In this document: one piece after another, positions 1 through 64,000 of the stretch
Position numbering within the stretch: position 1 is the stretch's first letter
Layout: each line of letters opens with the position of its first letter
Source: an uncultured Bacteroidota bacterium
Lineage (GTDB): Bacteria; Bacteroidota; Bacteroidia; B-17B0; Aurantibacillaceae
NCBI GenBank assembly: GCA_937873155.1
Contig: CALMVZ010000035.1
Location: 62,001-126,000, forward strand
Direction: 5' to 3'
DNA length: 64,000 nucleotides
Translations under genes and position numbers: made by a program
Notes under the pieces: generated by a model
Database searches by the model: none
What the model was told of the DNA's origin: nothing
The model's input: the letters and a program-made list of their open reading frames with translations, nothing else

Positions 1-1120
1 GCCAGGTTTTATAAAGAGGATCAATGAATTCAAGTGAACCAACTGTATCAATTATTTCCTTATTCTCTAAAGCTTCTCTGATACGAATCACATTGGCTGA
101 TGTTCCCAGTTTGTAGGTTGATATACTTGCAGCTGAGCTGAATTGTTTAACGTTATCACACATAGCCTTTAAGAAATTTAGTTGGTTATTTGTGAGGTTA
201 TCCGTTTCGCGTTGATATAAAATAGTACTGTGATCTAACAGGTTTTGCAAAGCACGGTCGATGGTCTTATCAGTACATTCCTTTTGTGTAAGCAGCCAGG
301 TTTGCTGCGATAATTGCTGAACGAAGTATGGATGGTTTTCCATCGCTTGTGCAATTCGTAAAGCTTGAGAAGGTAGTATGTTCTTGCCTGTTTCCCTGAA
401 TCTTTTTTTAATAAAACTTACCCAATACTGTTCTTTTATCTTTTCGAGGAAGATAACATCTCCGAATTTATAGAAGGGTTTTGACGGGCTTGAGAACAAT
501 TCCATCAATAGATGACGCTTACTGCCATATAAACAATAGGAAGTATGTTTATGGTGCTGCCAATGCGCTCTTAACTTTTTCTGGAACGCTAAAGGATCAT
601 CAAAAAAAGAAATATTCTGGAATTCGTCGATACAGACTACTAATTTTATCTTTTTAGCCTTGCAAATAGTTTCAGCAAGATTTAATATTTCTTCGGGAGC
701 TTTCTTAATTTCTTTCCAGTCTAAGCCAATAGAAAAATCATTATCAGGATTTAACCCTACTGTAAATTGTGGGATTATCTTTTTGAATAGTTTTTTAGCC
801 TGCTCCACTCGCTCTTCCCACTTAGTAGAAGTCACTTTGATCAGCTCTTTCACATAAGCTTCATAGAATTCCTGCTCTGTGCGGATATTGAACAGGTCGA
901 TAAAACAATAACGGATGTTCTTATCCTTATTCCTTGGATGCTCGGTTACCTTTTTTACTAATGAGGATTTACCCCACCGGCGCGGTGATATGAGTATAGT
1001 ATTGATCCCGACATGGAAATTCTGAAGGAGCTGCGTGGTCTCTTTCTCACGGTTAGTGAAATCCGGACCGCTGGCAATTTTCCCGAACATAAAAGGCGCT
1101 TTATCCCTGTCGTCATTCAT
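1..1120 (-). CDS. AAA-type ATP-binding protein, C-terminus cut by window edge
   Basis: The minus strand reads open from an ATG at 1120 to the window edge, giving about 373 residues with no stop, so the C-terminus is missing. The start reads MNDDRDKAPFMFGKIASG. A P-loop of the form SPRRWGKSSLVKK lies near residue 45, and a Walker B-like run LVVCIDEFQN lies near residue 160. This is the layout of the single-protein AAA ATPases (archaeal-ATPase-like, related to the DUF234/DUF4143 group) that are common in Bacteroidota. Their cellular role is mostly unknown, and some occur on mobile or defence-associated DNA. The gene runs the same way as pnp but lies beyond the pnp terminator. An array of repeated GTAACTT/AAGTTAC sites sits directly upstream and is probably its control region. 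The ATPase class is clear; the function is not. Confidence 0.8.
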   Translation of the reverse strand, partial: MNDDRDKAPFMFGKIASGPDFTNREKETTQLLQNFHVGINTILISPRRWGKSSLVKKVTEHPRNKDKNIRYCFIDLFNIRTEQEFYEAYVKELIKVTSTKWEERVEQAKKLFKKIIPQFTVGLNPDNDFSIGLDWKEIKKAPEEILNLAETICKAKKIKLVVCIDEFQNISFFDDPLAFQKKLRAHWQHHKHTSYCLYGSKRHLLMELFSSPSKPFYKFGDVIFLEKIKEQYWVSFIKKRFRETGKNILPSQALRIAQAMENHPYFVQQLSQQTWLLTQKECTDKTIDRALQNLLDHSTILYQRETDNLTNNQLNFLKAMCDNVKQFSSAASISTYKLGTSANVIRIREALENKEIIDTVGSLEFIDPLYKTW

Positions 1121-1130
1121 CCCACAAATA

Positions 1131-1194
1131 TAAGTAACTTTTATGTAACTTACAAAATACTAAGTTACATTTTTGTAAGTTACAATTTTGTTAC
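1131..1194. promoter_or_regulatory. Array of GTAACTT/AAGTTAC repeats upstream of the ATPase gene
   Basis: Within 64 bases there are GTAACTT at 1134-1140 and 1145-1151, AAGTTAC at 1162-1168 and 1177-1183, and a partial site GTTAC at 1190-1194. Two of these sit in near-palindromes, TGTAACTTACA (1144-1154) and TGTAAGTTACA (1174-1184), which are inverted copies of each other. This looks like a multi-site operator for a DNA-binding protein. The binding factor is unknown. Confidence 0.6.
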
Positions 1195-1215
1195 TTTTTT
1201 AACTAAGGGCAAAAA

Positions 1216-1244
1216 AAGAGCCTTACCGGTGAGGTAAGGCTCTT
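1216..1244 (-). terminator. Rho-independent terminator of pnp
   Basis: A perfect 12-base-pair stem AAGAGCCTTACC / GGTAAGGCTCTT with a 5-base loop lies 20 bases after the pnp stop. On the minus strand it is followed by a run of seven T. Confidence 0.9.
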
Positions 1245-1263
1245 AATATTGAATAAGGACAGA

Positions 1264-3399
1264 TTATTTATTCTCTGTAGTTTCCTTTTCAGGCTTTGGC
1301 AACAATACCTTACGTGATAATTTATACTTCTTGGTCTTAGGATCATTACCCATGAACTTCACTTGTATCTTATCCCCTTCTTTTAATACACCTTCCAACG
1401 TATCTAAACGTTTCCAGTCTACTTCACTGATATGTAATAAACCTTCTTTACCGGGTAAGAACTCTACGAACGCACCATAAGGCATGATGGTCTTAACTGT
1501 TGCATCATAAACCTCTCCCTCTTCAGGAACAGCAACAATACCTTTGATACGCGCCATTGCAGCATCAATATAAGCTTTATTCTCACCAAACACTTCCACA
1601 ATGCCTTTGTTATCCACTTCGGTAATTGTAATTGATGTATTAGTAGCTTTTTGCATTTCCTGGATCACTTTTCCACCAGGGCCGATAATTGCTCCAATGA
1701 ATTCACCGGGGATCTCGATCTTCGCGAAACGTGGCGCATGTGGTTTGTAATCTGCATTCGGAACAGAAAGCGTTTTAAGGATCTCTCCTAAAATATGTAA
1801 ACGGCCTTCTTTAGCTTGATTTAAAGCCTGCTCCATTACTTCGAATGGTAAACCATTTACTTTAAGATCCATCTGTACAGCAGTAATACCATCTTTAGTA
1901 CCACACACTTTAAAATCCATATCTCCTAAATGATCTTCATCACCCAGGATATCAGATAATACAGCGTAATTATTTTTGTCATCTGTAATTAATCCCATTG
2001 CAATACCTGAAACCGGTTTGCTGATCCTGATACCTGCATCCATCATCGCTAAAGTACCGGCACAAACTGTTGCCATACTTGATGAACCATTACTTTCTAA
2101 AATATCTGAAACAATACGGATAGTATAACCTGAATCAACAGGAACTACTTTTTTAAGCGCCCGTAATGCCAGGTTACCATGACCAACTTCACGACGGCCC
2201 ACGCCGCGGTTTGGTTTTGCTTCACCTGTTGAAAAACCAGGGAAGTTATAATGTAAAATAAAACGTGATTCACCAATAGTGAACGCCCCGTCAATTTTCA
2301 TCGCATCTTTTGGCGTACCTAAAGTTACTGTGGTTAATGATTGCGTTTCACCACGAGTAAATATGGCACTGCCGTGAGCTGAAGGTAAATACCCAACTTC
2401 ACTCCAGATCGGACGGATCTGGTTTGTTTTACGGCCATCCAAACGGATCTTGGTATCTAAAGTTGCTTTGCGAACTGCATGATATTCTACTTCGTGATAG
2501 TATTTATCTATCAGCGCTTTTTTCTCAGCTAATTCTTCTTCGTTGTATTGTTTTTTGAATTCTTCCAATATGGCTTTGAATGCATCTTTACGTTCATGTT
2601 TATTAGGATTGCCCTTTTTAGCAACTTCATAAACTTTATCGAATGTTTCTTTGCTTACTTTTGCCTTCAGATCAGCATCATTTGTCTCGTGATTATATTC
2701 ACGTTTTGGTTTTAAACCGGCTTTTTTAGCGAATTCATTGATAGCTTCGATCTGAACTTTAATGGCAGCATGACCGAACTGAATTGCTTCTAACATTTCT
2801 TTCTCGCTGATCTCGCTCATTTCACCTTCCACCATTACAATATCTTTAGCTGATGCTGCAACGATCATATCGATAGTTGAAAGCGCTAACTGATCAACAT
2901 CCGGATTCAAAACTAATTTGCCGTCTATCTTACCAACACGTACTTCTGAAATTGGTCCGTTGAACGGAATATCAGAAACCGCAACTGCTGCAGAAGCTGC
3001 TAAACCAACTAAAGCATCAGGCATTGTTTTTCTATCTGATGAGATCAGGCTCAACATCAATTGTGTGTCGGCATGATAATCTTCAGGGAATAACGGACGC
3101 ATAGCACGATCAACTATACGGCTGATCAATACTTCATAATCCGATAATTTTGCTTCACGTTTAAAGAATCCTCCCGGAAAACGTCCTGTTGACGCGTATT
3201 TTTCCTGGTAATCTACTGTTAATGGTAAAAAATCCACACCTTCTTTTGCTTCCCTCGAGCTAACTACTGTAGCTAAGATCATGGTGTCACCTAATTTTAC
3301 TACTACGGCACCATCAGCTTGTTTAGCTAATTTGCCTGTTTCAAGAGTAATGATACGGCCATCGCCCATATCAAAACTGTGTTGTGTTCCTATTTGCAT
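1264..3399 (-). CDS. pnp: Polyribonucleotide nucleotidyltransferase (PNPase)
   Basis: A 711-residue protein of normal PNPase length. It degrades RNA 3' to 5' by phosphorolysis in the cytoplasm and takes part in mRNA turnover. It has two RNase PH-like domains (roughly residues 10-230 and 315-550) joined by an all-helical segment. A KH domain follows (about 555-620, GxxG loop in [14 protein letters not shown]), then an S1 domain (about 622-695, with MPYGAFVEF and GLLHISEV). The order rpsO then pnp on the minus strand is an old and widespread arrangement. A hairpin terminator follows the stop. The 208-base leader between rpsO and pnp contains several inverted repeats that could serve autoregulation, as the pnp leader does in enterobacteria; this is inference. 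Confidence 0.98.
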
Positions 3400-3549
3400 C
3401 TTGTTGTTTTTGTGTCCCGGCGTTTCCGGAACGGTTTATATTTATTTTGTTTGTTCGAAATTTTTACCCCGATAGCTGTCGGGACGGAGTTCGGAGAGTA
3501 GTTGGTTCGTTTATTCTGCGAACTACCAACTCTAAACTACCAATTATAA

Positions 3550-3580
3550 AAAAGGCATCCCGATTTTTTTCGAAATGCCC
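3550..3580 (-). terminator. Terminator downstream of rpsO
   Basis: On the minus strand the stem GGCATTTCGA / TCGGGATGCC (two G-T pairs, A-rich loop, plus-strand positions 3554-3579) is followed by six T. It lies 28 bases after the rpsO stop and separates rpsO from pnp at least in part. Confidence 0.75.
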
Positions 3581-3607
3581 CCTTTAATAAATTACATCCG
3601 CAAAAAA

Positions 3608-3877
3608 TTACTTACGGATATCTAATGTTTTGATGATCGCACGGTAACGAGTCAGATCAGTATGCTTTAAATAATCTAATAAAGCACGGCGCTTACCTAC
3701 AAGGTTCAATAAAGCACGCTGAGTACCGAAATCTTTTTTATTATTCTTTAAATGCTCGGTTAAATGATCAATACGGTGTGTGAATAAAGCAATTTGCGAT
3801 TCAGCACTTCCTGTGTTTTTTTCACTTCCACCATGTTTTTTAAACACTTCTTTTTTTACTTCTGACGTCAGATACAT
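3608..3877 (-). CDS. rpsO: 30S ribosomal protein S15
   Basis: Eighty-nine residues, the standard S15 length. S15 binds 16S rRNA in the platform of the small subunit and is a primary assembly protein. The family signature region is present, including NTGSAESQIALFTHRI, HLKNNKKDFGTQRALL and the C-terminal KRRALLDYLK with YRAIIKTLDIRK. The gene stands upstream of pnp on the same strand. A Bacteroidota-type -7 element lies 33 bases upstream of the start, and a hairpin terminator follows the stop. Nothing about the protein is unusual. Confidence 0.98.
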   Translation of the reverse strand: MYLTSEVKKEVFKKHGGSEKNTGSAESQIALFTHRIDHLTEHLKNNKKDFGTQRALLNLVGKRRALLDYLKHTDLTRYRAIIKTLDIRK

Positions 3878-3909
3878 ATCTTATCTCTTTTATAATTAAA
3901 TTCGGGAGG

Positions 3910-3917
3910 CAAATATA
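3910..3917 (-). promoter_or_regulatory. Candidate -7 promoter element of rpsO
   Basis: The minus strand reads TATATTTG, an exact match to the Bacteroidota -7 consensus TAnnTTTG, 33 bases before the rpsO ATG. No clear -33 TTTG box was seen. Confidence 0.5.
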
Positions 3918-4047
3918 TGCATAATCCTTGGTATTTTAAAAACTTTTTTATTAGGGGATTTTGTATCTTAGATCACAATTACATTAAACCACTTGCCCTG
4001 ATAAACAGTTTAAATAATTATAAATCAATAAGTTAATTAATATATTT

Positions 4048-4055
4048 TAATTTTG
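4048..4055 (+). promoter_or_regulatory. Candidate -7 promoter element of first lipoprotein gene
   Basis: TAATTTTG matches TAnnTTTG 52 bases before the ATG at 4108, in very AT-rich DNA. No convincing -33 box was found. Confidence 0.4.
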
Positions 4056-4107
4056 ATTAAACCTTTAGCAATCATCAACCGTCTTAATAAAAACAAAAAA
4101 CCAAACC

Positions 4108-5073
4108 ATGAAATCGAAATTAGTTTACGTACTGGCCTTAATAGTATTATCGGGCTCATTAGTATTTACAGGCTGTAAAAAAAGAAAGGCAGCTAAAAAT
4201 GAAGACGGACAAGCTTCAACAGATAATAGAAGCGCACAAGGTGAATTAGACGCAGGTATCAGTGATGCTAACTCAACTATCCAGGGCGACGGATTATTGA
4301 ATGGAAAAGGCGCTCCGGCCGAATTAGCAAAAGTTCTGGGCGGGCCTTGCGGTAATTCTTATACTGTAGATACTACAGGAAGATATATGGGTAAGGTTAC
4401 CTTGAATTACACAGGTATCTCCTGCTGGAACCGTACCCGTACAGGAAAGATCAAACTTACACTTTTAAATTATGCAAGCGGAGTTAGATGGAAACATGCC
4501 AACGCTCAATTACAAATTGAATATATCAATTATAAAGTGACAAGGACATCAGACGGAAAAAGCGTTGAGTTGAATGGTACAGCATTTGTAACAAACAATT
4601 CAGGTGGTACATGGGTCGACTTGTTCTTTGCGAGCCAGGCAAGTCTGGTGCACAGTGTTAGTGCTTCAGGATTGAATGCGACTTTTGATAACGACGGAAC
4701 AGCAATCTATAATATCAACCGTAAATTTACCTATACTTATTCAGCCGGTGTTTTCACTGCTGTAGGTGAAGGAACGGGTTCTCATGATGGTATCAATAAC
4801 CTTGAGAATTGGGGAACTACCAGGAAAGGCGATGATTTTACAAGTGAAGTTCAAACTCCGATCATCTGGAATACTTCTTGTGGCGCTCACGCTCCCCTTC
4901 AGGGTAAAGTTCAGATCAAAGTTGACAATAAATCATTTACTTTGAATTGTCTTTTCGGTACCGATTCTAACGGAAATTCGATGACAGTTGGTCCGAATAG
5001 CTGTCCATGGGGTTTCAAAGTAGATTGGACCTACAAGAAAAAAACTTACACTAAGATCTTTAATTACAATTAG
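4108..5073 (+). CDS. Lipoprotein of unknown function, first of a tandem pair
   Basis: A 321-residue protein with a lipoprotein signal peptide: a hydrophobic stretch ending in the lipobox VFTGC, with Cys22 as the predicted lipidated residue, then a basic KKRK run. The mature part is about 300 residues, rich in beta-forming Thr/Asn/Gly/Tyr. I recognise no domain. It aligns along its length with the next gene. Shared blocks include YMGKVTLNYTG versus HLGTIRLDYNG, ELNGTAFVTNNSGGTWVDLF versus ALNGTAYLTNQSGGTFLDLF, and PIIWNTSCGAHAP versus PIVWNTTCGAWSP. Four mature cysteines are conserved between the two and may form two disulfides. It is followed by a terminator, so the pair need not be one transcript. 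An outer-membrane or surface location is likely; the function is unknown. Confidence 0.85.
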   Translation: MKSKLVYVLALIVLSGSLVFTGCKKRKAAKNEDGQASTDNRSAQGELDAGISDANSTIQGDGLLNGKGAPAELAKVLGGPCGNSYTVDTTGRYMGKVTLNYTGISCWNRTRTGKIKLTLLNYASGVRWKHANAQLQIEYINYKVTRTSDGKSVELNGTAFVTNNSGGTWVDLFFASQASLVHSVSASGLNATFDNDGTAIYNINRKFTYTYSAGVFTAVGEGTGSHDGINNLENWGTTRKGDDFTSEVQTPIIWNTSCGAHAPLQGKVQIKVDNKSFTLNCLFGTDSNGNSMTVGPNSCPWGFKVDWTYKKKTYTKIFNYN

Positions 5074-5093
5074 GAGTTAAACCGGAATAAACC

Positions 5094-5136
5094 AAAAAGC
5101 CCTGAAGCAGAACAAGTACGCTTCAGGGCTTTTTTA
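5094..5136 (+). terminator. Terminator built from a repeated 29-bp hairpin
   Basis: The stem CCCTGAAGC / GCTTCAGGG with loop AGAACAAGTAC (5100-5128) is flanked by A and T runs, so it can terminate in either direction. An identical 29-base core occurs at 38325-38353 in opposite orientation. Confidence 0.85.
5100..5128 (+). repeat. Copy 1 of dispersed 29-bp palindromic element
   Basis: Stem and loop are base-for-base identical to the reverse complement of 38325-38353, including the 11-base loop AGAACAAGTAC. Termination alone would not require the loop to be conserved. Confidence 0.85.
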
Positions 5137-5164
5137 TTATCTTAGCTTTATAAAATTCCACAAT

Positions 5165-6148
5165 ATGAAAAGATCAGTTACAGTTATTTCAGCCTTGTTA
5201 ATTCTTGTTCTCTTAATTACTAATTGCAGGAAAAAAGAAAAAACTGAAGAGCCTGCTCCGGCTGCTACAACAACCGGATCTGCTTCTGTAACGGAGAACG
5301 GACAATCACTTATTGATAATAAGAAGATCATTTTCGAGGCCGATGCTTCAGCAAGTGATATCAACACGACCATCACCAATTACTCCGCCTTGAACGGGAA
5401 ATTCAATCAGGCTTCATCGATAACTACAGTTTGCGGCATGACTGTAGATACAAATGGCATGCATCTGGGTACCATAAGGCTAGATTATAACGGAACAGTA
5501 TGTGCCGGAAGAAAAAGAACAGGAAGCATTCAGTTAACTATACAAAATTTCAGTACAGGTATAAAGTGGAAAAATATGGGTGCGGTTGTTAAGGTTGATT
5601 ATTTGAATTACAAAATGATCAATACAACTACAAGTCAAACTGTAGCGTTGAACGGAACCGCGTATCTGACCAATCAAAGCGGTGGCACTTTTCTGGATCT
5701 TTTTCTTGCAACGCAAACAAATCTGGCCCATACCTATACTGCCAATTCATTATTAGTCCAATTAAATGCTCTGAATACCTATACTTACAATGTGAACCGG
5801 GAGGTAACTTATACTTATTCTTCCAGTGTATTTACCGCCTCTGTAACATCAAACGTGGCTTTCGGGGGGTATTCAAACCTTGAAAGCTGGGGTTCCACAG
5901 GAAGCGACTCTGTGTTCTGTTCGATCACCAATCCGATTGTTTGGAATACCACCTGTGGCGCATGGTCACCCGTTACAGGTAATGTTACAGTAAAAGTAAA
6001 GAGTAAATCTTATAACCTGAATGGAACTTTGGGAGTTGATGCAGCGGGAACACCGGTAGTACCTACTCCGAGCACTTGTCCTTATGGCTATAAGATCAAT
6101 TGGACGATCGGAAGTACTACCTCGAGTGTTGTAGTTGGTTATTTTTAA
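5165..6148 (+). CDS. Lipoprotein of unknown function, second of a tandem pair
   Basis: A 327-residue paralogue of the preceding gene. It has a signal peptide with a hydrophobic core LLILVLLITNC and predicted lipidated Cys21, then a charged linker (RKKEKTEEPAP). The mature domain repeats the paralogue's pattern, including four cysteines (in TTVCG, GTVCA, NTTCG, STCPYG), while the fifth cysteine of the neighbour is absent. I recognise no family. Only 91 bases separate the two genes and that gap holds a terminator, so this copy probably has its own promoter. TAGCTTTA near 5148 is one base off the -7 consensus. The pair is an obvious gene duplication that has since diverged to a modest level of identity. 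Confidence 0.85.
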   Translation: MKRSVTVISALLILVLLITNCRKKEKTEEPAPAATTTGSASVTENGQSLIDNKKIIFEADASASDINTTITNYSALNGKFNQASSITTVCGMTVDTNGMHLGTIRLDYNGTVCAGRKRTGSIQLTIQNFSTGIKWKNMGAVVKVDYLNYKMINTTTSQTVALNGTAYLTNQSGGTFLDLFLATQTNLAHTYTANSLLVQLNALNTYTYNVNREVTYTYSSSVFTASVTSNVAFGGYSNLESWGSTGSDSVFCSITNPIVWNTTCGAWSPVTGNVTVKVKSKSYNLNGTLGVDAAGTPVVPTPSTCPYGYKINWTIGSTTSSVVVGYF

Positions 6149-6181
6149 ATTTTTATTATCATAAAAACCCGCCTCTTTTGC

Positions 6182-6189
6182 TAAATTTG
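6182..6189 (+). promoter_or_regulatory. Candidate -7 promoter element of argS
   Basis: TAAATTTG matches TAnnTTTG and ends 5 bases before the argS ATG, within TAAATTTGCAGCC. A transcript from here would be almost leaderless, which is not rare in Bacteroidota. Confidence 0.5.
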
Positions 6190-6194
6190 CAGCC

Positions 6195-7973
6195 ATGTTA
6201 GCGCACGGGTTACTTACACAACATTTAAAGCAAGCCTTAAAGGATTCTTACGGTATTGATGCCGACGAAAAAGACATCGTTCTGCAAAAAACACGTAAAG
6301 AATTTGAAGGTGATTTTACTTTAGTCACTTTTCCATTCATTAAAGCTGCAAAACAAAGCCCGGAGCAAGTTGGAGATACTTTAGGAAAATTTTTACTTGC
6401 AGCAAATTCAACTTTCACAAAGTACAATGTGGTAAAAGGGTTTTTGAATATAAGTTTGAGTAATGATTTCTGGTTACAGTTCTTTTCAGGTGCTCAGATT
6501 GAAAATTACGGTTACAAAAAGGAAGGTTCGAGCGGGAAAACCATAATGGTTGAGTATTCTTCTCCTAATACAAACAAACCATTGCACCTTGGGCACATCC
6601 GTAATATTATTTTAGGATACTCTGTTGCGAACATTTTAAGAACGCAGGGACATAACATTTTAAAAGTAAACCTGGTTAACGACCGCGGCATTCATATTTG
6701 TAAAAGTATGTTGGCCTGGCAGAAATTTGGTAATGGGGAAACGCCGCAGAGTTCGGGAATTAAAGGTGATCATTTAGTCGGGAAATATTATGTGGAGTTT
6801 GATAAACAATACAAAAAAGAAATTGCTGAATTAGTATCGCAAGGCAAACCGAAAGAAGAAGCTGAAAAGCAAGCCCCATTAATTTTAGAAGCTCAACAAA
6901 TGCTTCAGAAATGGGAAGCCGGCGATAAAGAAGTAAAAGATCTTTGGAAAAAAATGAACGGTTGGGTATATGATGGTTTTGCAACCACCTACTCTGTCCT
7001 TGGTGTTGATTTTGATAAAACATATTACGAAAGCGATACTTATTTACTGGGGAAAGAATTAGTTCAGGAAGGATTAGACAAAAAAGTATTTTATAAAAAA
7101 GATAACGGAAGCGTTGCCATTGATCTGAGCGCTGATGGACTGGATGAAAAAATTGTTTTAAGAAGTGATGGTACTTCTGTTTATATCACTCAGGATATAG
7201 GTACAGCTATCGAGCGTTTCAAGGAATTCCCGCAGTTAAATCAATTGATCTATACAGTTGGTAACGAACAGGAGTATCATTTTAAGGTACTCTTCCTGAT
7301 CTTACAGAAATTAGGTTATGCCTGGGCAAAGGAATGTTATCATTTATCATACGGTATGGTTGAGCTTCCTGATGGAAAAATGAAAAGCCGTGAAGGAACT
7401 GTTGTGGATGCAGATGAATTATTGGATGAAATGTTCTCGACCGCCGAGCAAACCACTAAGGAATTAGGAAAAGTTGAAGGCTTTGCCAATGACGAATTAA
7501 AACACTTGTATAAAACAATTGGTTCAGGCGCATTAAAATATTTCATGCTGAAAGTGGACGCGAAAAAGAAAATGCTTTTCGACCCGAAAGAAAGTATTGA
7601 TTTTAATGGTAATACCGGGCCGTTCATTCAATACACTTACGCAAGGATACAGTCTGTTTTAGGTAAAGCAGGAGAAACAAAAGCAATTGATCCTAAAGTT
7701 GAGTTAAATGAGCTGGAGAGAGAATTAATAAAATTGGTTTACGAATTTCCTTCCGTTTTGGAGGAAAGCGCTAAAACTTATAATCCTTCTCACATTGCAA
7801 ATTACATTTACGAATTGACAAAAACATTTAACCGTTTTTATCACGATCACAGTATTTTAAAAGAAGAGAACGAAACGATAAAACAATTACGCCTGGCCTT
7901 AGCAAAACAATGCGGACAGATAATAAAGAACGGCATGAATCTTTTGGGAATTGAAGTTCCTAACAGAATGTAG
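6195..7973 (+). CDS. argS: Arginyl-tRNA synthetase
   Basis: A 592-residue class I aminoacyl-tRNA synthetase that charges tRNA-Arg with arginine in the cytoplasm. The N-terminal ArgRS-specific tRNA-recognition domain spans about residues 5-95. The HIGH-type motif is HLGH at 131-134, in the family context SSPNTNKPLHLGH. The catalytic domain includes a KMSKS-like loop KMKSREGT near residue 396. The C-terminal DALR anticodon-binding domain carries IQYTYARIQSV and ends in LRLALAKQCGQIIKNGMNLLGI. The length is normal. It is transcribed alone or with hisS 91 bases downstream, which has its own candidate promoter. Confidence 0.98.
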   Translation: MLAHGLLTQHLKQALKDSYGIDADEKDIVLQKTRKEFEGDFTLVTFPFIKAAKQSPEQVGDTLGKFLLAANSTFTKYNVVKGFLNISLSNDFWLQFFSGAQIENYGYKKEGSSGKTIMVEYSSPNTNKPLHLGHIRNIILGYSVANILRTQGHNILKVNLVNDRGIHICKSMLAWQKFGNGETPQSSGIKGDHLVGKYYVEFDKQYKKEIAELVSQGKPKEEAEKQAPLILEAQQMLQKWEAGDKEVKDLWKKMNGWVYDGFATTYSVLGVDFDKTYYESDTYLLGKELVQEGLDKKVFYKKDNGSVAIDLSADGLDEKIVLRSDGTSVYITQDIGTAIERFKEFPQLNQLIYTVGNEQEYHFKVLFLILQKLGYAWAKECYHLSYGMVELPDGKMKSREGTVVDADELLDEMFSTAEQTTKELGKVEGFANDELKHLYKTIGSGALKYFMLKVDAKKKMLFDPKESIDFNGNTGPFIQYTYARIQSVLGKAGETKAIDPKVELNELERELIKLVYEFPSVLEESAKTYNPSHIANYIYELTKTFNRFYHDHSILKEENETIKQLRLALAKQCGQIIKNGMNLLGIEVPNRM

Positions 7974-8042
7974 TTTACTATTTCGTGTTGAATACAGTTA
8001 TAACCCGAAACCAACGAATGCTGATAGGAAGCGCAATTTTTA

Positions 8043-8050
8043 TAACTTTG
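8043..8050 (+). promoter_or_regulatory. Candidate -7 promoter element of hisS
   Basis: TAACTTTG matches TAnnTTTG 14 bases before the hisS ATG, giving a very short leader. Confidence 0.45.
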
Positions 8051-8064
8051 AAGAGAATTAGAAA

Positions 8065-9543
8065 ATGAAACCGTCAATACCCAGAGGCACAAGAGATTTT
8101 GGTCCTGCAGAAATGCAGAAACGGAATTATATTTTCTCAATCCTCCGTCGGAATTTTGAATTGTTCGGGTACGAGCCAATTGAAACTCCGACAATGGAGA
8201 AAGCCGAAACTTTGCTCGGAAAATATGGAGAGGAAGGCGATAAATTAGTTTTTAGAATTTTGGATTCAGGAAATTTTTGGGATTCAGTTAAAGATACTCC
8301 TTTTGAAAATGATTACATCTCAAAAAGAATAAAACAAAAAGAACTAATTAACATTCCTCAATCTGAAATGACTCAAGTTCAAAAAGATGAGTTTAATAGA
8401 TTATTAGGATATTTTACAGCTACTAATAGAATAAGCGTTCAAATCGCTGGTCATATATCCGAAAAAGCATTGCGTTACGACTTAACAGTTCCATTTGCGC
8501 GTTACGTTGTTATGAATCAACATAACCTGGCATTTCCTTTCAAGCGTTACCAGATACAGCCGGTTTGGAGAGCTGACCGTCCGCAAAAAGGACGCTACAG
8601 GGAATTTTATCAATGTGATGCGGATATTATCGGCAGTGATTCGTTAATTAATGAATTGGATCTTATTTCATTAATTGATAAATCATTCTCTGAATTAAAA
8701 ATCCCTGTATTAGTAAAATTCAACAACCGTAAAATATTAAGCGCGATCGCCGAAATTATCGACGCGAAAGATAAGATCGTTGATATCACAATTGCAATAG
8801 ACAAGTTAGATAAGATCGGGAAAGACGGCGTTGTAAAAGAACTGACTGAAAAAGGAATTGATGCTTCAGCGATTCAAAAACTCACCCCCCTATTTGATTT
8901 TAAAGGAAGTAATACCGATAAAGTAAAAACTTTAAAAACTTTTGTTGGGGAGAATACAATTGGTAAAAAAGGAATTGAAGAAATAGAATATTTATTAAAC
9001 AATTCAAAGGCTGCTCATGCGACAATTGAATTAGATATCACACTTGCCCGCGGATTAAATTATTACACCGGAACCATTTTTGAAGTAAAAGCAAACGCAG
9101 GAACTTTCACGCCAAGTATTCTGGGTGGCGGTCGATACGATGACCTTACCGGAATCTTCGGTCTGCCTAACATGAGCGGTGTTGGAATTTCTTTTGGCGT
9201 TGATCGCATTTATGATGTGATGGAAGAATTGAACCTTTTTCCTGAAAGTATCAGTAAAACTTCTTCAACAAAATTATTATTCGCGCATTTTGATGAAAGC
9301 AACCGCGATCATTGTATCCCACTGGCAAACGAATTAAGAAAAAATAATATTTCCTGTGAAGTGTATCCTGACATTGTAAAAAAGGTAGCGAAGCAATTTG
9401 ATTACGCTAATAAAAAGAATATTCCTTTTGTGTGTGTAGTTGGAAGTAATGAAATGCAGAACAAACGCTACATGTTAAAAGATATGTCGAAAGGAACGCA
9501 GGAAGAAATGAGTTTAGAAGATATAATTAAGAAATTGAAATAA
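8065..9543 (+). CDS. hisS: Histidyl-tRNA synthetase with an enlarged insertion
   Basis: A 492-residue class II synthetase that charges tRNA-His. Motif 1 lies in the N-terminal region (FGYEPIETPTME). Motif 2 is near residue 175 (RYQIQPVWRADRPQKGRYREFYQCD). The HisRS-specific loop is LDITLARGLNYYTGTIFEV, and motif 3 is GGGRYDDLTGIFG with GVGISFGVDRI. An anticodon-binding domain forms the last 90 or so residues. At 492 residues it is longer than typical bacterial HisRS (about 420-460). The extra length lies between RILDSGN (residue 70) and ISEKALRYDLT (131), a stretch of about 60 residues. From memory the family has roughly half that there. The reading frame is intact, so this is an insertion and not a frameshift. 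Confidence 0.97.
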   Translation: MKPSIPRGTRDFGPAEMQKRNYIFSILRRNFELFGYEPIETPTMEKAETLLGKYGEEGDKLVFRILDSGNFWDSVKDTPFENDYISKRIKQKELINIPQSEMTQVQKDEFNRLLGYFTATNRISVQIAGHISEKALRYDLTVPFARYVVMNQHNLAFPFKRYQIQPVWRADRPQKGRYREFYQCDADIIGSDSLINELDLISLIDKSFSELKIPVLVKFNNRKILSAIAEIIDAKDKIVDITIAIDKLDKIGKDGVVKELTEKGIDASAIQKLTPLFDFKGSNTDKVKTLKTFVGENTIGKKGIEEIEYLLNNSKAAHATIELDITLARGLNYYTGTIFEVKANAGTFTPSILGGGRYDDLTGIFGLPNMSGVGISFGVDRIYDVMEELNLFPESISKTSSTKLLFAHFDESNRDHCIPLANELRKNNISCEVYPDIVKKVAKQFDYANKKNIPFVCVVGSNEMQNKRYMLKDMSKGTQEEMSLEDIIKKLK

Positions 9544-9547
9544 TGTC

Positions 9548-9614
9548 GGACCCCTTCGGGGTCCAATGTTTATAGAAAATATTTTTTTACAAACCTGCGA
9601 CCCTAAAGGGGTCG
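9548..9614. repeat. Pair of related GGACCCC / CGACCC hairpins before lhgO
   Basis: GGACCCC / GGGGTCC (9548-9564) and CGACCC / GGGTCG (9598-9614) are two short hairpins with related arms separated by 33 AT-rich bases. They fill the hisS-lhgO gap. The first may help end hisS transcription. Similar GACCCC palindromes are scattered in Bacteroidota intergenic DNA. Confidence 0.6.
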
Positions 9615-9628
9615 AACAGAAGAAAAGC

Positions 9629-10849
9629 ATGAGTACAAACAAATACGATATTATAGTTGTCGGCGGCGGAATTGTTGGATTAGCTACCGCTTACAAACTC
9701 TCTTTAAAAGTTCCGAATAAAACAATTCTTGTCCTTGAAAAAGAAAAAGAAGTCGCAGCACATCAAACAGGACATAACTCTGGTGTAATTCACTCCGGAA
9801 TTTATTACAAGCCCGGATCTTATAAAGCAGTGAAATGTGTTGAAGGAAGACGGGAATTAGTTCAGTTCGTTAAAGAACATAACATCCGGCACGACATTTG
9901 CGGAAAAATTATTGTTGCTACACACGAAAGTGAATTAGCACACATGAATAAAGTTTTCAATAATGGCATTGCAAATGATGTTGAAGGCATTGAGATGATT
10001 GATGCGAAAAAGATAAAAGAGATAGAACCTTATTGTGAAGGTATCTCCGGGATCTGGGTTCCATGTACCGGAATCATTGATTACACAGATGTTGCCAGAA
10101 AATATGTTGAATTGATCCATTCAAAAAATAACGGAAGCAAAGTTTTAACCGGACAAGAAGTAAAATCATTCGATAAAAAAGGAACTATTACTGAGGTAAA
10201 AACCCAGAACGCCACTTACGAAGGAAATTTTATTATCACATGCGCGGGATTACAGGCTGACCGCATTGCAAAAAAAGAAGGACAAAAAAGTGAAGCAGAG
10301 ATCATTGGTTTCCGCGGCGATTATTATGACCTGACTGATAAAGGAAGAAATAAAGTGAAGAATTTAATTTACCCTGTTCCGAATCCTAAATTCCCGTTCT
10401 TAGGTGTACATTTTACACGAATGATAAAAGGCGGTGTTGAGTGCGGACCGAATGCAGTTTTTGTTTTCGACCGTGAAGGTTATAGTAAAACTGCTTTCAG
10501 TGTAAGAGATACTGCTGCTGCATTTGGATTTAAAGGTACATGGAAGTTTTTTGGTAAGCATTGGAAATTCGGATTGGATGAATACCGCGGGGCATTCAGT
10601 AAAACCTATTTCTTAAAACGTTTACGTAAACTCATTCCTACTCTTCAAATGGATGATATAGTTAGTGCACGTTGTGGTATCCGTGCAATGGCGTTAGGAC
10701 CTGAAGGCGAAATGCTGGATGATTTTAAAATTGAAAAGCATGGTAACGCTATGCACGTGATCAATTCACCGTCGCCGGCTGCAACCGCGTCTTTAGCTTA
10801 TGGAAACGAAATTGCCCAACAAGCTGTTGATTATTTCAACCTGAAATAA
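9629..10849 (+). CDS. lhgO: L-2-hydroxyglutarate oxidase
   Basis: A 406-residue FAD-dependent oxidoreductase of the DAO family that oxidises L-2-hydroxyglutarate to 2-oxoglutarate, a metabolite-repair step. A Rossmann FAD-binding motif opens the protein (DIIVVGGGIVGLATAYKL). The LhgO/YgaF signature HQTGHNSGVIHSGIYYKPGS follows near residue 45, and CGIRAMALGPEG lies near the C-terminus. The frame stays open upstream to an ATG at 9566, but those 21 codons come from the hairpin-rich spacer and would place a foreign leader before the FAD motif. The ATG at 9629, preceded by the A/G-rich AGAAGAAAAG, is therefore chosen. A hairpin terminator follows. Confidence 0.93.
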   Translation: MSTNKYDIIVVGGGIVGLATAYKLSLKVPNKTILVLEKEKEVAAHQTGHNSGVIHSGIYYKPGSYKAVKCVEGRRELVQFVKEHNIRHDICGKIIVATHESELAHMNKVFNNGIANDVEGIEMIDAKKIKEIEPYCEGISGIWVPCTGIIDYTDVARKYVELIHSKNNGSKVLTGQEVKSFDKKGTITEVKTQNATYEGNFIITCAGLQADRIAKKEGQKSEAEIIGFRGDYYDLTDKGRNKVKNLIYPVPNPKFPFLGVHFTRMIKGGVECGPNAVFVFDREGYSKTAFSVRDTAAAFGFKGTWKFFGKHWKFGLDEYRGAFSKTYFLKRLRKLIPTLQMDDIVSARCGIRAMALGPEGEMLDDFKIEKHGNAMHVINSPSPAATASLAYGNEIAQQAVDYFNLK

Positions 10850-10850
10850 A

Positions 10851-10877
10851 AAACCCGGATCATTTGTCCGGGTTTTA
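10851..10877. terminator. Bidirectional terminator after lhgO
   Basis: The stem CCCGGA / TCCGGG (10854-10859 / 10867-10872) is flanked by A and T runs on both sides. It can serve lhgO on the plus strand and the small minus-strand gene at 10886. Confidence 0.8.
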
Positions 10878-10885
10878 AAATCTGA

Positions 10886-11035
10886 TTACATTACAACTAC
10901 CGCGTCAGGATATTTTGCTTTCCAATTTTTTAAGGATTGTTCATTGCGAACCATAATAATGGTCCTTTTATCTATACGCAGCTTAACAAGATATTCTTGT
11001 TTGCTGATGTCGATCTTTTTGGCTGAAGCTCTCAT
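10886..11035 (-). CDS. Small basic protein of 49 residues, unknown function
   Basis: The minus strand encodes 49 residues from an ATG at 11035, starting MRASAKKIDISKQEYLVKL and ending in KYPDAVVVM. It has no signal peptide or membrane segment. The start is preceded by AGAGGAGGAAAGAA, a full GGAGG Shine-Dalgarno sequence, which is rare in this phylum and in this window. The hairpin at 10851-10877 provides a terminator in this direction. Together these argue for a real translated gene, although no family is recognised. It is short, so chance cannot be fully excluded. Confidence 0.6.
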   Translation of the reverse strand: MRASAKKIDISKQEYLVKLRIDKRTIIMVRNEQSLKNWKAKYPDAVVVM

Positions 11036-11240
11036 TTTCTTTCCTCCTCTATTCTTATTTAAATTCTATATAAAGAACGCAAAAAACGGGCAATTCTTAC
11101 GGTAGGTAGATGTTATTATCTGTTAAATACGGTAAAACCATGGTAAACAGTAGATTGAATGGCTTTTGCTGTCGATGACTTTTTGTCTTCATTTATAAGT
11201 TTCACGCTTTTCTGCCATAAAATTCAGTAAAGCATAAAAA

Positions 11241-11264
11241 AGCCCCTCCATAGCTGAAGGGGCT
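11241..11264 (-). terminator. Terminator of the T9SS-sorted protein gene
   Basis: The stem AGCCCCT / AGGGGCT, with six T following on the minus strand, lies 20 bases after the stop at 11284. Confidence 0.85.
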
Positions 11265-11283
11265 GAATATTATTAAAAACCTA

Positions 11284-12273
11284 TTATTCAGAGATCACTA
11301 AAGACTTTTGACCTATACCCTCTTTGGCTTTTACACGTATCGAATAAACACCTTTTGAAAGTGTAGATGTAATTACCGAAGATGAATTCTCAGATGAGGC
11401 AACAGTTCTGCCAAGCATATCAATCACCTCAATTGAAATTGGTACTTCTTTGTTTTCTAAAAAAACATTAACATGATCTGAAGCCGGATTCGGATACACA
11501 ATAAAATCTGCACTTGCTGTTGAGTGCTCTTTTATACCAACCGAAAAGGCAGCAAAACTAATACGTATATCCGGAGGGTTAGATGTGCTATAACTTACCT
11601 CCAAAATCGGAAGCTTTGTTAAACTACTAAAATATCTGTATTGCCTTTCTACCATAACAGAAGTATTTGTGCCTTGGGTTACACTAAGACTGAAAACTTC
11701 AACAACCTGAAGACAATTTGGATGTACAATACTTCCCGGAAGGATTACAGTTCCTGTTCCTGTAGCCGTATAACTAAAAGTACCATTCAATGTAACAGTA
11801 GAAGTTGGACTAATTTCAGTACCTGAAAAAGAATCGAAATTTGTACTTGCATAAGCTACCGGCCAGTTATGTCTGATTATTGTATTAGATAATGATCCAA
11901 CTGTAGGGCCTGAACTTTGGTAGCCTCCCAGATATTCCATAGTCGAAGCGGTTCCTCCCCAGAATTCAGCATCACCCGGTTGCGTGCTTAATGACTGGGA
12001 TAAAGTAGCTGACGGATAAAAAACTGCTCCGGGAGCTGAAGATGGGGGCATAAAAGTTGTGGTTTCGGTAAATGTGCCTGCAATAAAGGATGAGAAATTC
12101 CAAAGTTGCGAAGTGCCTGTGGATTTAGGAACAACTCCTAATGAATCATATTGACGGTGGGTCCAAGAATCACCTGCCACAGGTTCATGCGCTGCCTTTG
12201 TTAAAATTAATTGCGCATGCACAGACAACGAAAAAGTTGAAGCAAATAAAATTAAAATGTAAAGTTTTTTCAT
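11284..12273 (-). CDS. Secreted protein with T9SS type A sorting domain
   Basis: A 329-residue protein that begins with a Sec signal peptide (MKKLYILILFASTFSLSVHA). The middle region of about 220 residues is rich in Thr, Ser and Gly, with no domain I recognise. The C-terminal 75 residues form a type A sorting domain: FIVYPNPASDHVNVFL, then IEVIDMLGRTV, then LSKGVYSIRV. Such domains send proteins through the type IX secretion system to the cell surface or medium and are usually cleaved. Another ATG lies two codons upstream (12279); the start giving the usual MKK signal is preferred. It is monocistronic, with its own terminator. Export is confident; function is unknown. Confidence 0.88.
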   Translation of the reverse strand: MKKLYILILFASTFSLSVHAQLILTKAAHEPVAGDSWTHRQYDSLGVVPKSTGTSQLWNFSSFIAGTFTETTTFMPPSSAPGAVFYPSATLSQSLSTQPGDAEFWGGTASTMEYLGGYQSSGPTVGSLSNTIIRHNWPVAYASTNFDSFSGTEISPTSTVTLNGTFSYTATGTGTVILPGSIVHPNCLQVVEVFSLSVTQGTNTSVMVERQYRYFSSLTKLPILEVSYSTSNPPDIRISFAAFSVGIKEHSTASADFIVYPNPASDHVNVFLENKEVPISIEVIDMLGRTVASSENSSSVITSTLSKGVYSIRVKAKEGIGQKSLVISE

Positions 12274-12332
12274 AAGCATATGTTTTTAATTGGTTAATCA
12301 AATGTATAAAAAAACGGAATATCTCCTAATGA

Positions 12333-12362
12333 AAAAAGCCCCTCTTTTCTGAAGGGCTTTCG
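12333..12362 (-). terminator. Terminator of efp
   Basis: The stem AAGCCC / GGGCTT (12336-12341 / 12354-12359), extended by G-C pairs, is followed by a T run on the minus strand. It lies 18 bases after the efp stop. Confidence 0.75.
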
Positions 12363-12376
12363 TTAAATCTTTAGTA

Positions 12377-12943
12377 TTATTTCTTAATTCTCTCTACGTA
12401 TGCGCCTGTTCTTGTATCCACTTTAACCCAGTCGCCTTCGTTCAGGAATAAAGGAACCATTACTTCTGTTCCTGAATCGATCTTCGCCGGTTTTAATGTG
12501 TTGGTTGCAGTATCACCTTTTACTCCCGGTTCTGCATATGTAATTTGTGCTTCAACAAAAGTCGGTGCTTCAGCTAAGATAACGTTGTCTCCTTCTTCAA
12601 ACACAACTTTCACTTCCATTCCTTCTTTCAGGAATTTTGCGCCATCCCCGAATAACATCATAGGTACGTGCATTTGCTCGTAATTCTCAGTATCCATAAC
12701 AACAGCAAATTCTCCTTCAGGATAAATGAACTGCATCATTTTATATTCTACACGTACAATGTCAACCAGTTCGCCACTACGGAAACGGTTCTCCATTTGT
12801 TTTCCTGTTTTAAGGTTACGCATTTTTGCCTGGTAAAAAGCACGTAAGTTCCCCGGAGTACGATGTTGGTATTCCATGATCTGCATTAATTCACCGTTAA
12901 ACCTGATAACTGATCCTACGTTGATGTCGCCTGTGTCTGCCAT
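12377..12943 (-). CDS. efp: Translation elongation factor P with asparagine at the tip
   Basis: A 188-residue EF-P with the standard three-domain length. It relieves ribosome stalling at polyproline stretches by binding near the peptidyl-tRNA. The N-terminal KOW-like domain has the tip loop QHRTPGNLRAFYQAK, and two OB-fold domains follow (MVPLFLNEGDWVKVDTRTG near the C-terminus). Aligned with E. coli EF-P (KPGKGQAF), the position that is beta-lysylated there is Asn32 here. Lysine, arginine and some other residues are known at this tip. This form is presumably unmodified or modified differently. The gene follows accA on the same strand, with an inverted repeat between them. Confidence 0.95.
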   Translation of the reverse strand: MADTGDINVGSVIRFNGELMQIMEYQHRTPGNLRAFYQAKMRNLKTGKQMENRFRSGELVDIVRVEYKMMQFIYPEGEFAVVMDTENYEQMHVPMMLFGDGAKFLKEGMEVKVVFEEGDNVILAEAPTFVEAQITYAEPGVKGDTATNTLKPAKIDSGTEVMVPLFLNEGDWVKVDTRTGAYVERIKK

Positions 12944-12988
12944 TTTGTTTTTATTTTAAAATTTAAAGATTCTGTTTTTTGTTTTGCT

Positions 12989-13011
12989 CAAGATTCGGTC
13001 TTTGAATCTTG
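12989..13011. repeat. Inverted repeat between accA and efp
   Basis: CAAGATTC / GAATCTTG is a perfect 8-base-pair stem with a 7-base loop, 20 bases after the accA stop. It lacks a strong T run, so it may be a weak terminator or processing site. Confidence 0.5.
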
Positions 13012-13030
13012 AATTTTAACTATTTGAATT

Positions 13031-13993
13031 TTACGCGTCCATCTCATGAACAACTCCCATCGCACTGAATTTTTCTATACGTTGGTTTATGCGTTCTTCA
13101 GGACTTAATTTTTTTAATGCATTTAAATGTTTGATGATCTCTTGCTTAACTGTTTCAAAAGTTTCAGTTTGATTGCGGTGCGCGCCTCCAACAGGTTCTT
13201 TTATCATACCATCGATCAATCCGTTCTTACTCATGTCATCTGCAGTTAATTTTAAAGCTGCTGCTGCAGTTTCCTTAAAGCTCCAGCTACGCCATAATAT
13301 CGATGAACATGATTCCGGAGAAATTACAGAATACCATGTATTCTCCAACATTAACACTTTATCGCCAATGCCGATTCCTAGCGCTCCTCCACTTGCTCCT
13401 TCTCCAATGATCACACAGATAACAGGAACCTTTAATTGCACCATCTCTAATAAATTTCTCGCGATCGCTTCACCTTGTCCACGCTCTTCCGCTTCTAATC
13501 CGGGATAAGCACCCGGTGTATCAATGAAAGTCACAATTGGTTTATTGAATTTCTCTGCAAGTTTCATTAAGCGTAATGCTTTACGGTAACCTTCAGGGTT
13601 TGCCATTCCGAAACGGCGGATCTGGCGCATTTTTGTGTTGATACCTTTTTGCTGACCAATGAACATAACGGTCTGCCCGTCTACGTCACCAAAACCTCCA
13701 ACCATAGCTTTATCGTCACCTACAGTGCGGTCGCCATGCAATTCCATGAATGTTTTGTTAGATACGTGATCAATATAAGCAAGTGTATAAGGTCTGTCTG
13801 GATGACGTGATACCTGAACACGCTGCCATGGAGTTAAGTTACTATATAATTCAACGATCTTCTCCTGTATTTTTCCTTCTAATTCTTTAATAGATTTAGA
13901 TAGATCGACTTTACTTTTTGTAGCCATCTCGCGGAGCTTTTCGAGCTCTTTCTCCATCTCCTCAACCGGCTTTTCAAAATCAAGATATGTCAT
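13031..13993 (-). CDS. accA: Acetyl-CoA carboxylase carboxyltransferase subunit alpha
   Basis: A 320-residue carboxyltransferase alpha subunit. With AccD it transfers CO2 from carboxybiotin to acetyl-CoA, making malonyl-CoA, the first committed step of fatty acid synthesis. The usual features are in order: an N-terminal coiled helix region, [37 protein letters not shown], the acyl-CoA-binding [27 protein letters not shown] and the oxyanion-type [12 protein letters not shown]. The length is normal. accD, accB and accC are not in this window. A candidate promoter lies 24 bases upstream. Confidence 0.98.
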
Positions 13994-14016
13994 GCGTTCT
14001 TAGTAAAATTAGCCTG

Positions 14017-14024
14017 CAAATATA
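14017..14024 (-). promoter_or_regulatory. Candidate -7 promoter element of accA
   Basis: The minus strand reads TATATTTG, an exact TAnnTTTG match, 24 bases before the accA start and in the common TATATTTGCAGG context. Confidence 0.5.
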
Positions 14025-14141
14025 AGCAAAAATAAATCAATGTAAATATTTGAAAATCAATAATTTAAACTTAAAATAATTTATTATTAAATTAGATTAA
14101 ACTTTGATACTATTAAAGGGTCTGACTATTAAATCTATAAC

Positions 14142-15581
14142 ATGAGAATATTTATTTTAACCATTTGCTTTATTTTTCTCTTTATTAGTCACACAGGTGT
14201 ATCGCAATGCCTGGTTCCGGTAAACTTTGTAAAGCAGAAAGATCTGCCGATGCCGTTTCCTACTATTCAGGCTAACATGACAGCCCACCGGGATACTACC
14301 CCCTCCAAACCCTATATGTACATCAGTGCAAAAGGAGGCGGTTTGATCGTTTATAATATTTCAAGTATTACAACGCCAACACAAGTAACTATAATTCCAA
14401 TCTCATCTTTCGGAAATTTACACGTAATGAATACAACACAAGCAGGAAATTATTTATATGTTGCTTTAGGCGATCATTTTAATGCTACATCACAAAAATC
14501 AGGAATGGCAATTGTAAATATCACAAATCCTGCAAGCCCTACTGTTACTTCTACTTATTCTTATACGGCTAATAGCGGTGCGGGGCACGTATGTGTTGAA
14601 GGAAACTACGCTTATCTTTCAGCGATGTTAAACGGGATCATAGTTCTTGATATAACAAATAAATCAAACATAATTTTTGTTTCTGTTTTCAAGCCTAGCG
14701 TAGATTTTCCTAAGCCAAGTCCGAACTCAAGTGAGCTGGCAAAAATTAATGTTCGCCAGGTTGTGGCAAAAAACAATGTGCTTTATGTTTCTTACGATGC
14801 AGGTGGTATCCGTATTGTGAACGCTACAAATAAATCTGCTTTAGTTGAGACCGGACAATATTCAAATCCTGCACTACTAACTCGTCCGCGTGCATATAAC
14901 AACTTAGTGTTACATGATACCTTGGTTTATTCAGCTTGTGATTATGCAGGAATGGAAGTCTTAAATGTAAAAGACACTTCTAACATCACGCAAACAGGTT
15001 GGTGGAACCCTTGGAACGCGCATTTACCTTCTAATACCTGGTTCAATAGCCCGGGTCATACTAACGAAATCGAGTTTGATCCGCTGTGTAAAATGTTGTT
15101 TATGACTGCCGGCCGAAGCGATGTAATGGCGGTTAGTGTTGCAAATCCTGCAATGCCCGATTCTTGCGCAAGATTTGGTTCGAATGCAGACAGTTTAGGG
15201 ACATGGGGACTCGGGCGGTATCAAAATCAATTGTACGTCGGTTATATTTTTGCAGGCGTTCCCTTCTATGCTAATTGGGGAGGAACGAAAATTCTGACCT
15301 ATAACAATACTTGCTTTACAGGAATTAGCGAATACAAAACAGAAGATAGTTTTACAGTATTTCCGAACCCCGCATCACAGGAATTATTTGTGAATGCAGA
15401 GAATGAAAAAGGATTCATTGAACTTAATACTACAATTGGTCAGACTGTTTTGCAACAATCAATTTCAAAAGGAAAAAATAAAATAAATATTGAATCACTG
15501 CCAACAGGTTCGTACTTCTACAAAATAAGATCTGTTGAAGGCAACTTAATTAAAAAAGGAAAATTAATTGTAACGGATTAA
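14142..15581 (+). CDS. Secreted LVIVD-repeat protein with T9SS type A sorting domain
   Basis: A 479-residue protein with a signal peptide (hydrophobic IFILTICFIFLFISHTGVS). About six LVIVD-type propeller repeats follow, each with a core such as LIVYNISSITTPTQV, MAIVNITNPASPTV, IIVLDITNKSNI, IRIVNATNKSALV or MEVLNVKDTSNI. LVIVD repeats are thought to form a beta-propeller at the cell surface. The C-terminus (FTVFPNPASQELFV, then GSYFYKIRS) is a type A T9SS sorting domain. Its stop codon overlaps that of the convergent response regulator gene by four bases, so the two share their 3' ends. The ligand or activity is unknown. Confidence 0.9.
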   Translation: MRIFILTICFIFLFISHTGVSQCLVPVNFVKQKDLPMPFPTIQANMTAHRDTTPSKPYMYISAKGGGLIVYNISSITTPTQVTIIPISSFGNLHVMNTTQAGNYLYVALGDHFNATSQKSGMAIVNITNPASPTVTSTYSYTANSGAGHVCVEGNYAYLSAMLNGIIVLDITNKSNIIFVSVFKPSVDFPKPSPNSSELAKINVRQVVAKNNVLYVSYDAGGIRIVNATNKSALVETGQYSNPALLTRPRAYNNLVLHDTLVYSACDYAGMEVLNVKDTSNITQTGWWNPWNAHLPSNTWFNSPGHTNEIEFDPLCKMLFMTAGRSDVMAVSVANPAMPDSCARFGSNADSLGTWGLGRYQNQLYVGYIFAGVPFYANWGGTKILTYNNTCFTGISEYKTEDSFTVFPNPASQELFVNAENEKGFIELNTTIGQTVLQQSISKGKNKINIESLPTGSYFYKIRSVEGNLIKKGKLIVTD

Positions 15582-16255
15582 TTAGAGAACAAAAAGTGAT
15601 TTGTTTCTAAAAGCTGATTTTTAACAGCGAACATAACTATACCGGCCGTGTTATTCACATCCAGTTTATTCATGATATTCTTACGGTGAGTATTTACAGT
15701 GTGTGTGCTTAAATTTAATTTATCGGCAATTTGTTTGTTAGATAAACCTTCAGCAATGTATTTAATGATCTCTATCTCACGTTCAGTAACATTAAAGCCT
15801 TCGCAGGAATAAGTTCTGATCATCGCTTTGCTTTCTGTGATCTCAGATGCTGAAGTTAAAACAGAAGAAACTTTTCCGCATAAAAAACGTTCGTTATTCA
15901 AAGTAGCAACAATGGCTTCAATGATCTCTTCCCTGTCACACTCTTTCAATAAATAACTGTTCACGCCTGAATTAAGCGCGCTGTTCATTTCATTTTTACT
16001 TAATGCTTCAGTAATAGCCAAAACTTTAAGGCTTTTATTTTTACGGCTTAATGACCTAAGATCAGAAGAAGTAAAATTGAAAGAATAAAAATCAAGGATC
16101 AAAATGTCCGGACAAAGTGAACAGATCTTTTTATTAAGATCATCAAGATCTGTAATAACAGATGGTAACAACTCGAAGCCTTTCAGACTGCTGATCAGTA
16201 ATTCAGCGCCTACACGGCTAAGGTAATTTTTATCGGCTATCAGGACTTTTGTCAA
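15578..16255 (-). CDS. LuxR/NarL-family response regulator, no partner kinase nearby
   Basis: A 225-residue two-domain regulator. The receiver domain (about 1-120) has Asp55 in PDILILDF as the likely phosphoacceptor, with Thr82 and Lys104 at the other conserved positions. Only one clear acidic residue (Asp8 in LIADKN) is seen where the family usually has two, so phosphorylation may be weak. A LuxR-type helix-turn-helix covers about 153-215 (VTEREIEIIKYIAEGLSNKQ, then STHTVNTHRKNIMNKLDV). It binds DNA and controls transcription of unknown targets. No histidine kinase is nearby. It lies 57 bases after rnz on the same strand and is probably the last gene of that operon. Confidence 0.93.
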   Translation of the reverse strand: MTKVLIADKNYLSRVGAELLISSLKGFELLPSVITDLDDLNKKICSLCPDILILDFYSFNFTSSDLRSLSRKNKSLKVLAITEALSKNEMNSALNSGVNSYLLKECDREEIIEAIVATLNNERFLCGKVSSVLTSASEITESKAMIRTYSCEGFNVTEREIEIIKYIAEGLSNKQIADKLNLSTHTVNTHRKNIMNKLDVNNTAGIVMFAVKNQLLETNHFLFSN

Positions 16256-16312
16256 AATTTCTTATTTAGACTTATTTTAAACAAAAATATAGAAGAATTC
16301 GGTATCTGCAAA

Positions 16313-17233
16313 CTAAATTTTGACTTTTTTACCTTCAGTTGCCAACAAAACATCCTTGAAAAAAGAGCCGGCTTCCAATAAGAAAGGCTCGAGATCAGGG
16401 TACCTGGCCGAATAATGGCCCAATAAGAGCTGCTTAACCTTTCCGGCCTTAGCGATCTTAGCAGCTTGTTCGGCGGTAGAATGGTAGGTTTCCTTTGCAC
16501 GGCCGGCTTTATCATTAAGGAAGGTGCTTTCGTGATATAACAGATCCACTCCTTTAATATATTTTAAAATATCTTCATCATAGATAGTATCGCTGCAATA
16601 TGCAAAACTTCTGGGCGGTTCCGGATCAATTGTAACCTCTTTGTTCTTTATTTTTTTTCCGTCCTCATTGATCACATCTAATCCGTGACGTAAATTGTTT
16701 ATTTCTGCCGTAGAGATCTTGTTCTTGTCTAATTCGTCTTTATCAATTTTCCGGAGCAATGGTTTTTCTTTGAACAGAAAGCCTGTGCAAAAGATGCGGT
16801 GCTTCATCGGAAAAGAAAATACCTGCACCTTTTCATCTTCGAACAACAAATTCAATCCATCGTTTTTAGTGAAATGCCATTTTATCTCGTAGTTAAGTCT
16901 TGTATCAGAAACCGTATTTATCAGATCAATTATTCCTTTTAATTCTTTAGGGCAATAAAGTGTCAAAGGCTGTTTCCTTCCTAACAAATGCATGCTTGAT
17001 AAAAATCCGGGCAATCCTAAAAAATGATCGCCATGCAGATGTGAAATAAAGATATGATCGATCTTCTGGAATTTTGTTTTGTATTTTCTTAATTGAATTT
17101 GTGTTGATTCCCCGCAGTCAATTAAAAAAAAACGCTCAGCCACATTTAGTAACTGAGCGGAAGGATTTCTTTTAGTTGTAGGTGCGGCAGAACTGCTCCC
17201 TAATATTAGTAGATCGAAGGACTGTCGCTGCAT
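16313..17233 (-). CDS. rnz: Ribonuclease Z
   Basis: A 306-residue metallo-beta-lactamase-fold tRNA 3'-endonuclease that trims precursor tRNAs. The zinc motif HLHGDH is at residues 65-70 (FISHLHGDHFLGLPGFL). Further ligands are in the region SFAYCSDTIYDE and in LLLGHYSARYPD near the C-terminus. The length is normal for bacterial RNase Z. The ATG overlaps the TAA of the upstream T9SS-protein gene by one base (TAATG), which suggests translational coupling, an odd pairing for a tRNA-processing enzyme. The response regulator gene follows. Confidence 0.96.
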   Translation of the reverse strand: MQRQSFDLLILGSSSAAPTTKRNPSAQLLNVAERFFLIDCGESTQIQLRKYKTKFQKIDHIFISHLHGDHFLGLPGFLSSMHLLGRKQPLTLYCPKELKGIIDLINTVSDTRLNYEIKWHFTKNDGLNLLFEDEKVQVFSFPMKHRIFCTGFLFKEKPLLRKIDKDELDKNKISTAEINNLRHGLDVINEDGKKIKNKEVTIDPEPPRSFAYCSDTIYDEDILKYIKGVDLLYHESTFLNDKAGRAKETYHSTAEQAAKIAKAGKVKQLLLGHYSARYPDLEPFLLEAGSFFKDVLLATEGKKVKI

Positions 17234-18072
17234 TAATTGTTGTACAAGATCATTCGTTTGGTTTCAGAATAATTTTTGTATTTGATAGTATAAAAATACA
17301 TACCGTTGCTTAAGTTCTTAGCATTGAAAACATGTTCGTTATCCCCTAACCTTGCTTCTATATCGGTTGAATACATCAATTTTCCTAACATATTATGTAC
17401 TTCCAGTTTTGCGGTACCCTCTTCGGCCAGGAAGAAACGTATAGTTGTTGAATTACTGAATGGATTCGGCACATTCTCAAGATTGTAAATGTTTTTTCCG
17501 ATCTCTTTCATACCAACAGATGGGAATATGGTGATCTTATAATAATTCAGGTAATTTGTCGAGATGTTCGTCCCTCCGTTCACATTTGGTGTTGGTGAAC
17601 AGTTCCCGAACGGCTGAACCGTAGCATAAGCATCAACTTTCAAATGTAAAGTATACGTGCCCGGTGCAGTTGGTGTTCCGTAAATTGATGCGCAGTTGTT
17701 TGCATTCCCCGGAAATTTTAAAGACGGTGCAGCGTTAATTGTACCATTTGCAACAATAGGGGTTGATGAACCGAAATTCAATCCCGGAGGTAAACCATAA
17801 TTAACTGTTCCGGTTGGATTACTTAAAACGAAACGATTGAAACAAAATTTAATACTTCCCGAAACGGTATCTAAAGGTACTTTTACGGTAATATTTTGCA
17901 CATAAGGAACTCCGACTGTTCCGGAAATAAAATTAGTTGCGCTGTCAGGAGAAATCCCAACGCTGTTAGACGCTACAAAAACAGGATCAAGAGAACAGGT
18001 TGGAACAGCTTGTGCATTTGAATTAAAAGCAAATGCAACTATTAGTATTAATGATAAGTAGATTTTCTTCAT
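17233..18072 (-). CDS. Secreted protein with T9SS type A sorting domain
   Basis: A 279-residue protein with a Sec signal peptide (KKIYLSLILIVAFAFNSNA). A beta-rich middle region of about 180 residues follows, in the style of Ig/cadherin-like domains (GLPPGLNFGSSTPIVANG, then SIYGTPTAPGTYTLHLKV). It ends with a type A T9SS sorting domain (VPNPFSNSTTIRFFL, then KLEVHNMLGKLMY, then NGMYFYTIKY). Four cysteines lie in the mature part. It is exported through T9SS; its function is unknown. It is the first gene of a likely operon with rnz and a response regulator, and its stop overlaps the rnz start. Confidence 0.88.
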   Translation of the reverse strand: MKKIYLSLILIVAFAFNSNAQAVPTCSLDPVFVASNSVGISPDSATNFISGTVGVPYVQNITVKVPLDTVSGSIKFCFNRFVLSNPTGTVNYGLPPGLNFGSSTPIVANGTINAAPSLKFPGNANNCASIYGTPTAPGTYTLHLKVDAYATVQPFGNCSPTPNVNGGTNISTNYLNYYKITIFPSVGMKEIGKNIYNLENVPNPFSNSTTIRFFLAEEGTAKLEVHNMLGKLMYSTDIEARLGDNEHVFNAKNLSNGMYFYTIKYKNYSETKRMILYNN

Positions 18073-18226
18073 GCTTTTTATTTTTATTAAAAATACGAAA
18101 AATGCCTCTTAAAACAGCCTTAATTCCAACATTTTATCAGCACTAAATATTTAGTTTAATCAGCTTTTCTAATTTTTTGGGAAAGAGCTAGTTAGTTATG
18201 AGTTTAAGCGCAGGTAACCTATTCTG

Positions 18227-20116
18227 CTAATCGATCAGTTCAACTGAACGCTTAATGAAATTTGTCAGTTGTTCACCTTTTAATAAGCCCTGAGATAATA
18301 AGGCCAAATCACTCGCCTGTTTAGCTAATGTCTGTTTTTTGTCAGGATCAGCCTCATTAACGAGCCTTGTTATCAAAGGATGATTTGAATTAACAACCAG
18401 GTTATACATCTCGGGTAAATTACCATAGAAATTCATTCCGCCGCCGCCTAACGCATTCATATCTTTCATCCGGCGCATGAATTCCGGACGGGTAATTAAC
18501 ATCGGTGCGTCTTTCTCACTTAAACTTTCAAACACCACCATAAATTGTTCTTTCGGAACTACTCCTTCAATTACAGGTTGCAGTTGCTTTATTTCGTCTT
18601 CACTCAATTTACTTGGCTGCGTTTCTTCTTTCTTGATCAACTTATCTACCGTATCAGAATCTACGCGGACAAAAGCAATGTCTTTTAATTTTGTTTCGAG
18701 TTGATTAATGTAATGAGAGTCGATCATTGTTTCCATTAAGATCACATCATATCCCCTGTTCTTTGCTGCATCAATGTATGCATGTTGTTCGGAAACATTT
18801 GTTGTGTAGAGATAAATTATTTTTTTCTCGGTATCAGTTTGATTGCCTTTTACATGGTTCTCATATTCTTCGAACGTGAAGTATTTACCATCCGTATTTT
18901 TGAATAAAGCAAACTTTTGCGCTTTCTCAAAGAATTTCTCATCGCTAAGCATTCCGTACTGAACAAACACTTTTATATCATCCCACTTCTTTTCAAAATC
19001 AGCACGGTCTTTTTTAAATAACTCTTCTAATTTATCGGCCACTTTTTTAGTGATATGTGACGAGATCTTTTTTACATTACCATCAGCCTGCAAATAACTA
19101 CGGCTCACATTTAATGGTATATCCGGACTATCAATTACGCCCCTCAAAAGTGTTAAGAAATCAGGAACGATATTCTCAACATTATCAGTAACAAAAACCT
19201 GGTTGCTGTACAACTGGATCCTGTCCTTCGGCATTTCCAGTTTATTGGAAAGTTTCGGAAAATATAAAATACCTGTTAAGTTGAAAGGATAATCAACATT
19301 CAAATGGATGTGGAACAAAGGTTCTTCGAATTGCATCGGATACAACTCATGATAGAAACTTTTATAATCTTCATCTTTCAGGTCAGCCGGTTTTTTAGTC
19401 CAGGCCGGATTTGTATTATTGATGATGTTATCAACTTCAATTTCTGTTTTCTTATCGTTGCCTTTATCATCTTTTTCTCCCGTAGTAACGAATTCTTTTT
19501 TTGTGCCAAATTTTATTTCAACCGGTAAGAACTTGCAATATTTTTTCAGGAGGGCGCTGATCTTATTATCTTCCAAATATTCTAAACAATCATCTGCGAT
19601 ATGTAAAACAATGTCAGTTCCTCTTTCTTTTTTAGCATCCGTTTCTTCCATTTGGTATTCAGGGCTTCCGTCACATTCCCATCTCACAGCTTTCGAATTT
19701 TCTTTATAAGATAAACTGAAGATCTCAACTTTTTTTGCCACCATGAATGCCGAATAGAATCCTAATCCAAAATGACCGATCACTACATTCTTATCTACTT
19801 TATCCTTATATTTATTTACAAACTCTTCAGCACCGCTGAATGCGATCTGAGTAATGTATTTTTCAATTTCTTCAGCTGTCATACCAATTCCATTATCTTT
19901 TATTGTAATGGTCCTGGCATTTTTACCAACTATAACTTCTACTCTCAGCTTACCGGCCTCACCGTTATATTCGCCCATAGAAGCTAATGCTTTTAGTTTC
20001 TGGGAGGCGTCAACAGCATTACTAACCAATTCGCGTAAAAAGATCTCATTATCGCTGTAAAGGAATTTCTTGATTATCGGAAAGATGTTCTCGGTTTGGA
20101 CTTTAATTGTTCCCAT
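18227..20116 (-). CDS. htpG: Hsp90-family molecular chaperone HtpG
   Basis: A 629-residue bacterial Hsp90. The N-terminal GHKL ATPase domain is clear: FLRELVSNAVDASQKL, ITIKDNGIGMTAEEIEKYI and VIGHFGLGFYSAFMV. The middle domain includes the catalytic-arginine region NVSRSYLQ, and the C-terminal dimerisation domain ends in LLKGEQLTNFIKRSVELID. The charged insert after the ATPase domain (KFGTKKEFVTTGEKDDKGND) is typical of Bacteroidota. It folds and remodels client proteins in the cytoplasm. The upstream region has a sigma-54-like element and inverted repeats, which may reflect stress control. Confidence 0.98.
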   Translation of the reverse strand: MGTIKVQTENIFPIIKKFLYSDNEIFLRELVSNAVDASQKLKALASMGEYNGEAGKLRVEVIVGKNARTITIKDNGIGMTAEEIEKYITQIAFSGAEEFVNKYKDKVDKNVVIGHFGLGFYSAFMVAKKVEIFSLSYKENSKAVRWECDGSPEYQMEETDAKKERGTDIVLHIADDCLEYLEDNKISALLKKYCKFLPVEIKFGTKKEFVTTGEKDDKGNDKKTEIEVDNIINNTNPAWTKKPADLKDEDYKSFYHELYPMQFEEPLFHIHLNVDYPFNLTGILYFPKLSNKLEMPKDRIQLYSNQVFVTDNVENIVPDFLTLLRGVIDSPDIPLNVSRSYLQADGNVKKISSHITKKVADKLEELFKKDRADFEKKWDDIKVFVQYGMLSDEKFFEKAQKFALFKNTDGKYFTFEEYENHVKGNQTDTEKKIIYLYTTNVSEQHAYIDAAKNRGYDVILMETMIDSHYINQLETKLKDIAFVRVDSDTVDKLIKKEETQPSKLSEDEIKQLQPVIEGVVPKEQFMVVFESLSEKDAPMLITRPEFMRRMKDMNALGGGGMNFYGNLPEMYNLVVNSNHPLITRLVNEADPDKKQTLAKQASDLALLSQGLLKGEQLTNFIKRSVELID

Positions 20117-20146
20117 AGTAATTTTTTGTTTGTGTGAAGAGTTAAA

Positions 20147-20186
20147 TCAAAAGACATGCCAGCATTATAAAAAATGTCAAAATGGC
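20147..20186 (-). promoter_or_regulatory. Sigma-54-like promoter element upstream of htpG
   Basis: The minus strand reads TGGCATGTCTTTTGA (20147-20161), close to the sigma-54 consensus TGGCAC-N5-TTGC with correct spacing and GC changed to GA. Inverted TGCCA/TGGCA and GACAT/ATGTC arms surround it (20153-20186). It lies 31 bases before the htpG start. Confidence 0.35.
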
Positions 20187-20206
20187 ATTCATAAATAAAC
20201 AGGGTA

Positions 20207-21163
20207 TTAGAATTTAGATCTTAAACGGGTTTTACCACGTTTTTGTTTGATGATATAACCGACAGTGATCTGAAGGCTCATATAAGCATCTTTTTGTTTT
20301 GAGTCGCCTCTCATTTGAGGTTCTCTGGTCAGGTCAGATGGATTGAATCCTGTGGTTTGACCGGGAATAGCTCCTAAGCTTGGGTCAGCAAAATAAGCAG
20401 CTTGTGGCCCATAATTCTGGGCGATCAAATTCTTATCATAATAATTTCCGCTTACATCATCAATGTAATCTGTAAATGTTTTTCTGAAATTAAGTTCCAA
20501 ACCAACACACACTTTACGGTTAAAATAAATACGGTAAGCTGCTCCCATCGGGATACAAACAGAATAATTCTTGTATGGCGCAGGGCCTCCTTCTAAACCT
20601 TGTCCTTCTGTTCTGTATTGTTTTAATTTTACCCAATTACCTTTAGCATCTCTCGATTTCGGATTGAAATAGAACCCGCCGATACCAACGAAAACTGTGA
20701 AATCCCATGAACGGTTCTTCATACGACGGCTTAGTGTACGTTTGATACCATAACGGTGACCAACACGGTTCGCCATATAAACAAATTCAAGACGGCCTGA
20801 CAATTCGAAAATATTTGATTTAAAGTTGATGTTACGGTTTCTGCGGAAATCCTCTTTCGTTAATTTATCATCACCTCTTACAATTAAGTAATTGAATTGG
20901 GTACTAATGTTAAACCACTTTGCTATTTTATAACGGTAACCAAGTTGGAAGGCAGTTCTCGTTTCGGTAAATTCAAGATCCACCGGACTGTAATCGGTAC
21001 CGATCTTATCCAATCCACCGAGGTCTCCTAAGAAGTTAGCAGCACCTACACTACCGTAAACTTCCTTACGGTATTTTTTCCATTCGTTAGGGCGAATGAA
21101 GTTTTGTGACACAGCACTGAGGACCGTGAAAAAACAAAGTATTGCTAAGAGCCTTTTAATCAT
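20207..21163 (-). CDS. Outer-membrane beta-barrel protein, DUF6089-like
   Basis: A 318-residue protein with a signal peptide (IKRLLAILCFFTVLSAVSQ). Alternating hydrophobic strands rich in Tyr, Phe and Arg suggest an outer-membrane barrel. The N-terminal block YGSVGAANFLGDLGG is characteristic of the DUF6089 group of Bacteroidota barrel proteins. Strand-like runs follow (AFQLGYRYKIAKWFNISTQF, IFELSGRLEFVYMANRVGHR, YSVCIPMGAAYRIYFNRKV, AYMSLQITVGYIIKQ). The protein is basic at the C-terminus. Its function is unknown. It is transcribed from its own promoter just upstream; htpG lies downstream on the same strand. Confidence 0.82.
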   Translation of the reverse strand: MIKRLLAILCFFTVLSAVSQNFIRPNEWKKYRKEVYGSVGAANFLGDLGGLDKIGTDYSPVDLEFTETRTAFQLGYRYKIAKWFNISTQFNYLIVRGDDKLTKEDFRRNRNINFKSNIFELSGRLEFVYMANRVGHRYGIKRTLSRRMKNRSWDFTVFVGIGGFYFNPKSRDAKGNWVKLKQYRTEGQGLEGGPAPYKNYSVCIPMGAAYRIYFNRKVCVGLELNFRKTFTDYIDDVSGNYYDKNLIAQNYGPQAAYFADPSLGAIPGQTTGFNPSDLTREPQMRGDSKQKDAYMSLQITVGYIIKQKRGKTRLRSKF

Positions 21164-21175
21164 TTAATTAAGTTG

Positions 21176-21206
21176 CGAATATAGGAATAATATAAATTTA
21201 GTCAAA
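21176..21206 (-). promoter_or_regulatory. Candidate promoter of the DUF6089-like gene
   Basis: On the minus strand a -33 TTTG (21206-21203) is followed after a 19-base spacer by TATATTCG (21183-21176), one base off TAnnTTTG. It lies 12 bases before the start. Both boxes with the expected spacing make this one of the better promoters here. Confidence 0.55.
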
Positions 21207-21279
21207 ATTTGCTCTTTAACTCTTATTAACATTTAGTGAAACTAGTGATTTTAAGGGTGAAACTACCTTTTTAGCTAGT

Positions 21280-23286
21280 TTACCATATTTCAACTCTTTG
21301 TTCAGGTTTACGGTACATAGGATCACCTTCTTTGATCTTGAAAGCCTCATAGAATTCAGGCATATTGGTTAAAGGCGCAAACCCCCTGAATTTACCGGGA
21401 GCATGAGGATCGGTAGCCAATAATTGTTTCTCAGCCGCCTCACGCGCCAAAGTCTTCCAACCTTGTGCCCATGCCATGAAAAAGCGTTGTTCGCCGGTAA
21501 AACCTGCCATAACGGGTGATTTAGCCCCGTTTAAAGATTTCTTGTAGGCGTAATAAGCCATCGTTAAACCTCCAAGATCAGCAATATTCTCCCCTTGCGT
21601 TAATTCACCATTCACATGCAAAGTGTCGATAGCTACAAAAGAGTTGAACTGATCGATGATCAATTTTTTCTTCGCTTTGAAATTTTTATAATCTGCTTCA
21701 GTCCACCACATTTTTAAATTCCCTTCAGAATCGAATTGCGAACCCTGGTCATCAAAACCGTGCGTTAATTCATGACCAATGATAGACCCCATCACACCAT
21801 AGTTGAAAGCGTCATCGGCGTTAAAATCAAAGAACGGAACTTGCATGATTCCGGCAGGAAACGCAATTTCGTTTGTTGTAGGGTTGTAATATGCATTTAC
21901 TGTCGGAGGCGTCATTCCCCACTCCATTTTATCAACCGGCTTACCAAGTTTATTGATCTTTCTCTTACATTCAAAGTCAGAACTTGCCATTACATTGTTC
22001 CAGTAATTATCAGTTTTAATAGTTAATGCTGAGTAATCTTTCCATGTGTCCGGGAATCCGAATTTCCTGATCAGTTTATCTAATTTTAAATTCGCTTGTT
22101 TCTTAGTTGATTCATCCATCCATGTACGGGATGCAATTCTTTCGCGGTAAGAAGCTACTAAATTGTCAACCATCTTCTTCACTTTTTCCTTCGCGTCTTT
22201 ATTGAAATAAGATTCAACGTATAATTTTCCTAAAATCTCGCCTGTACTCCTGTTCACGTCATTCTGAGCCCTTTTCCAACGTGGCTTCATTTGCTTTGCA
22301 CCGCTCAATGTTTTTCCAAAGAAATTAAAATTCTCAGCTACATAATTCGAAGATAAATAAGGAGCGGCATCATGCACCAATTTCCATTTCAGGTATATTT
22401 TCCAGTCGCTGATCGTGTAGCTCTTAATTAAATTATTCAACTCGTTGTAGTAATCAACATGGGCTACGATCAATGTGTCCGGTAACTTTGTGCCTAATGA
22501 AGTAAAATACAAATTCCAATTGAGATTCGGAAAACTTTTTGCAAGGTCAGCTTTCGAATACGGATTGTATTGTTTCTGAACGTCACGCTGAGCTTCTGAA
22601 TTCATTGCCTTTGAAGCTAAAGCCTTTTCCATCTCAAATATTTTCTTTGCGTTTGCTTCAGCAGATTCAGGATAGAAGGCAAGTGATAACATATTTTTAA
22701 TATGGCCTTCATATGCGGTTCGCACAGCTTCAAACTGCGGTAAATAATAATAATCACGGTCAGGTAACGAATAACCGGTTTGTCCGAGATAAACCAAATA
22801 ACGGTTACTGTTTTTCAGGTCCACTTCAACATCAAAGCCAACAAACGTGCTAATTCCTTTGTTTCTGAAATCTGCGATCAACTTGATGAGATCGTCATTT
22901 GTTTTTAAAGCATCGATCCTGGCAATTTGAGGCTTAATTGGTGCTAATCCTAATTTCTCTGCTTTCACAGAATCCATCGCTGTCAAATAAAAATCACGTA
23001 ATTTCTGAACATCACTTCCCGGCTTTGCAGTTTTATTTGCTGAAACTGCATTTAAAATAGTTTTAATGTTAGCAAGATTCCTTTCGTTGATCTCATTGAA
23101 ACTTCCCCAGCGCGAATCACTATCCGGGATCTTGGTATTCTTTAACCATTTCCCGTTACAGAATTTATAGAAATCAGTTTGTGGTGTATACGATGAATCG
23201 ATGTACGATAATTGAACACCAATGGTCTGAGACATTAAATTCATTCCAAGACCGATCATTAGTGCAGTTACAAATTTTACTTTCAT
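21280..23286 (-). CDS. M13-family zinc metallopeptidase (neprilysin/PepO-like)
   Basis: A 668-residue M13 endopeptidase that cleaves short peptides. It has a signal peptide (VKFVTALMIGLGMNLMSQ), so it is periplasmic or surface-exposed. The family N-terminal signature DFYKFCNGKWL is followed by the large helical domain. The substrate motif NAYYNPTTNEIAFPAGIMQ precedes the zinc site GSIIGHELTHGFDDQGSQFD (HELTH). The third zinc ligand is in LTQGENIADLGGL. The frame extends six codons upstream to a TTG, but the ATG at 23286 starts a normal signal peptide and is preferred. The upstream OmpA-type gene ends in a strong terminator 24 bases before this start, so the promoter position is unclear. Confidence 0.95.
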   Translation of the reverse strand: MKVKFVTALMIGLGMNLMSQTIGVQLSYIDSSYTPQTDFYKFCNGKWLKNTKIPDSDSRWGSFNEINERNLANIKTILNAVSANKTAKPGSDVQKLRDFYLTAMDSVKAEKLGLAPIKPQIARIDALKTNDDLIKLIADFRNKGISTFVGFDVEVDLKNSNRYLVYLGQTGYSLPDRDYYYLPQFEAVRTAYEGHIKNMLSLAFYPESAEANAKKIFEMEKALASKAMNSEAQRDVQKQYNPYSKADLAKSFPNLNWNLYFTSLGTKLPDTLIVAHVDYYNELNNLIKSYTISDWKIYLKWKLVHDAAPYLSSNYVAENFNFFGKTLSGAKQMKPRWKRAQNDVNRSTGEILGKLYVESYFNKDAKEKVKKMVDNLVASYRERIASRTWMDESTKKQANLKLDKLIRKFGFPDTWKDYSALTIKTDNYWNNVMASSDFECKRKINKLGKPVDKMEWGMTPPTVNAYYNPTTNEIAFPAGIMQVPFFDFNADDAFNYGVMGSIIGHELTHGFDDQGSQFDSEGNLKMWWTEADYKNFKAKKKLIIDQFNSFVAIDTLHVNGELTQGENIADLGGLTMAYYAYKKSLNGAKSPVMAGFTGEQRFFMAWAQGWKTLAREAAEKQLLATDPHAPGKFRGFAPLTNMPEFYEAFKIKEGDPMYRKPEQRVEIW

Positions 23287-23309
23287 AATTTTCTTTTTAT
23301 CCAAAAAAA

Positions 23310-23332
23310 AGCATCCGCCATTGGCGGATGCT
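23310..23332 (-). terminator. Strong terminator after the OmpA-type gene
   Basis: A perfect 10-base-pair stem AGCATCCGCC / GGCGGATGCT with a 3-base loop is followed by eight T on the minus strand. It lies 16 bases after the stop at 23348. Confidence 0.92.
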
Positions 23333-23347
23333 ATATTAATTTATTAA

Positions 23348-25966
23348 TTACTTCACTTGTTCTTTGAAGAGGATCTTCATCTCTACCCTTCTGTTCTTCT
23401 GACGTCCTTTAGGATTATCATTAGAATCAATTGGCATTGTCTGACCGAACCACTCCGTTATGATCGCATCGGCTTTTGCGCCTTTCTTCACTAAATATCT
23501 CTTCACAGCATTAGCACGTTTCTCAGATAACTCCATATTCTTATCAGCGTTACCCTGGTTATCTGTGTGACCTGACAATTTCAATGTCCAGTCTTTTTCA
23601 TGTTGTTTCAATAATTTCGCTAACTCATTTAAAGATGGTAATGATTTAGAAACAATTATATCCTTGCCTGTTTGGAACTCAAGCGATTTAAATGCACGCT
23701 CGATGATCTTCATCTCAGCCGCTTTAATTGGCGGAGGCGGAGGACAACCCTGGTATTCTTTCACACCCGGAGTTGTAGGACACTTATCATCTTTGTCAAT
23801 TAAACCGTCTTTATCAGTATCCGGCCATGGACAACCTTTGTTCTCCACAGGACCCGGTACATCAGGACAAGCATCGTCCTTATCAAGAACAGTATCACCG
23901 TCACGGTCAGGACACCCTTTGTATTCTTTCGGACCAGGGATATCAGGACACACGTCTTTTTGATCAGGCGTACCGTCACCGTCTTTATCAGGACATCCGT
24001 TGAAGTCAGGGATACCTGGCGTATCAGGACAAGAGTCTTGCTTGTCGATGATCTTATCACCGTCACGGTCAGGACAACCTTTGAATTCTAATAAACCTTT
24101 ATCATCCGGACAATCATCTTCACCATCTGTGATTCCATCACCATCACGGTCAGGACAACCTTGTAATTCTTTCAAGCCTGGTGTATCAGGACATTTGTCT
24201 TCGCTATCCTGTACATGGTCACCATCGCGGTCAGGACAACCCATAAATTCCCAAACACCGGGAACTGTTTTACACTTATCTTTTTTATCAGACACTTTAT
24301 CTTTATCTCTATCACGAGGACCATGATAAGGAACAGGAATTTTCAGCATTGCATAAAGGTCTGCGCCAAAAATATCTTTTGAAGTAGAAATGTATGTTGC
24401 TAAACGGTTAGTTCCTAAAATCAGTGGTCCTATACGTACTGAAGCTCCAACACTGATCGGCTGATTACTTTTTGCATAGAATGTATTATAAGAGATTGGA
24501 ATTGCAACACCAAACCAACGGTGATCCCAACGTGGTGTTAAACTAATATTGGTCCAATCGTGTACTTTCGCTTCCTTGTTCTTATACTTAAATGCAAAAG
24601 TAGGGGTCAGATTAACATAGAAATCTTTCCAAATGTTATAATCGATCTGGAAACTTAATTGTGTAGGCAAATACATTTTGTATGAGCCTGACTCGTTTTT
24701 ATAAGTCGTTAATGAATCTAATACACGGTCGAAGTTATAAACCTGGTAATCCTGCCACCTGATCGTATCACCATTTACAACATCATAATTTTCATTATCC
24801 AGTAACTTTCTGAAACGTACAGAATCAAGATCCATCGTTACGTTGTTACTGTATTTTCCTTTACCGTATTTAATGTAACCAAGGTCAGTAAGTGATGCGC
24901 CAACTTTTAATTTGTATTTGTTTTTATCTTTTCTCCATAATCCAGTTTCGCCATCCATCTCGTATTGGAAATCTTTATACTTCGGACGGAATTCATAAAC
25001 AACACCTAGGTCAAGTCCCCAGCCCGGTAATGAAGCAGCCTTAGGATATCCACCTCCAAAAGTTGAATTTAAAGTAGGATCGTCAACCACCGGGTTATTC
25101 TTCTTGTATTCTCCATCGAGACCCGATAATTCAAGGTTTTCAGAGTGGCCATAATTGATATCAGTATGGAAGATCCCCATAATTGTATCGTTATTGAATT
25201 TGTATGTCAGGTCTTTGATATTGAAATAAGCAGAAGCAAGTCCTTGCAAATATTTTACGGTAGCTCCGGCTTTAAAATAATGCTCGTCCTTATCACGGAA
25301 AACGTGACCGTAAGTTAAACCGTATTCTAACCACGATTGGATATTCGCGCTGAAATGTTCAACATTGAATTGTTTTCCTAAAAGGTCTTTAATAAAAGCT
25401 ACAGAACTATTATTAGGGTCGAATGCTTTTGTGCTTCCGTTACGGCCTACGTCGTAATAGATCAAACGTGCCAATTCTTCAGTAACACCATCCACATTAA
25501 AATATGTGCGGCTTGCAGTTGAAATACCGATGGCATTCTTACGGTTAAGATTAATTAAAAAAGAAGGTCCGTCGATCCTTAATTTCAAAAACACGGATTT
25601 ATCTTTTCCATTGGAAACTTCAGTTAAATAACGGTTATTGAAACCCGGATCAGAAAATGCCGGGAAATATAATTTAGGAGTGTATGTTGAATCATCGGCA
25701 TGCTTTCTGTCTTCTCTTCCGTCTTTTATCAGTTTACCGGAATGAGCAAGGGCAGAACGTTTCAATCCAATGTAATTATTGCCTGCTGCAAAGTTGAGAC
25801 CGAATAAGGTCATATCAAATTTCATTCGGCTTTCTACTACGTTAGCAGGGTTTACCTGGACCCCGGTAATTCCGTTATAGTTACTACTTGAATAACCTAA
25901 ATAATCCTGCGACCAAGAGGTTAAGAATGAACCGACTAATAAGGCTGAGAGTAAGGCTTTTTTCAT
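23348..25966 (-). CDS. DUF5723 / thrombospondin type 3 / OmpA outer-membrane protein
   Basis: An 872-residue protein with a signal peptide (KKALLSALLVGSFLTSWSQ). The N-terminal 520 or so residues form a DUF5723-type barrel domain (NPANVVESRMKFDMTLFGLN near the start). Seven thrombospondin type 3 repeats of about 27 residues follow, each with an acidic DRDGD-type calcium loop and two cysteines ending in GCP. After a proline run comes an OmpA-like peptidoglycan-binding domain (LKLSGHTDNQGNADKNMELS, then GRQKNRRVEMKI). It probably links the outer membrane to the cell wall through a calcium-stiffened rod. The frame extends 10 codons upstream without a signal-like sequence, so the ATG at 25966 is chosen. 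A terminator follows. Confidence 0.93.
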   Translation of the reverse strand: MKKALLSALLVGSFLTSWSQDYLGYSSSNYNGITGVQVNPANVVESRMKFDMTLFGLNFAAGNNYIGLKRSALAHSGKLIKDGREDRKHADDSTYTPKLYFPAFSDPGFNNRYLTEVSNGKDKSVFLKLRIDGPSFLINLNRKNAIGISTASRTYFNVDGVTEELARLIYYDVGRNGSTKAFDPNNSSVAFIKDLLGKQFNVEHFSANIQSWLEYGLTYGHVFRDKDEHYFKAGATVKYLQGLASAYFNIKDLTYKFNNDTIMGIFHTDINYGHSENLELSGLDGEYKKNNPVVDDPTLNSTFGGGYPKAASLPGWGLDLGVVYEFRPKYKDFQYEMDGETGLWRKDKNKYKLKVGASLTDLGYIKYGKGKYSNNVTMDLDSVRFRKLLDNENYDVVNGDTIRWQDYQVYNFDRVLDSLTTYKNESGSYKMYLPTQLSFQIDYNIWKDFYVNLTPTFAFKYKNKEAKVHDWTNISLTPRWDHRWFGVAIPISYNTFYAKSNQPISVGASVRIGPLILGTNRLATYISTSKDIFGADLYAMLKIPVPYHGPRDRDKDKVSDKKDKCKTVPGVWEFMGCPDRDGDHVQDSEDKCPDTPGLKELQGCPDRDGDGITDGEDDCPDDKGLLEFKGCPDRDGDKIIDKQDSCPDTPGIPDFNGCPDKDGDGTPDQKDVCPDIPGPKEYKGCPDRDGDTVLDKDDACPDVPGPVENKGCPWPDTDKDGLIDKDDKCPTTPGVKEYQGCPPPPPIKAAEMKIIERAFKSLEFQTGKDIIVSKSLPSLNELAKLLKQHEKDWTLKLSGHTDNQGNADKNMELSEKRANAVKRYLVKKGAKADAIITEWFGQTMPIDSNDNPKGRQKNRRVEMKILFKEQVK
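23740..24325 (-). repeat. Seven in-frame thrombospondin type 3 repeats
   Basis: Seven coding repeats of about 81 bases (27 residues) of the pattern D-x-D-x-D ... D-x-C ... GCP within the OmpA-type gene. The repeats differ by several residues each. The last has a two-residue insertion (WPDTDKDG). Confidence 0.88.
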
Positions 25967-25983
25967 GTTAAAATGTAAAAACT

Positions 25984-25991
25984 CAAATATA
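25984..25991 (-). promoter_or_regulatory. Candidate -7 promoter element of the OmpA-type gene
   Basis: The minus strand reads TATATTTG, an exact TAnnTTTG match, 18 bases before the chosen ATG. This supports the shorter start. Confidence 0.5.
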
Positions 25992-26036
25992 AACAAATTT
26001 GTGAGAACGAAGCATTTAAATAGCAGGATATTTGTT

Positions 26037-26044
26037 TAAATTTG
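26037..26044 (+). promoter_or_regulatory. Candidate -7 promoter element of prfA
   Basis: TAAATTTG matches TAnnTTTG 22 bases before the prfA ATG. With the minus-strand element at 25984 it forms a divergent promoter region. Confidence 0.5.
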
Positions 26045-26066
26045 CCCCCTATTTTGGAACCCAATT

Positions 26067-27140
26067 ATGCTCGAAAAACTTGAAGAAATAAAGCGCCGTT
26101 ATCAGGATGTTGAATTGAAATTATCTGACCCTACGGTGATAGCGGACATGAGACAGTTCAAGAAACTGAATATCGAATATAAAGAGCTTCAGGCAGTTGT
26201 GGAAGTTTATAATGAGTATAAAAAGGTGATCGATAACATCAACCAGGCAAAGGAAGTTTTGGCTAATGAAAAAGATAAGGACTTTCTTGAAATGGCTAAA
26301 GCTGAATTGGAAGAGAACCGTTTGAAGGAGGAGAAATTAGCCGAAGAAGTAAGACTTCTTTTGATCCCGAAAGACCCTGAGGATAATAAGAATTGCGTTA
26401 TGGAATTGCGTGCCGGAACCGGTGGCGACGAAGCCTCTATTTTTGCCGGAAACCTTTTTGAAATGTACAAACGTTATTGCGACAAAAAAGGATTCCAGGT
26501 AGAAGTTGTGGATATCAGTGAAGGGACGATGGGCGGATTTAAAGAGGTTGTTTTTAACGTGAAAGGCCCGGGCGCTTATGGCATTTTAAAATTTGAAAGC
26601 GGTGTTCACCGGGTTCAACGCGTTCCTGCAACTGAACAGCAAGGCCGTGTGCATACTTCTGCCGCTACTGTTGTTGTTTTGCCTGAGGCAGAAGAATTGG
26701 ATGTTGAATTAAAAGATTCAGATATAGAAATTGCAACTGCACGAAGCGGCGGTGCGGGCGGACAGAACGTAAATAAAGTTGAAAGTAAAGTGATCTTAAC
26801 ACACAAACCAAGCGGTATAGTTGTTACCTGCCAAACTGAACGTAATCAGTTAGGTAATCGTGAAAAAGCGATGCAGATGTTACGTTCTAAACTTTACGAT
26901 ATCGAATATCAGAAACGGATGACCGAAACTACCAAGAAAAGAAAAACAATGGTAAGTACAGGTGACAGAAGCGCGAAGATCAGGACGTATAATTATCCTC
27001 AGAACAGGATCACGGATCATAGAATAAATCTCACATTATACAATTTAACTGAATTTACTAATGGTGATATCCAGGAAATGATAGATGCTTTACAATTCGC
27101 GGAAAATGCAGAACGCTTAAAAGAAGGCGGTTTAAGTTAA
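26067..27140 (+). CDS. prfA: Peptide chain release factor 1
   Basis: A 357-residue class I release factor that recognises UAA and UAG and triggers peptide release. The anticodon-like PxT motif of RF1 is present in [17 protein letters not shown], which separates it from RF2 (SPF). The catalytic GGQ loop is in [18 protein letters not shown], near residue 230. The N-terminal coiled coil and the C-terminal [14 protein letters not shown] are as expected. The stop overlaps the start of the next gene by one base (TAATG), so the two are likely translated together. Confidence 0.98.
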
Positions 27141-27526
27141 TGAAAGAATTAATTGAAAAGGTTGAGAAAGTACTCACCCAAATGGGAATTCCGGCTGCAG
27201 AAGCGCGTGCGGAAAAAGAGGGTCAATGGAATATTGCAAAGAGTGAAGATGTTCAACTGATGTTAGATGTTTGGGAAGAACATGAACATCTTTTCTTCCA
27301 GGTGATGAGTTATGTTTGCGATGTTGTGGACGATAAAAATGCTGATTTCTACAGGTTATTATTAGAAGAGAATCACGGCTTTTCTGAAGCAGCCTTCACT
27401 ATTTTAGAGGACAAAGTATTTTTAAAATACACCGCAGAAGCAGATGAAATAAGTGAAGACCGTATTTTTAAGGGCATTACCAGAATTGCTTATTACAACG
27501 AACTGTTCCAGGAAAAATTGAATTAA
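27140..27526 (+). CDS. YbjN-domain-like small protein
   Basis: A 128-residue acidic cytoplasmic protein with no signal peptide. The pattern of an N-terminal helix, a strand pair (VQLMLDVWEEHEHLFFQVMS), a long helix and repeated Asp/Glu resembles the YbjN / type III secretion chaperone-like fold. This match is by general pattern only. Its start overlaps the prfA stop by one base, so it is probably coupled to prfA, and the connection is unexplained. The function is unknown. An AT-rich palindromic spacer follows. Confidence 0.75.
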   Translation: MKELIEKVEKVLTQMGIPAAEARAEKEGQWNIAKSEDVQLMLDVWEEHEHLFFQVMSYVCDVVDDKNADFYRLLLEENHGFSEAAFTILEDKVFLKYTAEADEISEDRIFKGITRIAYYNELFQEKLN

Positions 27527-27532
27527 AAGTTA

Positions 27533-27633
27533 GCGGTTATAAGGTTATTAAGTTATAGGTTAGTAGTAAATTAATAACTGATAACCTATAACTCAACCAA
27601 TAACGAATAACTGATAACCAATAACCTTTTTTA
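27533..27633. repeat. AT-rich palindromic spacer
   Basis: The 12-base arms AGTTATAGGTTA (27551-27562) and TAACCTATAACT (27582-27593) form a perfect stem with a 19-base loop. They are followed by further AATAAC/ATAACC repeats and a T run at 27627-27633 that could act as a terminator. It fills the gap between the YbjN-like gene and the phosphatase gene. Confidence 0.6.
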
Positions 27634-27635
27634 AA

Positions 27636-28088
27636 ATGAAAATTTTAGTGGTTTGTCTCGGTAACATTTGCCGCTCTCCTCTCGCTGAAGGCATATTGCT
27701 CCATATGGCGGAGAAGAAAAAACTTGATATCGTTATAGATTCAGCCGGAACCTCCGATTATCATATCGACGAAGCGCCAGACGCCAGAACCATTGCCAAT
27801 GCTAAAAAACACAATATTGATCTTACACCTTTACGTGCGCGACAATTTAAAGTAGAAGATTTTGATGAATTTGATAAGGTCTACGTGATGGATAAAAGTA
27901 ATTTACAGAATGTTTTGAAATTGGCCCGAAATGAAAAAGATAAACAAAAAGTAGATCTCTTCTTAAACATCTCCCATCCGAATGGCAACATGGAAGTTCC
28001 TGATCCGTATTTTGGCGGTGAGGCGGGTTTCGAAAATGTGTTCCGGTTAGTATGGAATGCGAGCGAGAAATTAACCGATCAGTTCTAG
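27636..28088 (+). CDS. Low-molecular-weight protein tyrosine phosphatase
   Basis: A 150-residue LMW-PTP. The P-loop C-x5-R-S is VCLGNICRSP with nucleophile Cys7 and Arg13. The general acid is Asp123 in the DPY motif (VPDPYFGG). It removes phosphate from tyrosine. In bacteria such enzymes often regulate exopolysaccharide export, or (in arsenate-related branches) have other roles; no partner tyrosine kinase is visible nearby. The stop overlaps the rarA stop tail to tail by four bases. Confidence 0.95.
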   Translation: MKILVVCLGNICRSPLAEGILLHMAEKKKLDIVIDSAGTSDYHIDEAPDARTIANAKKHNIDLTPLRARQFKVEDFDEFDKVYVMDKSNLQNVLKLARNEKDKQKVDLFLNISHPNGNMEVPDPYFGGEAGFENVFRLVWNASEKLTDQF

Positions 28089-29356
28089 TAGCCGTATTTC
28101 TCTTTCCAGCGCTGTTTTAAAAAAGCCCGCATTTCATTTTCACGCGCGTTGTTATTGGGATTGTAAAATAATTTTCCTGAAAGTTGCTGAGGCAAAAATT
28201 CAAGATCGATAAAATTATTTTCGTGTGCGTGGGCATATTTGTAATCTTTACCGTAATCCAGGTTTTTCATCAATTTGGTTGGAGCATTTCTTAAATGAAG
28301 AGGTACCGGAAGATCTCCGGTTTGTCTCACTGTTTCCATCGCGTCTCCGATTGCCATATAAGCTGCGTTACTTTTTGCAGAGCATGCTAAATAGGTTGCG
28401 GTTTGCGAAAGAACAATTCTTCCTTCGGGCATCCCGATCACATTCACAGCCTGGAAACAATTATTTGCTATTACTAACGCCGTTGGATTTGCATTCCCGA
28501 TATCCTCACTGGCAAGGATCACCATTCGCCTGGCAATAAACAACGGATCTTCCCCACCTTCTAACATTCTTGCTAACCAATAAACCGCTGCATTCGGATC
28601 AGAGCCCCGCATCGATTTAATAAAAGCAGAAATGATATCATAATGTTGTTCTCCATTCTTATCGTACAAGGCCAAATTATTCTGAATGCACTTCAGAACA
28701 AATTCATTGGTGATCTCAACTTCATTTCCGTTAACTGAGTTCACAACGATCTCTAAAGCATTCAATAACTTTCTTGCATCTCCACCCGAAACACGGAACA
28801 AAGCTTCAGTTTCAGTTAATTTTATTTTCTTACGTTTTAAGATCTCATCTTTTTCGATCGCACCTTTCACTATATCCAGCAAATGATGCTCTTCCAGATG
28901 TTTCAAAACAAAGATCTGGCACCTTGATAAAAGAGCGGGAATAACTTCGAAACTTGGATTTTCTGTCGTTGCTCCTATCAATGTCACAATTCCTTTTTCA
29001 ACCGCACCGAGTAAAGAATCCTGCTGCGATTTACTGAACCTGTGGATCTCATCAATGAAAAGAACCGGTTTGTCTTGCGAAAAAAAATTATTCTGCGATG
29101 CTTTTTCAATTACTTCCCTTACATCTTTCACGCCTGAATTGATCGCGCTTAAAGCGTAAAAAGGACGCTTCAAAGTTTGAGAGATTATTAAAGCTAAAGT
29201 AGTTTTACCAACACCAGGGGGTCCCCATAAGATCAGAGACGGCAGAAGGTTTTGAGTGATAGCATTGCGCAAAGCAGTTCCTTCGCCAATGATATGCTCC
29301 TGTCCCGTATAACTGTTCAGATCTTTCGGCCTTACCCTCTCGGCTAATGGTTGCAT
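28085..29356 (-). CDS. rarA: Replication-associated recombination protein A (RarA/MgsA)
   Basis: A 423-residue AAA+ ATPase of the clamp-loader-like RarA/WRNIP1 family, acting at stalled replication forks. The N-terminal block PLAERVRPKDLNSYTGQEHI is the family signature. Walker A is LWGPPGVGKTTLAL, Walker B is VLFIDEIHRFSKSQQD and sensor 1 is LIGATTENPSFEV. The C-terminal tetramerisation part contains MRGSDPNAAVYWLARMLEGG and ends in FLKQRWKEKYGY. The frame runs 17 codons further upstream, but those residues do not fit the family, so the ATG at 29356 is used. Confidence 0.96.
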   Translation of the reverse strand: MQPLAERVRPKDLNSYTGQEHIIGEGTALRNAITQNLLPSLILWGPPGVGKTTLALIISQTLKRPFYALSAINSGVKDVREVIEKASQNNFFSQDKPVLFIDEIHRFSKSQQDSLLGAVEKGIVTLIGATTENPSFEVIPALLSRCQIFVLKHLEEHHLLDIVKGAIEKDEILKRKKIKLTETEALFRVSGGDARKLLNALEIVVNSVNGNEVEITNEFVLKCIQNNLALYDKNGEQHYDIISAFIKSMRGSDPNAAVYWLARMLEGGEDPLFIARRMVILASEDIGNANPTALVIANNCFQAVNVIGMPEGRIVLSQTATYLACSAKSNAAYMAIGDAMETVRQTGDLPVPLHLRNAPTKLMKNLDYGKDYKYAHAHENNFIDLEFLPQQLSGKLFYNPNNNARENEMRAFLKQRWKEKYGY

Positions 29357-29422
29357 GTTAGCTTTTTTAACTTTTAATTTGTAGGTAAAAGTATTACATT
29401 TACCCATATATAAGTTACAATT

Positions 29423-29914
29423 ATGTCAACAAAAAACGCACTTAAATTCTTAGCCGCAGCAGCCATACTTGTTCTGTTCGTGAATGCTGCTTTAAAAGAT
29501 AAAGATCCTTTAGGGAAAAGAAAATACGATATCGTTATCATTGAACAAAAAGAGGGCGTTAATGCTAAGAAAGGCGCGACTGATGAACTTGAATTTAAAG
29601 ATGGCAAGATGTTCAGTACCTATTTGTTCGATAAATTCGAGTACAAGTGGATGAAATATAAAGTGATCAAAGATTCAGCCTATATTGATGAAACTGAAAC
29701 CGAGATCTCTTATTTTGAAGTTGAATCGAGTTATACTGATGATAAAGACCAAACTTTCATCTTTACCTGCAAAATTGATAACTTTGATATTGACGGTGAA
29801 ATGAAGATCACAAAAAATGATAAATTGAAGAAGATGTTCGTTTTCAATGGCAAGGAAAAGTACTCTAAACCTAAAAAGAAAAAGGAAGATAAAGATCCTT
29901 ATGGCCCAAAGTGA
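29423..29914 (+). CDS. Membrane-anchored or secreted protein, unknown function
   Basis: A 163-residue protein with one N-terminal hydrophobic segment (ALKFLAAAAILVLFVNAAL), either a signal peptide or an anchor. The mature part has alternating charged and hydrophobic strands (KYDIVIIEQKEG, KMFSTYLFDKFEYKWMKYKV, EISYFEVESSYTD), suggesting a small beta sheet. It ends in a Lys/Asp-rich tail (KPKKKKEDKDPYGPK). No family is recognised. The msrA gene begins 48 bases downstream on the same strand, so they may be co-transcribed. The start lies 66 bases from the divergent rarA start. Confidence 0.75.
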   Translation: MSTKNALKFLAAAAILVLFVNAALKDKDPLGKRKYDIVIIEQKEGVNAKKGATDELEFKDGKMFSTYLFDKFEYKWMKYKVIKDSAYIDETETEISYFEVESSYTDDKDQTFIFTCKIDNFDIDGEMKITKNDKLKKMFVFNGKEKYSKPKKKKEDKDPYGPK

Positions 29915-29962
29915 TTGTAAGGAAAAGGGATACTGTTCGTCTAACTATAAAAGCGATACAGT

Positions 29963-30619
29963 ATGACCCTAAATCTTAAATATTCAGTAGCTGTAACATT
30001 GTTTACAGCTATTTTTTTTACGGCATGCGCCCAAAAGCCGGCCCCAAAACAAAGTGCAATTATGGATAATACAACAAATTCAGGAACCCTGGACACTGCT
30101 ACATTCGGAGCAGGATGTTTCTGGTGCGTGGAAGCCGTTTTCCAGCAATTAGACGGCGTAGTTAAAGTACAATCAGGCTATTCGGGAGGACATGTAAAAA
30201 ATCCGTCTTACCGTGAGGTTTGTAACGGAACAACCGGGCATGCTGAAGTTTGCCAGATCACCTATGATAAAAGCAAAGTAGGGTTTAAAGACCTTTTAGA
30301 AGTGTTTTGGAAAACTCACGATCCAACTACTTTAAATCAGCAGGGAAATGACCATGGAACACAATACCGTTCGGCTATTTTCTATCACAATGATGAACAA
30401 AAACAACTGGCTGAAAAATATAAAGCAGAATTAAATAAATCTGGTGCATGGGAAAATCCGGTTGTTACTGAGATCGCGCCGTACTCTGCTTTTTATGTTG
30501 CAGAAGATTATCATCAGAATTATTTCAACCAGAATGGCAGCGAACCTTATTGCCGCTTTGTGATACAGCCTAAGGTTGAGAAATTTCAAAAGGTGTTTAA
30601 AGATAAAATGAAACATTAA
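29963..30619 (+). CDS. msrA: Peptide-methionine (S)-S-oxide reductase, lipoprotein form
   Basis: A 218-residue MsrA that reduces the S-epimer of methionine sulfoxide in oxidised proteins. The catalytic motif GCFWC gives nucleophile Cys52 (FGAGCFWCVEAVFQQLDGV). The family block YSGGHVKNPSYREVCNGTTG, then FWKTHDPTTLNQQGNDHGTQ, follows. An N-terminal lipobox (FFTAC, Cys22) predicts a lipid anchor, so it would act in the periplasm or outer membrane, repairing exported proteins. There is no MsrB domain and no recycling cysteine pair is obvious at the C-terminus. A large hairpin element follows the stop directly. Confidence 0.95.
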   Translation: MTLNLKYSVAVTLFTAIFFTACAQKPAPKQSAIMDNTTNSGTLDTATFGAGCFWCVEAVFQQLDGVVKVQSGYSGGHVKNPSYREVCNGTTGHAEVCQITYDKSKVGFKDLLEVFWKTHDPTTLNQQGNDHGTQYRSAIFYHNDEQKQLAEKYKAELNKSGAWENPVVTEIAPYSAFYVAEDYHQNYFNQNGSEPYCRFVIQPKVEKFQKVFKDKMKH

Positions 30620-30678
30620 CGGTCATGCTGAACTTGTTTCAGCATCTTAAAGATTCCGAAACAAATTCGGAATGACCG
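30620..30678. repeat. Three-way-junction palindromic element
   Basis: Outer arms CGGTCAT / ATGACCG enclose two inner hairpins, GCTGAACTTGTTTCAGC and TTCCGAAACAAATTCGGAA, giving a cloverleaf-like fold. The element starts on the base after the msrA stop. From general knowledge, closely similar GTCATGCTGAA palindromes are scattered through Bacteroidota intergenic regions. Confidence 0.75.
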
Positions 30679-30683
30679 CGAAT

Positions 30684-30717
30684 AAAAAAGTCCGCCTGTT
30701 TACAAGCGGACTTTTTT
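30684..30717. terminator. Bidirectional terminator between convergent genes
   Basis: The stem GTCCGC / GCGGAC with six A before and six T after serves msrA on plus and the SRPBCC gene on minus. Confidence 0.88.
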
Positions 30718-30734
30718 AATTTTATTTATCCGGA

Positions 30735-31748
30735 TTACTTAGCCGGTTTTAATAAGTAATATACGTTTGTTAACCATTTGGTAGTATCTTTTTCTGCTCC
30801 CGGATCAGTTACATACTCTTCAAATACTGCTGTTTGTCCATCGATGCCTTTTTCTTTCATGTGAGCGTCGATAGCCATATGTGCATTCATAATTTTACTA
30901 TAATCACCATAATATTCAACATGCAAGACTTTTGCTGAAGGGAATGTGTATGTTTCGAAACCTTTTAATTTTGTTCCGTTTGCAACTTTAAATACAGCGG
31001 CAAGATCGCCTTTCATAGTTTTCTCATCAAATGACCAGTATAATACTGTTGGAGCACCTTGAGGTTCAACCTTCTCTTTACCACAAGCCTCACCAATAGC
31101 GGGGAAATGTTTTCCGAAATAAGCCTGCATTTCCGCAACACCAACCACTTCACGCTTCGATCCTACCCAACTTGTTTCAGGCCACTCGGTTTCTTTAACT
31201 TCTAATTTAGCAGTTGTAGGTTCAGCAGGCATGCTTTCAATGGCTTTTTTCAATTTATCCAAACCGTGTTCAAAATCAGCGCCCATCATTTTATCCATGT
31301 TCATGAATAACATCATACCGCGGCTTAAGAATCCATAATCCATCGAAATTCCCCAGGTTACATTAGTACCTGCATCTTTTCCATTCACAACATAAAATGC
31401 TTTTGAATCGCCCATTCCTTCGAATGATAGTTTCTGAAGTAATGAGTCACCACTGAAACCAACTACAGTTAAAGTACCCTGACCAACTTCATCATTACCC
31501 TTCCATGAGTATCCATAGCCTTCTTTACCGGGCTCGCCGAGATAAGTTACCTGCATTTGAGGATCTCTTTCGGTCCATGGAGACCATTGCTCCTGGAAGA
31601 ATTTAAGATCAGCCATTTTCATTTGAACCTGTTGAACCGGAGCGTTAATTGTTGTAGAACGCGTAACAGTTGCTCCTTTTGGACCAACCAAACAAAGGAT
31701 CAGGTAAAGCACTACCAGACCAAGAATAACGTATAAAACTTTTTTCAT
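30735..31748 (-). CDS. SRPBCC-family protein fused to a GyrI-like domain
   Basis: A 337-residue protein with a single N-terminal membrane segment (VLYVILGLVVLYLILCLVG). An SRPBCC (START-like) lipid- or ligand-binding domain follows (about 30-170, beginning VTRSTTINAPVQQV). A GyrI-like / AraC effector-binding domain covers about 185-335 (FPSAKVLHVEYYGDYSKIMN, then VFEEYVTDPG). Both halves are small-molecule-binding folds, and this two-domain combination recurs in Bacteroidota. The ligand is unknown. It is probably a membrane-tethered sensor or binding protein. It ends at a terminator shared with msrA. Confidence 0.85.
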   Translation of the reverse strand: MKKVLYVILGLVVLYLILCLVGPKGATVTRSTTINAPVQQVQMKMADLKFFQEQWSPWTERDPQMQVTYLGEPGKEGYGYSWKGNDEVGQGTLTVVGFSGDSLLQKLSFEGMGDSKAFYVVNGKDAGTNVTWGISMDYGFLSRGMMLFMNMDKMMGADFEHGLDKLKKAIESMPAEPTTAKLEVKETEWPETSWVGSKREVVGVAEMQAYFGKHFPAIGEACGKEKVEPQGAPTVLYWSFDEKTMKGDLAAVFKVANGTKLKGFETYTFPSAKVLHVEYYGDYSKIMNAHMAIDAHMKEKGIDGQTAVFEEYVTDPGAEKDTTKWLTNVYYLLKPAK

Positions 31749-31801
31749 GTTTTTTATTTTAAATTTATGGGCTTAAAGATATAAAAAATTGGCACAGAAC
31801 T

Positions 31802-32230
31802 ATGGAAAATGACCTGATAGAAAAATATATTTCGCATAACCATTTTGGCAGATTATTAGGAATGGATTTCAAGATTATCAGCGATGGTCACCTGGAATAT
31901 TATATTACCATTAACAAAAACCATTTAGCTACTCCAATGGCGGCTCATGGCGGATTAATTGCAGCATTAATTGATGGTGCTTTAGGGGTTTGTGCTTTAA
32001 GTAGTGTTTACAAAGAAAATAAAGTAATCAGTACTGTTGAATACAAAACCAATTTCCTGAATCCGGCATTACTGAATGATGAATTAAAGGCGGTGGCAAA
32101 GGTTGAACAAAAAGGTAAACGAATAGTTGTTGTGACATGCGACGTCTTTGCAGTTAACCGTAATAATACCTTAATAGCCAAGGCACTTGGAACCTTTAAT
32201 GCATATGACGCTTCAAGAGCAGGATATTAG
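31802..32230 (+). CDS. PaaI-family hotdog thioesterase
   Basis: A 142-residue hotdog-fold protein of the PaaI/YigI type, expected to hydrolyse acyl-CoA or phenylacetyl-CoA-like thioesters in the cytoplasm. The family signature is MAAHGGLIAALIDGALGVCA, with the conserved His-Gly-Gly and Asp in the active-site helix. The following strand VISTVEYKTNFLNPALLNDE is also typical. It is divergent from the SRPBCC gene by 53 bases. The substrate cannot be told. Confidence 0.9.
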   Translation: MENDLIEKYISHNHFGRLLGMDFKIISDGHLEYYITINKNHLATPMAAHGGLIAALIDGALGVCALSSVYKENKVISTVEYKTNFLNPALLNDELKAVAKVEQKGKRIVVVTCDVFAVNRNNTLIAKALGTFNAYDASRAGY

Positions 32231-32309
32231 GTTTATTAACAATCCCGTTTTAATTTATTAACGCTATAGCTGAAACAGGGGCGGTAAATAATAAATATCT
32301 TTATTATCT

Positions 32310-32852
32310 ATGAATAAAAGTATTTATTGCTTTGCATTTATTCTTTTGTCCTTTGCATTAAGTGCTCAAACACTTACTATCACTGAACTTATAGCTTCTC
32401 CAAAAACTGAAGCCTCTATTATTGGCGATAACCTTACCGGAAAAAAATGGTCGCAATATGGCTATGAAGATGTTAAGGACAGTGGCTTTGTGAGAATGAC
32501 CTGGATGATCAAAAACAATTACAATGATCTCAAATCCTATTTCCAATATTATCAATCTACTGTTGATAGCATCGAACACTACACCATTTATCAATTTTCT
32601 GACAGGGATGCTTTTAATTCTTACAAGGCAGATCTGAAAAAGACGGGATACAAATTACAAACGGCCAAGAAAAAGAAAAAAAAGAAAGACAAGAATAAGT
32701 ACAAGGATAAAGAAGAGCTTTTCCTGAATGAAAAAAATTCATCGTTGATCAGTTTAAAAGAAGTTTTTTTATTAGGATTCAATACTTTCCTGGTAAGTTC
32801 ATATAATTCAAAGTCGAGAGTTGCAAAAACCATTTTAGAGGACGAAAAATAA
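32310..32852 (+). CDS. Secreted protein of unknown family, first of a tandem pair
   Basis: A 180-residue protein with a signal peptide (IYCFAFILLSFALSAQ). The mature part has WMIKNNYNDLKSYFQYYQ and HYTIYQFSDRDAFNSYKADL, which match the next gene almost position by position. A run of lysines (AKKKKKKKDKNKYKDKE) near residue 120 marks a basic linker, followed by a strand-rich C-terminus (LKEVFLLGFNTFLVSSYNSK). I recognise no domain. TATCTTTA just upstream (32296-32303) is one base off the -7 consensus. The stop is followed immediately by the start of the paralogue. Confidence 0.8.
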   Translation: MNKSIYCFAFILLSFALSAQTLTITELIASPKTEASIIGDNLTGKKWSQYGYEDVKDSGFVRMTWMIKNNYNDLKSYFQYYQSTVDSIEHYTIYQFSDRDAFNSYKADLKKTGYKLQTAKKKKKKKDKNKYKDKEELFLNEKNSSLISLKEVFLLGFNTFLVSSYNSKSRVAKTILEDEK

Positions 32853-33407
32853 TTGAACAGTAAACATTTCATAATTATTTCTTTTCTCTTCTTAGGCACT
32901 TTCATGAGGTCTCAGATTCTTTCTGCAGAAGAACTCATTCGTTTCCCGCATCAGGATGCTGATTCGATCACTACACAATTAGTTTCAAAAGGTTGGGAAG
33001 CCAGCAATATTGAATTTATTACCGACAGTAACTTTGTGCGGAGAACCTGGCGCGTGAAGAATAGTTATGACGACATGAAATCTTACCTGATCCTTTATGA
33101 ATACACAAGCGATCCTGCAGAGAATCATATTATCTACCAGTTCTCAAGCCGTGATACATTTAAAGAATATAAGGATAACCTTCAGAAAATAGGTTATAAA
33201 TTGCTTGTAGAAAAGAAAAGCAAAAAGAAAAGCAGGAAACATCAAAAAGATATGTTCAGGGAGGTGGATGAAGCTTTTTATTCGGATAAGAAAACTTCTA
33301 TCTTAAATGTAAGCGAGGTGTTCTTTTATGGCATGAATACGTTTATGATCTATTCATACAAAACGGAATCAGCGTTAGGAAAGAATCTTCTTCAGAACCG
33401 CCCTTGA
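32853..33407 (+). CDS. Secreted protein of unknown family, second of a tandem pair
   Basis: A 184-residue paralogue of the preceding gene, directly abutting its stop. The only start that leaves a complete signal peptide is TTG at 32853 (then NSKHFIIISFLFLGTFMRSQ). It shares WRVKNSYDDMKSYLILYE, NHIIYQFSSRDTFKEYK, a basic linker (EKKSKKKSRKHQK) and the C-terminal NVSEVFFYGMNTFMIYSYK with its neighbour. Overall identity looks moderate, so the duplication is not recent. The tight arrangement implies co-translation and perhaps a heteromer. Function is unknown. Confidence 0.8.
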   Translation: MNSKHFIIISFLFLGTFMRSQILSAEELIRFPHQDADSITTQLVSKGWEASNIEFITDSNFVRRTWRVKNSYDDMKSYLILYEYTSDPAENHIIYQFSSRDTFKEYKDNLQKIGYKLLVEKKSKKKSRKHQKDMFREVDEAFYSDKKTSILNVSEVFFYGMNTFMIYSYKTESALGKNLLQNRP

Positions 33408-33462
33408 CCGTAAACAGAATTACTTTATAAGATAAACCACTATAAAATCAATTTTTTTACGG

Positions 33463-33753
33463 TTAGAATTTCAATTCATCAACGCTCCAGGCCTGGGGCT
33501 TTTCATTGAACAGAACTTTTGTTTTACTCCAAACGCTCTCAAAGAGTTTTGAATCGCGATAAGCATTTAAATAATTTTCGCTCTCCCAGATACTATAGGT
33601 GAAAAATACATTCGGATGGATCTTATCCTGTAATAATTCAACATGGCTGCAGCCCTCGAACCCTGCGATTAATTTCCAATTGGTCTTAAAAATAGTTTTA
33701 AAATCCTCTACCTTATCCGGTTGAAACGACATTTTCACAATGCGTTTAATCAT
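33463..33753 (-). CDS. Antibiotic biosynthesis monooxygenase (ABM)-domain protein
   Basis: A 96-residue ABM/dimeric alpha-beta barrel protein (IKRIVKMSFQPDKVEDFKTI, then FTYSIWESENYLNAYRDSKL). Such proteins include small cofactor-free monooxygenases and haem-degrading or stress-related enzymes. The role here is not known. The start ATG at 33753 overlaps the upstream gene by eight bases; an upstream TTG in frame (33762) is less likely. It is the second gene of a two-gene operon with the SAM-hydrolase-type protein. Confidence 0.85.
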   Translation of the reverse strand: MIKRIVKMSFQPDKVEDFKTIFKTNWKLIAGFEGCSHVELLQDKIHPNVFFTYSIWESENYLNAYRDSKLFESVWSKTKVLFNEKPQAWSVDELKF

Positions 33754-34567
33754 TGAACTCAATTATTAAATTAAAATCAAAACTCCGCCCTACTTCGCGC
33801 GGATATAACATTTTATAGGCTGATTTTCCATTCATGGCTATTTCCAGGTAACCAAAACCATTGAACATTGCCAGGGCATCTCCAACTTTCACGTCATCAT
33901 AAGTATCAGATATTTTATTGATCCGCGCTCCCGGAAGAACAATGCTGAATTTACGTTTTCCTAAAGTTTTATAAAATTCCTCTTTCGTGATATTAGTAAT
34001 AATGTTACCGAAATCATCAATATAAATAGATTTTCCTTTTAAATTCTCGGGCGTAGAAAAGCTGGAGAACTGGAACGCTTTGTAATAATCCGAAGTTTCC
34101 ATTCCTATATCTTTCATTTCTTTCCCTGAACTTAACTGAGCTGCTGCATCAACAAAAACATCCTTTATAAAAAAATTATGCTGGGCAGGCGTCTCGTAAT
34201 ATAATTGGTAAACTTTTTCTGCAAAACCTTCATCTAAGAGGGTGATAAGGCCATTATCCGGACAAATAACAAACTGGTTCTTGTATTTTGTTACAAGATA
34301 ACGGCTGTTATCTACATTGTGATTATTAGTGTTCATCGCTTTAAAACCAAGGATGAATTTAACACCTACAAGATGTATACTGTTCTCCGGAAAAAAGCTA
34401 ATGGAGTTCTTTAATATAAAGGCGGCATCTGAAATATTATTATCTTTGATATCACAGCTCAGGTCAATTATCTGAACGTTATTTATTTTTTGAAGCAAGC
34501 AAGCCTTAACGATGGCTAAATAAGGATCGCGGTAGCCCAGATCTGTTGTTAAGGTTACAATTGGCAT
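33746..34567 (-). CDS. SAM hydroxide adenosyltransferase family (DUF62) protein
   Basis: A 273-residue protein of the duf-62 / fluorinase-chlorinase superfamily. The start PIVTLTTDLGYRDPYLAIVK carries the family Asp-Leu-Gly motif, followed by VQIIDLSCDI. YKNQFVICPDNGLITLL and IYIDDFGNIITNITKE are further signature blocks. Bacterial members usually hydrolyse S-adenosylmethionine to adenosine and methionine rather than halogenating it, so hydrolysis is the better guess. A GTG two codons upstream is possible, but the ATG at 34567 starts the conserved sequence. It overlaps the following ABM gene, and phoH diverges from it. Confidence 0.92.
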   Translation of the reverse strand: MPIVTLTTDLGYRDPYLAIVKACLLQKINNVQIIDLSCDIKDNNISDAAFILKNSISFFPENSIHLVGVKFILGFKAMNTNNHNVDNSRYLVTKYKNQFVICPDNGLITLLDEGFAEKVYQLYYETPAQHNFFIKDVFVDAAAQLSSGKEMKDIGMETSDYYKAFQFSSFSTPENLKGKSIYIDDFGNIITNITKEEFYKTLGKRKFSIVLPGARINKISDTYDDVKVGDALAMFNGFGYLEIAMNGKSAYKMLYPREVGRSFDFNLIIEFND

Positions 34568-34581
34568 AAACACTAATAGTT

Positions 34582-34589
34582 CAAAATTA
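34582..34589 (-). promoter_or_regulatory. Candidate -7 promoter element of the DUF62 gene
   Basis: The minus strand reads TAATTTTG, matching TAnnTTTG, 15 bases before the ATG at 34567. Confidence 0.45.
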
Positions 34590-34626
34590 AAGATTAATAA
34601 GAGTTAGAATTTTACAAAATACAGGA

Positions 34627-34658
34627 TTGATCAACAGCTTTATAAACATTTAAATTTA
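34627..34658 (+). promoter_or_regulatory. Weak candidate promoter of the phoH operon
   Basis: TTGA (34627-34630), a 20-base spacer and TAAATTTA (34651-34658) are each one base off the Bacteroidota boxes. The GTG start lies 6 bases downstream. Confidence 0.35.
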
Positions 34659-34663
34659 AGATA

Positions 34664-35605
34664 GTGTCAGAAAAAGTAATAGTATTAGATAGTGTAGAAC
34701 CGGTTGAGATATACGGCGTTAATGATGTGAAGCTAAACATTATAAAGAAGCACTTCGGGAAATTAAAAATAGTAGCAAGAGGCTACAGCATTAAAGTTCT
34801 GGGAGAGGAAAACGAAATCAAACACTTCGAAAAAAAACTCGCTCTCCTTATTGATTATTATCATAAACACGGCTTATTAACTGATAAGGTCATTGACCGT
34901 TTACTCGGACCAACAGGCGATAAATTGATGGAGGAAACAGAAGTTCAGAATGATATTATCCTTTTCGGAAACAATGGCCTTGTGGTTAAAGCTAAAACCG
35001 AGAATCAACGCCGGATGGTGGCTTCTATAGGTAAAAAGGATATGATGTTTGCCATCGGTCCGGCCGGAACAGGAAAAACATATACTGCAGTTGCTTTGGC
35101 GGTTCGAGCTTTAAAGAATAAAGAAGTAAAACGTATCATTTTAACCCGGCCGGCTGTTGAGGCAGGAGAAAACCTTGGTTTCCTTCCTGGAGATATGAAA
35201 GAGAAACTGGATCCTTACATGCAGCCTTTATACGATGCTTTATCCGACATGATCCCTGCCGATAAACTGGAACAGAATATCGAGAATCGTGTTATTCAAA
35301 TTGCGCCTCTGGCATTTATGCGCGGAAGAACTTTAGATAATGCTTTTGTAATTTTAGATGAAGCTCAAAACACAACCGAGAACCAAATGAAAATGTTCCT
35401 CACCCGAATGGGGAATAATGCAAAATTCATTATTACCGGCGACGTAACACAGATCGATCTTCCTTCAAAACAACCTTCTGGTTTATTACAGGCTATTAAG
35501 TATTTAAAGAAAATTGAAGGGATCGATTTTATTGAACTCGACAGCCGCGATGTGATACGTCACCGATTGGTAAGTGCCATTATCGAAAGCTATGAAGGCA
35601 ATTAA
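34664..35605 (+). CDS. PhoH-family ATPase (PhoH-like)
   Basis: A 313-residue PhoH-like protein, an RNA-associated P-loop ATPase. The N-terminal third is the KH-like PhoL/YbeZ extension. Walker A is AIGPAGTGKTYTAVALAV and Walker B is AFVILDEAQNTTENQMKMFL, with ITGDVTQIDLP following. It starts at GTG. PhoH/YbeZ proteins are often next to ybeY, but here the heptose biosynthesis genes follow after 63 bases, probably in the same transcript. The exact role (rRNA maturation or RNA unwinding) is not settled for the family. Confidence 0.95.
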   Translation: MSEKVIVLDSVEPVEIYGVNDVKLNIIKKHFGKLKIVARGYSIKVLGEENEIKHFEKKLALLIDYYHKHGLLTDKVIDRLLGPTGDKLMEETEVQNDIILFGNNGLVVKAKTENQRRMVASIGKKDMMFAIGPAGTGKTYTAVALAVRALKNKEVKRIILTRPAVEAGENLGFLPGDMKEKLDPYMQPLYDALSDMIPADKLEQNIENRVIQIAPLAFMRGRTLDNAFVILDEAQNTTENQMKMFLTRMGNNAKFIITGDVTQIDLPSKQPSGLLQAIKYLKKIEGIDFIELDSRDVIRHRLVSAIIESYEGN

Positions 35606-35668
35606 AAAATAGTTACTTTTATAGAGCGAAATTCATTCCAAGCGACACTAATTTAAAATTTTATACAC

Positions 35669-36250
35669 TTGAAAGACTTTATTAAAAGTAAAATAAAAGC
35701 ATCAGCCGATCTTAAAACATCTTTATTAAGTAACGAGGCTATTTTAAACACAATTGACGCGGTAGTTAAAGATATCATTGAATGTTATAAAGAAGATGGT
35801 AAAGTCCTTTGGGCGGGAAATGGCGGCAGTGCGGCAGACGCTCAACATTTATCGGCTGAATTAAGCGGACGTTTTTATTACGACCGCCCTCCTCTATTCT
35901 CTGAAGCTCTTCATGTAAATACAAGTTATACTACCGCAGTTGCTAACGATTACAGTTACGATGAGATCTATGCCCGTTTAACAAAGGCAATGGGACGAAA
36001 AGGTGATGTCCTGATTGGAATGTCGACCAGCGGAAATTCAGGAAATGTTGTGAAGGCATTAGAAGTTGCAAATAAAATCGGGATGATAACAGTTGGATTT
36101 ACAGGAGAGACCGGTGGTAAAATGGCGGGCTTGTGTAAATATTTGGTGAATATTCCATCTAAAGATACACCAAGGATCCAGGAATGTCATATGGTAATTG
36201 GTCATACGATTTGTGAGTTAGTAGAAATTCATTTATTCCCTAAAAAATAG
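35669..36250 (+). CDS. gmhA: D-sedoheptulose 7-phosphate isomerase (GmhA-like)
   Basis: A 193-residue SIS-domain protein that isomerises sedoheptulose 7-phosphate to D-glycero-D-manno-heptose 7-phosphate, the first step of heptose synthesis for surface glycans. The phosphosugar-binding motif is WAGNGGSAADAQHLSAELSG. MSTSGNSGNVVKALEVANK and the C-terminal HMVIGHTICELVE complete the family pattern. It starts with TTG: no suitable ATG lies nearby and the sequence KDFIKSKIKASADLK is the normal N-terminus. It heads the gmhA, guanylyltransferase, gmhB set. Confidence 0.95.
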   Translation: MKDFIKSKIKASADLKTSLLSNEAILNTIDAVVKDIIECYKEDGKVLWAGNGGSAADAQHLSAELSGRFYYDRPPLFSEALHVNTSYTTAVANDYSYDEIYARLTKAMGRKGDVLIGMSTSGNSGNVVKALEVANKIGMITVGFTGETGGKMAGLCKYLVNIPSKDTPRIQECHMVIGHTICELVEIHLFPKK

Positions 36251-36259
36251 ACGGGCGCG

Positions 36260-36973
36260 TTGGTAAACGAAGCCATCATATTAGCAGGAGGATTTGGGAC
36301 ACGGTTAAAAAGTGTTGTGTTCGATGTGCCGAAACCAATGGCTCTTGTTAATGAAAGGCCATTTCTGGATTATCAATTACTTTTTTTAAAACATTACGGG
36401 ATTAAAAAAGTAATTCTTTCAGTTGGGCATCTCCACGAAAAAATAAGTGATCATTACGGAACTGATTTTGAAGGTTTAGAAATTGATTATTCCGTTGAGA
36501 AAGATCCTTTAGGGACCGGTGGAGGAATAAGATTGGCCATTGAGAAATGCACTTCAAAGTCGGTTTTAGTTTTAAATGGGGATTCTTTTTTTGATATCAA
36601 TTTAAATTCGTTAAACAACCAGCACGGTATGTTTCTTTCGGATTGTTCTTTAGCTTTACGCAAGGTTGAGAATGCTTCACGTTACGGAACAATTAAACAA
36701 GGAAGCAATTGTACTATCATATCTTTCACAGAAAAGACAGGAGAGGAAAAACCGGGTTATATAAATGCCGGGATTTATATTTTAAATAAAGAGGTGTTTT
36801 TACAAAAAACACCTGCAGGGAAGAACTTTTCCATAGAAAAAGATTTTTTTGAAAAGAAAATAAAAGAACTGAATATTTTCGGATTCCCATATCAGGGTTA
36901 TTTCATTGATATCGGCATTCCTGAAGATTACGAAAAAGCACAAAATGACTTTAAAGAGTTTAAATATAGATAA
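36260..36973 (+). CDS. Heptose 1-phosphate nucleotidyltransferase (HddC-like)
   Basis: A 237-residue sugar nucleotidyltransferase. The nucleotide-binding signature is IILAGGFGTRLKS at the start, then VPKPMALVNERPFLDYQL. VLNGDSFFDINL carries the metal-binding Asp. In this gene order it most likely makes GDP-D-glycero-alpha-D-manno-heptose (HddC type), though ADP-heptose or another sugar cannot be excluded from sequence alone. It starts with TTG nine bases after gmhA. Its 3' end overlaps gmhB by 29 bases. Confidence 0.88.
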   Translation: MVNEAIILAGGFGTRLKSVVFDVPKPMALVNERPFLDYQLLFLKHYGIKKVILSVGHLHEKISDHYGTDFEGLEIDYSVEKDPLGTGGGIRLAIEKCTSKSVLVLNGDSFFDINLNSLNNQHGMFLSDCSLALRKVENASRYGTIKQGSNCTIISFTEKTGEEKPGYINAGIYILNKEVFLQKTPAGKNFSIEKDFFEKKIKELNIFGFPYQGYFIDIGIPEDYEKAQNDFKEFKYR

Positions 36974-37487
36974 GAGCTGGACCCTGTTCCTTGACCGCGA
37001 TGGCGTTATCAATAAGAAATTAGATAACGACTATGTAAAGCATTGGATGGATTTTGAATTCCTGGATGGCGTTCATGACGCCATGAAAATATTGAGCGGA
37101 AAGTTTGGCCATATTGTGGTAGTAACAAATCAGCAAGGCATCGGAAAAGGATTATACAGGACAGAAGATCTTGAGTTGATCCATAAGAACATGTTATACG
37201 AGATCGATTATTTAGGCGGACGAATAGACAAAGTTTATTTCTCTCCATATCTGGATGAATTAAAACACCCTACCCGTAAACCGGGAACAGGAATGGGATT
37301 AGCTGCTAAACAGGATTTCCCGGCGATTGATTTTACTAAATCAATCATAGTTGGTGACAGCATAACTGACATGGAATTCGGAAGAGCTTTAGGAATGAAA
37401 ACGGTTTTTATTACGGAAGAAAAACGTAATGATGGCAAAATTGATTTTAATTTTCCATCTTTAGTGGAGTTTGCTCTAAATTTGTAA
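36945..37487 (+). CDS. gmhB: D,D-heptose 1,7-bisphosphate phosphatase (GmhB-like)
   Basis: A 180-residue HAD phosphatase with the GmhB/HisB-type core. The nucleophile motif is LFLDRDGVINKK (Asp17, Asp19). Motif II is in VVVTNQQGIGKGLY, and SIIVGDSITDMEFGRALGMK is the acidic motif IV. It removes the 7-phosphate of heptose 1,7-bisphosphate. The ATG at 36945 lies inside the preceding gene. A longer frame from 36906 adds residues that do not fit the family. The 1-kinase that should make its substrate is not in this operon. Confidence 0.93.
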   Translation: MTLKSLNIDKSWTLFLDRDGVINKKLDNDYVKHWMDFEFLDGVHDAMKILSGKFGHIVVVTNQQGIGKGLYRTEDLELIHKNMLYEIDYLGGRIDKVYFSPYLDELKHPTRKPGTGMGLAAKQDFPAIDFTKSIIVGDSITDMEFGRALGMKTVFITEEKRNDGKIDFNFPSLVEFALNL

Positions 37488-37573
37488 CAGGTATTTTTCT
37501 CTCTTTGAGGAGAGCAAGTTAACTGCTTGTAGTCAATGGTGAAGTTTGTGAAGCTGGTAATTATTAAAGTAAA

Positions 37574-38317
37574 ATGAAGGTCTCAATTATAACAACTACA
37601 TACAACAGCGCCTCTACCATTGAACACACAATTCAGTCGGTACTAAATCAATCATACACCAATATTGAATATATAATTATTGATGGCGTTTCTACTGATG
37701 GAACTTTAGATATTTTGAATCGCTACAAGGATCGTCTGAATAAAATTATTTCAGAAAAAGATACCGGAATTTATGATGCATTGAACAAAGGGATTGATCT
37801 GGCGACGGGAGATGTAATTGGTATTTTACATTCCGATGACTTTTACACAGGTTCTGATGTGATCGAAAATGTGGTAAACACTTTCGATCAGAATAAATGT
37901 GATGGATTGTATGCGAACCTTTATTATGTAGATAAAGACGATACTAATAAAATAAAACGCAAATGGCATTCAGGTAATTACAGTGATGGCGCTTTTCTGA
38001 ACGGATGGATGCCGCCCCACCCCACTTTCTTTGTAAAGAAAGAGATCTATAACAAATTCGGTAAATTCAATTTGCAATTTGCAACAGCAGCGGATTATGA
38101 ATTAATGCTGCGTTTCATTCATAAGAATAAGATCAAACTCGCTTATTTAAATAAATTTATTGTGAAAATGCGGATCGGGGGCAAAAGCAATGATACTTTA
38201 AAAAGCCGCATCACCGCAAACATGGATGATCGTAAAGCATGGGAAGTTAACGGATTAAAACCAAGATTCTATACTCTAACCTTAAAACCATTACGAAAGA
38301 TCTTTCAGTTCTTTTAA
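37574..38317 (+). CDS. Family 2 glycosyltransferase
   Basis: A 247-residue GT2 enzyme that transfers a sugar from a nucleotide donor onto a growing surface glycan. The start KVSIITTTYNSASTIEHTIQ and the Asp-rich YIIIDGVSTDGTLDIL define the GT-A fold. The metal-binding region is GILHSDDFYTGSD. WMPPHPTFFVKKEIYNKFG and FATAADYELMLRF are typical of WcaA-like enzymes. It has no membrane segment. It lies 86 bases after gmhB and ends at a strong terminator, so it is probably the last gene of the heptose operon. Confidence 0.93.
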   Translation: MKVSIITTTYNSASTIEHTIQSVLNQSYTNIEYIIIDGVSTDGTLDILNRYKDRLNKIISEKDTGIYDALNKGIDLATGDVIGILHSDDFYTGSDVIENVVNTFDQNKCDGLYANLYYVDKDDTNKIKRKWHSGNYSDGAFLNGWMPPHPTFFVKKEIYNKFGKFNLQFATAADYELMLRFIHKNKIKLAYLNKFIVKMRIGGKSNDTLKSRITANMDDRKAWEVNGLKPRFYTLTLKPLRKIFQFF

Positions 38318-38318
38318 A

Positions 38319-38360
38319 TAAAAACCCTGAAGCGTACTTGTTCTGCTTCAGGGTTTTTTT
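38319..38360. terminator. Bidirectional terminator built from the repeated 29-bp hairpin
   Basis: A-run, stem CCCTGAAGC / GCTTCAGGG, T-run. It can terminate the glycosyltransferase gene on plus and the first giant gene on minus. Confidence 0.88.
38325..38353 (-). repeat. Copy 2 of dispersed 29-bp palindromic element
   Basis: Its reverse complement is identical over all 29 bases to 5100-5128, loop included. The flanking A/T runs differ slightly. Confidence 0.85.
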
Positions 38361-38380
38361 ATTGTGAGTTTGCTGAAAAA

Positions 38381-41300
38381 CTATCTGAATAGATTCACAG
38401 TACCATTTTGTTCGAATTCTTTTCCATCAAAACCTGTTGCTTTAATAAAGAAGTAATAAGTGCCTGCTGAAGCTTCCTGACCATCACTTGTAATACCATC
38501 CCACGATGCTCTTGCACCATCGAACTCATACATTTTTTGTCCCCAACGGTTAAATATCACTAAATGTATTTCTTTTACACCTGTTGAATTTATAATGAAC
38601 ACGTCATTGATATTATCATCATTCGGCGTGAATACGTTTGGTACTTCGATCGTGAAGCCATCTTCCACAATAATTACTATAGACGCTGTATCAGAACATA
38701 CGCCGGAAGACGCGATCATAGTAATAGTGTAAGTTCCCCAACCGTAAGTAGCAGACGTACCTGCTGTAGTAGTTAACGTGGTTGAACTTCCGTTACCGAA
38801 ATTCCAGCTGAATGTATTTGCATTCGTACTGGTGTTCGTATAATTAACCGTTAATGGCGCAAAACCTGTAACAACATCAGAAGATATCGATGCAGTAGGT
38901 ACACTGTTAGTAACATCAACAGTACTTGTTGCGGTACAACCTGTAGTCGGATTCGTAACAGTTAAAGTATATGTACCTGCCATGTCAACAACAGGGCTCG
39001 CTGTATTTGAACCTGAAATAATATTTGGTCCGCTCCAGGAATAAGTTACTCCCGGATCTGTTGAACTGCCATTTAATGTTACAGTTGTTGTTACACCACC
39101 GCAAGGGATAGAAGCATTAGCGCCTGCGCTGATATTAGGAGGAGTGCTTCCGTTACTTACTGTGTATTGCGCAGAAACTGTACATCCGTTAGTAGCATCT
39201 GTGATCACAACAGAATAAACACCTGCAGCTGAAACCGAAATACTTTGCGTTGTCGCTGTTGTGCTCCAGTTATAATTCACGCCTGTACTCGGAGTTGTAG
39301 TTGCATCTAAAACTACTGTCGTATTGGTTGGTAAACATCCGATACCAATTGATGAAGTAGATGTTACTGTAACTGTTGGTGCTACTGTATTTCCATTTAC
39401 TGTGAAAGTAGCAGTATTAGCACAACCATTTACGGGATCAATCATCGACACAGTATAAGTTCCGCTTTGATTTACATCGACACTTGCATTATTTACAGAA
39501 CCAACTATTCCTGTTCCTGACCATGTATAAGTTAAACCTGAACTTGGTGTATAGGTAGGATTGATATTAACGCTTGTATTTGCACAAGAAAGATTTGTTA
39601 TTGCACCTGAAGTTGCAGATGGAATAACAGTATTATTTGAAACAGGAACACTTGCTGTTATTGTACAACCATTACTTGCTGTTATTAAACAAACATATGT
39701 TCCGGCTGCGGTAAAGGTTGGTGTTGTGGTATTGCTACCTGAACTTATACCTGATGCCGGAGACCATGAATAAGAAGCAATAGTTACAGTTCCTGTTGGA
39801 GTTAAAGTAAGTGTCGGTGCAGGCGAAGTACACGTAATACTTAAATTAGGAGAGCTTAAAGTAACTGCAGGAGAGTTCACATCAGCTACCATTGTTGCAG
39901 TAGTAGCCGCTGCCGAACAACCGTTAGTTGCGGTTGCCACAACGCTATAAACTCCAGGACCTTGTATAGTAGCAGTAGTTGAAGTAGCTCCGCTTACGAT
40001 AGAACCTGTTCCAGGCGCTGTCCAGCTATAAGTTGCTCCGCCAGTAGAACCAACACTTATTTGAGTAGTTGGTGTAGCACACGATAAAGTATATGATGCC
40101 GGTGTTACAGTAACAGATGCCGGTACAGTTGTATTGGAAGCTACCGTTACCATATCCGTTCCTGTACAACCATTAACTGTATTAGTAACAACAACTGTAT
40201 AGGTACCTCCTAAAGTTGCTGTTGCGATAGAAGTGGTGGTTGTTCCAACAACACCCGGTCCTGACCAGCTATAAGTATATGGCCCTGCCCCTGCATTTGT
40301 TGTTAATGTTGAAGTTGGATTAGTACATGTTATTATAGTTGAAGATGTAGTTGTTGGTGTTATAGCTGCATTGTCAGCAGTGATGCTATTAGTTACAACC
40401 GAAGTACAACCATTAAGGGTATTTGTAACAGTTAAAGTATATACACCGCTTTGATTAACATTTATAGTTGCAGTATTTGTCGCCCCTACTATTCCGGTAC
40501 CGCTCCATGTATAAGTTGCAGGAGATGTCGTAGTTGTTCCGATCACCTGAACACTTGTTGTTGTACAGGTTATCGTACCGGTATTCGATACTGTTACGCT
40601 TGGAACACCGGCATTAGGAACAACTGTTGCAACTTGTGCTGCGCTCTGACAACCGTTAGCAGGGTTTGTTGCTATATAAGTATATGTACCCGCTCCACAA
40701 GCTGTTGCCGTAAAGGAATTAGCGCCGGCACAAACTCCGCCTGTCCAAACTACAGTACAAGTACTTGGATTGGCACTGCCTATCAATTGAACTGAAGGTG
40801 TTGCACAAGTAATGGTTTGTGTACCAACAGGGGTTGTTGTAGGTGCAATTGTATTATTTCCTACTGAGGCGGTAGCAATGTTTGTACAGCCGTTTGCTGC
40901 ACTCGTTACAAATAAAGAATACGTTCCAACCTGGTTCACGTTAACTGTTGAGTTATTCGGAGAGCCTACAATTCCCGGACCTGACCACGTATACGTTACT
41001 CCACCTGTAGGACTTGATAATGTGATGGTAGGATTAGCACACGTAATAGTTGAAGGTGACGTAATTGTCGGGCTAGGTGGTGTGGTATTGGTTGAAGCTG
41101 TAACAACTGTCTGTGTTGAACAACCGTTAGTAGGATTCTGAACAAGCACCGAATAAGAACCCGGTCCTGATCCCGTTGTATTCTGACTGTTTACTCCACC
41201 TGTAATGGAACTTCCTGCAGGTGCAGTCCATGTGTAATTCATTGCACCTGGTCCTGATGTTAAAGAAACAGTTGGTGAGCCGCAGGTAACTACACCGGCA

Positions 41301-44242
41301 ATACCGGCTGTTGGTGTTGGAGCTGTTGTATTCACAATCGCTGAAACCACAGCTTGTGCAGTACAACCATTCACCGCATCTGCAACTCTCACTGTATAAG
41401 TACCCGGACCAGATCCGGTAGTATTTTGATTATTCACACCACCTGTAATTGAGCTTCCGCCTGGTGCTGTCCATGTATAACCTGCTGCACCGGCAGGCAA
41501 TGAAGTTAAGTTGATCACACTATTTGTACAGGTAACAGAGGCTGAAGTTCCTGCTGAAGGCGAAGGAGCAACAGTATTTATTTGTGCAGCAACTGTGGCA
41601 ATTGCAGTACAGCCATTCACAGCATCTGCAACTCTCACTGTATATGTTCCCGGACCTGATCCGGTAGTATTTTGGCTATTCACTCCTCCTGTAATTGAAC
41701 TTCCACCCGGAGCAGTCCATGTATAACCGGCTGCACCGGCAGGCAATGAAGTTAAGTTGATCACACTATTTGTACAGGTAACAGAAGCTGAAGTTCCTGC
41801 TGAAGGCGAAGGAGCAACAGTATTTATTTGTGCGGCAACTGTGGCAATAACAGTACAACCATTAACAGGATTAGTAGCTCTTACAGTATACGTACCAGGA
41901 CCTGAACCGGTAGTGTTCTGATTATTGACACCACCTGTTATTGAACTTCCACCGGGTGCTGTCCAGGTATAAGTTAAACCTCCGGTTGAAGAAGTTAAAT
42001 TAATAGAGTTATTTGAGCAGGTGACTGAACCTGATGTTCCTGCTGTATTCACAGGTGCTGTAGTATTTATTTGTGCGGCAACTGTGGCAATAACAGTACA
42101 ACCATTTGCAGGATCTGTGGCTCTTACAGTATAAGTTCCCGGTCCGGAACCTGTAGTATTTTGATTATTCACACCACCTGTTATTGAACTACCCCCGGGG
42201 GCTGTCCACGTATAAGTTAAACCTCCTGTTGAAGAGGTTAAGTTTATTGAGTTATTAGAACAGGTAACAGAACCTGATGTTCCTGCAGTATTAACAGGAG
42301 CTGTAGTATTTTGTGTCACTGTTACGTTAGCCGGTGATGAGTTACAGCCTGCAACATTAACTATTAATGAAAAAACACCCGGAGTATTTACAGTAGGATT
42401 CTGACTGGTTGGAGTTGTAATAGTTCCCGGGCCACTCCATGAATAAGTTCCTCCTCCTGATCCGTTAAGAACTGTTGTTGTTTGAGCGCAAGTTAAATTC
42501 TTTGCAGTACCCGGGTTTGCTGTAGGAATTGCAACTACGTTAATATTCTGACTTCCGGTTGCAGTAACACCACAAGCATCCGTTACTATTGCATAAAGCG
42601 TAACTACGCCTGCTGTTGGGAAGTTTATACTTGGAGATGTTCCGCTTCCAACAGAAGGAATTCCAGTAGGACTAAAACTCCAATTTATATTATAAGCCGG
42701 TACTCCATACTGAACACCATTAGAAGTCGCAGTTAAATTTCCGCCGGCGCAAACCGACGAGTTAGACATTGAAAAAGGAGTTCCTGCATTAGTGAATTCA
42801 ACTGTACGGCCGTCTAATGTCATTGTCCACGGACTAAATGCTCCGATACAAGCGTTGTTGCATCCGGCAGCACCCCAACAACTCCTGAAAAACTGTAAAG
42901 TGAATGGAACCGAAACAGGAGCGCATGAAGGGGCCGGCATACATGTACGCACATCGTTCCATATAGAAATATTATTTCCGGTACAGGTTCCGCTGGTTGG
43001 CGTGTTACAATACCAATAAAAACCGGCATTACTCGGACTGATACATGCGCCGCTTGTTATACGAATAGCACCATCTTCCATCCAACAAACTCCTTGAGCT
43101 AAATAATTAAATGACCAGCTTGCATTTGTTAAGGTCGTGTTAGCAGGAGTGTTAACAGATAAGTTATAATTACATGAATTTATAAAATTACATGAGCCAT
43201 TATACATTGATCCTGTGATAGATGCCTGTGCTAATGTATTAGAACTTGAAACAAGCGGATCGATGATCACCTTACCTTTTCCAATGTGGCTTTGGATCCA
43301 GCTTACAGGAACTATAATGCTGATCTTATTTCCATCGATTGAATAATTCATAAGAGAATATTCTTCTTTGGTGGGATTTTCAGGATAAGCGCTGGCTTCA
43401 CCTAACTCAAGTATTTGTTCATTAGAATTTACTAAGCTGATCCCGGATTTAGATACACTCGATGCATTCCCATTCGTAAATTTAAAAACAGATCCCAATG
43501 GAGTAATAAAATCATCTTTAAAAACTAAGTTTGTGTAGTTCGGATTCTTAATACTTTTTACAATAAAATTAGACTTTATTGATCCGCGATTAACTACCAT
43601 TTGCGCGTCAATCCCGGGAAAAATATCCTTAATATACACGCCATCATCACCAGCCGTGAGGTCACTCCAATTTGGTAAGGCGATCAACTCCTCTACTCCA
43701 TTCTCATCGGAACCGTATAATTTCCAGTTATTAAAATCGATCTGACCGAACGGAGTTTTTATGTAAGATGTTTTTATGTTAGTATTAAACCCTACCGGAT
43801 CATATTGATTAGTCGCTTCGAAAACCCCATTCCCTTTATCAGCTAAATGGTGATCTATAGTAACCCATTCGCCATTTACTTTGTAATGTAAGGCTTGAAG
43901 TGATTTTTGGATCTTGATCTCAGAAGGTGCTTTTGGATTAACGAATAATCTTTGGTCTATTTCCCTTCTGTCTAAAACTTCAACAAAACCTTCGTAATAC
44001 GCGTTGAATGGAAGAAGGCCGAATTCCGGATGACCGGTTTTTACTTTGTTAAATCTCCCATACTCTTTATCGTTTTTCACTGTCTTAGAAAAAGAGGTCA
44101 GATTACCTTTAGTTGCCTGCATTTGATAGGTCTTCATCCCATCACTTTGACCATAGGACAATAGGGAAAAAGCAAAAAATAAAGCAGTCAAACCTAATTT
44201 ATTGACATTCAATAAATTAGTTGATTTTGTAAATTGAAACAT
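38381..44242 (-). CDS. Giant secreted surface protein 1 (15 Ig-like modules, PKD, T9SS type B CTD)
   Basis: A 1953-residue protein with a signal peptide (LGLTALFFAFSLLSYGQ). N-terminal part 1, about 290 residues, ends in GKVIIDPLVSSSNTLA, as in many Bacteroidota secreted proteins. Part 2 is a cysteine-rich segment with 11 cysteines in about 135 residues. An Ig-like introducing domain follows. Then come 15 modules of about 80 residues, each opening with ITC or VTC and closing with NGC, which suggests one disulfide per module. A PKD domain (TFSWNFGNGS) and a gliding-motility-associated C-terminal domain (VPNVFTPNDDNINDVF, then VIFNRWGQKMYEFDG) end the protein, predicting export and attachment through T9SS. 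Low in Lys, high in Thr/Ser/Asn/Gly. An in-frame TTG upstream is less likely than the ATG at 44242. Probably an adhesin. Confidence 0.92.
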   Translation of the reverse strand: MFQFTKSTNLLNVNKLGLTALFFAFSLLSYGQSDGMKTYQMQATKGNLTSFSKTVKNDKEYGRFNKVKTGHPEFGLLPFNAYYEGFVEVLDRREIDQRLFVNPKAPSEIKIQKSLQALHYKVNGEWVTIDHHLADKGNGVFEATNQYDPVGFNTNIKTSYIKTPFGQIDFNNWKLYGSDENGVEELIALPNWSDLTAGDDGVYIKDIFPGIDAQMVVNRGSIKSNFIVKSIKNPNYTNLVFKDDFITPLGSVFKFTNGNASSVSKSGISLVNSNEQILELGEASAYPENPTKEEYSLMNYSIDGNKISIIVPVSWIQSHIGKGKVIIDPLVSSSNTLAQASITGSMYNGSCNFINSCNYNLSVNTPANTTLTNASWSFNYLAQGVCWMEDGAIRITSGACISPSNAGFYWYCNTPTSGTCTGNNISIWNDVRTCMPAPSCAPVSVPFTLQFFRSCWGAAGCNNACIGAFSPWTMTLDGRTVEFTNAGTPFSMSNSSVCAGGNLTATSNGVQYGVPAYNINWSFSPTGIPSVGSGTSPSINFPTAGVVTLYAIVTDACGVTATGSQNINVVAIPTANPGTAKNLTCAQTTTVLNGSGGGTYSWSGPGTITTPTSQNPTVNTPGVFSLIVNVAGCNSSPANVTVTQNTTAPVNTAGTSGSVTCSNNSINLTSSTGGLTYTWTAPGGSSITGGVNNQNTTGSGPGTYTVRATDPANGCTVIATVAAQINTTAPVNTAGTSGSVTCSNNSINLTSSTGGLTYTWTAPGGSSITGGVNNQNTTGSGPGTYTVRATNPVNGCTVIATVAAQINTVAPSPSAGTSASVTCTNSVINLTSLPAGAAGYTWTAPGGSSITGGVNSQNTTGSGPGTYTVRVADAVNGCTAIATVAAQINTVAPSPSAGTSASVTCTNSVINLTSLPAGAAGYTWTAPGGSSITGGVNNQNTTGSGPGTYTVRVADAVNGCTAQAVVSAIVNTTAPTPTAGIAGVVTCGSPTVSLTSGPGAMNYTWTAPAGSSITGGVNSQNTTGSGPGSYSVLVQNPTNGCSTQTVVTASTNTTPPSPTITSPSTITCANPTITLSSPTGGVTYTWSGPGIVGSPNNSTVNVNQVGTYSLFVTSAANGCTNIATASVGNNTIAPTTTPVGTQTITCATPSVQLIGSANPSTCTVVWTGGVCAGANSFTATACGAGTYTYIATNPANGCQSAAQVATVVPNAGVPSVTVSNTGTITCTTTSVQVIGTTTTSPATYTWSGTGIVGATNTATINVNQSGVYTLTVTNTLNGCTSVVTNSITADNAAITPTTTSSTIITCTNPTSTLTTNAGAGPYTYSWSGPGVVGTTTTSIATATLGGTYTVVVTNTVNGCTGTDMVTVASNTTVPASVTVTPASYTLSCATPTTQISVGSTGGATYSWTAPGTGSIVSGATSTTATIQGPGVYSVVATATNGCSAAATTATMVADVNSPAVTLSSPNLSITCTSPAPTLTLTPTGTVTIASYSWSPASGISSGSNTTTPTFTAAGTYVCLITASNGCTITASVPVSNNTVIPSATSGAITNLSCANTSVNINPTYTPSSGLTYTWSGTGIVGSVNNASVDVNQSGTYTVSMIDPVNGCANTATFTVNGNTVAPTVTVTSTSSIGIGCLPTNTTVVLDATTTPSTGVNYNWSTTATTQSISVSAAGVYSVVITDATNGCTVSAQYTVSNGSTPPNISAGANASIPCGGVTTTVTLNGSSTDPGVTYSWSGPNIISGSNTASPVVDMAGTYTLTVTNPTTGCTATSTVDVTNSVPTASISSDVVTGFAPLTVNYTNTSTNANTFSWNFGNGSSTTLTTTAGTSATYGWGTYTITMIASSGVCSDTASIVIIVEDGFTIEVPNVFTPNDDNINDVFIINSTGVKEIHLVIFNRWGQKMYEFDGARASWDGITSDGQEASAGTYYFFIKATGFDGKEFEQNGTVNLFR
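38905..42530 (-). repeat. Array of 15 Ig-like coding modules in giant gene 1
   Basis: Fifteen in-frame modules of about 230-250 bases. Modules 2/3 and 4/5 are near-identical tandem pairs at protein level; the later modules are diverged but keep the same order as in the other two giant genes. Confidence 0.9.
41485..41848 (-). repeat. Recent 246-base tandem duplication inside giant gene 1
   Basis: Bases 41485-41602 and 41731-41848 are nearly identical (two differences seen) at an offset of 246 bases, exactly 82 codons. This is the youngest module duplication I could see in the array. Confidence 0.75.
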
Positions 44243-44294
44243 GAGTGTAGGTTTTAGTAACCCTAAAATTAACAAAAATTGTACCAAAAATGCA

Positions 44295-44320
44295 AAAGGA
44301 GGGTGTTAAAACCCGCCTTT
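44295..44320 (-). terminator. Possible terminator of giant gene 2
   Basis: AAAGGCGGGT / ACCCTCCTTT on the minus strand forms a 10-base stem with one mismatch and a 6-base loop, 26 bases after the stop. The following T run is broken. Confidence 0.5.
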
Positions 44321-44346
44321 GTTGGTATTTTATAAGCTTTTACCGA

Positions 44347-47300
44347 TTATCTGAAGAGCCCTACCGGACCGTTCTTTTTGTATTCTTTACCATCAAATCC
44401 GGTTGCAATTATAAAGTAGAAGTAGGTCCCATCAGTAGCTTTTTCGCCACTATTTGTAATTCCGTCCCATGCAGCTTTAGCTCCATTGAAACTATACATT
44501 AGCTGTCCCCAACGGTTAAATATCTGCAATTCGATCTCCTTTACTCCCGTTGATTTAATAGTGAAGAAATCATTTGTGCCATCATTATTAGGTGTAAATA
44601 CGTTTGGTATCTCAAGTGTGAATCCGTCCTCAATTACAATAACGGCATAAGCAGTATCCGAACACAAACCATTTGATGCGATCAACATTACTGTATATGT
44701 TCCTGATGTATTGTAAGTGTTGCTGGTATTTGTTGAAGTGGATACACTTCCATCACCAAAGATCCAATTATAGGTAACAGCGCCAATACTTCCATTAGTA
44801 AATACAACTGTTTGCGGTGTGAAGCCCGTAGTTACATCTGCTGTGAATGAAGCTGTAGGAACACCACTGCTTACAACAACAGTATTTGTTGCCATACAAC
44901 CGGTAGTAGGGTTAGTTACCGTTAGAGTATAAGTTCCCGGCTGATCAGCAATAGCTGTTGCCGAATTAGAACCGGAAATAACACTTGGGCCTGTCCAGGT
45001 AAAAATTACACCGGGATCGTTGGAACCGCCATTTAATGTAGCTGTTGTTGCACCACAAGGTATAATTGAATTAGCAACCACTGTATTTGATGGAGCTGTT
45101 GAATTATTATCAACAGTATACTGGGTAGCAACAAAACATCCGTTTGATGCATCAGTAACAATAACAGTATAGATACCGGGAACAGTTGTTGAAATACTTT
45201 GAGTGGTTGCAGATGTTGACCAACTATAAGTAACACCTGAGCTAGGTGTTGAAGCCGCATCTAACGTGATCATACTATTTGTAGATGAACAACCAATACC
45301 TATTGAAGATGTTGATGTAACGGTTGCGGTCGGAGCGATCGTACTTCCGGTAACAGTCATTGTCGCGGTATTAGAACAACCATTTACAGTATCGAATACA
45401 GAAACAGTATAAGTTCCGCTTTGATTTACTGTAACGCTTGAGTTATTTGGAGAGCCAACAATTCCTGTTCCTGACCATGTGTAAGTTAAACCTGAACCTG
45501 GTGTATAATTAGGATTGATAGTTACGTTAGGATTCCCGCATGAAATATTTGCAATGGCCGGTGTGATCACTGAAGGTGACACTGAATTATTAGCAACTGT
45601 TACAAAAGTTGTTGTGGTGCAGCCGTTACTTGCCGTTATCAAACAGGAATAAGTTCCGGGTGTATTAAATACCGGTGTTGTTGTGTTACTTCCGCTGCTG
45701 ATACCTGAAGCAGGTGACCATGAATAAGAAGCAATGGCCACTGTGCTTGTTGGAGTTACCGTTACACCTGTTGTAGATGATACGCAGGTAATACTAACAG
45801 TGTTAGCGCTAACTGTAACAGCCGGTGTATTTGCGTCTGCCACCATTGTCGCAGTCGCTGCCGCTGCTGAACAACCGTTAGTTCCTGTTGCTACAACACT
45901 ATAAACACCGGGACCCGAAATAGAAGCTGTTGCTGTTGAACCACCACTTAAAATAGTGCCTGTTCCAGGAGCTGTCCACGAATAAGTAGTTCCTCCCGTT
46001 GAAGTGGCAGTAATTGAAGTTGATGGTGTTAAACATGACAATGTAAATGAAGAAGGAGATGCGTTAACAGCCGTTGGAACATTCGTGCTGGAAACAACTG
46101 ATAAGGTTTCTGTTCCGGTACAGCCATTCGAAGTATTTGTTACAGTTACACTATACGTGCCTCCTAAACTGGAAGTAATTGCGGATAAAGTATTGGATCC
46201 GACAATTCCGGGACCGGACCAGTTATATGTGTAAGTCCCTGTTCCCGCAGTAGCAGTTAATACAGACGTAGGATTTGAACATGTAATAACATTAGACGAT
46301 GTTGTTGTTGGAGTTACTGCCGCATTATCAATTGTAACGCTGTTTGTAATTATTGAGGTACAACTATTTGATGTATTGGTTAAAGTTAAACTATAAACTC
46401 CACCCATGTTAACATTTATTGAGCCGGTATTTGCAGAACCAATAATTCCCGGGCCACTCCATGTATAGGTTACAGGTGATGTAGTTGTAGTTGATACTAC
46501 CTGGACACTGGTTGTTAAACAAGTAATAGTACCGGTATTAGAAACAGTTGCAGTAGGCGCACCTGCACTCGGAACAACCGTAGCAACTTGCGCTGCACTC
46601 TGACAACCGTTAGACGGGTCGGTAGCTATATATGTATAAGTTCCTGCTGAACATGCTGTCGCTGTATAAGAATTTGCACCTGCACAAACACCACCGGTCC
46701 ATACAACTGTACAAGAACTTGGGTTGGCGCTTCCGATCAATTGAACAGAAGGGGTAGCGCAAGTAATAGTTTGTGTACTTATTGGTGTAGTAGTTGGTGA
46801 AACAGTATTATTAGTTACAGAAGCGCTAACCACATTTGTACAACCATTCACGGCGCTGGTCACAAATAAAGAATAAGTACCTGCCTGGTTTACGTTAACA
46901 GTTGAATTATTAGCAGAGCCAACGATCCCCGGGCCGGTCCATGTATAAGTAACACCTGTTGTAGAAGAACTTAGGTTGACTGTTGGATTACTACATGTAA
47001 TAGTTGGTGTAGTATTAATTGATGGAGATGGCGGTGTTGTATTTGTAGAAGCAGTTACAACTGTCGATGTTGAACACCCGTTAGCCGGATTCTGAACAAT
47101 TACAGTATATGTCCCTCCGCCCGACCCGGTTGTATTTTGATTATTAACACCACCGGTAATTGAACTACCCGCAGGAGCCGTCCATGTATAATTCATTGCG
47201 CCAGGATTGGATGTTAAAGAAACCGTTGCGGAACCACAGGTAACTAAACCGTTCACCCCTGCAGTTGGTACTGGCGCTGTTGTATTCACATTCGCTGCAA

Positions 47301-50085
47301 TTGTCGCGATATTTGTGCAGCCATTTACTGCATTGGTAACTCTCACTGTGTATGTCCCCGCTCCGGATCCTGTTGTATTTTGATTATTAGTCCCGCCTGT
47401 GATCGAACTTCCTGCAGGGGCTGTCCATGTATAAGATAATCCGCTTAAACCTGAAGTTAAATTAATAGTTGTGTTTGAACATGTAACTGAACCTGTTGTT
47501 CCGGCAGTTGCAGTTGGCGCTGTTGTATTTTGTGTAACGGCTATTGTTCCTGTTGCAGAACAATTATTAAGTGTGTTTACAACTGTATAATTATAAGTTC
47601 CTCCGGTGTTTACCGTTGCAGAAGCAGTATTTGCACCTGAAACAACACCGGGTCCTGTCCACGTATAAGAAACCGGAGAAGCTGTTGTACTTGCAACCAC
47701 CTGGATCGTAGAAGTTGTACAATTGATACTTCCGCTCGTACTTGCTGTTACTAAAGGGTTCGTGTTATTTTGTGTTACAGAAACAGAACCCGCAGCCTGG
47801 CAACCGTTAGCAGGATTAGTTACTGTGTAATTATAAGTACCTCCTGTATTAATTGTCGCTGTTGCGGTATTTGCACCACCTGTAATTCCGGGCCCTGTCC
47901 ACGTATAGGTTGCAGGTGAAGTTGTAGTAGAAGCAACAACTGTGGTGGAGGTGGTATTACAATTTAAACTTCCGCTTGCTGTTGCTGTAACACTTGGCGG
48001 TGCGTTATTAGCAGTAATTGTAACAGTAGTTGTTCTTTGACAACCACTATTATCAGTTACAACAACGGTATAATTTCCTGCGCTCAATCCTGTAGCAACG
48101 CTTGTTGTGCTCACTGAAGGATTCCAAGTATAAGCAGTATAAGTTGGTGTACCCCCAGTTGCTGTTACGGTTGCCGCTCCTGAAGATGTACACGTCACTT
48201 GTGTTTGATTAGCGGTTAATGTTATTGCGGGGGGTTGTGTGATCACAAATGTTCTTGTAATGATACAGCCGTTCGCATCACTGATGGTTGAAGTATAGTT
48301 TCCTGCAGTCAAACCTGAGGCTGTTGCAGCATTACCTCCTGAGGGACTCCATGTATAAGTATAACCACCTGTTCCGCCGGAAGCCGATACAGATGCTGTC
48401 GTTGTTCCGGCATTACAAGAAATAGTTCCTTGTCCTTGTGTAGCAGTGACAGCACTCGGTTGTGTAATAACAAAAGTTTCGGTGGATGTTGCACTTGCGG
48501 CATCAGTAATTGAACAAGTATACGTATTAGGACATAAGCCTGAAGCAGTAGCTGCATTTCCGCCGGAAGGTGTCCATGTATATGTATAGGGGCCGGTGCC
48601 ACCGGTTGCAGAAACGGAGGCTGTTCCGTTACACGCTCCGTTACATGTTACATTTGAAGAGGCTCCCGTTGTATTCAATGGTGACGGAATATTTAAACAA
48701 TGTGCTACGCGTGTTGGCGACATGTTATTTACAACAGGTGCGAAGGAAGAAGATGTCATTAAATTATAGTTCAGACTTGTTGGCGTTGAGAATGTGATCG
48801 ATTCAGTACCCAATGGGGGAGTTACAGCTCCGCCTGAACAGCCGACTGCAGGATCGCTGGTTTGTCCAACCGTATTTGTTCGGATGATATTAAAATTAAA
48901 TCCTGCCATTTGTTGATCGGTCATGGAAACATAATAGCCTTGGTCTGAACATAATCCTCCCTCGGGTAAAATAGCCGATAATCCAATAGGTGCATATGTT
49001 CTTCCAAAGATCCAGTTGGTTGTAGTGCTGTTGATTTTTCCGATCATTGTATTGAACGCGACAGGGAAGATCTGAATTTGTGTGCCTATCATTGAATAAT
49101 TCCCATCGGCATTTTCCATAATATCCTGAAGCAGATAAGTGCTCCCGAAAGCAGATCCGTTTAATCGTCTGTTAAAGATCACTGTTGGTGTTACCGCCCC
49201 TACTCCTGATATACTTACTATAAATGCATGCATATCGTCATATCCTCCCAAAAGAATATTTCCGGTTGAAAGGCGTAAGGCAGAATTGATACCTTGTGAA
49301 GTAGTATTCCCGGCACCCCATCGCCTTATGTAGGTAAGCGCCCCGGCAGTGGATGTTTTAATGATCAATGAATTTCGTGGATAATCACCACCTGTTCCGG
49401 CGCCTTCGGATGATTCTCCAACAAAGAAATAACCATCAGCTGATTCTGCAACATCATTAATAAAATGCTCGTCAGGATTTGCTGTAGCGATGGTCCACAC
49501 CCTGCTCCATTGCAAAACCCCGCTTGAGTTCACTTTGAATCCCATTGCACTGGTAGTATCTACTGTCGCAGCACTTACACCATCCCAAAAATAATCTACA
49601 CCACCTCCAACTAAAAATCCACCATCAGTAGTTTCTATTACTGCATTCCCAAATTCGTTCGATGTTTTACCGGCGCTGAAATTCGGAAGTTGATATCTGA
49701 AAGCCCAAATCACATTTCCTAAAGCATCAATACGTAAAAGTATTGCGCCTCCGCCGCCACTTGTTGAAGATCCAGTAATAATAAAGCCGCCTGTACTTAC
49801 ATTCTTAATATCCGAAAAATTGGTTGCAAACCCCGCGTTGTAAGCTTTTGCCCAGACAATGTTTCCTGCTGTGTCAATTTTTACAGCATCGCCATAATAC
49901 GGACCAAAAGAATTATTCAATCCTGCAATAACAAACTCTCGTGCCGGGGTTTGTACCATTCCGCCGGTGATATCAAAAGCTCCAAGATCGTAACTCTGAC
50001 GAAAAGTTGTCATTGTTTGTCCTGAAACAGAAAAAGTAAAAATTAAAAGAATACCGGTTAGGAAAAGCTTTGTGATTTTTTTCAT
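44347..50085 (-). CDS. Giant secreted surface protein 2 (propeller-like, SprB repeats, 13 Ig-like modules, T9SS type B CTD)
   Basis: A 1912-residue protein with a signal peptide (KKITKLFLTGILLIFTFSVSG). About 440 residues of propeller-like repeats follow, with recurrent G-x-I-x-W-x-K and T-x-D-G-G-F elements (DTAGNIVWAKAYNAG, ETTDGGFLVGGG). Three SprB-type repeats come next (CNGACNGTASVSATGGTGPY is the first). SprB is the mobile gliding adhesin of Flavobacterium, and these repeats are found in other cell-surface proteins. Thirteen Ig-like two-cysteine modules, a PKD domain (YNWIFGDGS) and a gliding-motility-associated C-terminal domain complete it. The last ten modules match those of the other two giants in order. 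Secretion via T9SS is likely; adhesion is the best guess. Confidence 0.92.
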   Translation of the reverse strand: MKKITKLFLTGILLIFTFSVSGQTMTTFRQSYDLGAFDITGGMVQTPAREFVIAGLNNSFGPYYGDAVKIDTAGNIVWAKAYNAGFATNFSDIKNVSTGGFIITGSSTSGGGGAILLRIDALGNVIWAFRYQLPNFSAGKTSNEFGNAVIETTDGGFLVGGGVDYFWDGVSAATVDTTSAMGFKVNSSGVLQWSRVWTIATANPDEHFINDVAESADGYFFVGESSEGAGTGGDYPRNSLIIKTSTAGALTYIRRWGAGNTTSQGINSALRLSTGNILLGGYDDMHAFIVSISGVGAVTPTVIFNRRLNGSAFGSTYLLQDIMENADGNYSMIGTQIQIFPVAFNTMIGKINSTTTNWIFGRTYAPIGLSAILPEGGLCSDQGYYVSMTDQQMAGFNFNIIRTNTVGQTSDPAVGCSGGAVTPPLGTESITFSTPTSLNYNLMTSSSFAPVVNNMSPTRVAHCLNIPSPLNTTGASSNVTCNGACNGTASVSATGGTGPYTYTWTPSGGNAATASGLCPNTYTCSITDAASATSTETFVITQPSAVTATQGQGTISCNAGTTTASVSASGGTGGYTYTWSPSGGNAATASGLTAGNYTSTISDANGCIITRTFVITQPPAITLTANQTQVTCTSSGAATVTATGGTPTYTAYTWNPSVSTTSVATGLSAGNYTVVVTDNSGCQRTTTVTITANNAPPSVTATASGSLNCNTTSTTVVASTTTSPATYTWTGPGITGGANTATATINTGGTYNYTVTNPANGCQAAGSVSVTQNNTNPLVTASTSGSINCTTSTIQVVASTTASPVSYTWTGPGVVSGANTASATVNTGGTYNYTVVNTLNNCSATGTIAVTQNTTAPTATAGTTGSVTCSNTTINLTSGLSGLSYTWTAPAGSSITGGTNNQNTTGSGAGTYTVRVTNAVNGCTNIATIAANVNTTAPVPTAGVNGLVTCGSATVSLTSNPGAMNYTWTAPAGSSITGGVNNQNTTGSGGGTYTVIVQNPANGCSTSTVVTASTNTTPPSPSINTTPTITCSNPTVNLSSSTTGVTYTWTGPGIVGSANNSTVNVNQAGTYSLFVTSAVNGCTNVVSASVTNNTVSPTTTPISTQTITCATPSVQLIGSANPSSCTVVWTGGVCAGANSYTATACSAGTYTYIATDPSNGCQSAAQVATVVPSAGAPTATVSNTGTITCLTTSVQVVSTTTTSPVTYTWSGPGIIGSANTGSINVNMGGVYSLTLTNTSNSCTSIITNSVTIDNAAVTPTTTSSNVITCSNPTSVLTATAGTGTYTYNWSGPGIVGSNTLSAITSSLGGTYSVTVTNTSNGCTGTETLSVVSSTNVPTAVNASPSSFTLSCLTPSTSITATSTGGTTYSWTAPGTGTILSGGSTATASISGPGVYSVVATGTNGCSAAAATATMVADANTPAVTVSANTVSITCVSSTTGVTVTPTSTVAIASYSWSPASGISSGSNTTTPVFNTPGTYSCLITASNGCTTTTFVTVANNSVSPSVITPAIANISCGNPNVTINPNYTPGSGLTYTWSGTGIVGSPNNSSVTVNQSGTYTVSVFDTVNGCSNTATMTVTGSTIAPTATVTSTSSIGIGCSSTNSMITLDAASTPSSGVTYSWSTSATTQSISTTVPGIYTVIVTDASNGCFVATQYTVDNNSTAPSNTVVANSIIPCGATTATLNGGSNDPGVIFTWTGPSVISGSNSATAIADQPGTYTLTVTNPTTGCMATNTVVVSSGVPTASFTADVTTGFTPQTVVFTNGSIGAVTYNWIFGDGSVSTSTNTSNTYNTSGTYTVMLIASNGLCSDTAYAVIVIEDGFTLEIPNVFTPNNDGTNDFFTIKSTGVKEIELQIFNRWGQLMYSFNGAKAAWDGITNSGEKATDGTYFYFIIATGFDGKEYKKNGPVGLFR
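44885..48680 (-). repeat. Three SprB-type plus 13 Ig-like coding modules in giant gene 2
   Basis: SprB-type repeats lie at about 48010-48680, and Ig-like modules at about 44885-48010. Each Ig-like module carries a TC...GC (or NC) cysteine pair. Confidence 0.88.
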
Positions 50086-50129
50086 TTCTATGCAATTAAA
50101 AATTTTTATTAGTATTTAATAAAAAACAA

Positions 50130-50155
50130 AAAAACGGGATAGTTCCCGCTTTTTT
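50130..50155 (-). terminator. Terminator of giant gene 3
   Basis: The stem CGGGA / TCCCG (50135-50148) is followed by seven T on the minus strand, 31 bases after the stop at 50180. Confidence 0.8.
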
Positions 50156-50179
50156 GTTCAGTGTCCTCATTTTAATTAA

Positions 50180-53100
50180 TTACCTGAAGAGTCCAACAGA
50201 ACCATTTTTCTTAACCGGTTCTTTTGCACTATCAAATCCTGTAGCAACAATAAAATAGTAATAAGTGCCATCAGACGCTTTTTCACCGTTATTGGTAATT
50301 CCATCCCAAGCCGCTTTAGCACCGATGAAATTATACATTAATTGACCCCAACGGTTAAAGATCTGTAACTCTATTTCTTTTACACCTGTTGATTTAATAG
50401 TGAAAACATCATTGGTATTATCACCATTTGGTGTAAACACGTTTGGTACTTCAAGAGTAAATCCATCTTCGATAGTAATAACAACGGTAGCTGAATCACT
50501 GCATAAACCTGTTGATGCGATCATCAACACTGTATAAGTACCTGCAACACTATAAGTATTAGAAACAGACAAAGTAGTTGTGGTTATTGAAGAATTACCA
50601 TCACCAAAACTCCATGTAAATAAAGTTGCGCTGGAAGAACTTAAATTAGCGAAGTTCACTGTTTGTGGAGCAAAGCCTGTTGTAACATCAGGAATTATAG
50701 AAGCAGTAGGGACTCCGTTAACCAAAATTACCGTGCTCGTAGAGATACAACCTGTTGTAGGGTTCGTAACCGTTAGAACATAAGTTCCCGGTTGATCTAC
50801 TACAGGAGTTGATGTATTAGAACCTGTAATTGTTCCCGGTCCTGTCCAGCTGAATGTTACACCCGGATCAGGAGAACCGCCATTTAATGTTGCAGTAGTA
50901 GCACCGCAAGGCATAACTGCATTAGCCACCGAAGTTGCTGTTGGAACAGTAGTATTATTATCAACAGTAAATGAAACTGCAGTTGTACAGCTTGTTGCCG
51001 GATCTGTTATCACAACAGAATAAGTTCCTGCGGTATTTACTGAAATAGTTGGTGTAGTTGCTGATGTACTCCATACGTAAGTAACGTTGGTTGGAGTTGC
51101 ATTGGCAGTTAAGATATTTGTACTGTTAGTTGGTGAACATCCGATACCAACCGATGAAGAAGAAGTAACATTCAATAACGGTGGAATTGTTGTTCCAACA
51201 ACAACAACAGTTAATGTGTTATTAGTACAACCCGTCAATGTATTTGTTACAGAAACACTGTATGTTCCGTTTTGATTAACAGTAACACTGCCATCAGTTG
51301 CACTGCCAACAATACCGGGACCACTCCAAACATAAGTAAGATCAGTTGTCGGTGTGTAAGCCGGAGAAATAATTGTTGTAGGGTTAGCACAACTTAAAGG
51401 ACTTGCAGTTCCTGTTCCTGCAACAAAAGTTGGGGCGGTTGTTGAATTTGCAACGGTAATAATAGGGTATGAAACACAGCCATTTGTTGCGGTAATAGCA
51501 CAAGTATATGTGCCGGGAGTTGTAAAAGTAACAACACTTCCGGTAGTTGAACCGGATATACCCGAAGCAGGACTCCAGGAATAAGAACCAATTCCAATAG
51601 AGGAAGTAACGGTGACACTAACAGTTTGGTTAGCGCTTAAACAAGTTATACTTGGATTAGAATTACTTAATACATATGTCGGAGATCCGGGATTTGGCGA
51701 CACTGTTGCAATAGAAGCTGCCGCCGAACATCCGTTGGTTCCTGTTACAACTACACTATAAGTACCACTTCCATTAACAACCGCAGATGCAGAAGTTGCA
51801 CCGCTTGTTATACTCCCGGGGCCTGAAGCAATCCATGAATAAGTGGAAGCTCCGACTGCTGTGGCAGTTAATGCTGTTGTAGGTGTAGCACATGACAATG
51901 TAAATGTTGACGGATTGATACCAACAGAACTTGGCGCTGTGGTACTTGAATTAACTGTTAAAGCAGTTGTGCCAACGCAGCCATTTGAAGTATTAGTTAC
52001 TGTTACATTATAAGTACCTCCTAAACTTGCTGTTGCTGTTGATAAAGTATTTGTACCAACAATTCCGGGACCTGACCAATTATAAGAATAAGTTCCAACC
52101 CCTGCTCCGGCTGTCAAAGTCGCGTCAGTTGCACTGCAGGTAATAACGTTAGAAGAAGACGTTGTAGGAGTTACCGCCGCGTTATCAGCGGTAACACTAT
52201 TTGTAATAATAGATGTACAACTATTTAATAAGTTGGTAAGGGTTAAAGTATAAACACCACCCTGGTTCACATTGATAGTTGCAGTGCCAGCGCCTGAAAC
52301 TATGCCGGGCCCGCTCCAAGTATACGAAACAGGTGAAGTTGTAGTTGTAGCAACAACCTGTGCGCCTGTGGCCAAACAAGTTATTGTATTTGAATTCGCT
52401 AATGTAGCTGTAGGACTGTTTGCATCTGGTACAACAGTAAATGTTGCCGGAGCACTTGCACAACCATTAGCAGGATTTGTTACAGTCATTGAATAAGTTC
52501 CTGCACTACATGCAGTAGCTGTATATGAATTAGCACCTGCACAAACACCACCTGTCCAAACTACCGTACACGAACTTGGATTTGCACTACCTATTAAAGT
52601 AACCGAAGGTGTTGCACAAGTAATATTTACTGATCCGCTACCCAAAGCAGCGGGCGGTGTTGTATTAGTACCAATAGCTGCAATAGCTGCACTTGTACAA
52701 CTATTAGCAGTACTTGTTACAACTAAAGTGTAATTTCCTGACAGAACAACATTCACGGTTTGTGTATTTGCAGGACCAACTATACCGGTTCCTAACCATG
52801 AATACAGAACGCCTGAAGATGGATTTCCTGTTATATTAACTGAAGATGTAGAACAAGTTAAAGATTGTGACGGAATAGCTGTTTGCGTAGGAGCTGTGGT
52901 ATTTGTATTTGCAACAACCACTGCTGCCGGTGCTGAACAACCGTTAGTTCCTGTAACAACAACCGAGTAAGTTCCACCACCCGAACCTGTAGCGCTTGAT
53001 GAAGTTGCTCCCGAAGTGATCGAGGATCCCGCAGGGGCAGTCCATGAATAAGTTAAACCGGTTGGAGTAACCCCTAAGTTAATTGCAGTTGAAGCACAAG

Positions 53101-55804
53101 TAACGGTTCCTGAAGTGCTTGCAGATATACCTGTAGGAGCCAAAGTATTAAATGGCGCTGATGCAGTTGCCTGAGCCGTACATCCATTTACGGAGCTTTG
53201 GAAAATAACTGTGTATGTTCCCGGTCCTGTACCCGTAGTATTAGCATTATTCACACCACCACTTATCGAACTTCCCACAGGTGGTACCCATGTATAAGTT
53301 CCACCACTTGATGGCGATCCGCTTAAACTGAATGTTTGGCTTGCACAAGTAATAGAACTTGTTGCAGAAGCGCTCACGCCCGTAGGCGCAACAGTGTTTA
53401 TGATGGCAGATGCCGTAGCCTGTGTGGTACAACCGTTAGTTGCACTTGTAACTCTTACCGTATATGTACCAGGACCAGAGCCGGTCGTATTTTGATTATT
53501 CACGCCTCCGGTTATCGAACTTCCAGCAGGAGCAGTCCATGTATAGGTCATACCCGAAGGATTAGAAGTTAAATTGATAACGCTGTTTGTACAAGTAACT
53601 GAAGCGCTTGATCCAGCTGTAACACCTACAGGCGCAACTGTGTTAAATGGTGCGGCAACTGTAGCCTGTGCAGTACATCCGTTAACGGCACTCGCCGCAA
53701 TTAAAGTATATGTACCACTTCCCGAACCCGTCGTGTTTTGGTTATTTACACCGCCGGTAATAGAACTACCAACAGGAGCAACCCAGGTATAGGTCATACC
53801 TGCAGGAGTACCATTTAAAGAAAGCGTATTACTTGAGCAGGTGATTGAGCTTCCGGCAGTGGCATTCACGCCAACCGGAGCTACTGTATTGATCGAAGCC
53901 GCCACAGTCGCAATATTTGTACAACCGTTAACTGCATCTGTAACTCTTACAGTATATGTTCCGGGACCTGAACCTGTTGTGTTTTGATTATTGACACCAC
54001 CGGTTATCGAACTACCCGCAGGAGCTGTCCATGTATAAGTTAATCCATTTAAACCGGCAGTAAGATTTATTGTACTGCTGCTGCAAGTTACGTTACCCGA
54101 AGTGCCGGCTGTTGCAGTTGGTGCAACTGTATTGATCAATGCTGCAACTGTTGCCTGGGCAGTACAACCATTAACAGCACTTTGTATTTTTACAGTGTAT
54201 GTTCCGGGACCTGAACCGGTAGTATTCTGATTATTTGCACCACCCGTAATCGAACTTCCCCCGGGAGCAGTCCACGTATAAGTCAAACCACCTGTAGTAG
54301 AAGTTAAGTTTATTGAAGTATTATTACACGTAACCGAACCAGATGTTCCTGCTGAAGTAGAAGGAGCAACTGTATTGATCTGAGCGGCCACAGTCGTAAT
54401 TGCTGAACATCCGTTAGCCGGATTCACAACCCTTACGGTGTAGGTACCCGGACCGGAACCTGTAGTATTTTGATTATTGACGCCGCCTGTAATCGAACTT
54501 CCAGCAGGTGCAGTCCATGTGTAATTCATACCGGCAGGCAGTGATGTTAAGTTGATAGAGTTGTTGGTACAGGTAACAGAAGCTGATGTACCTGCTGTTG
54601 GTGACGGAGGTGTTGTATTTGTTCCAACTGCCACAGTACTAGGAAGGGATGTACAACCGCCTGAAGTGACAGTTAAAGTATAAGTTCCCGCTGTTCCAAC
54701 AGTAGGATTCGCGGTGGTACCTCCTGAAATAATTCCGGGACCGGACCATGAATAGCTTGGGCCACCTGAACCCGCAAGCACTGTTGTAATATTAACACAG
54801 GTTAAAGATTGGGTTGCTCCTGCATTTGCGACGGGCAAAGGATTAACAATAATATTATTTGAAAATGTTCGACCACATTGAGGACTAACACCAACCGTAT
54901 ATGTTACAGGGAAAGTGCCAGCTCCTGTAAGAGAAGGACAGAACGATGTACTGGAAACACCAAGAGGAGCCGTAAAAGTTCCTCCGGCGGTGGCCGTTCC
55001 GGATAGTAATGGGGTTAAATTCACACATGGCCCGTTAGCACACATGGCAGCTGGTGCCGACCATGTTGCACTATAAGGATTAGTGATAGAAATAGTTCTT
55101 GTAAGAATAGGACAAACACCCGAAGGACCCTGAGTATCGAACGAATAAGAAACTGTATATATACCCTGAGCCATCTGATAAGTATCCAACCAACAATAAC
55201 CTGCCTGACTTACAAAAGAGGCAGTTGACGCAATGGCAGGTGCAATTGTCCAGGAAGGAAGACCAATCGGTGAACCGGCAGGTATAGTAACTGTTTGACA
55301 ATTTCCAGCAGGAGTATTTGCCCATACACCACTTGCTAATGGTACACTGCTATAACAGCTTGAAACCGTATAACCAAAAGAGGCACCCGCATTTATGTTG
55401 CAAAGGTTATAGCCATGGGTCTGACTAGGGTCAACTCCGTACAATGAAAAAGTATAGTTAGAAGAACTCGGCAAAACGGAAGAACAGGTTGGACATAACA
55501 TCGCGACATTTGTATTTGTCCCCTGACCAACAATTACAGAGTTGTTTGATGCTGTGAGTGGTGCAGTTGGATTGAACCTGATCCTTATACAAGGCACACT
55601 TCCGGTATTCCCTACCAGCCAATTGGTTTCATGCAGATAGATCAGATCCGGATAATTACATGGAATGGTAGCTGAAATAGGTGCATCAGTAGCATCATTA
55701 TAAACACCAAGACTTGGAGAAACCATACAAGTCATTTGTGCATTAATGTTGTTTCCCGAAAGAAACAATACTAACAATAATAAGATTTTGTAAATGTTTT
55801 TCAT
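50180..55804 (-). CDS. Giant secreted surface protein 3 (17 Ig-like modules, PKD, T9SS type B CTD)
   Basis: A 1874-residue protein with a signal peptide (IYKILLLLVLFLSGNNINAQ). The N-terminal 300 or so residues are cysteine-rich and unlike those of the other giants (NYPDLIYLHETNWLVGNTG, and GYCWLDTYQMAQGIYTVSYS). Seventeen Ig-like modules follow, each with an opening TC and closing GC cysteine. Modules 2-7 form a block with the repeated core GSSITGGVNNQNTTGSG. The last ten keep the order seen in giants 1 and 2. A PKD domain (FTWSFGDGN) and a gliding-motility-associated C-terminal domain (VPNVFTPNGDNTNDVF) end it. The CTD has a short insertion (SAKEPVK) compared with its paralogues. A small secreted protein gene lies 8 bases upstream, probably co-transcribed. 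Confidence 0.92.
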   Translation of the reverse strand: MKNIYKILLLLVLFLSGNNINAQMTCMVSPSLGVYNDATDAPISATIPCNYPDLIYLHETNWLVGNTGSVPCIRIRFNPTAPLTASNNSVIVGQGTNTNVAMLCPTCSSVLPSSSNYTFSLYGVDPSQTHGYNLCNINAGASFGYTVSSCYSSVPLASGVWANTPAGNCQTVTIPAGSPIGLPSWTIAPAIASTASFVSQAGYCWLDTYQMAQGIYTVSYSFDTQGPSGVCPILTRTISITNPYSATWSAPAAMCANGPCVNLTPLLSGTATAGGTFTAPLGVSSTSFCPSLTGAGTFPVTYTVGVSPQCGRTFSNNIIVNPLPVANAGATQSLTCVNITTVLAGSGGPSYSWSGPGIISGGTTANPTVGTAGTYTLTVTSGGCTSLPSTVAVGTNTTPPSPTAGTSASVTCTNNSINLTSLPAGMNYTWTAPAGSSITGGVNNQNTTGSGPGTYTVRVVNPANGCSAITTVAAQINTVAPSTSAGTSGSVTCNNTSINLTSTTGGLTYTWTAPGGSSITGGANNQNTTGSGPGTYTVKIQSAVNGCTAQATVAALINTVAPTATAGTSGNVTCSSSTINLTAGLNGLTYTWTAPAGSSITGGVNNQNTTGSGPGTYTVRVTDAVNGCTNIATVAASINTVAPVGVNATAGSSITCSSNTLSLNGTPAGMTYTWVAPVGSSITGGVNNQNTTGSGSGTYTLIAASAVNGCTAQATVAAPFNTVAPVGVTAGSSASVTCTNSVINLTSNPSGMTYTWTAPAGSSITGGVNNQNTTGSGPGTYTVRVTSATNGCTTQATASAIINTVAPTGVSASATSSITCASQTFSLSGSPSSGGTYTWVPPVGSSISGGVNNANTTGTGPGTYTVIFQSSVNGCTAQATASAPFNTLAPTGISASTSGTVTCASTAINLGVTPTGLTYSWTAPAGSSITSGATSSSATGSGGGTYSVVVTGTNGCSAPAAVVVANTNTTAPTQTAIPSQSLTCSTSSVNITGNPSSGVLYSWLGTGIVGPANTQTVNVVLSGNYTLVVTSTANSCTSAAIAAIGTNTTPPAALGSGSVNITCATPSVTLIGSANPSSCTVVWTGGVCAGANSYTATACSAGTYSMTVTNPANGCASAPATFTVVPDANSPTATLANSNTITCLATGAQVVATTTTSPVSYTWSGPGIVSGAGTATINVNQGGVYTLTLTNLLNSCTSIITNSVTADNAAVTPTTSSSNVITCSATDATLTAGAGVGTYSYNWSGPGIVGTNTLSTATASLGGTYNVTVTNTSNGCVGTTALTVNSSTTAPSSVGINPSTFTLSCATPTTALTATAVGASTYSWIASGPGSITSGATSASAVVNGSGTYSVVVTGTNGCSAAASIATVSPNPGSPTYVLSNSNPSITCLSANQTVSVTVTSSIGIGSYSWSPASGISGSTTGSVVTFTTPGTYTCAITATNGCVSYPIITVANSTTAPTFVAGTGTASPLSCANPTTIISPAYTPTTDLTYVWSGPGIVGSATDGSVTVNQNGTYSVSVTNTLTGCTNNTLTVVVVGTTIPPLLNVTSSSSVGIGCSPTNSTNILTANATPTNVTYVWSTSATTPTISVNTAGTYSVVITDPATSCTTAVSFTVDNNTTVPTATSVANAVMPCGATTATLNGGSPDPGVTFSWTGPGTITGSNTSTPVVDQPGTYVLTVTNPTTGCISTSTVILVNGVPTASIIPDVTTGFAPQTVNFANLSSSSATLFTWSFGDGNSSITTTTLSVSNTYSVAGTYTVLMIASTGLCSDSATVVITIEDGFTLEVPNVFTPNGDNTNDVFTIKSTGVKEIELQIFNRWGQLMYNFIGAKAAWDGITNNGEKASDGTYYYFIVATGFDSAKEPVKKNGSVGLFR
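50715..54840 (-). repeat. Array of 17 Ig-like coding modules in giant gene 3
   Basis: In-frame modules of about 235-250 bases. The N-terminal-side block has expanded by tandem duplication, and the C-terminal ten align one-to-one with the paralogues. Confidence 0.9.
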
Positions 55805-55812
55805 ATCTGAAA

Positions 55813-56166
55813 TTATTCTGTAATTAATGAATTCTTATGTTCAGGTTTTAGCAGATGCTTGTTCTTAGATATCCAGTCGTTAAGAACCTTTAGATACTCC
55901 GACTTAACAACATACCCGGCAGATTTTGGCGCCTGAGTTGGAATAATATCATTTAAAAAATAATTTTTTAAAGTTGCATCATAACCAAAATATGAAGAGG
56001 GCTGCGAAAGTCCCTGCCTTTGCATAGTTACATCATCATGTCTTTTTTTGAACTCCTGGAATTTAGGATCGTTTGACATGTCAGGTTTGTTTTGAACACT
56101 TGCATCCTGAGCGAATGAGATTTGCGCGAAACAACATGCAATAGAAAAAAAGAATAGTTTTTTCAT
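55813..56166 (-). CDS. Small secreted protein upstream of giant gene 3
   Basis: A 117-residue protein with a signal peptide (KKLFFFSIACCFAQISFAQ). The mature part is hydrophilic and probably helical (DPKFQEFKKRHDDVTMQRQG, then KVLNDWISKNKHLL). It has no C-terminal sorting domain, so it is expected to stay in the periplasm. No family is recognised. It ends 8 bases before the giant gene 3 start, which implies a shared transcript and possibly a chaperone-like or partner role; this is inference. The frame extends upstream 17 codons without a signal-like sequence, so the ATG at 56166 is used. Confidence 0.8.
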   Translation of the reverse strand: MKKLFFFSIACCFAQISFAQDASVQNKPDMSNDPKFQEFKKRHDDVTMQRQGLSQPSSYFGYDATLKNYFLNDIIPTQAPKSAGYVVKSEYLKVLNDWISKNKHLLKPEHKNSLITE

Positions 56167-56285
56167 GTTTGGTAAAATTTCGACTAAGATAATAAAAAGC
56201 AGGTAAAAATCAACCAAACAAAGAACTAATTAATTATTGATTTTCAATAAGTTAAAGCTAAACTCACCTAAATTGTTTTAAATGC

Positions 56286-58202
56286 TTACCAAGCCTTTTT
56301 ATTGAATTTTATTTCCAGTTTTGTTATAAAATCTGCAACATTGGAGTTGTTGGGATTTATTTGCAAGGCTGCTTTATAGTAATAGATGCTATTCAGAGTA
56401 TCCCTGGCTTCAAAAAATGTTTTTCCAATAAGAACATTCATTAATTCGGGTTGGATACCTTGATCCAGTTTTTCCTTTAAGAATTTAACTCCTTCAGAAG
56501 GATTGGTACGGGTATAAAGATCCTGGAGTACTTCGTAAGGCACGGAAAAATCACCTTTTGTGTCGTGCAGGATGGCCAGTTTCAGATATTTTTTTGCAAG
56601 ATCAACCTGTCCTAACCTGAAATACGCTATCCCTATATTACAGATCACCTCTTTTTTAGTTGTATCCCGTTTATAGGCCAATTTCAAATAAGGCAGTGCT
56701 TCCGCAGGTTGACGCTCAAAGGTCAGATACATGTAAGATAAATTATTGTAACATCCGCCACAGGAAGAATCGGTTTGGATCGATCTTTTCAGGATCTGTT
56801 CCGCTTCCCTGATCTTTCTTATTTTTTCACCTTCAGTCATCTCTTTCGCTTTATTCGGATCACTGATATTAATAATGAGCTGACTTGTGGTTAAGAGCGC
56901 AAGTTTTACCGATTCAGGATACTTTTTCGCATCGGCTTCAAACAGAACATATTTATTTTTCCATTCTTTATTACGCATCACAATTAAAAACGAGAACAGC
57001 ACAAGAAAAATGCCCGGTATCATTTTCTGATAAGGTTTCAGATCTGCGAACGAAATATTTGCCTTTGGATTGTTCCTGTAATAAAATAAAAAGTACACCG
57101 CTATTAAACTGAATCCTGTTGATGCAAAGAATGCAAACCGGTCGGCAACAATCCCCGGTGCAGGCATAGCAAAATTCAGGTACATAGAGATCGACAGACC
57201 GAAAAATACAATGCCATACCACAAAAGATCCGGTTTTTTAAATCTCTTGAAGAAAACATAAGCCATCCCTGCGAAACCTGCCAGACCAAGAAGTGCAAAG
57301 AAAGAAGTGAATGAGTAGACCGAAATTGTATTATAGCCATAATACGATGCCATTTTTGTCGGGAAGATCAACATCTTGATATAAAACCCAAGCGAGTTAA
57401 AAGTAGCTGAGACCCTTAACATAACATCTCTTTCAAAATACAACGGGCTCTCAAAATAATTAAAGGTCCTCACCTGCGCTACACTCCTATCCAATAAAAA
57501 ATGTTTGGCAACCTTATAAGAATAGAAAGAAACAATGAACATCAGGATGATCCCTACGATCAGTTTTACCTTTAAGCTTCCGCGTTTCAACAAGATCAAA
57601 GGCACCAACACTAAAAAAGGGAATACATCGAACTTACTCAGGAACGCCAATCCAAAACTTATAATAGCAGGTAAAATGAAAAGTATTTTTTTTGTTTCGG
57701 TATATTTTGCAATTGAAATAAATCCAAGTATTGAAAAAATAAAACACAACAGGATATCGCGATTCTTTAAACTGGCAACTACCTCGGTATGTATTGGTAA
57801 AATAGCAAATATGAAAACAGCCGAGAATATTATAAATGGAGGATACTCTTTGAATAACAGCTTAAAAAGCCTTAACAGAACCAATAAGCATATGGCATAC
57901 AACAACACATTTATAAAATGGCCTGCCATGATATTCAATCCGAAAAGCTGGTGTTGCAGAGCGAAAGTAACTTTAACAATAGGCCTGTATTCGTACATGT
58001 TTCCACTCTCATCATTCACATGGTAGGTCCTGAAGATCCTAGGAATTGCTTTTATTCCTTTTGAAGTAATGTTATCCGGACCGGTCACAAACTCATCATC
58101 CAATCCGTAACCGTTTGTCAGTGTATTTCCGTATAAAATAAAAGCTGTTAATACAAGTATGATCCTGTGATTTTTCGGAGCGAATATTTTTTTGAGTAAC
58201 AT
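56286..58202 (-). CDS. TMTC-like membrane glycosyltransferase with C-terminal TPRs
   Basis: A 638-residue polytopic membrane protein with about 11 membrane helices over residues 15-400, then TPR-type helices (about 455-635). The first luminal loop has acidic NGYGLDDEFVTG, as in GT-C enzymes. EYRPIVKVTFALQHQLFGLN and AILPIHTEVVASLKNRDILL closely follow the pattern of TMTC proteins, which O-mannosylate beta-sandwich cadherin domains in animals. Bacterial relatives are mostly uncharacterised. It would use a polyprenyl-phosphate sugar on the outer face of the inner membrane. It lies 18 bases after the acyl-CoA dehydrogenase gene and upstream of the giant Ig-like protein genes on the same strand. 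Confidence 0.85.
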   Translation of the reverse strand: MLLKKIFAPKNHRIILVLTAFILYGNTLTNGYGLDDEFVTGPDNITSKGIKAIPRIFRTYHVNDESGNMYEYRPIVKVTFALQHQLFGLNIMAGHFINVLLYAICLLVLLRLFKLLFKEYPPFIIFSAVFIFAILPIHTEVVASLKNRDILLCFIFSILGFISIAKYTETKKILFILPAIISFGLAFLSKFDVFPFLVLVPLILLKRGSLKVKLIVGIILMFIVSFYSYKVAKHFLLDRSVAQVRTFNYFESPLYFERDVMLRVSATFNSLGFYIKMLIFPTKMASYYGYNTISVYSFTSFFALLGLAGFAGMAYVFFKRFKKPDLLWYGIVFFGLSISMYLNFAMPAPGIVADRFAFFASTGFSLIAVYFLFYYRNNPKANISFADLKPYQKMIPGIFLVLFSFLIVMRNKEWKNKYVLFEADAKKYPESVKLALLTTSQLIINISDPNKAKEMTEGEKIRKIREAEQILKRSIQTDSSCGGCYNNLSYMYLTFERQPAEALPYLKLAYKRDTTKKEVICNIGIAYFRLGQVDLAKKYLKLAILHDTKGDFSVPYEVLQDLYTRTNPSEGVKFLKEKLDQGIQPELMNVLIGKTFFEARDTLNSIYYYKAALQINPNNSNVADFITKLEIKFNKKAW

Positions 58203-58220
58203 AGTTTAACAGAACAAATT

Positions 58221-59366
58221 TTAAACGTCAGCCGAAATGATATTACGTTGAATTGCTGAAGTGCCTGAATACAACAAAGAAGCAAAACTGTCCCTGTATT
58301 CGCGTTCGATACCCGCTTCCACCAGATAACCGTAAGCACCGAAGATCTCTTGTAATTGCTTGATCGCAGTTACAACATGTTCCGAAACAAAAAGTTTTGC
58401 TATGGATGCGCGTGTCAATGCATTTTTAGGTTTTGTATCAATAGAATACGCTGCATCATAAACTAAATTCTTACCCGCATTTAAAATTGTTTTAATATCT
58501 GCTATCTTATGCTGAATATTCTGGAATTCAAACAGATTTTTGTTGTTCAGTTTTCTTTTCTTGGTGAAAAGAACTGCTTTATCAAGAACTCTATCCAATT
58601 GTCCAACTAAAAAAGCACTTACCACTGCCCTCTCCCAGATCATACTGTTGTTGAATATCTGTCCGCCGGAACCCGGTTTTCCGATCATACTATCTTCATC
58701 AATTTCAAAATGATTGAATTTTATATCACCCATTTGAGCAGTACGCAATCCCATCTTATCTTTCACTTTACTGATCTTGATCTCTTTTGCATCTGATTTT
58801 ACGATGAAACAGGAAACTCCTCCGAAAAAACCTTTGGTTTTATCTGTTAAAGCATAAACCACCAAAACATCACATACAGGTGAATTGGTTATGTACCTTT
58901 TTTCCCCATCGATGATATAAGAACTGCCTTTTTTAACTGCCATCGACGACATATTGTAAACATCGGATCCTGCATTATACTCTGTAATTGCATTGGCAGC
59001 GATCCATTGTCCGGATGCCATTTTTTTAAGGTACTTATCTTTTTGTTCATCACTTCCGTAAAAAGAGAGTGGAGAAACACAAGCGATCAAATGAGCAATT
59101 GAAGAAAATATCATTCCGTTATTTTCACAACCATAAGCTAATGCTTCATAAGCTACACAGGTTTTAAGAGCTGAAAATCCTTTTCCGCCATAACTTTCAT
59201 CGGCCACTAATCCGTGCAAACCATTCTTCGAAAAGTGATTCCATAAACTGCGGTCGAAAAAATTATTCTTATCCTGTTCTACCAGGTCTTTTGCAGGAAA
59301 AGACTTTCCCACTTCGTGAAACGTATTGTAAATAGTTTTATAGTTCTTTAATATCCCTAAGATCAT
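58221..59366 (-). CDS. Acyl-CoA dehydrogenase-family protein
   Basis: A 381-residue flavoprotein of the acyl-CoA dehydrogenase fold: helical N-terminal domain (LHGLVADESYGGKGFSALKT), central beta domain (AITEYNAGSDVYNMSSMAVK, then GEKRYITNSPVCDVLVVYAL) and C-terminal helical domain (IFGAYGYLVEAGIEREYRDS). At the MCAD-type catalytic position (YEGT) the sequence is YSGT, so that glutamate is absent. A glutamate is present in MIWERAVVSAF, where isovaleryl- and long-chain dehydrogenases keep their base. It probably acts on a CoA- or carrier-bound acyl chain, given the divergent KAS/ACP operon. The ATG at 59366 is preferred over an upstream TTG and sits 27 bases after a good -7 element. Confidence 0.92.
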   Translation of the reverse strand: MILGILKNYKTIYNTFHEVGKSFPAKDLVEQDKNNFFDRSLWNHFSKNGLHGLVADESYGGKGFSALKTCVAYEALAYGCENNGMIFSSIAHLIACVSPLSFYGSDEQKDKYLKKMASGQWIAANAITEYNAGSDVYNMSSMAVKKGSSYIIDGEKRYITNSPVCDVLVVYALTDKTKGFFGGVSCFIVKSDAKEIKISKVKDKMGLRTAQMGDIKFNHFEIDEDSMIGKPGSGGQIFNNSMIWERAVVSAFLVGQLDRVLDKAVLFTKKRKLNNKNLFEFQNIQHKIADIKTILNAGKNLVYDAAYSIDTKPKNALTRASIAKLFVSEHVVTAIKQLQEIFGAYGYLVEAGIEREYRDSFASLLYSGTSAIQRNIISADV

Positions 59367-59392
59367 ATGAAAACTTTTAGATAAATACCATC

Positions 59393-59400
59393 CAAAAATA
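59393..59400 (-). promoter_or_regulatory. Candidate -7 promoter element of the acyl-CoA dehydrogenase operon
   Basis: The minus strand reads TATTTTTG, matching TAnnTTTG, 26 bases before the chosen ATG. Confidence 0.5.
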
Positions 59401-59468
59401 ACATAATAAACCAAATTAAGCCTGAGATAGGTAAATAAGTTTTAACCCGTTAAGAACAATCGTGTTAA

Positions 59469-59500
59469 TTTGCAGTAAAGGCACATTTTTTCTACATTTA
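59469..59500 (+). promoter_or_regulatory. Candidate promoter of the KAS/ACP operon
   Basis: A -33 box TTTG (59469-59472), a 20-base spacer and TACATTTA (59493-59500), one base off TAnnTTTG. It lies 6 bases before the ATG. Together with the minus-strand element it makes a divergent control region of about 140 bases. Confidence 0.55.
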
Positions 59501-59506
59501 TAGCTT

Positions 59507-60484
59507 ATGGGCCTATCTCTTGATAAATTAAGCATTCATCTGCCGTCACAGGTACTTACGAATGAAATGCTGGCCAAAGAATTCAAAACGGATACCGCGG
59601 ATATTTTCAAAAGAACAGGTATTGAAACCCGTTATTTATCTGCAAAAAACGAGACTGCTTCTGACCTTGCCTACCAGGCCGCCAAAAAATTATTGAGTGA
59701 AAATCCCGGGAAAAAAATAGATTTCTTAATTTTCTGTTCCGATTGTTTTGATTACATAGCACCAGCTACATCCTGTATACTCCAGGACCGTTTAAGTCTT
59801 CCGCAAAATACAGGCTGCATCGATCTTCCTTATGGCTGCTCAGGTTTTGTTTATGGTTTAGGCATCGCAAATGGTTTGTTGCATAGCGGAATGGCAGAAA
59901 CTATTTTATTTTTGACCTGCGATACCTCCACAAAAACATTACATCCTGAAAATTTAGAACAAAGAAGTTTGTTTAGCGATGCCGCAGTGGCAATGCTGAT
60001 CACGAAAAATAATTCGCCTATAAACAGTTTTGTTTTTGGATCTGATGGCAGTGGTGCGCTTGACCTTTATATTGAAGGAAGCGCTTTCCGTAAACCACAG
60101 GATGATAATTTTAAAAGGGAAACCGGTTTGCCTTACGGACAAATGGTAATGAATGGAACTAATGTTTTTTCGTTCGCATTACGTACTGTTCCTCCAATGA
60201 TAAATGATACTTTGAAAAAATCAGGGATCGCTTTTGACGAGATAGATCTTTTTGTATTTCACCAGGCGAATGGATTCTTATTAGAGACACTAAGGAAGAA
60301 AATGAATATCCCGAAGGAGAAATTTTATACCAACCTGAAAGATTACGGGAATACGGTTGCTTCTTCTATTCCATTAGCTCTTTATACCGCAGAACAGGAA
60401 AAAGTACTGAAAAAAGGCATGAAAGTTCTTGTAGCCGGATTTGGGGTCGGAAATAGTTGGGGAGCAACCATAATTAATTATTAA
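59507..60484 (+). CDS. 3-oxoacyl-ACP synthase III-family enzyme, copy 1
   Basis: A 325-residue KAS III (FabH-like) thiolase-fold enzyme that condenses a CoA- or carrier-bound starter with malonyl-ACP. The catalytic triad is complete: Cys111 in DLPYGCSGFVYGLG, His252 in LFVFHQANGFLLETLRKK and Asn282 in LKDYGNTVASSIPLAL. The C-terminal GFGVGNSWGATII is typical. It is not the sole housekeeping FabH in appearance, because it opens an operon with its own acyl carrier protein and a second KAS III. Its role is more likely in a specialised acyl group than in bulk lipid synthesis. Confidence 0.93.
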   Translation: MGLSLDKLSIHLPSQVLTNEMLAKEFKTDTADIFKRTGIETRYLSAKNETASDLAYQAAKKLLSENPGKKIDFLIFCSDCFDYIAPATSCILQDRLSLPQNTGCIDLPYGCSGFVYGLGIANGLLHSGMAETILFLTCDTSTKTLHPENLEQRSLFSDAAVAMLITKNNSPINSFVFGSDGSGALDLYIEGSAFRKPQDDNFKRETGLPYGQMVMNGTNVFSFALRTVPPMINDTLKKSGIAFDEIDLFVFHQANGFLLETLRKKMNIPKEKFYTNLKDYGNTVASSIPLALYTAEQEKVLKKGMKVLVAGFGVGNSWGATIINY

Positions 60485-60493
60485 ATTTGTTTT

Positions 60494-60730
60494 ATGCTTT
60501 TAGAAGAATTCATAAGTAAACTGGAGGGTGAATTTGATGATATGCCGAAAGGTACCCTTCAACCGGATACCGATTACCGCAGTATTAAAGGATGGAGCAG
60601 CATGCACGCTCTTATCATCATTGCATTTGTGGATATTAATTTCAATATCACTTTGAACGGTTCCGACCTGAAAGCGACTAAGACCGTAAGCGACCTCTAC
60701 AATCTTGTTCAACAAAAAAGACCGGCTTGA
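60494..60730 (+). CDS. Dedicated acyl carrier protein
   Basis: A 78-residue acidic acyl carrier protein. The phosphopantetheine attachment serine is Ser36 in GWSSMHALIIIAFVD, where Trp-Ser-Ser-Met stands in place of the usual Asp-Ser-Leu. This variant is common in carrier proteins of glycan-linked clusters. The preceding block TLQPDTDYRSIKGW fits the ACP helix I-II loop. It starts 9 bases after the KAS III stop, and its own TGA overlaps the TTG start of the second KAS III. It would carry the acyl intermediates of this operon. Confidence 0.92.
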   Translation: MLLEEFISKLEGEFDDMPKGTLQPDTDYRSIKGWSSMHALIIIAFVDINFNITLNGSDLKATKTVSDLYNLVQQKRPA

Positions 60731-61791
60731 GCAGCTTCAAAACATCCAACGTTTCTATTAAAGGGCTAACGGTTTGCGTACCGGGTGAAGTAAAAAGTAT
60801 TTTCGATTATGATCTTTTAAGTAAAGACGAGCAAGATCTGTTCTATAAAACCGTCGGGATAAAAGAACGCCGAGTGGCAAGGCCTGAAGTTACTTGTAGT
60901 GATCTCTGTGAAAAGTCTGCACGTCATTTTTTTGAGAACAATATTACAAAACCTGAAAATATTGACCTGGTTGTTTTTGTTTCCCAATCGCCTGATTATT
61001 TTTTGCCATCAACTGCAGTTATTCTACAGGATAAATTAGGGTTAAAGAAAACAACACTCGCGTTTGATGTAACGCTCGGCTGCAGCGGGTATATTTATGG
61101 ATTAAGTATCATTGCAAATTTTTTACAAAGCGGACAATTTAAGCAAGCGCTTTTGTTGTGTGGTGATAAATCAACTATTTCGACTTATATCGAAGATAAA
61201 AGTTCGTATCCTTTATTCGGTGATGCAGGCTCGGCTACTTTATTGGAATACGATACAGATGCAGAAGATATGATCTTCAATATGAATAGTGATGGCGCCG
61301 GTAAGAACGCGATCATAATTGAACACGGACATTCAAGACATCCTTATTCTCCTGAATCAGATGTTATCATGCAAATTGAACCGGGAGTAAGAAGAGGAAA
61401 AAAACATTTAGCATTGAATGGCCAGGATATTTTCACATTCGCCTTGAAAGAAGTATCACCTAATATCAATGAAACTTTAAAGGCAGCGGGAAAAACCATA
61501 AATGACATTGATCATTTTATATTACACCAGGCCAATAAACTCATTAATGAAACGATCCGGAAAAAATTAGGTATAGAAAAAGAGAAATACCCCTATTCCA
61601 TTGAATTATTCGGGAACACCAGCTCAGCCTCAGTGCCTTTAACCATGTGTTATGTCTTAGAGCAACAATTATTAAAAGAAAGATTAAATTTGTTGCTGTG
61701 CGGCTTTGGAGTAGGTTTATCGTGGGGAAGCGTTATTTTAAGAACAGACAAACTGCTTTGCGCTAAATTATTTGATTATGATAAGCCTTAA
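60727..61791 (+). CDS. 3-oxoacyl-ACP synthase III-family enzyme, copy 2
   Basis: A 354-residue KAS III with a complete triad: Cys119 in FDVTLGCSGYIYGLS, His267 in HFILHQANKLINETIRKK and Asn297 in IELFGNTSSASVPL. It starts at TTG, overlapping the carrier protein stop as TTGA, a coupled-translation arrangement. It is clearly diverged from copy 1, with a longer N-terminus and the insertion HGHSRHPYSPESDVIMQIE around residues 200-220. Two non-identical KAS III enzymes sharing one carrier suggest two successive condensations or two different starters. Confidence 0.92.
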   Translation: MSSFKTSNVSIKGLTVCVPGEVKSIFDYDLLSKDEQDLFYKTVGIKERRVARPEVTCSDLCEKSARHFFENNITKPENIDLVVFVSQSPDYFLPSTAVILQDKLGLKKTTLAFDVTLGCSGYIYGLSIIANFLQSGQFKQALLLCGDKSTISTYIEDKSSYPLFGDAGSATLLEYDTDAEDMIFNMNSDGAGKNAIIIEHGHSRHPYSPESDVIMQIEPGVRRGKKHLALNGQDIFTFALKEVSPNINETLKAAGKTINDIDHFILHQANKLINETIRKKLGIEKEKYPYSIELFGNTSSASVPLTMCYVLEQQLLKERLNLLLCGFGVGLSWGSVILRTDKLLCAKLFDYDKP

Positions 61792-62521
61792 GGGTAAACA
61801 TATAATGATCACGGGAGCTTCTTCCGGCATTGGACAAGCCACTGCTATCCTATGTGATAGTTTGGGCGCTACCGTTACAATTACAGGCAGAAACGAATCT
61901 GCTTTAAAAGAAACGGCTAAAGAACTGAAAAATTCATCAAAGATCGTTGTAGCTGATCTGACCAGCCGGGAACAACTAACTGCACTTGTAAATAAAAGCG
62001 GTGCTGTTGATGGTTTAGTGAATTGTGCAGGGATAGTTAAACCACTTCCAATAAAATATATTAAGCAAAAAAATATTTCAGAGATGTTCGATGCTAATTT
62101 TTCATCGTCCGTTTTATTATGCAGCGAATTAAGCAATCAGAAAAAGATAAATGAGAACGCTTCGGTGATATTTATTTCTTCTGTATCAGCACAGCATCCT
62201 TACATCGGCGGAAGTTTATACAGCGCTTCGAAAGCAGCGTTAGAAGCATTCTGCAGGTCGTTTGCTATTGAAAATGCAGGTAAAAAGATAAGAGCGAATG
62301 TAGTTTCTCCTGCCCTTGTAAAAACAAAGATATTTACTGAAACAGAATTAGCAACTTCAGAAGAAGAAATGCAAAAATATGAATCCCAGTATCCTTTAGG
62401 TTTTGGTGAACCGGTTGATGTGGCGAATTGTATCGCATTTTTACTTTCACCCGCATCAAAATGGATCACCGGGACAACGATAAATATGGATGGCGGATTA
62501 CTTTTAAGCAGTAAAAAATAA
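61778..62521 (+). CDS. SDR-family 3-oxoacyl reductase (FabG-like)
   Basis: A 247-residue classical short-chain dehydrogenase. The NAD(P)-binding motif TGASSGIG is at residues 12-19, and NCAG is at 82-85. The catalytic Ser is in IFISSVSAQ, and Tyr148 and Lys152 are in LYSASKAAL. The C-terminal WITGTTINMDGGLLLS is typical of FabG-like members. It most likely reduces the 3-oxoacyl chain made by the KAS III enzymes to a 3-hydroxyacyl chain on the carrier. The ATG at 61778 overlaps the KAS III end by 14 bases. A sugar reductase role is possible but less likely next to KAS/ACP genes. Confidence 0.92.
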   Translation: MISLKGKHIMITGASSGIGQATAILCDSLGATVTITGRNESALKETAKELKNSSKIVVADLTSREQLTALVNKSGAVDGLVNCAGIVKPLPIKYIKQKNISEMFDANFSSSVLLCSELSNQKKINENASVIFISSVSAQHPYIGGSLYSASKAALEAFCRSFAIENAGKKIRANVVSPALVKTKIFTETELATSEEEMQKYESQYPLGFGEPVDVANCIAFLLSPASKWITGTTINMDGGLLLSSKK

Positions 62522-62523
62522 GT

Positions 62524-63444
62524 ATGGATTATTCAGTCATAATTCCCGCATATCACGCAGCGCCCGGCATCGAAAAACTTTACGGTGAGTTGAAAAAGTA
62601 TTTTACTTCGGTAAATAAGTCATTTGAAGTTATTATAGTTGATGATGCAAGTACTGATAATACATGGGAGGTCCTGAAAAAATTAAAAGCGGCTAATAAC
62701 AATGTAAAAATAATTTTGTTCGCTAAGAATTTTGGCCAGCACGCGGCAACCTTATGTGGGTTCACTTATGCAAAGGGAAAATTCGTGATCACTATGGATG
62801 ATGATATGGAAGTACATCCCGACCAGATCACAAAATTAGCAGAGGCACAAGTTGAAAAAGATTATGATGTTGTTTATGGTGAATACGGAAAACTGAATCA
62901 ACCTTTTTTCAGAGGCATCATTACCAGGATGTATAAATTCGGTTCCAAAGTAGAAGGAAAGAACCGTGGGAAAGGCTCTCCTTTCCGTCTGATCAAAAAT
63001 GAACTGGCGCAAAAACTCGCTCATACCCACAAACATTTTGTTTTTATTGATGAATTATTACTGTGGTACACTTCGAGAATGAAATTTATCAGAATTGATG
63101 CGAACCCTGACTATATTAAAAAAAGCAGTTATTCATTAGGCAGCCTTTTCAAGATCACCAGTAACGTGATCATGTTCTCTTCAACTGTTCCTTTAAAATT
63201 TGTAACTAATATTGGGGTTGGCCTTGCCTCGATTAATTTTTTGATAGGTCTATTTTACATTCTGAAAAAAGTATTATTCCGCATTCCTGCTCCGGGATAC
63301 ACTTCTATTATTGTGAGTGTATTGTTTTCAACAGGACTTATCGTATTAAGCGTTGGGATCGTGGCTCAGTATATCAGTAAGATCTTACAGGATATAAATA
63401 AAAAACCTTCATACCACATTTCAGAACAACTTGCTGACGATTAA
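62524..63444 (+). CDS. DPM/ArnC-like family 2 glycosyltransferase with two membrane helices
   Basis: A 306-residue GT2 of the polyprenyl-phosphate glycosyltransferase type (GtrB, ArnC, DPM1). The GT-A core has YSVIIPAYHAAPGIEKLYGE, IIVDDASTDNTWEVLKK and the metal motif ITMDDDMEVHPDQI. Two C-terminal membrane helices follow (NIGVGLASINFLIGLFYIL and ISVLFSTGLIVLSVGIVAQ-like). Such enzymes put a sugar on a lipid phosphate at the cytoplasmic face, making the donor that GT-C membrane enzymes use outside. A TMTC-like GT-C gene lies 4 kb away. It starts 2 bases after the SDR stop. Confidence 0.92.
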   Translation: MDYSVIIPAYHAAPGIEKLYGELKKYFTSVNKSFEVIIVDDASTDNTWEVLKKLKAANNNVKIILFAKNFGQHAATLCGFTYAKGKFVITMDDDMEVHPDQITKLAEAQVEKDYDVVYGEYGKLNQPFFRGIITRMYKFGSKVEGKNRGKGSPFRLIKNELAQKLAHTHKHFVFIDELLLWYTSRMKFIRIDANPDYIKKSSYSLGSLFKITSNVIMFSSTVPLKFVTNIGVGLASINFLIGLFYILKKVLFRIPAPGYTSIIVSVLFSTGLIVLSVGIVAQYISKILQDINKKPSYHISEQLADD

Positions 63445-64000
63445 ACAATATGGCGTAACTCTGAGAAGGATCACGCCCGATGATATAGAATTACTGCGTT
63501 ACTGGCGGAATCAGCAAACGGTGAAGATGTATATGGATTACCGGGAATACATCACGCCGGAAATGCAAAAAAAATGGTTTGAGTCGATCGATAATAAATT
63601 CAATTACTATTTTATTATTGAATTTGAGAATAAAAAAGTTGGATTGATCAACGCAAAGAATTTCAGTTACACAAATGGATTCGGAGAAGGAGGCATTTTT
63701 ATCTGGGATACTGATTATATCAATTCCTTTGCAGCTGTCTTCAGTACATTATGTCTTTTGAATTTTGTTTTCTTTAAAGTTAAACTTTGCAACCTCTCCC
63801 ATGCAAGGATCTTAAGTGATAACGACAGAGCTATTCATTACAATCAACTCATCGGTTATAAATTATCACCGGGACAAGAAAAAGTTTATAATCAATTGTA
63901 TGTATTGAGTCTTGAAGATTATAAAAAAACAGGGAATAAACTGAACAAAGCTGCAGAGATGCTGAATAACGGCGATGGTGAATTGATCTTTGAAGGAACT
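63431..64000 (+). CDS. GNAT-family N-acyltransferase, C-terminus cut by window edge
   Basis: An open frame of 190 codons runs to the right edge without a stop. It starts at TTG 63431 inside the end of the GT2 gene (then LTIKQYGVTLRRITPDDIEL), overlapping it by 14 bases. The GNAT pattern is clear: RYWRNQQTVKMYMDYREYIT, then QKKWFESIDNKFNYYFIIEF, then KVGLINAKNFSY, and later LSDNDRAIHYNQLIGYK, which resembles the C-terminal acetyl-CoA-site helix. It is similar in layout to aminosugar N-acetyltransferases (PseH or WecD-like). In this operon it is a candidate for moving the carrier-bound acyl group to an amino sugar. Confidence 0.85.
   Translation, partial: MLTIKQYGVTLRRITPDDIELLRYWRNQQTVKMYMDYREYITPEMQKKWFESIDNKFNYYFIIEFENKKVGLINAKNFSYTNGFGEGGIFIWDTDYINSFAAVFSTLCLLNFVFFKVKLCNLSHARILSDNDRAIHYNQLIGYKLSPGQEKVYNQLYVLSLEDYKKTGNKLNKAAEMLNNGDGELIFEGT

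Follow-up and report, generated by a model that had tools for sequence, protein, structure and literature searches.

What might a bacterial relative of the animal TMTC glycosyltransferases act on? Full-length prokaryotic homologues of TMTC are known and uncharacterised (PMC7801869). The question is raised by a locus in a Bacteroidota bacterium, where the gene for a TMTC-like enzyme is followed by genes for three giant proteins and faces an operon for building an acyl chain. (By the window, we mean the whole stretch of 64,000 nucleotides that was analysed.) Because TMTC-like genes lie directly upstream of giants and beside probable sugar-making genes in many Bacteroidota, these genes probably form a dedicated adhesin-glycosylation system. 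For the fuller claim, that this is a lipid-linked protein O-glycosylation system dedicated to giant type IX-secreted adhesins, we would put the chances at about even.

The enzyme itself (56286..58202, minus strand, 638 amino acids) has a GT-C fold in its N-terminal half and TPRs in its C-terminal half. The AF2 model has a pLDDT of 87.8, and its residues 1-430 match OST/STT3 (Z 19), Pmt4 (Z 17.5), and ArnT (Z 16.9). Foldseek alone put the TPRs first, so our call of the GT-C fold rests on a second look with VIA-align. Two aspartates, D35 and D36, lie in the loop after helix 9-29 and are invariant in 41 relatives. The TPRs are found both by Pfam and by structure match. The Pfam match to PMT_2 (E 1.4e-5) falls just under the cut-off. 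When profiles were compared by sequence to solved structures, the N-terminal profile had no match, and the full-length profile had TPR proteins only, among the matches listed. Because a Pfam scan (E 0.001) found TPRs and PMT_2 and no TMTC-specific domain model, we describe the protein as TMTC-like and do not file it as a member of TMTC (GT105). Animal TMTC1-4 (CAZy GT105; PMC7801869, PMC11292533) resemble it in the GT-C fold, in the acidic pair of the first loop, and in the C-terminal TPRs. Also, their partners are Ig-like beta-sandwich domains, and the animal enzymes, which add sugars to cadherins, act on Ig-like folds (PMC11292533). The window's enzyme differs from them in being bacterial and without a TMTC-specific Pfam match, in having a donor sugar that is perhaps acylated, and in its proposed acceptors, which are the giants.

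The three giant genes lie downstream of the TMTC-like gene and on the same strand (minus). Giant 1 (50180..55804, 1874 amino acids) has about 17 Ig-like modules of about 81 amino acids each, and giant 2 (44347..50085, 1912 amino acids) and giant 3 (38381..44287, 1968 amino acids as listed) are also built from Ig-like modules. (The TTG start that is listed for giant 3 is doubtful.) All three are Ser/Thr-rich, and their C-terminal CHU_C / TIGR04131 domain marks them as type B cargo of the type IX secretion system (T9SS): giant 1 matches CHU_C (1.1e-21) and PKD in Pfam and TIGR04131 in NCBIfam, and CHU_C matches lie at contig positions C35:106374 in giant 2 and C35:100402 in giant 3. A first-pass annotation, made from the letters of the window, had proposed a TMTC-like GT-C enzyme and Ig-like giants. 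Both proposals hold: the model, the structure match, and the alignment agree on the GT-C fold and the Asp pair, and repeat analysis and fold comparison bear out the Ig-like modules. Giant 1 is homologous to GhpA, the grappling hook protein A of Aureispira (5.3e-100; PDB 9flp and others), and the likeness lies in homologous Ig-like modules. The window's giants are about one-third as long, and a hook function is not implied for them because another giant of the same genome matches GhpA better. As that better match is not adjacent to a TMTC-like gene, and GhpA found no match in a giant of type 3, we rejected GhpA modules as a mark of TMTC adjacency. In large genomes of another family, GhpA-type giants and the TMTC-like gene are mostly on different contigs.

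Is the pairing of enzyme and giant more than an accident? A giant gene lies directly downstream of the TMTC-like gene, on the same strand, in 25 of 54 readable cases. For other GT-C paralogues the figure is 1 of 20, and for genes taken at random it is 4 of 235 (neither these statistics nor the co-occurrence counts below are corrected for shared ancestry). Pairs are also found outside the window's order, and five loci or locus pairs (L057, L081, L089, L091, and L067/L084) have tandem TMTC-giant cassettes. On the tree of TMTC-like genes, 28 of the 63 readable ones have no adjacent giant, and at least 10 changes in adjacency are needed. The operon-linked genes of genera g4 and g9 lack an adjacent giant wherever the flank is readable. 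The window's arrangement exceeds chance, as it is kept in distant relatives and is far above the controls. Still, the enzyme could be an ArnT-like modifier of LPS or glycolipids, with the giants nearby merely as surface genes of the same regulon or island. ArnT is a close fold match (see above), the GT2 of the locus is near ArnC, and this genome has many giants, with 55 CHU_C matches above the cut-off. But the adjacency is same-strand, ordered, and recurrent, it occurs in tandem and with changed partners, and other GT-C paralogues from the same genomes do not show it (the 1 of 20 above); also, an acceptor that is a protein would go well with the TPR domain. We consider the ArnT-like role to be improbable, and we think it fairly likely that the TMTC-like enzyme modifies the giants beside it.

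Another way to explain any sugars on the giants is the general O-glycosylation system of the Bacteroidota, which would act at D(S/T)X and leave the TMTC-like gene uninvolved. That system is phylum-wide (PMC10897501), and in the genomes that we sampled, the motif D(S/T)(AILMTV) is enriched 1.93-fold over expectation in secreted-like proteins. The giants adjacent to TMTC-like genes, in contrast, contain 0.40 of the expected number of these motifs (1.35 for other giants), and their content of serine plus threonine is higher (0.306 vs. 0.244). The expected number is reached by 3 of 30 TMTC-adjacent giants and by 10 of 22 others, and giant 1 of the window has 2 sites where 3.8 would be expected. 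So we think it very unlikely that the general system is what matters here. The depletion is also seen in Ser/Thr-rich giants that are not beside a TMTC-like gene: 5 of 7 are below expectation, 4 of 7 clearly so.

If the giants are modified, where would the sugar come from? On the plus strand, divergent from the TMTC-like gene and the giants, is an operon that encodes KASIII a (59507..60484), the small acyl carrier protein 1 (ACP; 60494..60730), KASIII b (60727..61791), a FabG-like SDR ketoreductase (61772..62521), a GT2 of the polyprenyl-phosphate glycosyltransferase type (62524..63444), and a PseH-like GNAT acyltransferase (63431..64000), which continues past the end of the window to 64048 (contig position C35:126048). 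The KASIII, SDR, and GNAT proteins were identified by library matches, and the Cys-His-Asn triad is visible in the sequence of both KASIII. The ACP has no match in Pfam or NCBIfam; we recognise it by its length, its WSSM motif, and its position between the two KASIII, which is kept in relatives. For the GT2, the best NCBIfam models are PgfS and ArnC, both below the cut-off (130 bits against the PgfS equivalog, whose cut-off is 500), and the nearest solved structures are GtrB sll0501 (4.8e-47 over 2-301) and ArnC (3.7e-40). Open reading frames and domain matches confirm that all of the genes named in the first-pass annotation are present in their places, and the relation to GtrB and ArnC supports the type that it gave to the GT2. 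Between the TMTC-like gene and the operon is a gene that it did not mention, for a PigA-like acyl-CoA/acyl-ACP dehydrogenase (58221..59414, minus strand; NF053553, 3.4e-103, 345.7 bits, below the cut-off of 500). Together with an AMP-ligase encoded nearby, it might suggest prolyl/pyrrolyl chemistry. We treat this as a mere lead because the cut-offs for PigA and RedW are missed and, for the ligase, the closest models are DltA and generic adenylation ones.

The operon resembles a module of Flavobacterium psychrophilum, wfpC-wfpD-wfpE-wfpF(-wfpG), which is for the acyl group of Qui2NAc4NR (PMC6519341). There too, genes for KAS, ACP, KAS, ketoreductase, and acyltransferase are found together, and the likeness is one of gene content and order: KAS, ACP, KAS, and ketoreductase are in a row in the window, as in wfpC-F. 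The window has the GT2 and GNAT next, where wfp has a PglD homologue, and no O-antigen genes were recognised in the window's cluster. The product of the operon is probably a lipid-linked sugar with an acyl group. Among the genes of the cluster, we recognised none for a sugar nucleotide.

This likeness to wfp also suggests that the two neighbours might have two jobs, with the TMTC-like enzyme glycosylating the giants using a sugar from some other GT2 and the operon decorating a polysaccharide, LPS, or lipid, as wfpC-F serve the O-polysaccharide (PMC6519341). Other ArnC/GtrB-like GT2 genes in the genome could feed the TMTC-like enzyme, the operon is transcribed divergently from it, and the nearby genes (sulfotransferases, an LpxO/OlsC-like hydroxylase, and the AMP-ligase) would be in keeping with a polymer or lipid of the cell surface. 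Genomes G086 and G073 have a TMTC-giant pair without the operon beside it, and locus L061 of G086 has the operon without TMTC. Across our sample of the class, 54 genomes have both the operon's GNAT and a TMTC-like gene, 3 have GNAT only, 129 have TMTC only, and 209 have neither (outside the window's own family, 48, 3, 126, and 203; within one genus, 5, 0, 3, and 32). On the other hand, nearly all genomes with the GNAT (54 of 57) have a TMTC-like gene too, and usually the two are side by side: a TMTC-like GT-C faces the KASIII-ACP-KASIII-SDR-GT2-GNAT operon in 13 first-annotated loci (the window included) and in several later ones, inside and outside the window's order. Furthermore, we recognised neither a polymerase nor a flippase for O-antigen among the cluster's genes, and the GT2 belongs to the Und-P-monosaccharide type, which GT-C enzymes require. 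Two separate jobs seem possible and on the whole unlikely. We think the chances are slightly better than even that the operon's GT2 supplies the donor of the TMTC-like enzyme, and a little worse than even that the donor sugar is acylated. The first-pass annotation had placed all of these genes in one pathway and had looked to related genomes for a check. The conserved neighbourhood does exist, across several families of the class, as does the co-occurrence of operon and TMTC-like gene, and the adjacency of TMTC to giants is well above the controls. The single pathway is nevertheless supported only in part because many TMTC-like genes lack the operon (the 129 genomes above) or an adjacent giant (about half of them), and the operon is divergent.

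The gene content, the fold, the conserved neighbourhood, and the TMTC-giant pairing are observations, and they would fit a pathway of five steps. First, judging from the families and from the wfpC-D-E-F gene order, the two KASIII, the ACP, and the reductase would build a short hydroxylated acyl chain. Second, the GNAT would transfer this chain to an amino sugar; we infer that the sugar is acylated. Third, the GtrB/ArnC-like GT2 would, like others of its family, load the sugar onto undecaprenyl phosphate. Fourth, the TMTC-like GT-C, in the periplasm, may grip the emerging giant via its TPRs and transfer the sugar to Ser/Thr of the Ig-like modules. That the giants carry a sugar is what we infer from the fold, the Asp pair, and the recurrent pairing. 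Fifth, the giant, with its CHU_C signal, would exit via the type IX system.

Our best reading is that such a system would work like Pgf of Streptococcus mutans and like animal TMTC. The genes for PgfS and PgfM1 lie beside cnm, which is a precedent for glycosylation (PMC5856776). In that locus (pgfS-pgfM1-pgfE-pgfM2), as in the window, an ArnC/PgfS-type GT2 and a PMT_2-type membrane protein are encoded together, and the gene for a Thr-rich adhesin (cnm) adjoins; in the window, an adhesin-like giant is linked. The window differs in being Gram-negative, in its type IX-secreted Ig-like giants, in its TPR-bearing GT-C, and in its acyl-chain operon and the tandem enzyme-giant cassettes of the system, and no epimerase was recognised in its cluster. 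The recurrent pairing with giant Ig-like proteins gives prokaryotic TMTC homologues a concrete predicted substrate. A bacterium could also show how a TPR-bearing GT-C picks Ig-like folds, which is unsettled for animal TMTCs (PMC11292533). And if the acyl operon does feed the TMTC-like enzyme, then an acylated sugar would be placed on grappling-hook-related adhesins, outside the general Bacteroidota route.

Finally, the giants that adjoin TMTC-like genes have four N-terminal types, three of which are tied to a small secreted protein of their own: families A, B, and C go with types 1, 3, and 2, respectively, in all 20 classed cases. The TMTC-like enzymes that pair with type 1 giants come from separate clades. 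Tentatively, and we would not bet on it, each TMTC-like enzyme with its matched small partner might serve one type of giant adhesin, adding to its modules an N-acylated sugar that is further sulfated or aminoacylated in some species. If so, cadherin O-mannosylation would have its counterpart in these bacterial cassettes, and their glycan would be chemically new. The window's small protein, from family A (55813..56217, minus strand), lies between the TMTC-like gene and giant 1, and the nine members of this family occupy the same slot in different loci. It has no match in Pfam or NCBIfam, and the first-pass annotation was silent on it. Its real start is probably an ATG inside the listed open reading frame.

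The window covers C35:62001-126000 in a 4.85 Mb Bacteroidota genome, and all of the genes that the first-pass annotation named were found in it: a TMTC-like gene (a GT-C glycosyltransferase with C-terminal TPRs; 56286-58202, reverse strand), three giants (long Ser/Thr-rich Ig-like surface proteins; 50180-55804, 44347-50085, and 38381-44287, same strand), and a divergent operon, KASIII-ACP-KASIII-SDR-GT2-GNAT, that runs on the forward strand from 59507 past the window's end. This arrangement of TMTC-like gene, giants, and operon is real and conserved, and we found no description of it in the literature that we searched. The acyl module and the CHU_C giants are each already familiar; the new and testable part is the pairing of the TMTC-like enzyme with the giants.

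A giant (defined by length and Ser/Thr content or by a CHU_C-like end, with some cut by the ends of the stretches) was next downstream on the same strand for 25 of the 54 TMTC-like genes whose downstream side was readable, nearly all from the window's order, if at most one small gene was allowed in between. Adjacency was far lower in the controls: 1/20 for other TMTC-like or GT-C paralogs and 4/235 for random genes of the same genomes. Once tandem TMTC-like genes were allowed and loci outside the order were added, adjacency was 35/63. Several loci repeat the TMTC-giant unit two or three times, and on the TMTC tree, giant adjacency requires at least 10 changes. In one TMTC clade, long proteins (about 1475 aa) that are not Ser/Thr-rich take the giant's place downstream (L099:5198, L100:5182).

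By N-terminal homology, the TMTC-adjacent giants form four groups. The slot between enzyme and giant holds, in the window, a small secreted protein (55813-56217) absent from the first-pass annotation. Most of the small proteins in this slot belong to families A, B, and C, which have no mutual similarity at E 1e-3. All 20 classed small proteins follow one scheme (family A beside giant type 1, family B beside type 3, and family C beside type 2), a count that ignores shared ancestry. Type 3 giants are paired with one TMTC clade. Type 1 giants are paired with TMTC-like genes from several clades, so pairs have re-formed and inheritance is not their sole source.

Each of the window's three giants is mostly built from about 17 modules that are about 81 residues long and in which Cys, Tyr-x-Trp, Gly-x-Tyr, and Cys are invariant. 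A model of two modules (pLDDT 91.4) best matches fragments of GhpA, the Aureispira grappling-hook protein, and then Ig domains of titin, NCAM, and CEACAM. The homology to GhpA is evident from sequence (5.3e-100), but because a different giant encoded in this genome matches it better (G000:C4:84000-97999, L153:2394-6788; E reported as 0), this likeness is not specific to the window's giants. Median Ser+Thr is 0.306 in TMTC-adjacent giants versus 0.244 in 22 other giants of this genome. The general Bacteroidota O-glycosylation motif, D(S/T)(AILMTV), is enriched in secreted-like proteins (observed/expected 1.93) and neutral in cytosolic-like ones (1.06); the ratio is 0.40 in TMTC-adjacent giants versus 1.35 in other giants, although modules of one protein are not independent and most of the non-adjacent Ser/Thr-rich giants (n=7) are likewise below expectation.

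In an AlphaFold2 model of the TMTC-like protein (pLDDT 87.8), approximately the first 430 residues align with the oligosaccharyltransferase STT3 (Z 19), Pmt4 (17.5), and ArnT (16.9), and the remainder aligns with TPR proteins. Asp 35 and Asp 36, both in the first loop, do not vary across 41 relatives. No TMTC-specific domain model matched, so we describe the protein as TMTC-like and do not place it in TMTC/GT105. In L066 (16601-16897) and L089 (1601-1897), a 98 aa fragment of such a gene, next to a full-length copy in the same genome, looks like a remnant. The GT2 is related over its full length to GtrB sll0501 and ArnC, enzymes that synthesize undecaprenyl-phosphate monosaccharides. Among curated models PgfS fits it best, but the score is below the cut-off, so we do not call the GT2 PgfS.

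The nearest experimental precedent comes from S. mutans: modification of Cnm, a Thr-rich adhesin encoded by a neighboring gene, depends on PgfS and PgfM1 (PMC5856776). In animals, TMTC1-4 add sugars to beta-strands of Ig-like cadherin domains, and it has been proposed that their TPRs recruit substrates (PMC11292533). The window's system probably works like both. In this reading, the operon would build an acyl chain, which would be joined to an amino sugar and loaded as Und-P-sugar; the TMTC-like enzyme would transfer the sugar to the giants' modules, and the type IX system would export the giant.

The least secure step of this pathway is the acyl decoration. As read from sequence, Cys-His-Asn is present in both KASIII proteins and Tyr-x-x-x-Lys in the SDR. 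The KAS-ACP-KAS-ketoreductase set corresponds to wfpC-D-E-F of F. psychrophilum, the proposed source of the 3,5-dihydroxyhexanoyl group on an O-antigen sugar (PMC6519341), and the operon may instead serve another surface polymer. Beyond the window's end are genes for an LpxO/OlsC-like acyl hydroxylase, a DltA-like AMP-ligase, an ACP, and a large protein that we label MBOAT-like by appearance and position (a Pfam search gave no match, and there are weak SGNH-esterase matches near the C-terminus), then two sulfotransferase-like genes, one further gene, and NtrC-like and Ppx-like genes.

As for the pairing of operon and TMTC-like gene, the first-pass annotation had named the lack of a conserved neighborhood in related genomes as counting against its idea; the divergent block does occur both inside and outside the order. 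A genome scan with the GT2 turned up four loci, of which three are close. In L011 and L013, the giant, TMTC-like gene, and operon stand in the same order as in the window. The GNAT profile matched in 39/87 genomes of the order and 57/395 of the class, and many annotated GNAT neighborhoods have the divergent block, including five loci outside the order (L169, L177, L180, L185, L187); L173 to L176, L178, and L181 have both parts in other arrangements. In the class sample, the GNAT and a TMTC-like gene occur together in 54 genomes, the GNAT alone in 3, the TMTC-like gene alone in 129, and neither in 209. For a single genus, the corresponding counts are 5, 0, 3, and 32. The Fisher values (5e-17 and 8.5e-5) both ignore shared ancestry.

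Between the window's TMTC-like gene and operon lies a PigA-like acyl-CoA dehydrogenase (58221-59414), also absent from the first-pass annotation. We saw it in this gap only in two species, and the two copies (the other is L051:10687-11832) are 94% identical, while neighboring cluster proteins are only about 73-84% identical. Elsewhere (L054, L057, L060, L065, L067, L070, and others), a family of secreted proteins of about 130 aa (13 members) lies upstream of the TMTC-like gene on the same strand, and sulfotransferases and paired LpxO-like hydroxylases are often downstream of the operon. Finally, in three loci (L068:9239-16183, L169:1126-8000, L059:6750-13616), the AMP-ligase, ACP, dehydrogenase, and MBOAT-like gene are joined by a flavin halogenase-like gene (nearest model CmlS, below cut-off), and perhaps these loci make a halogenated aminoacyl decoration.
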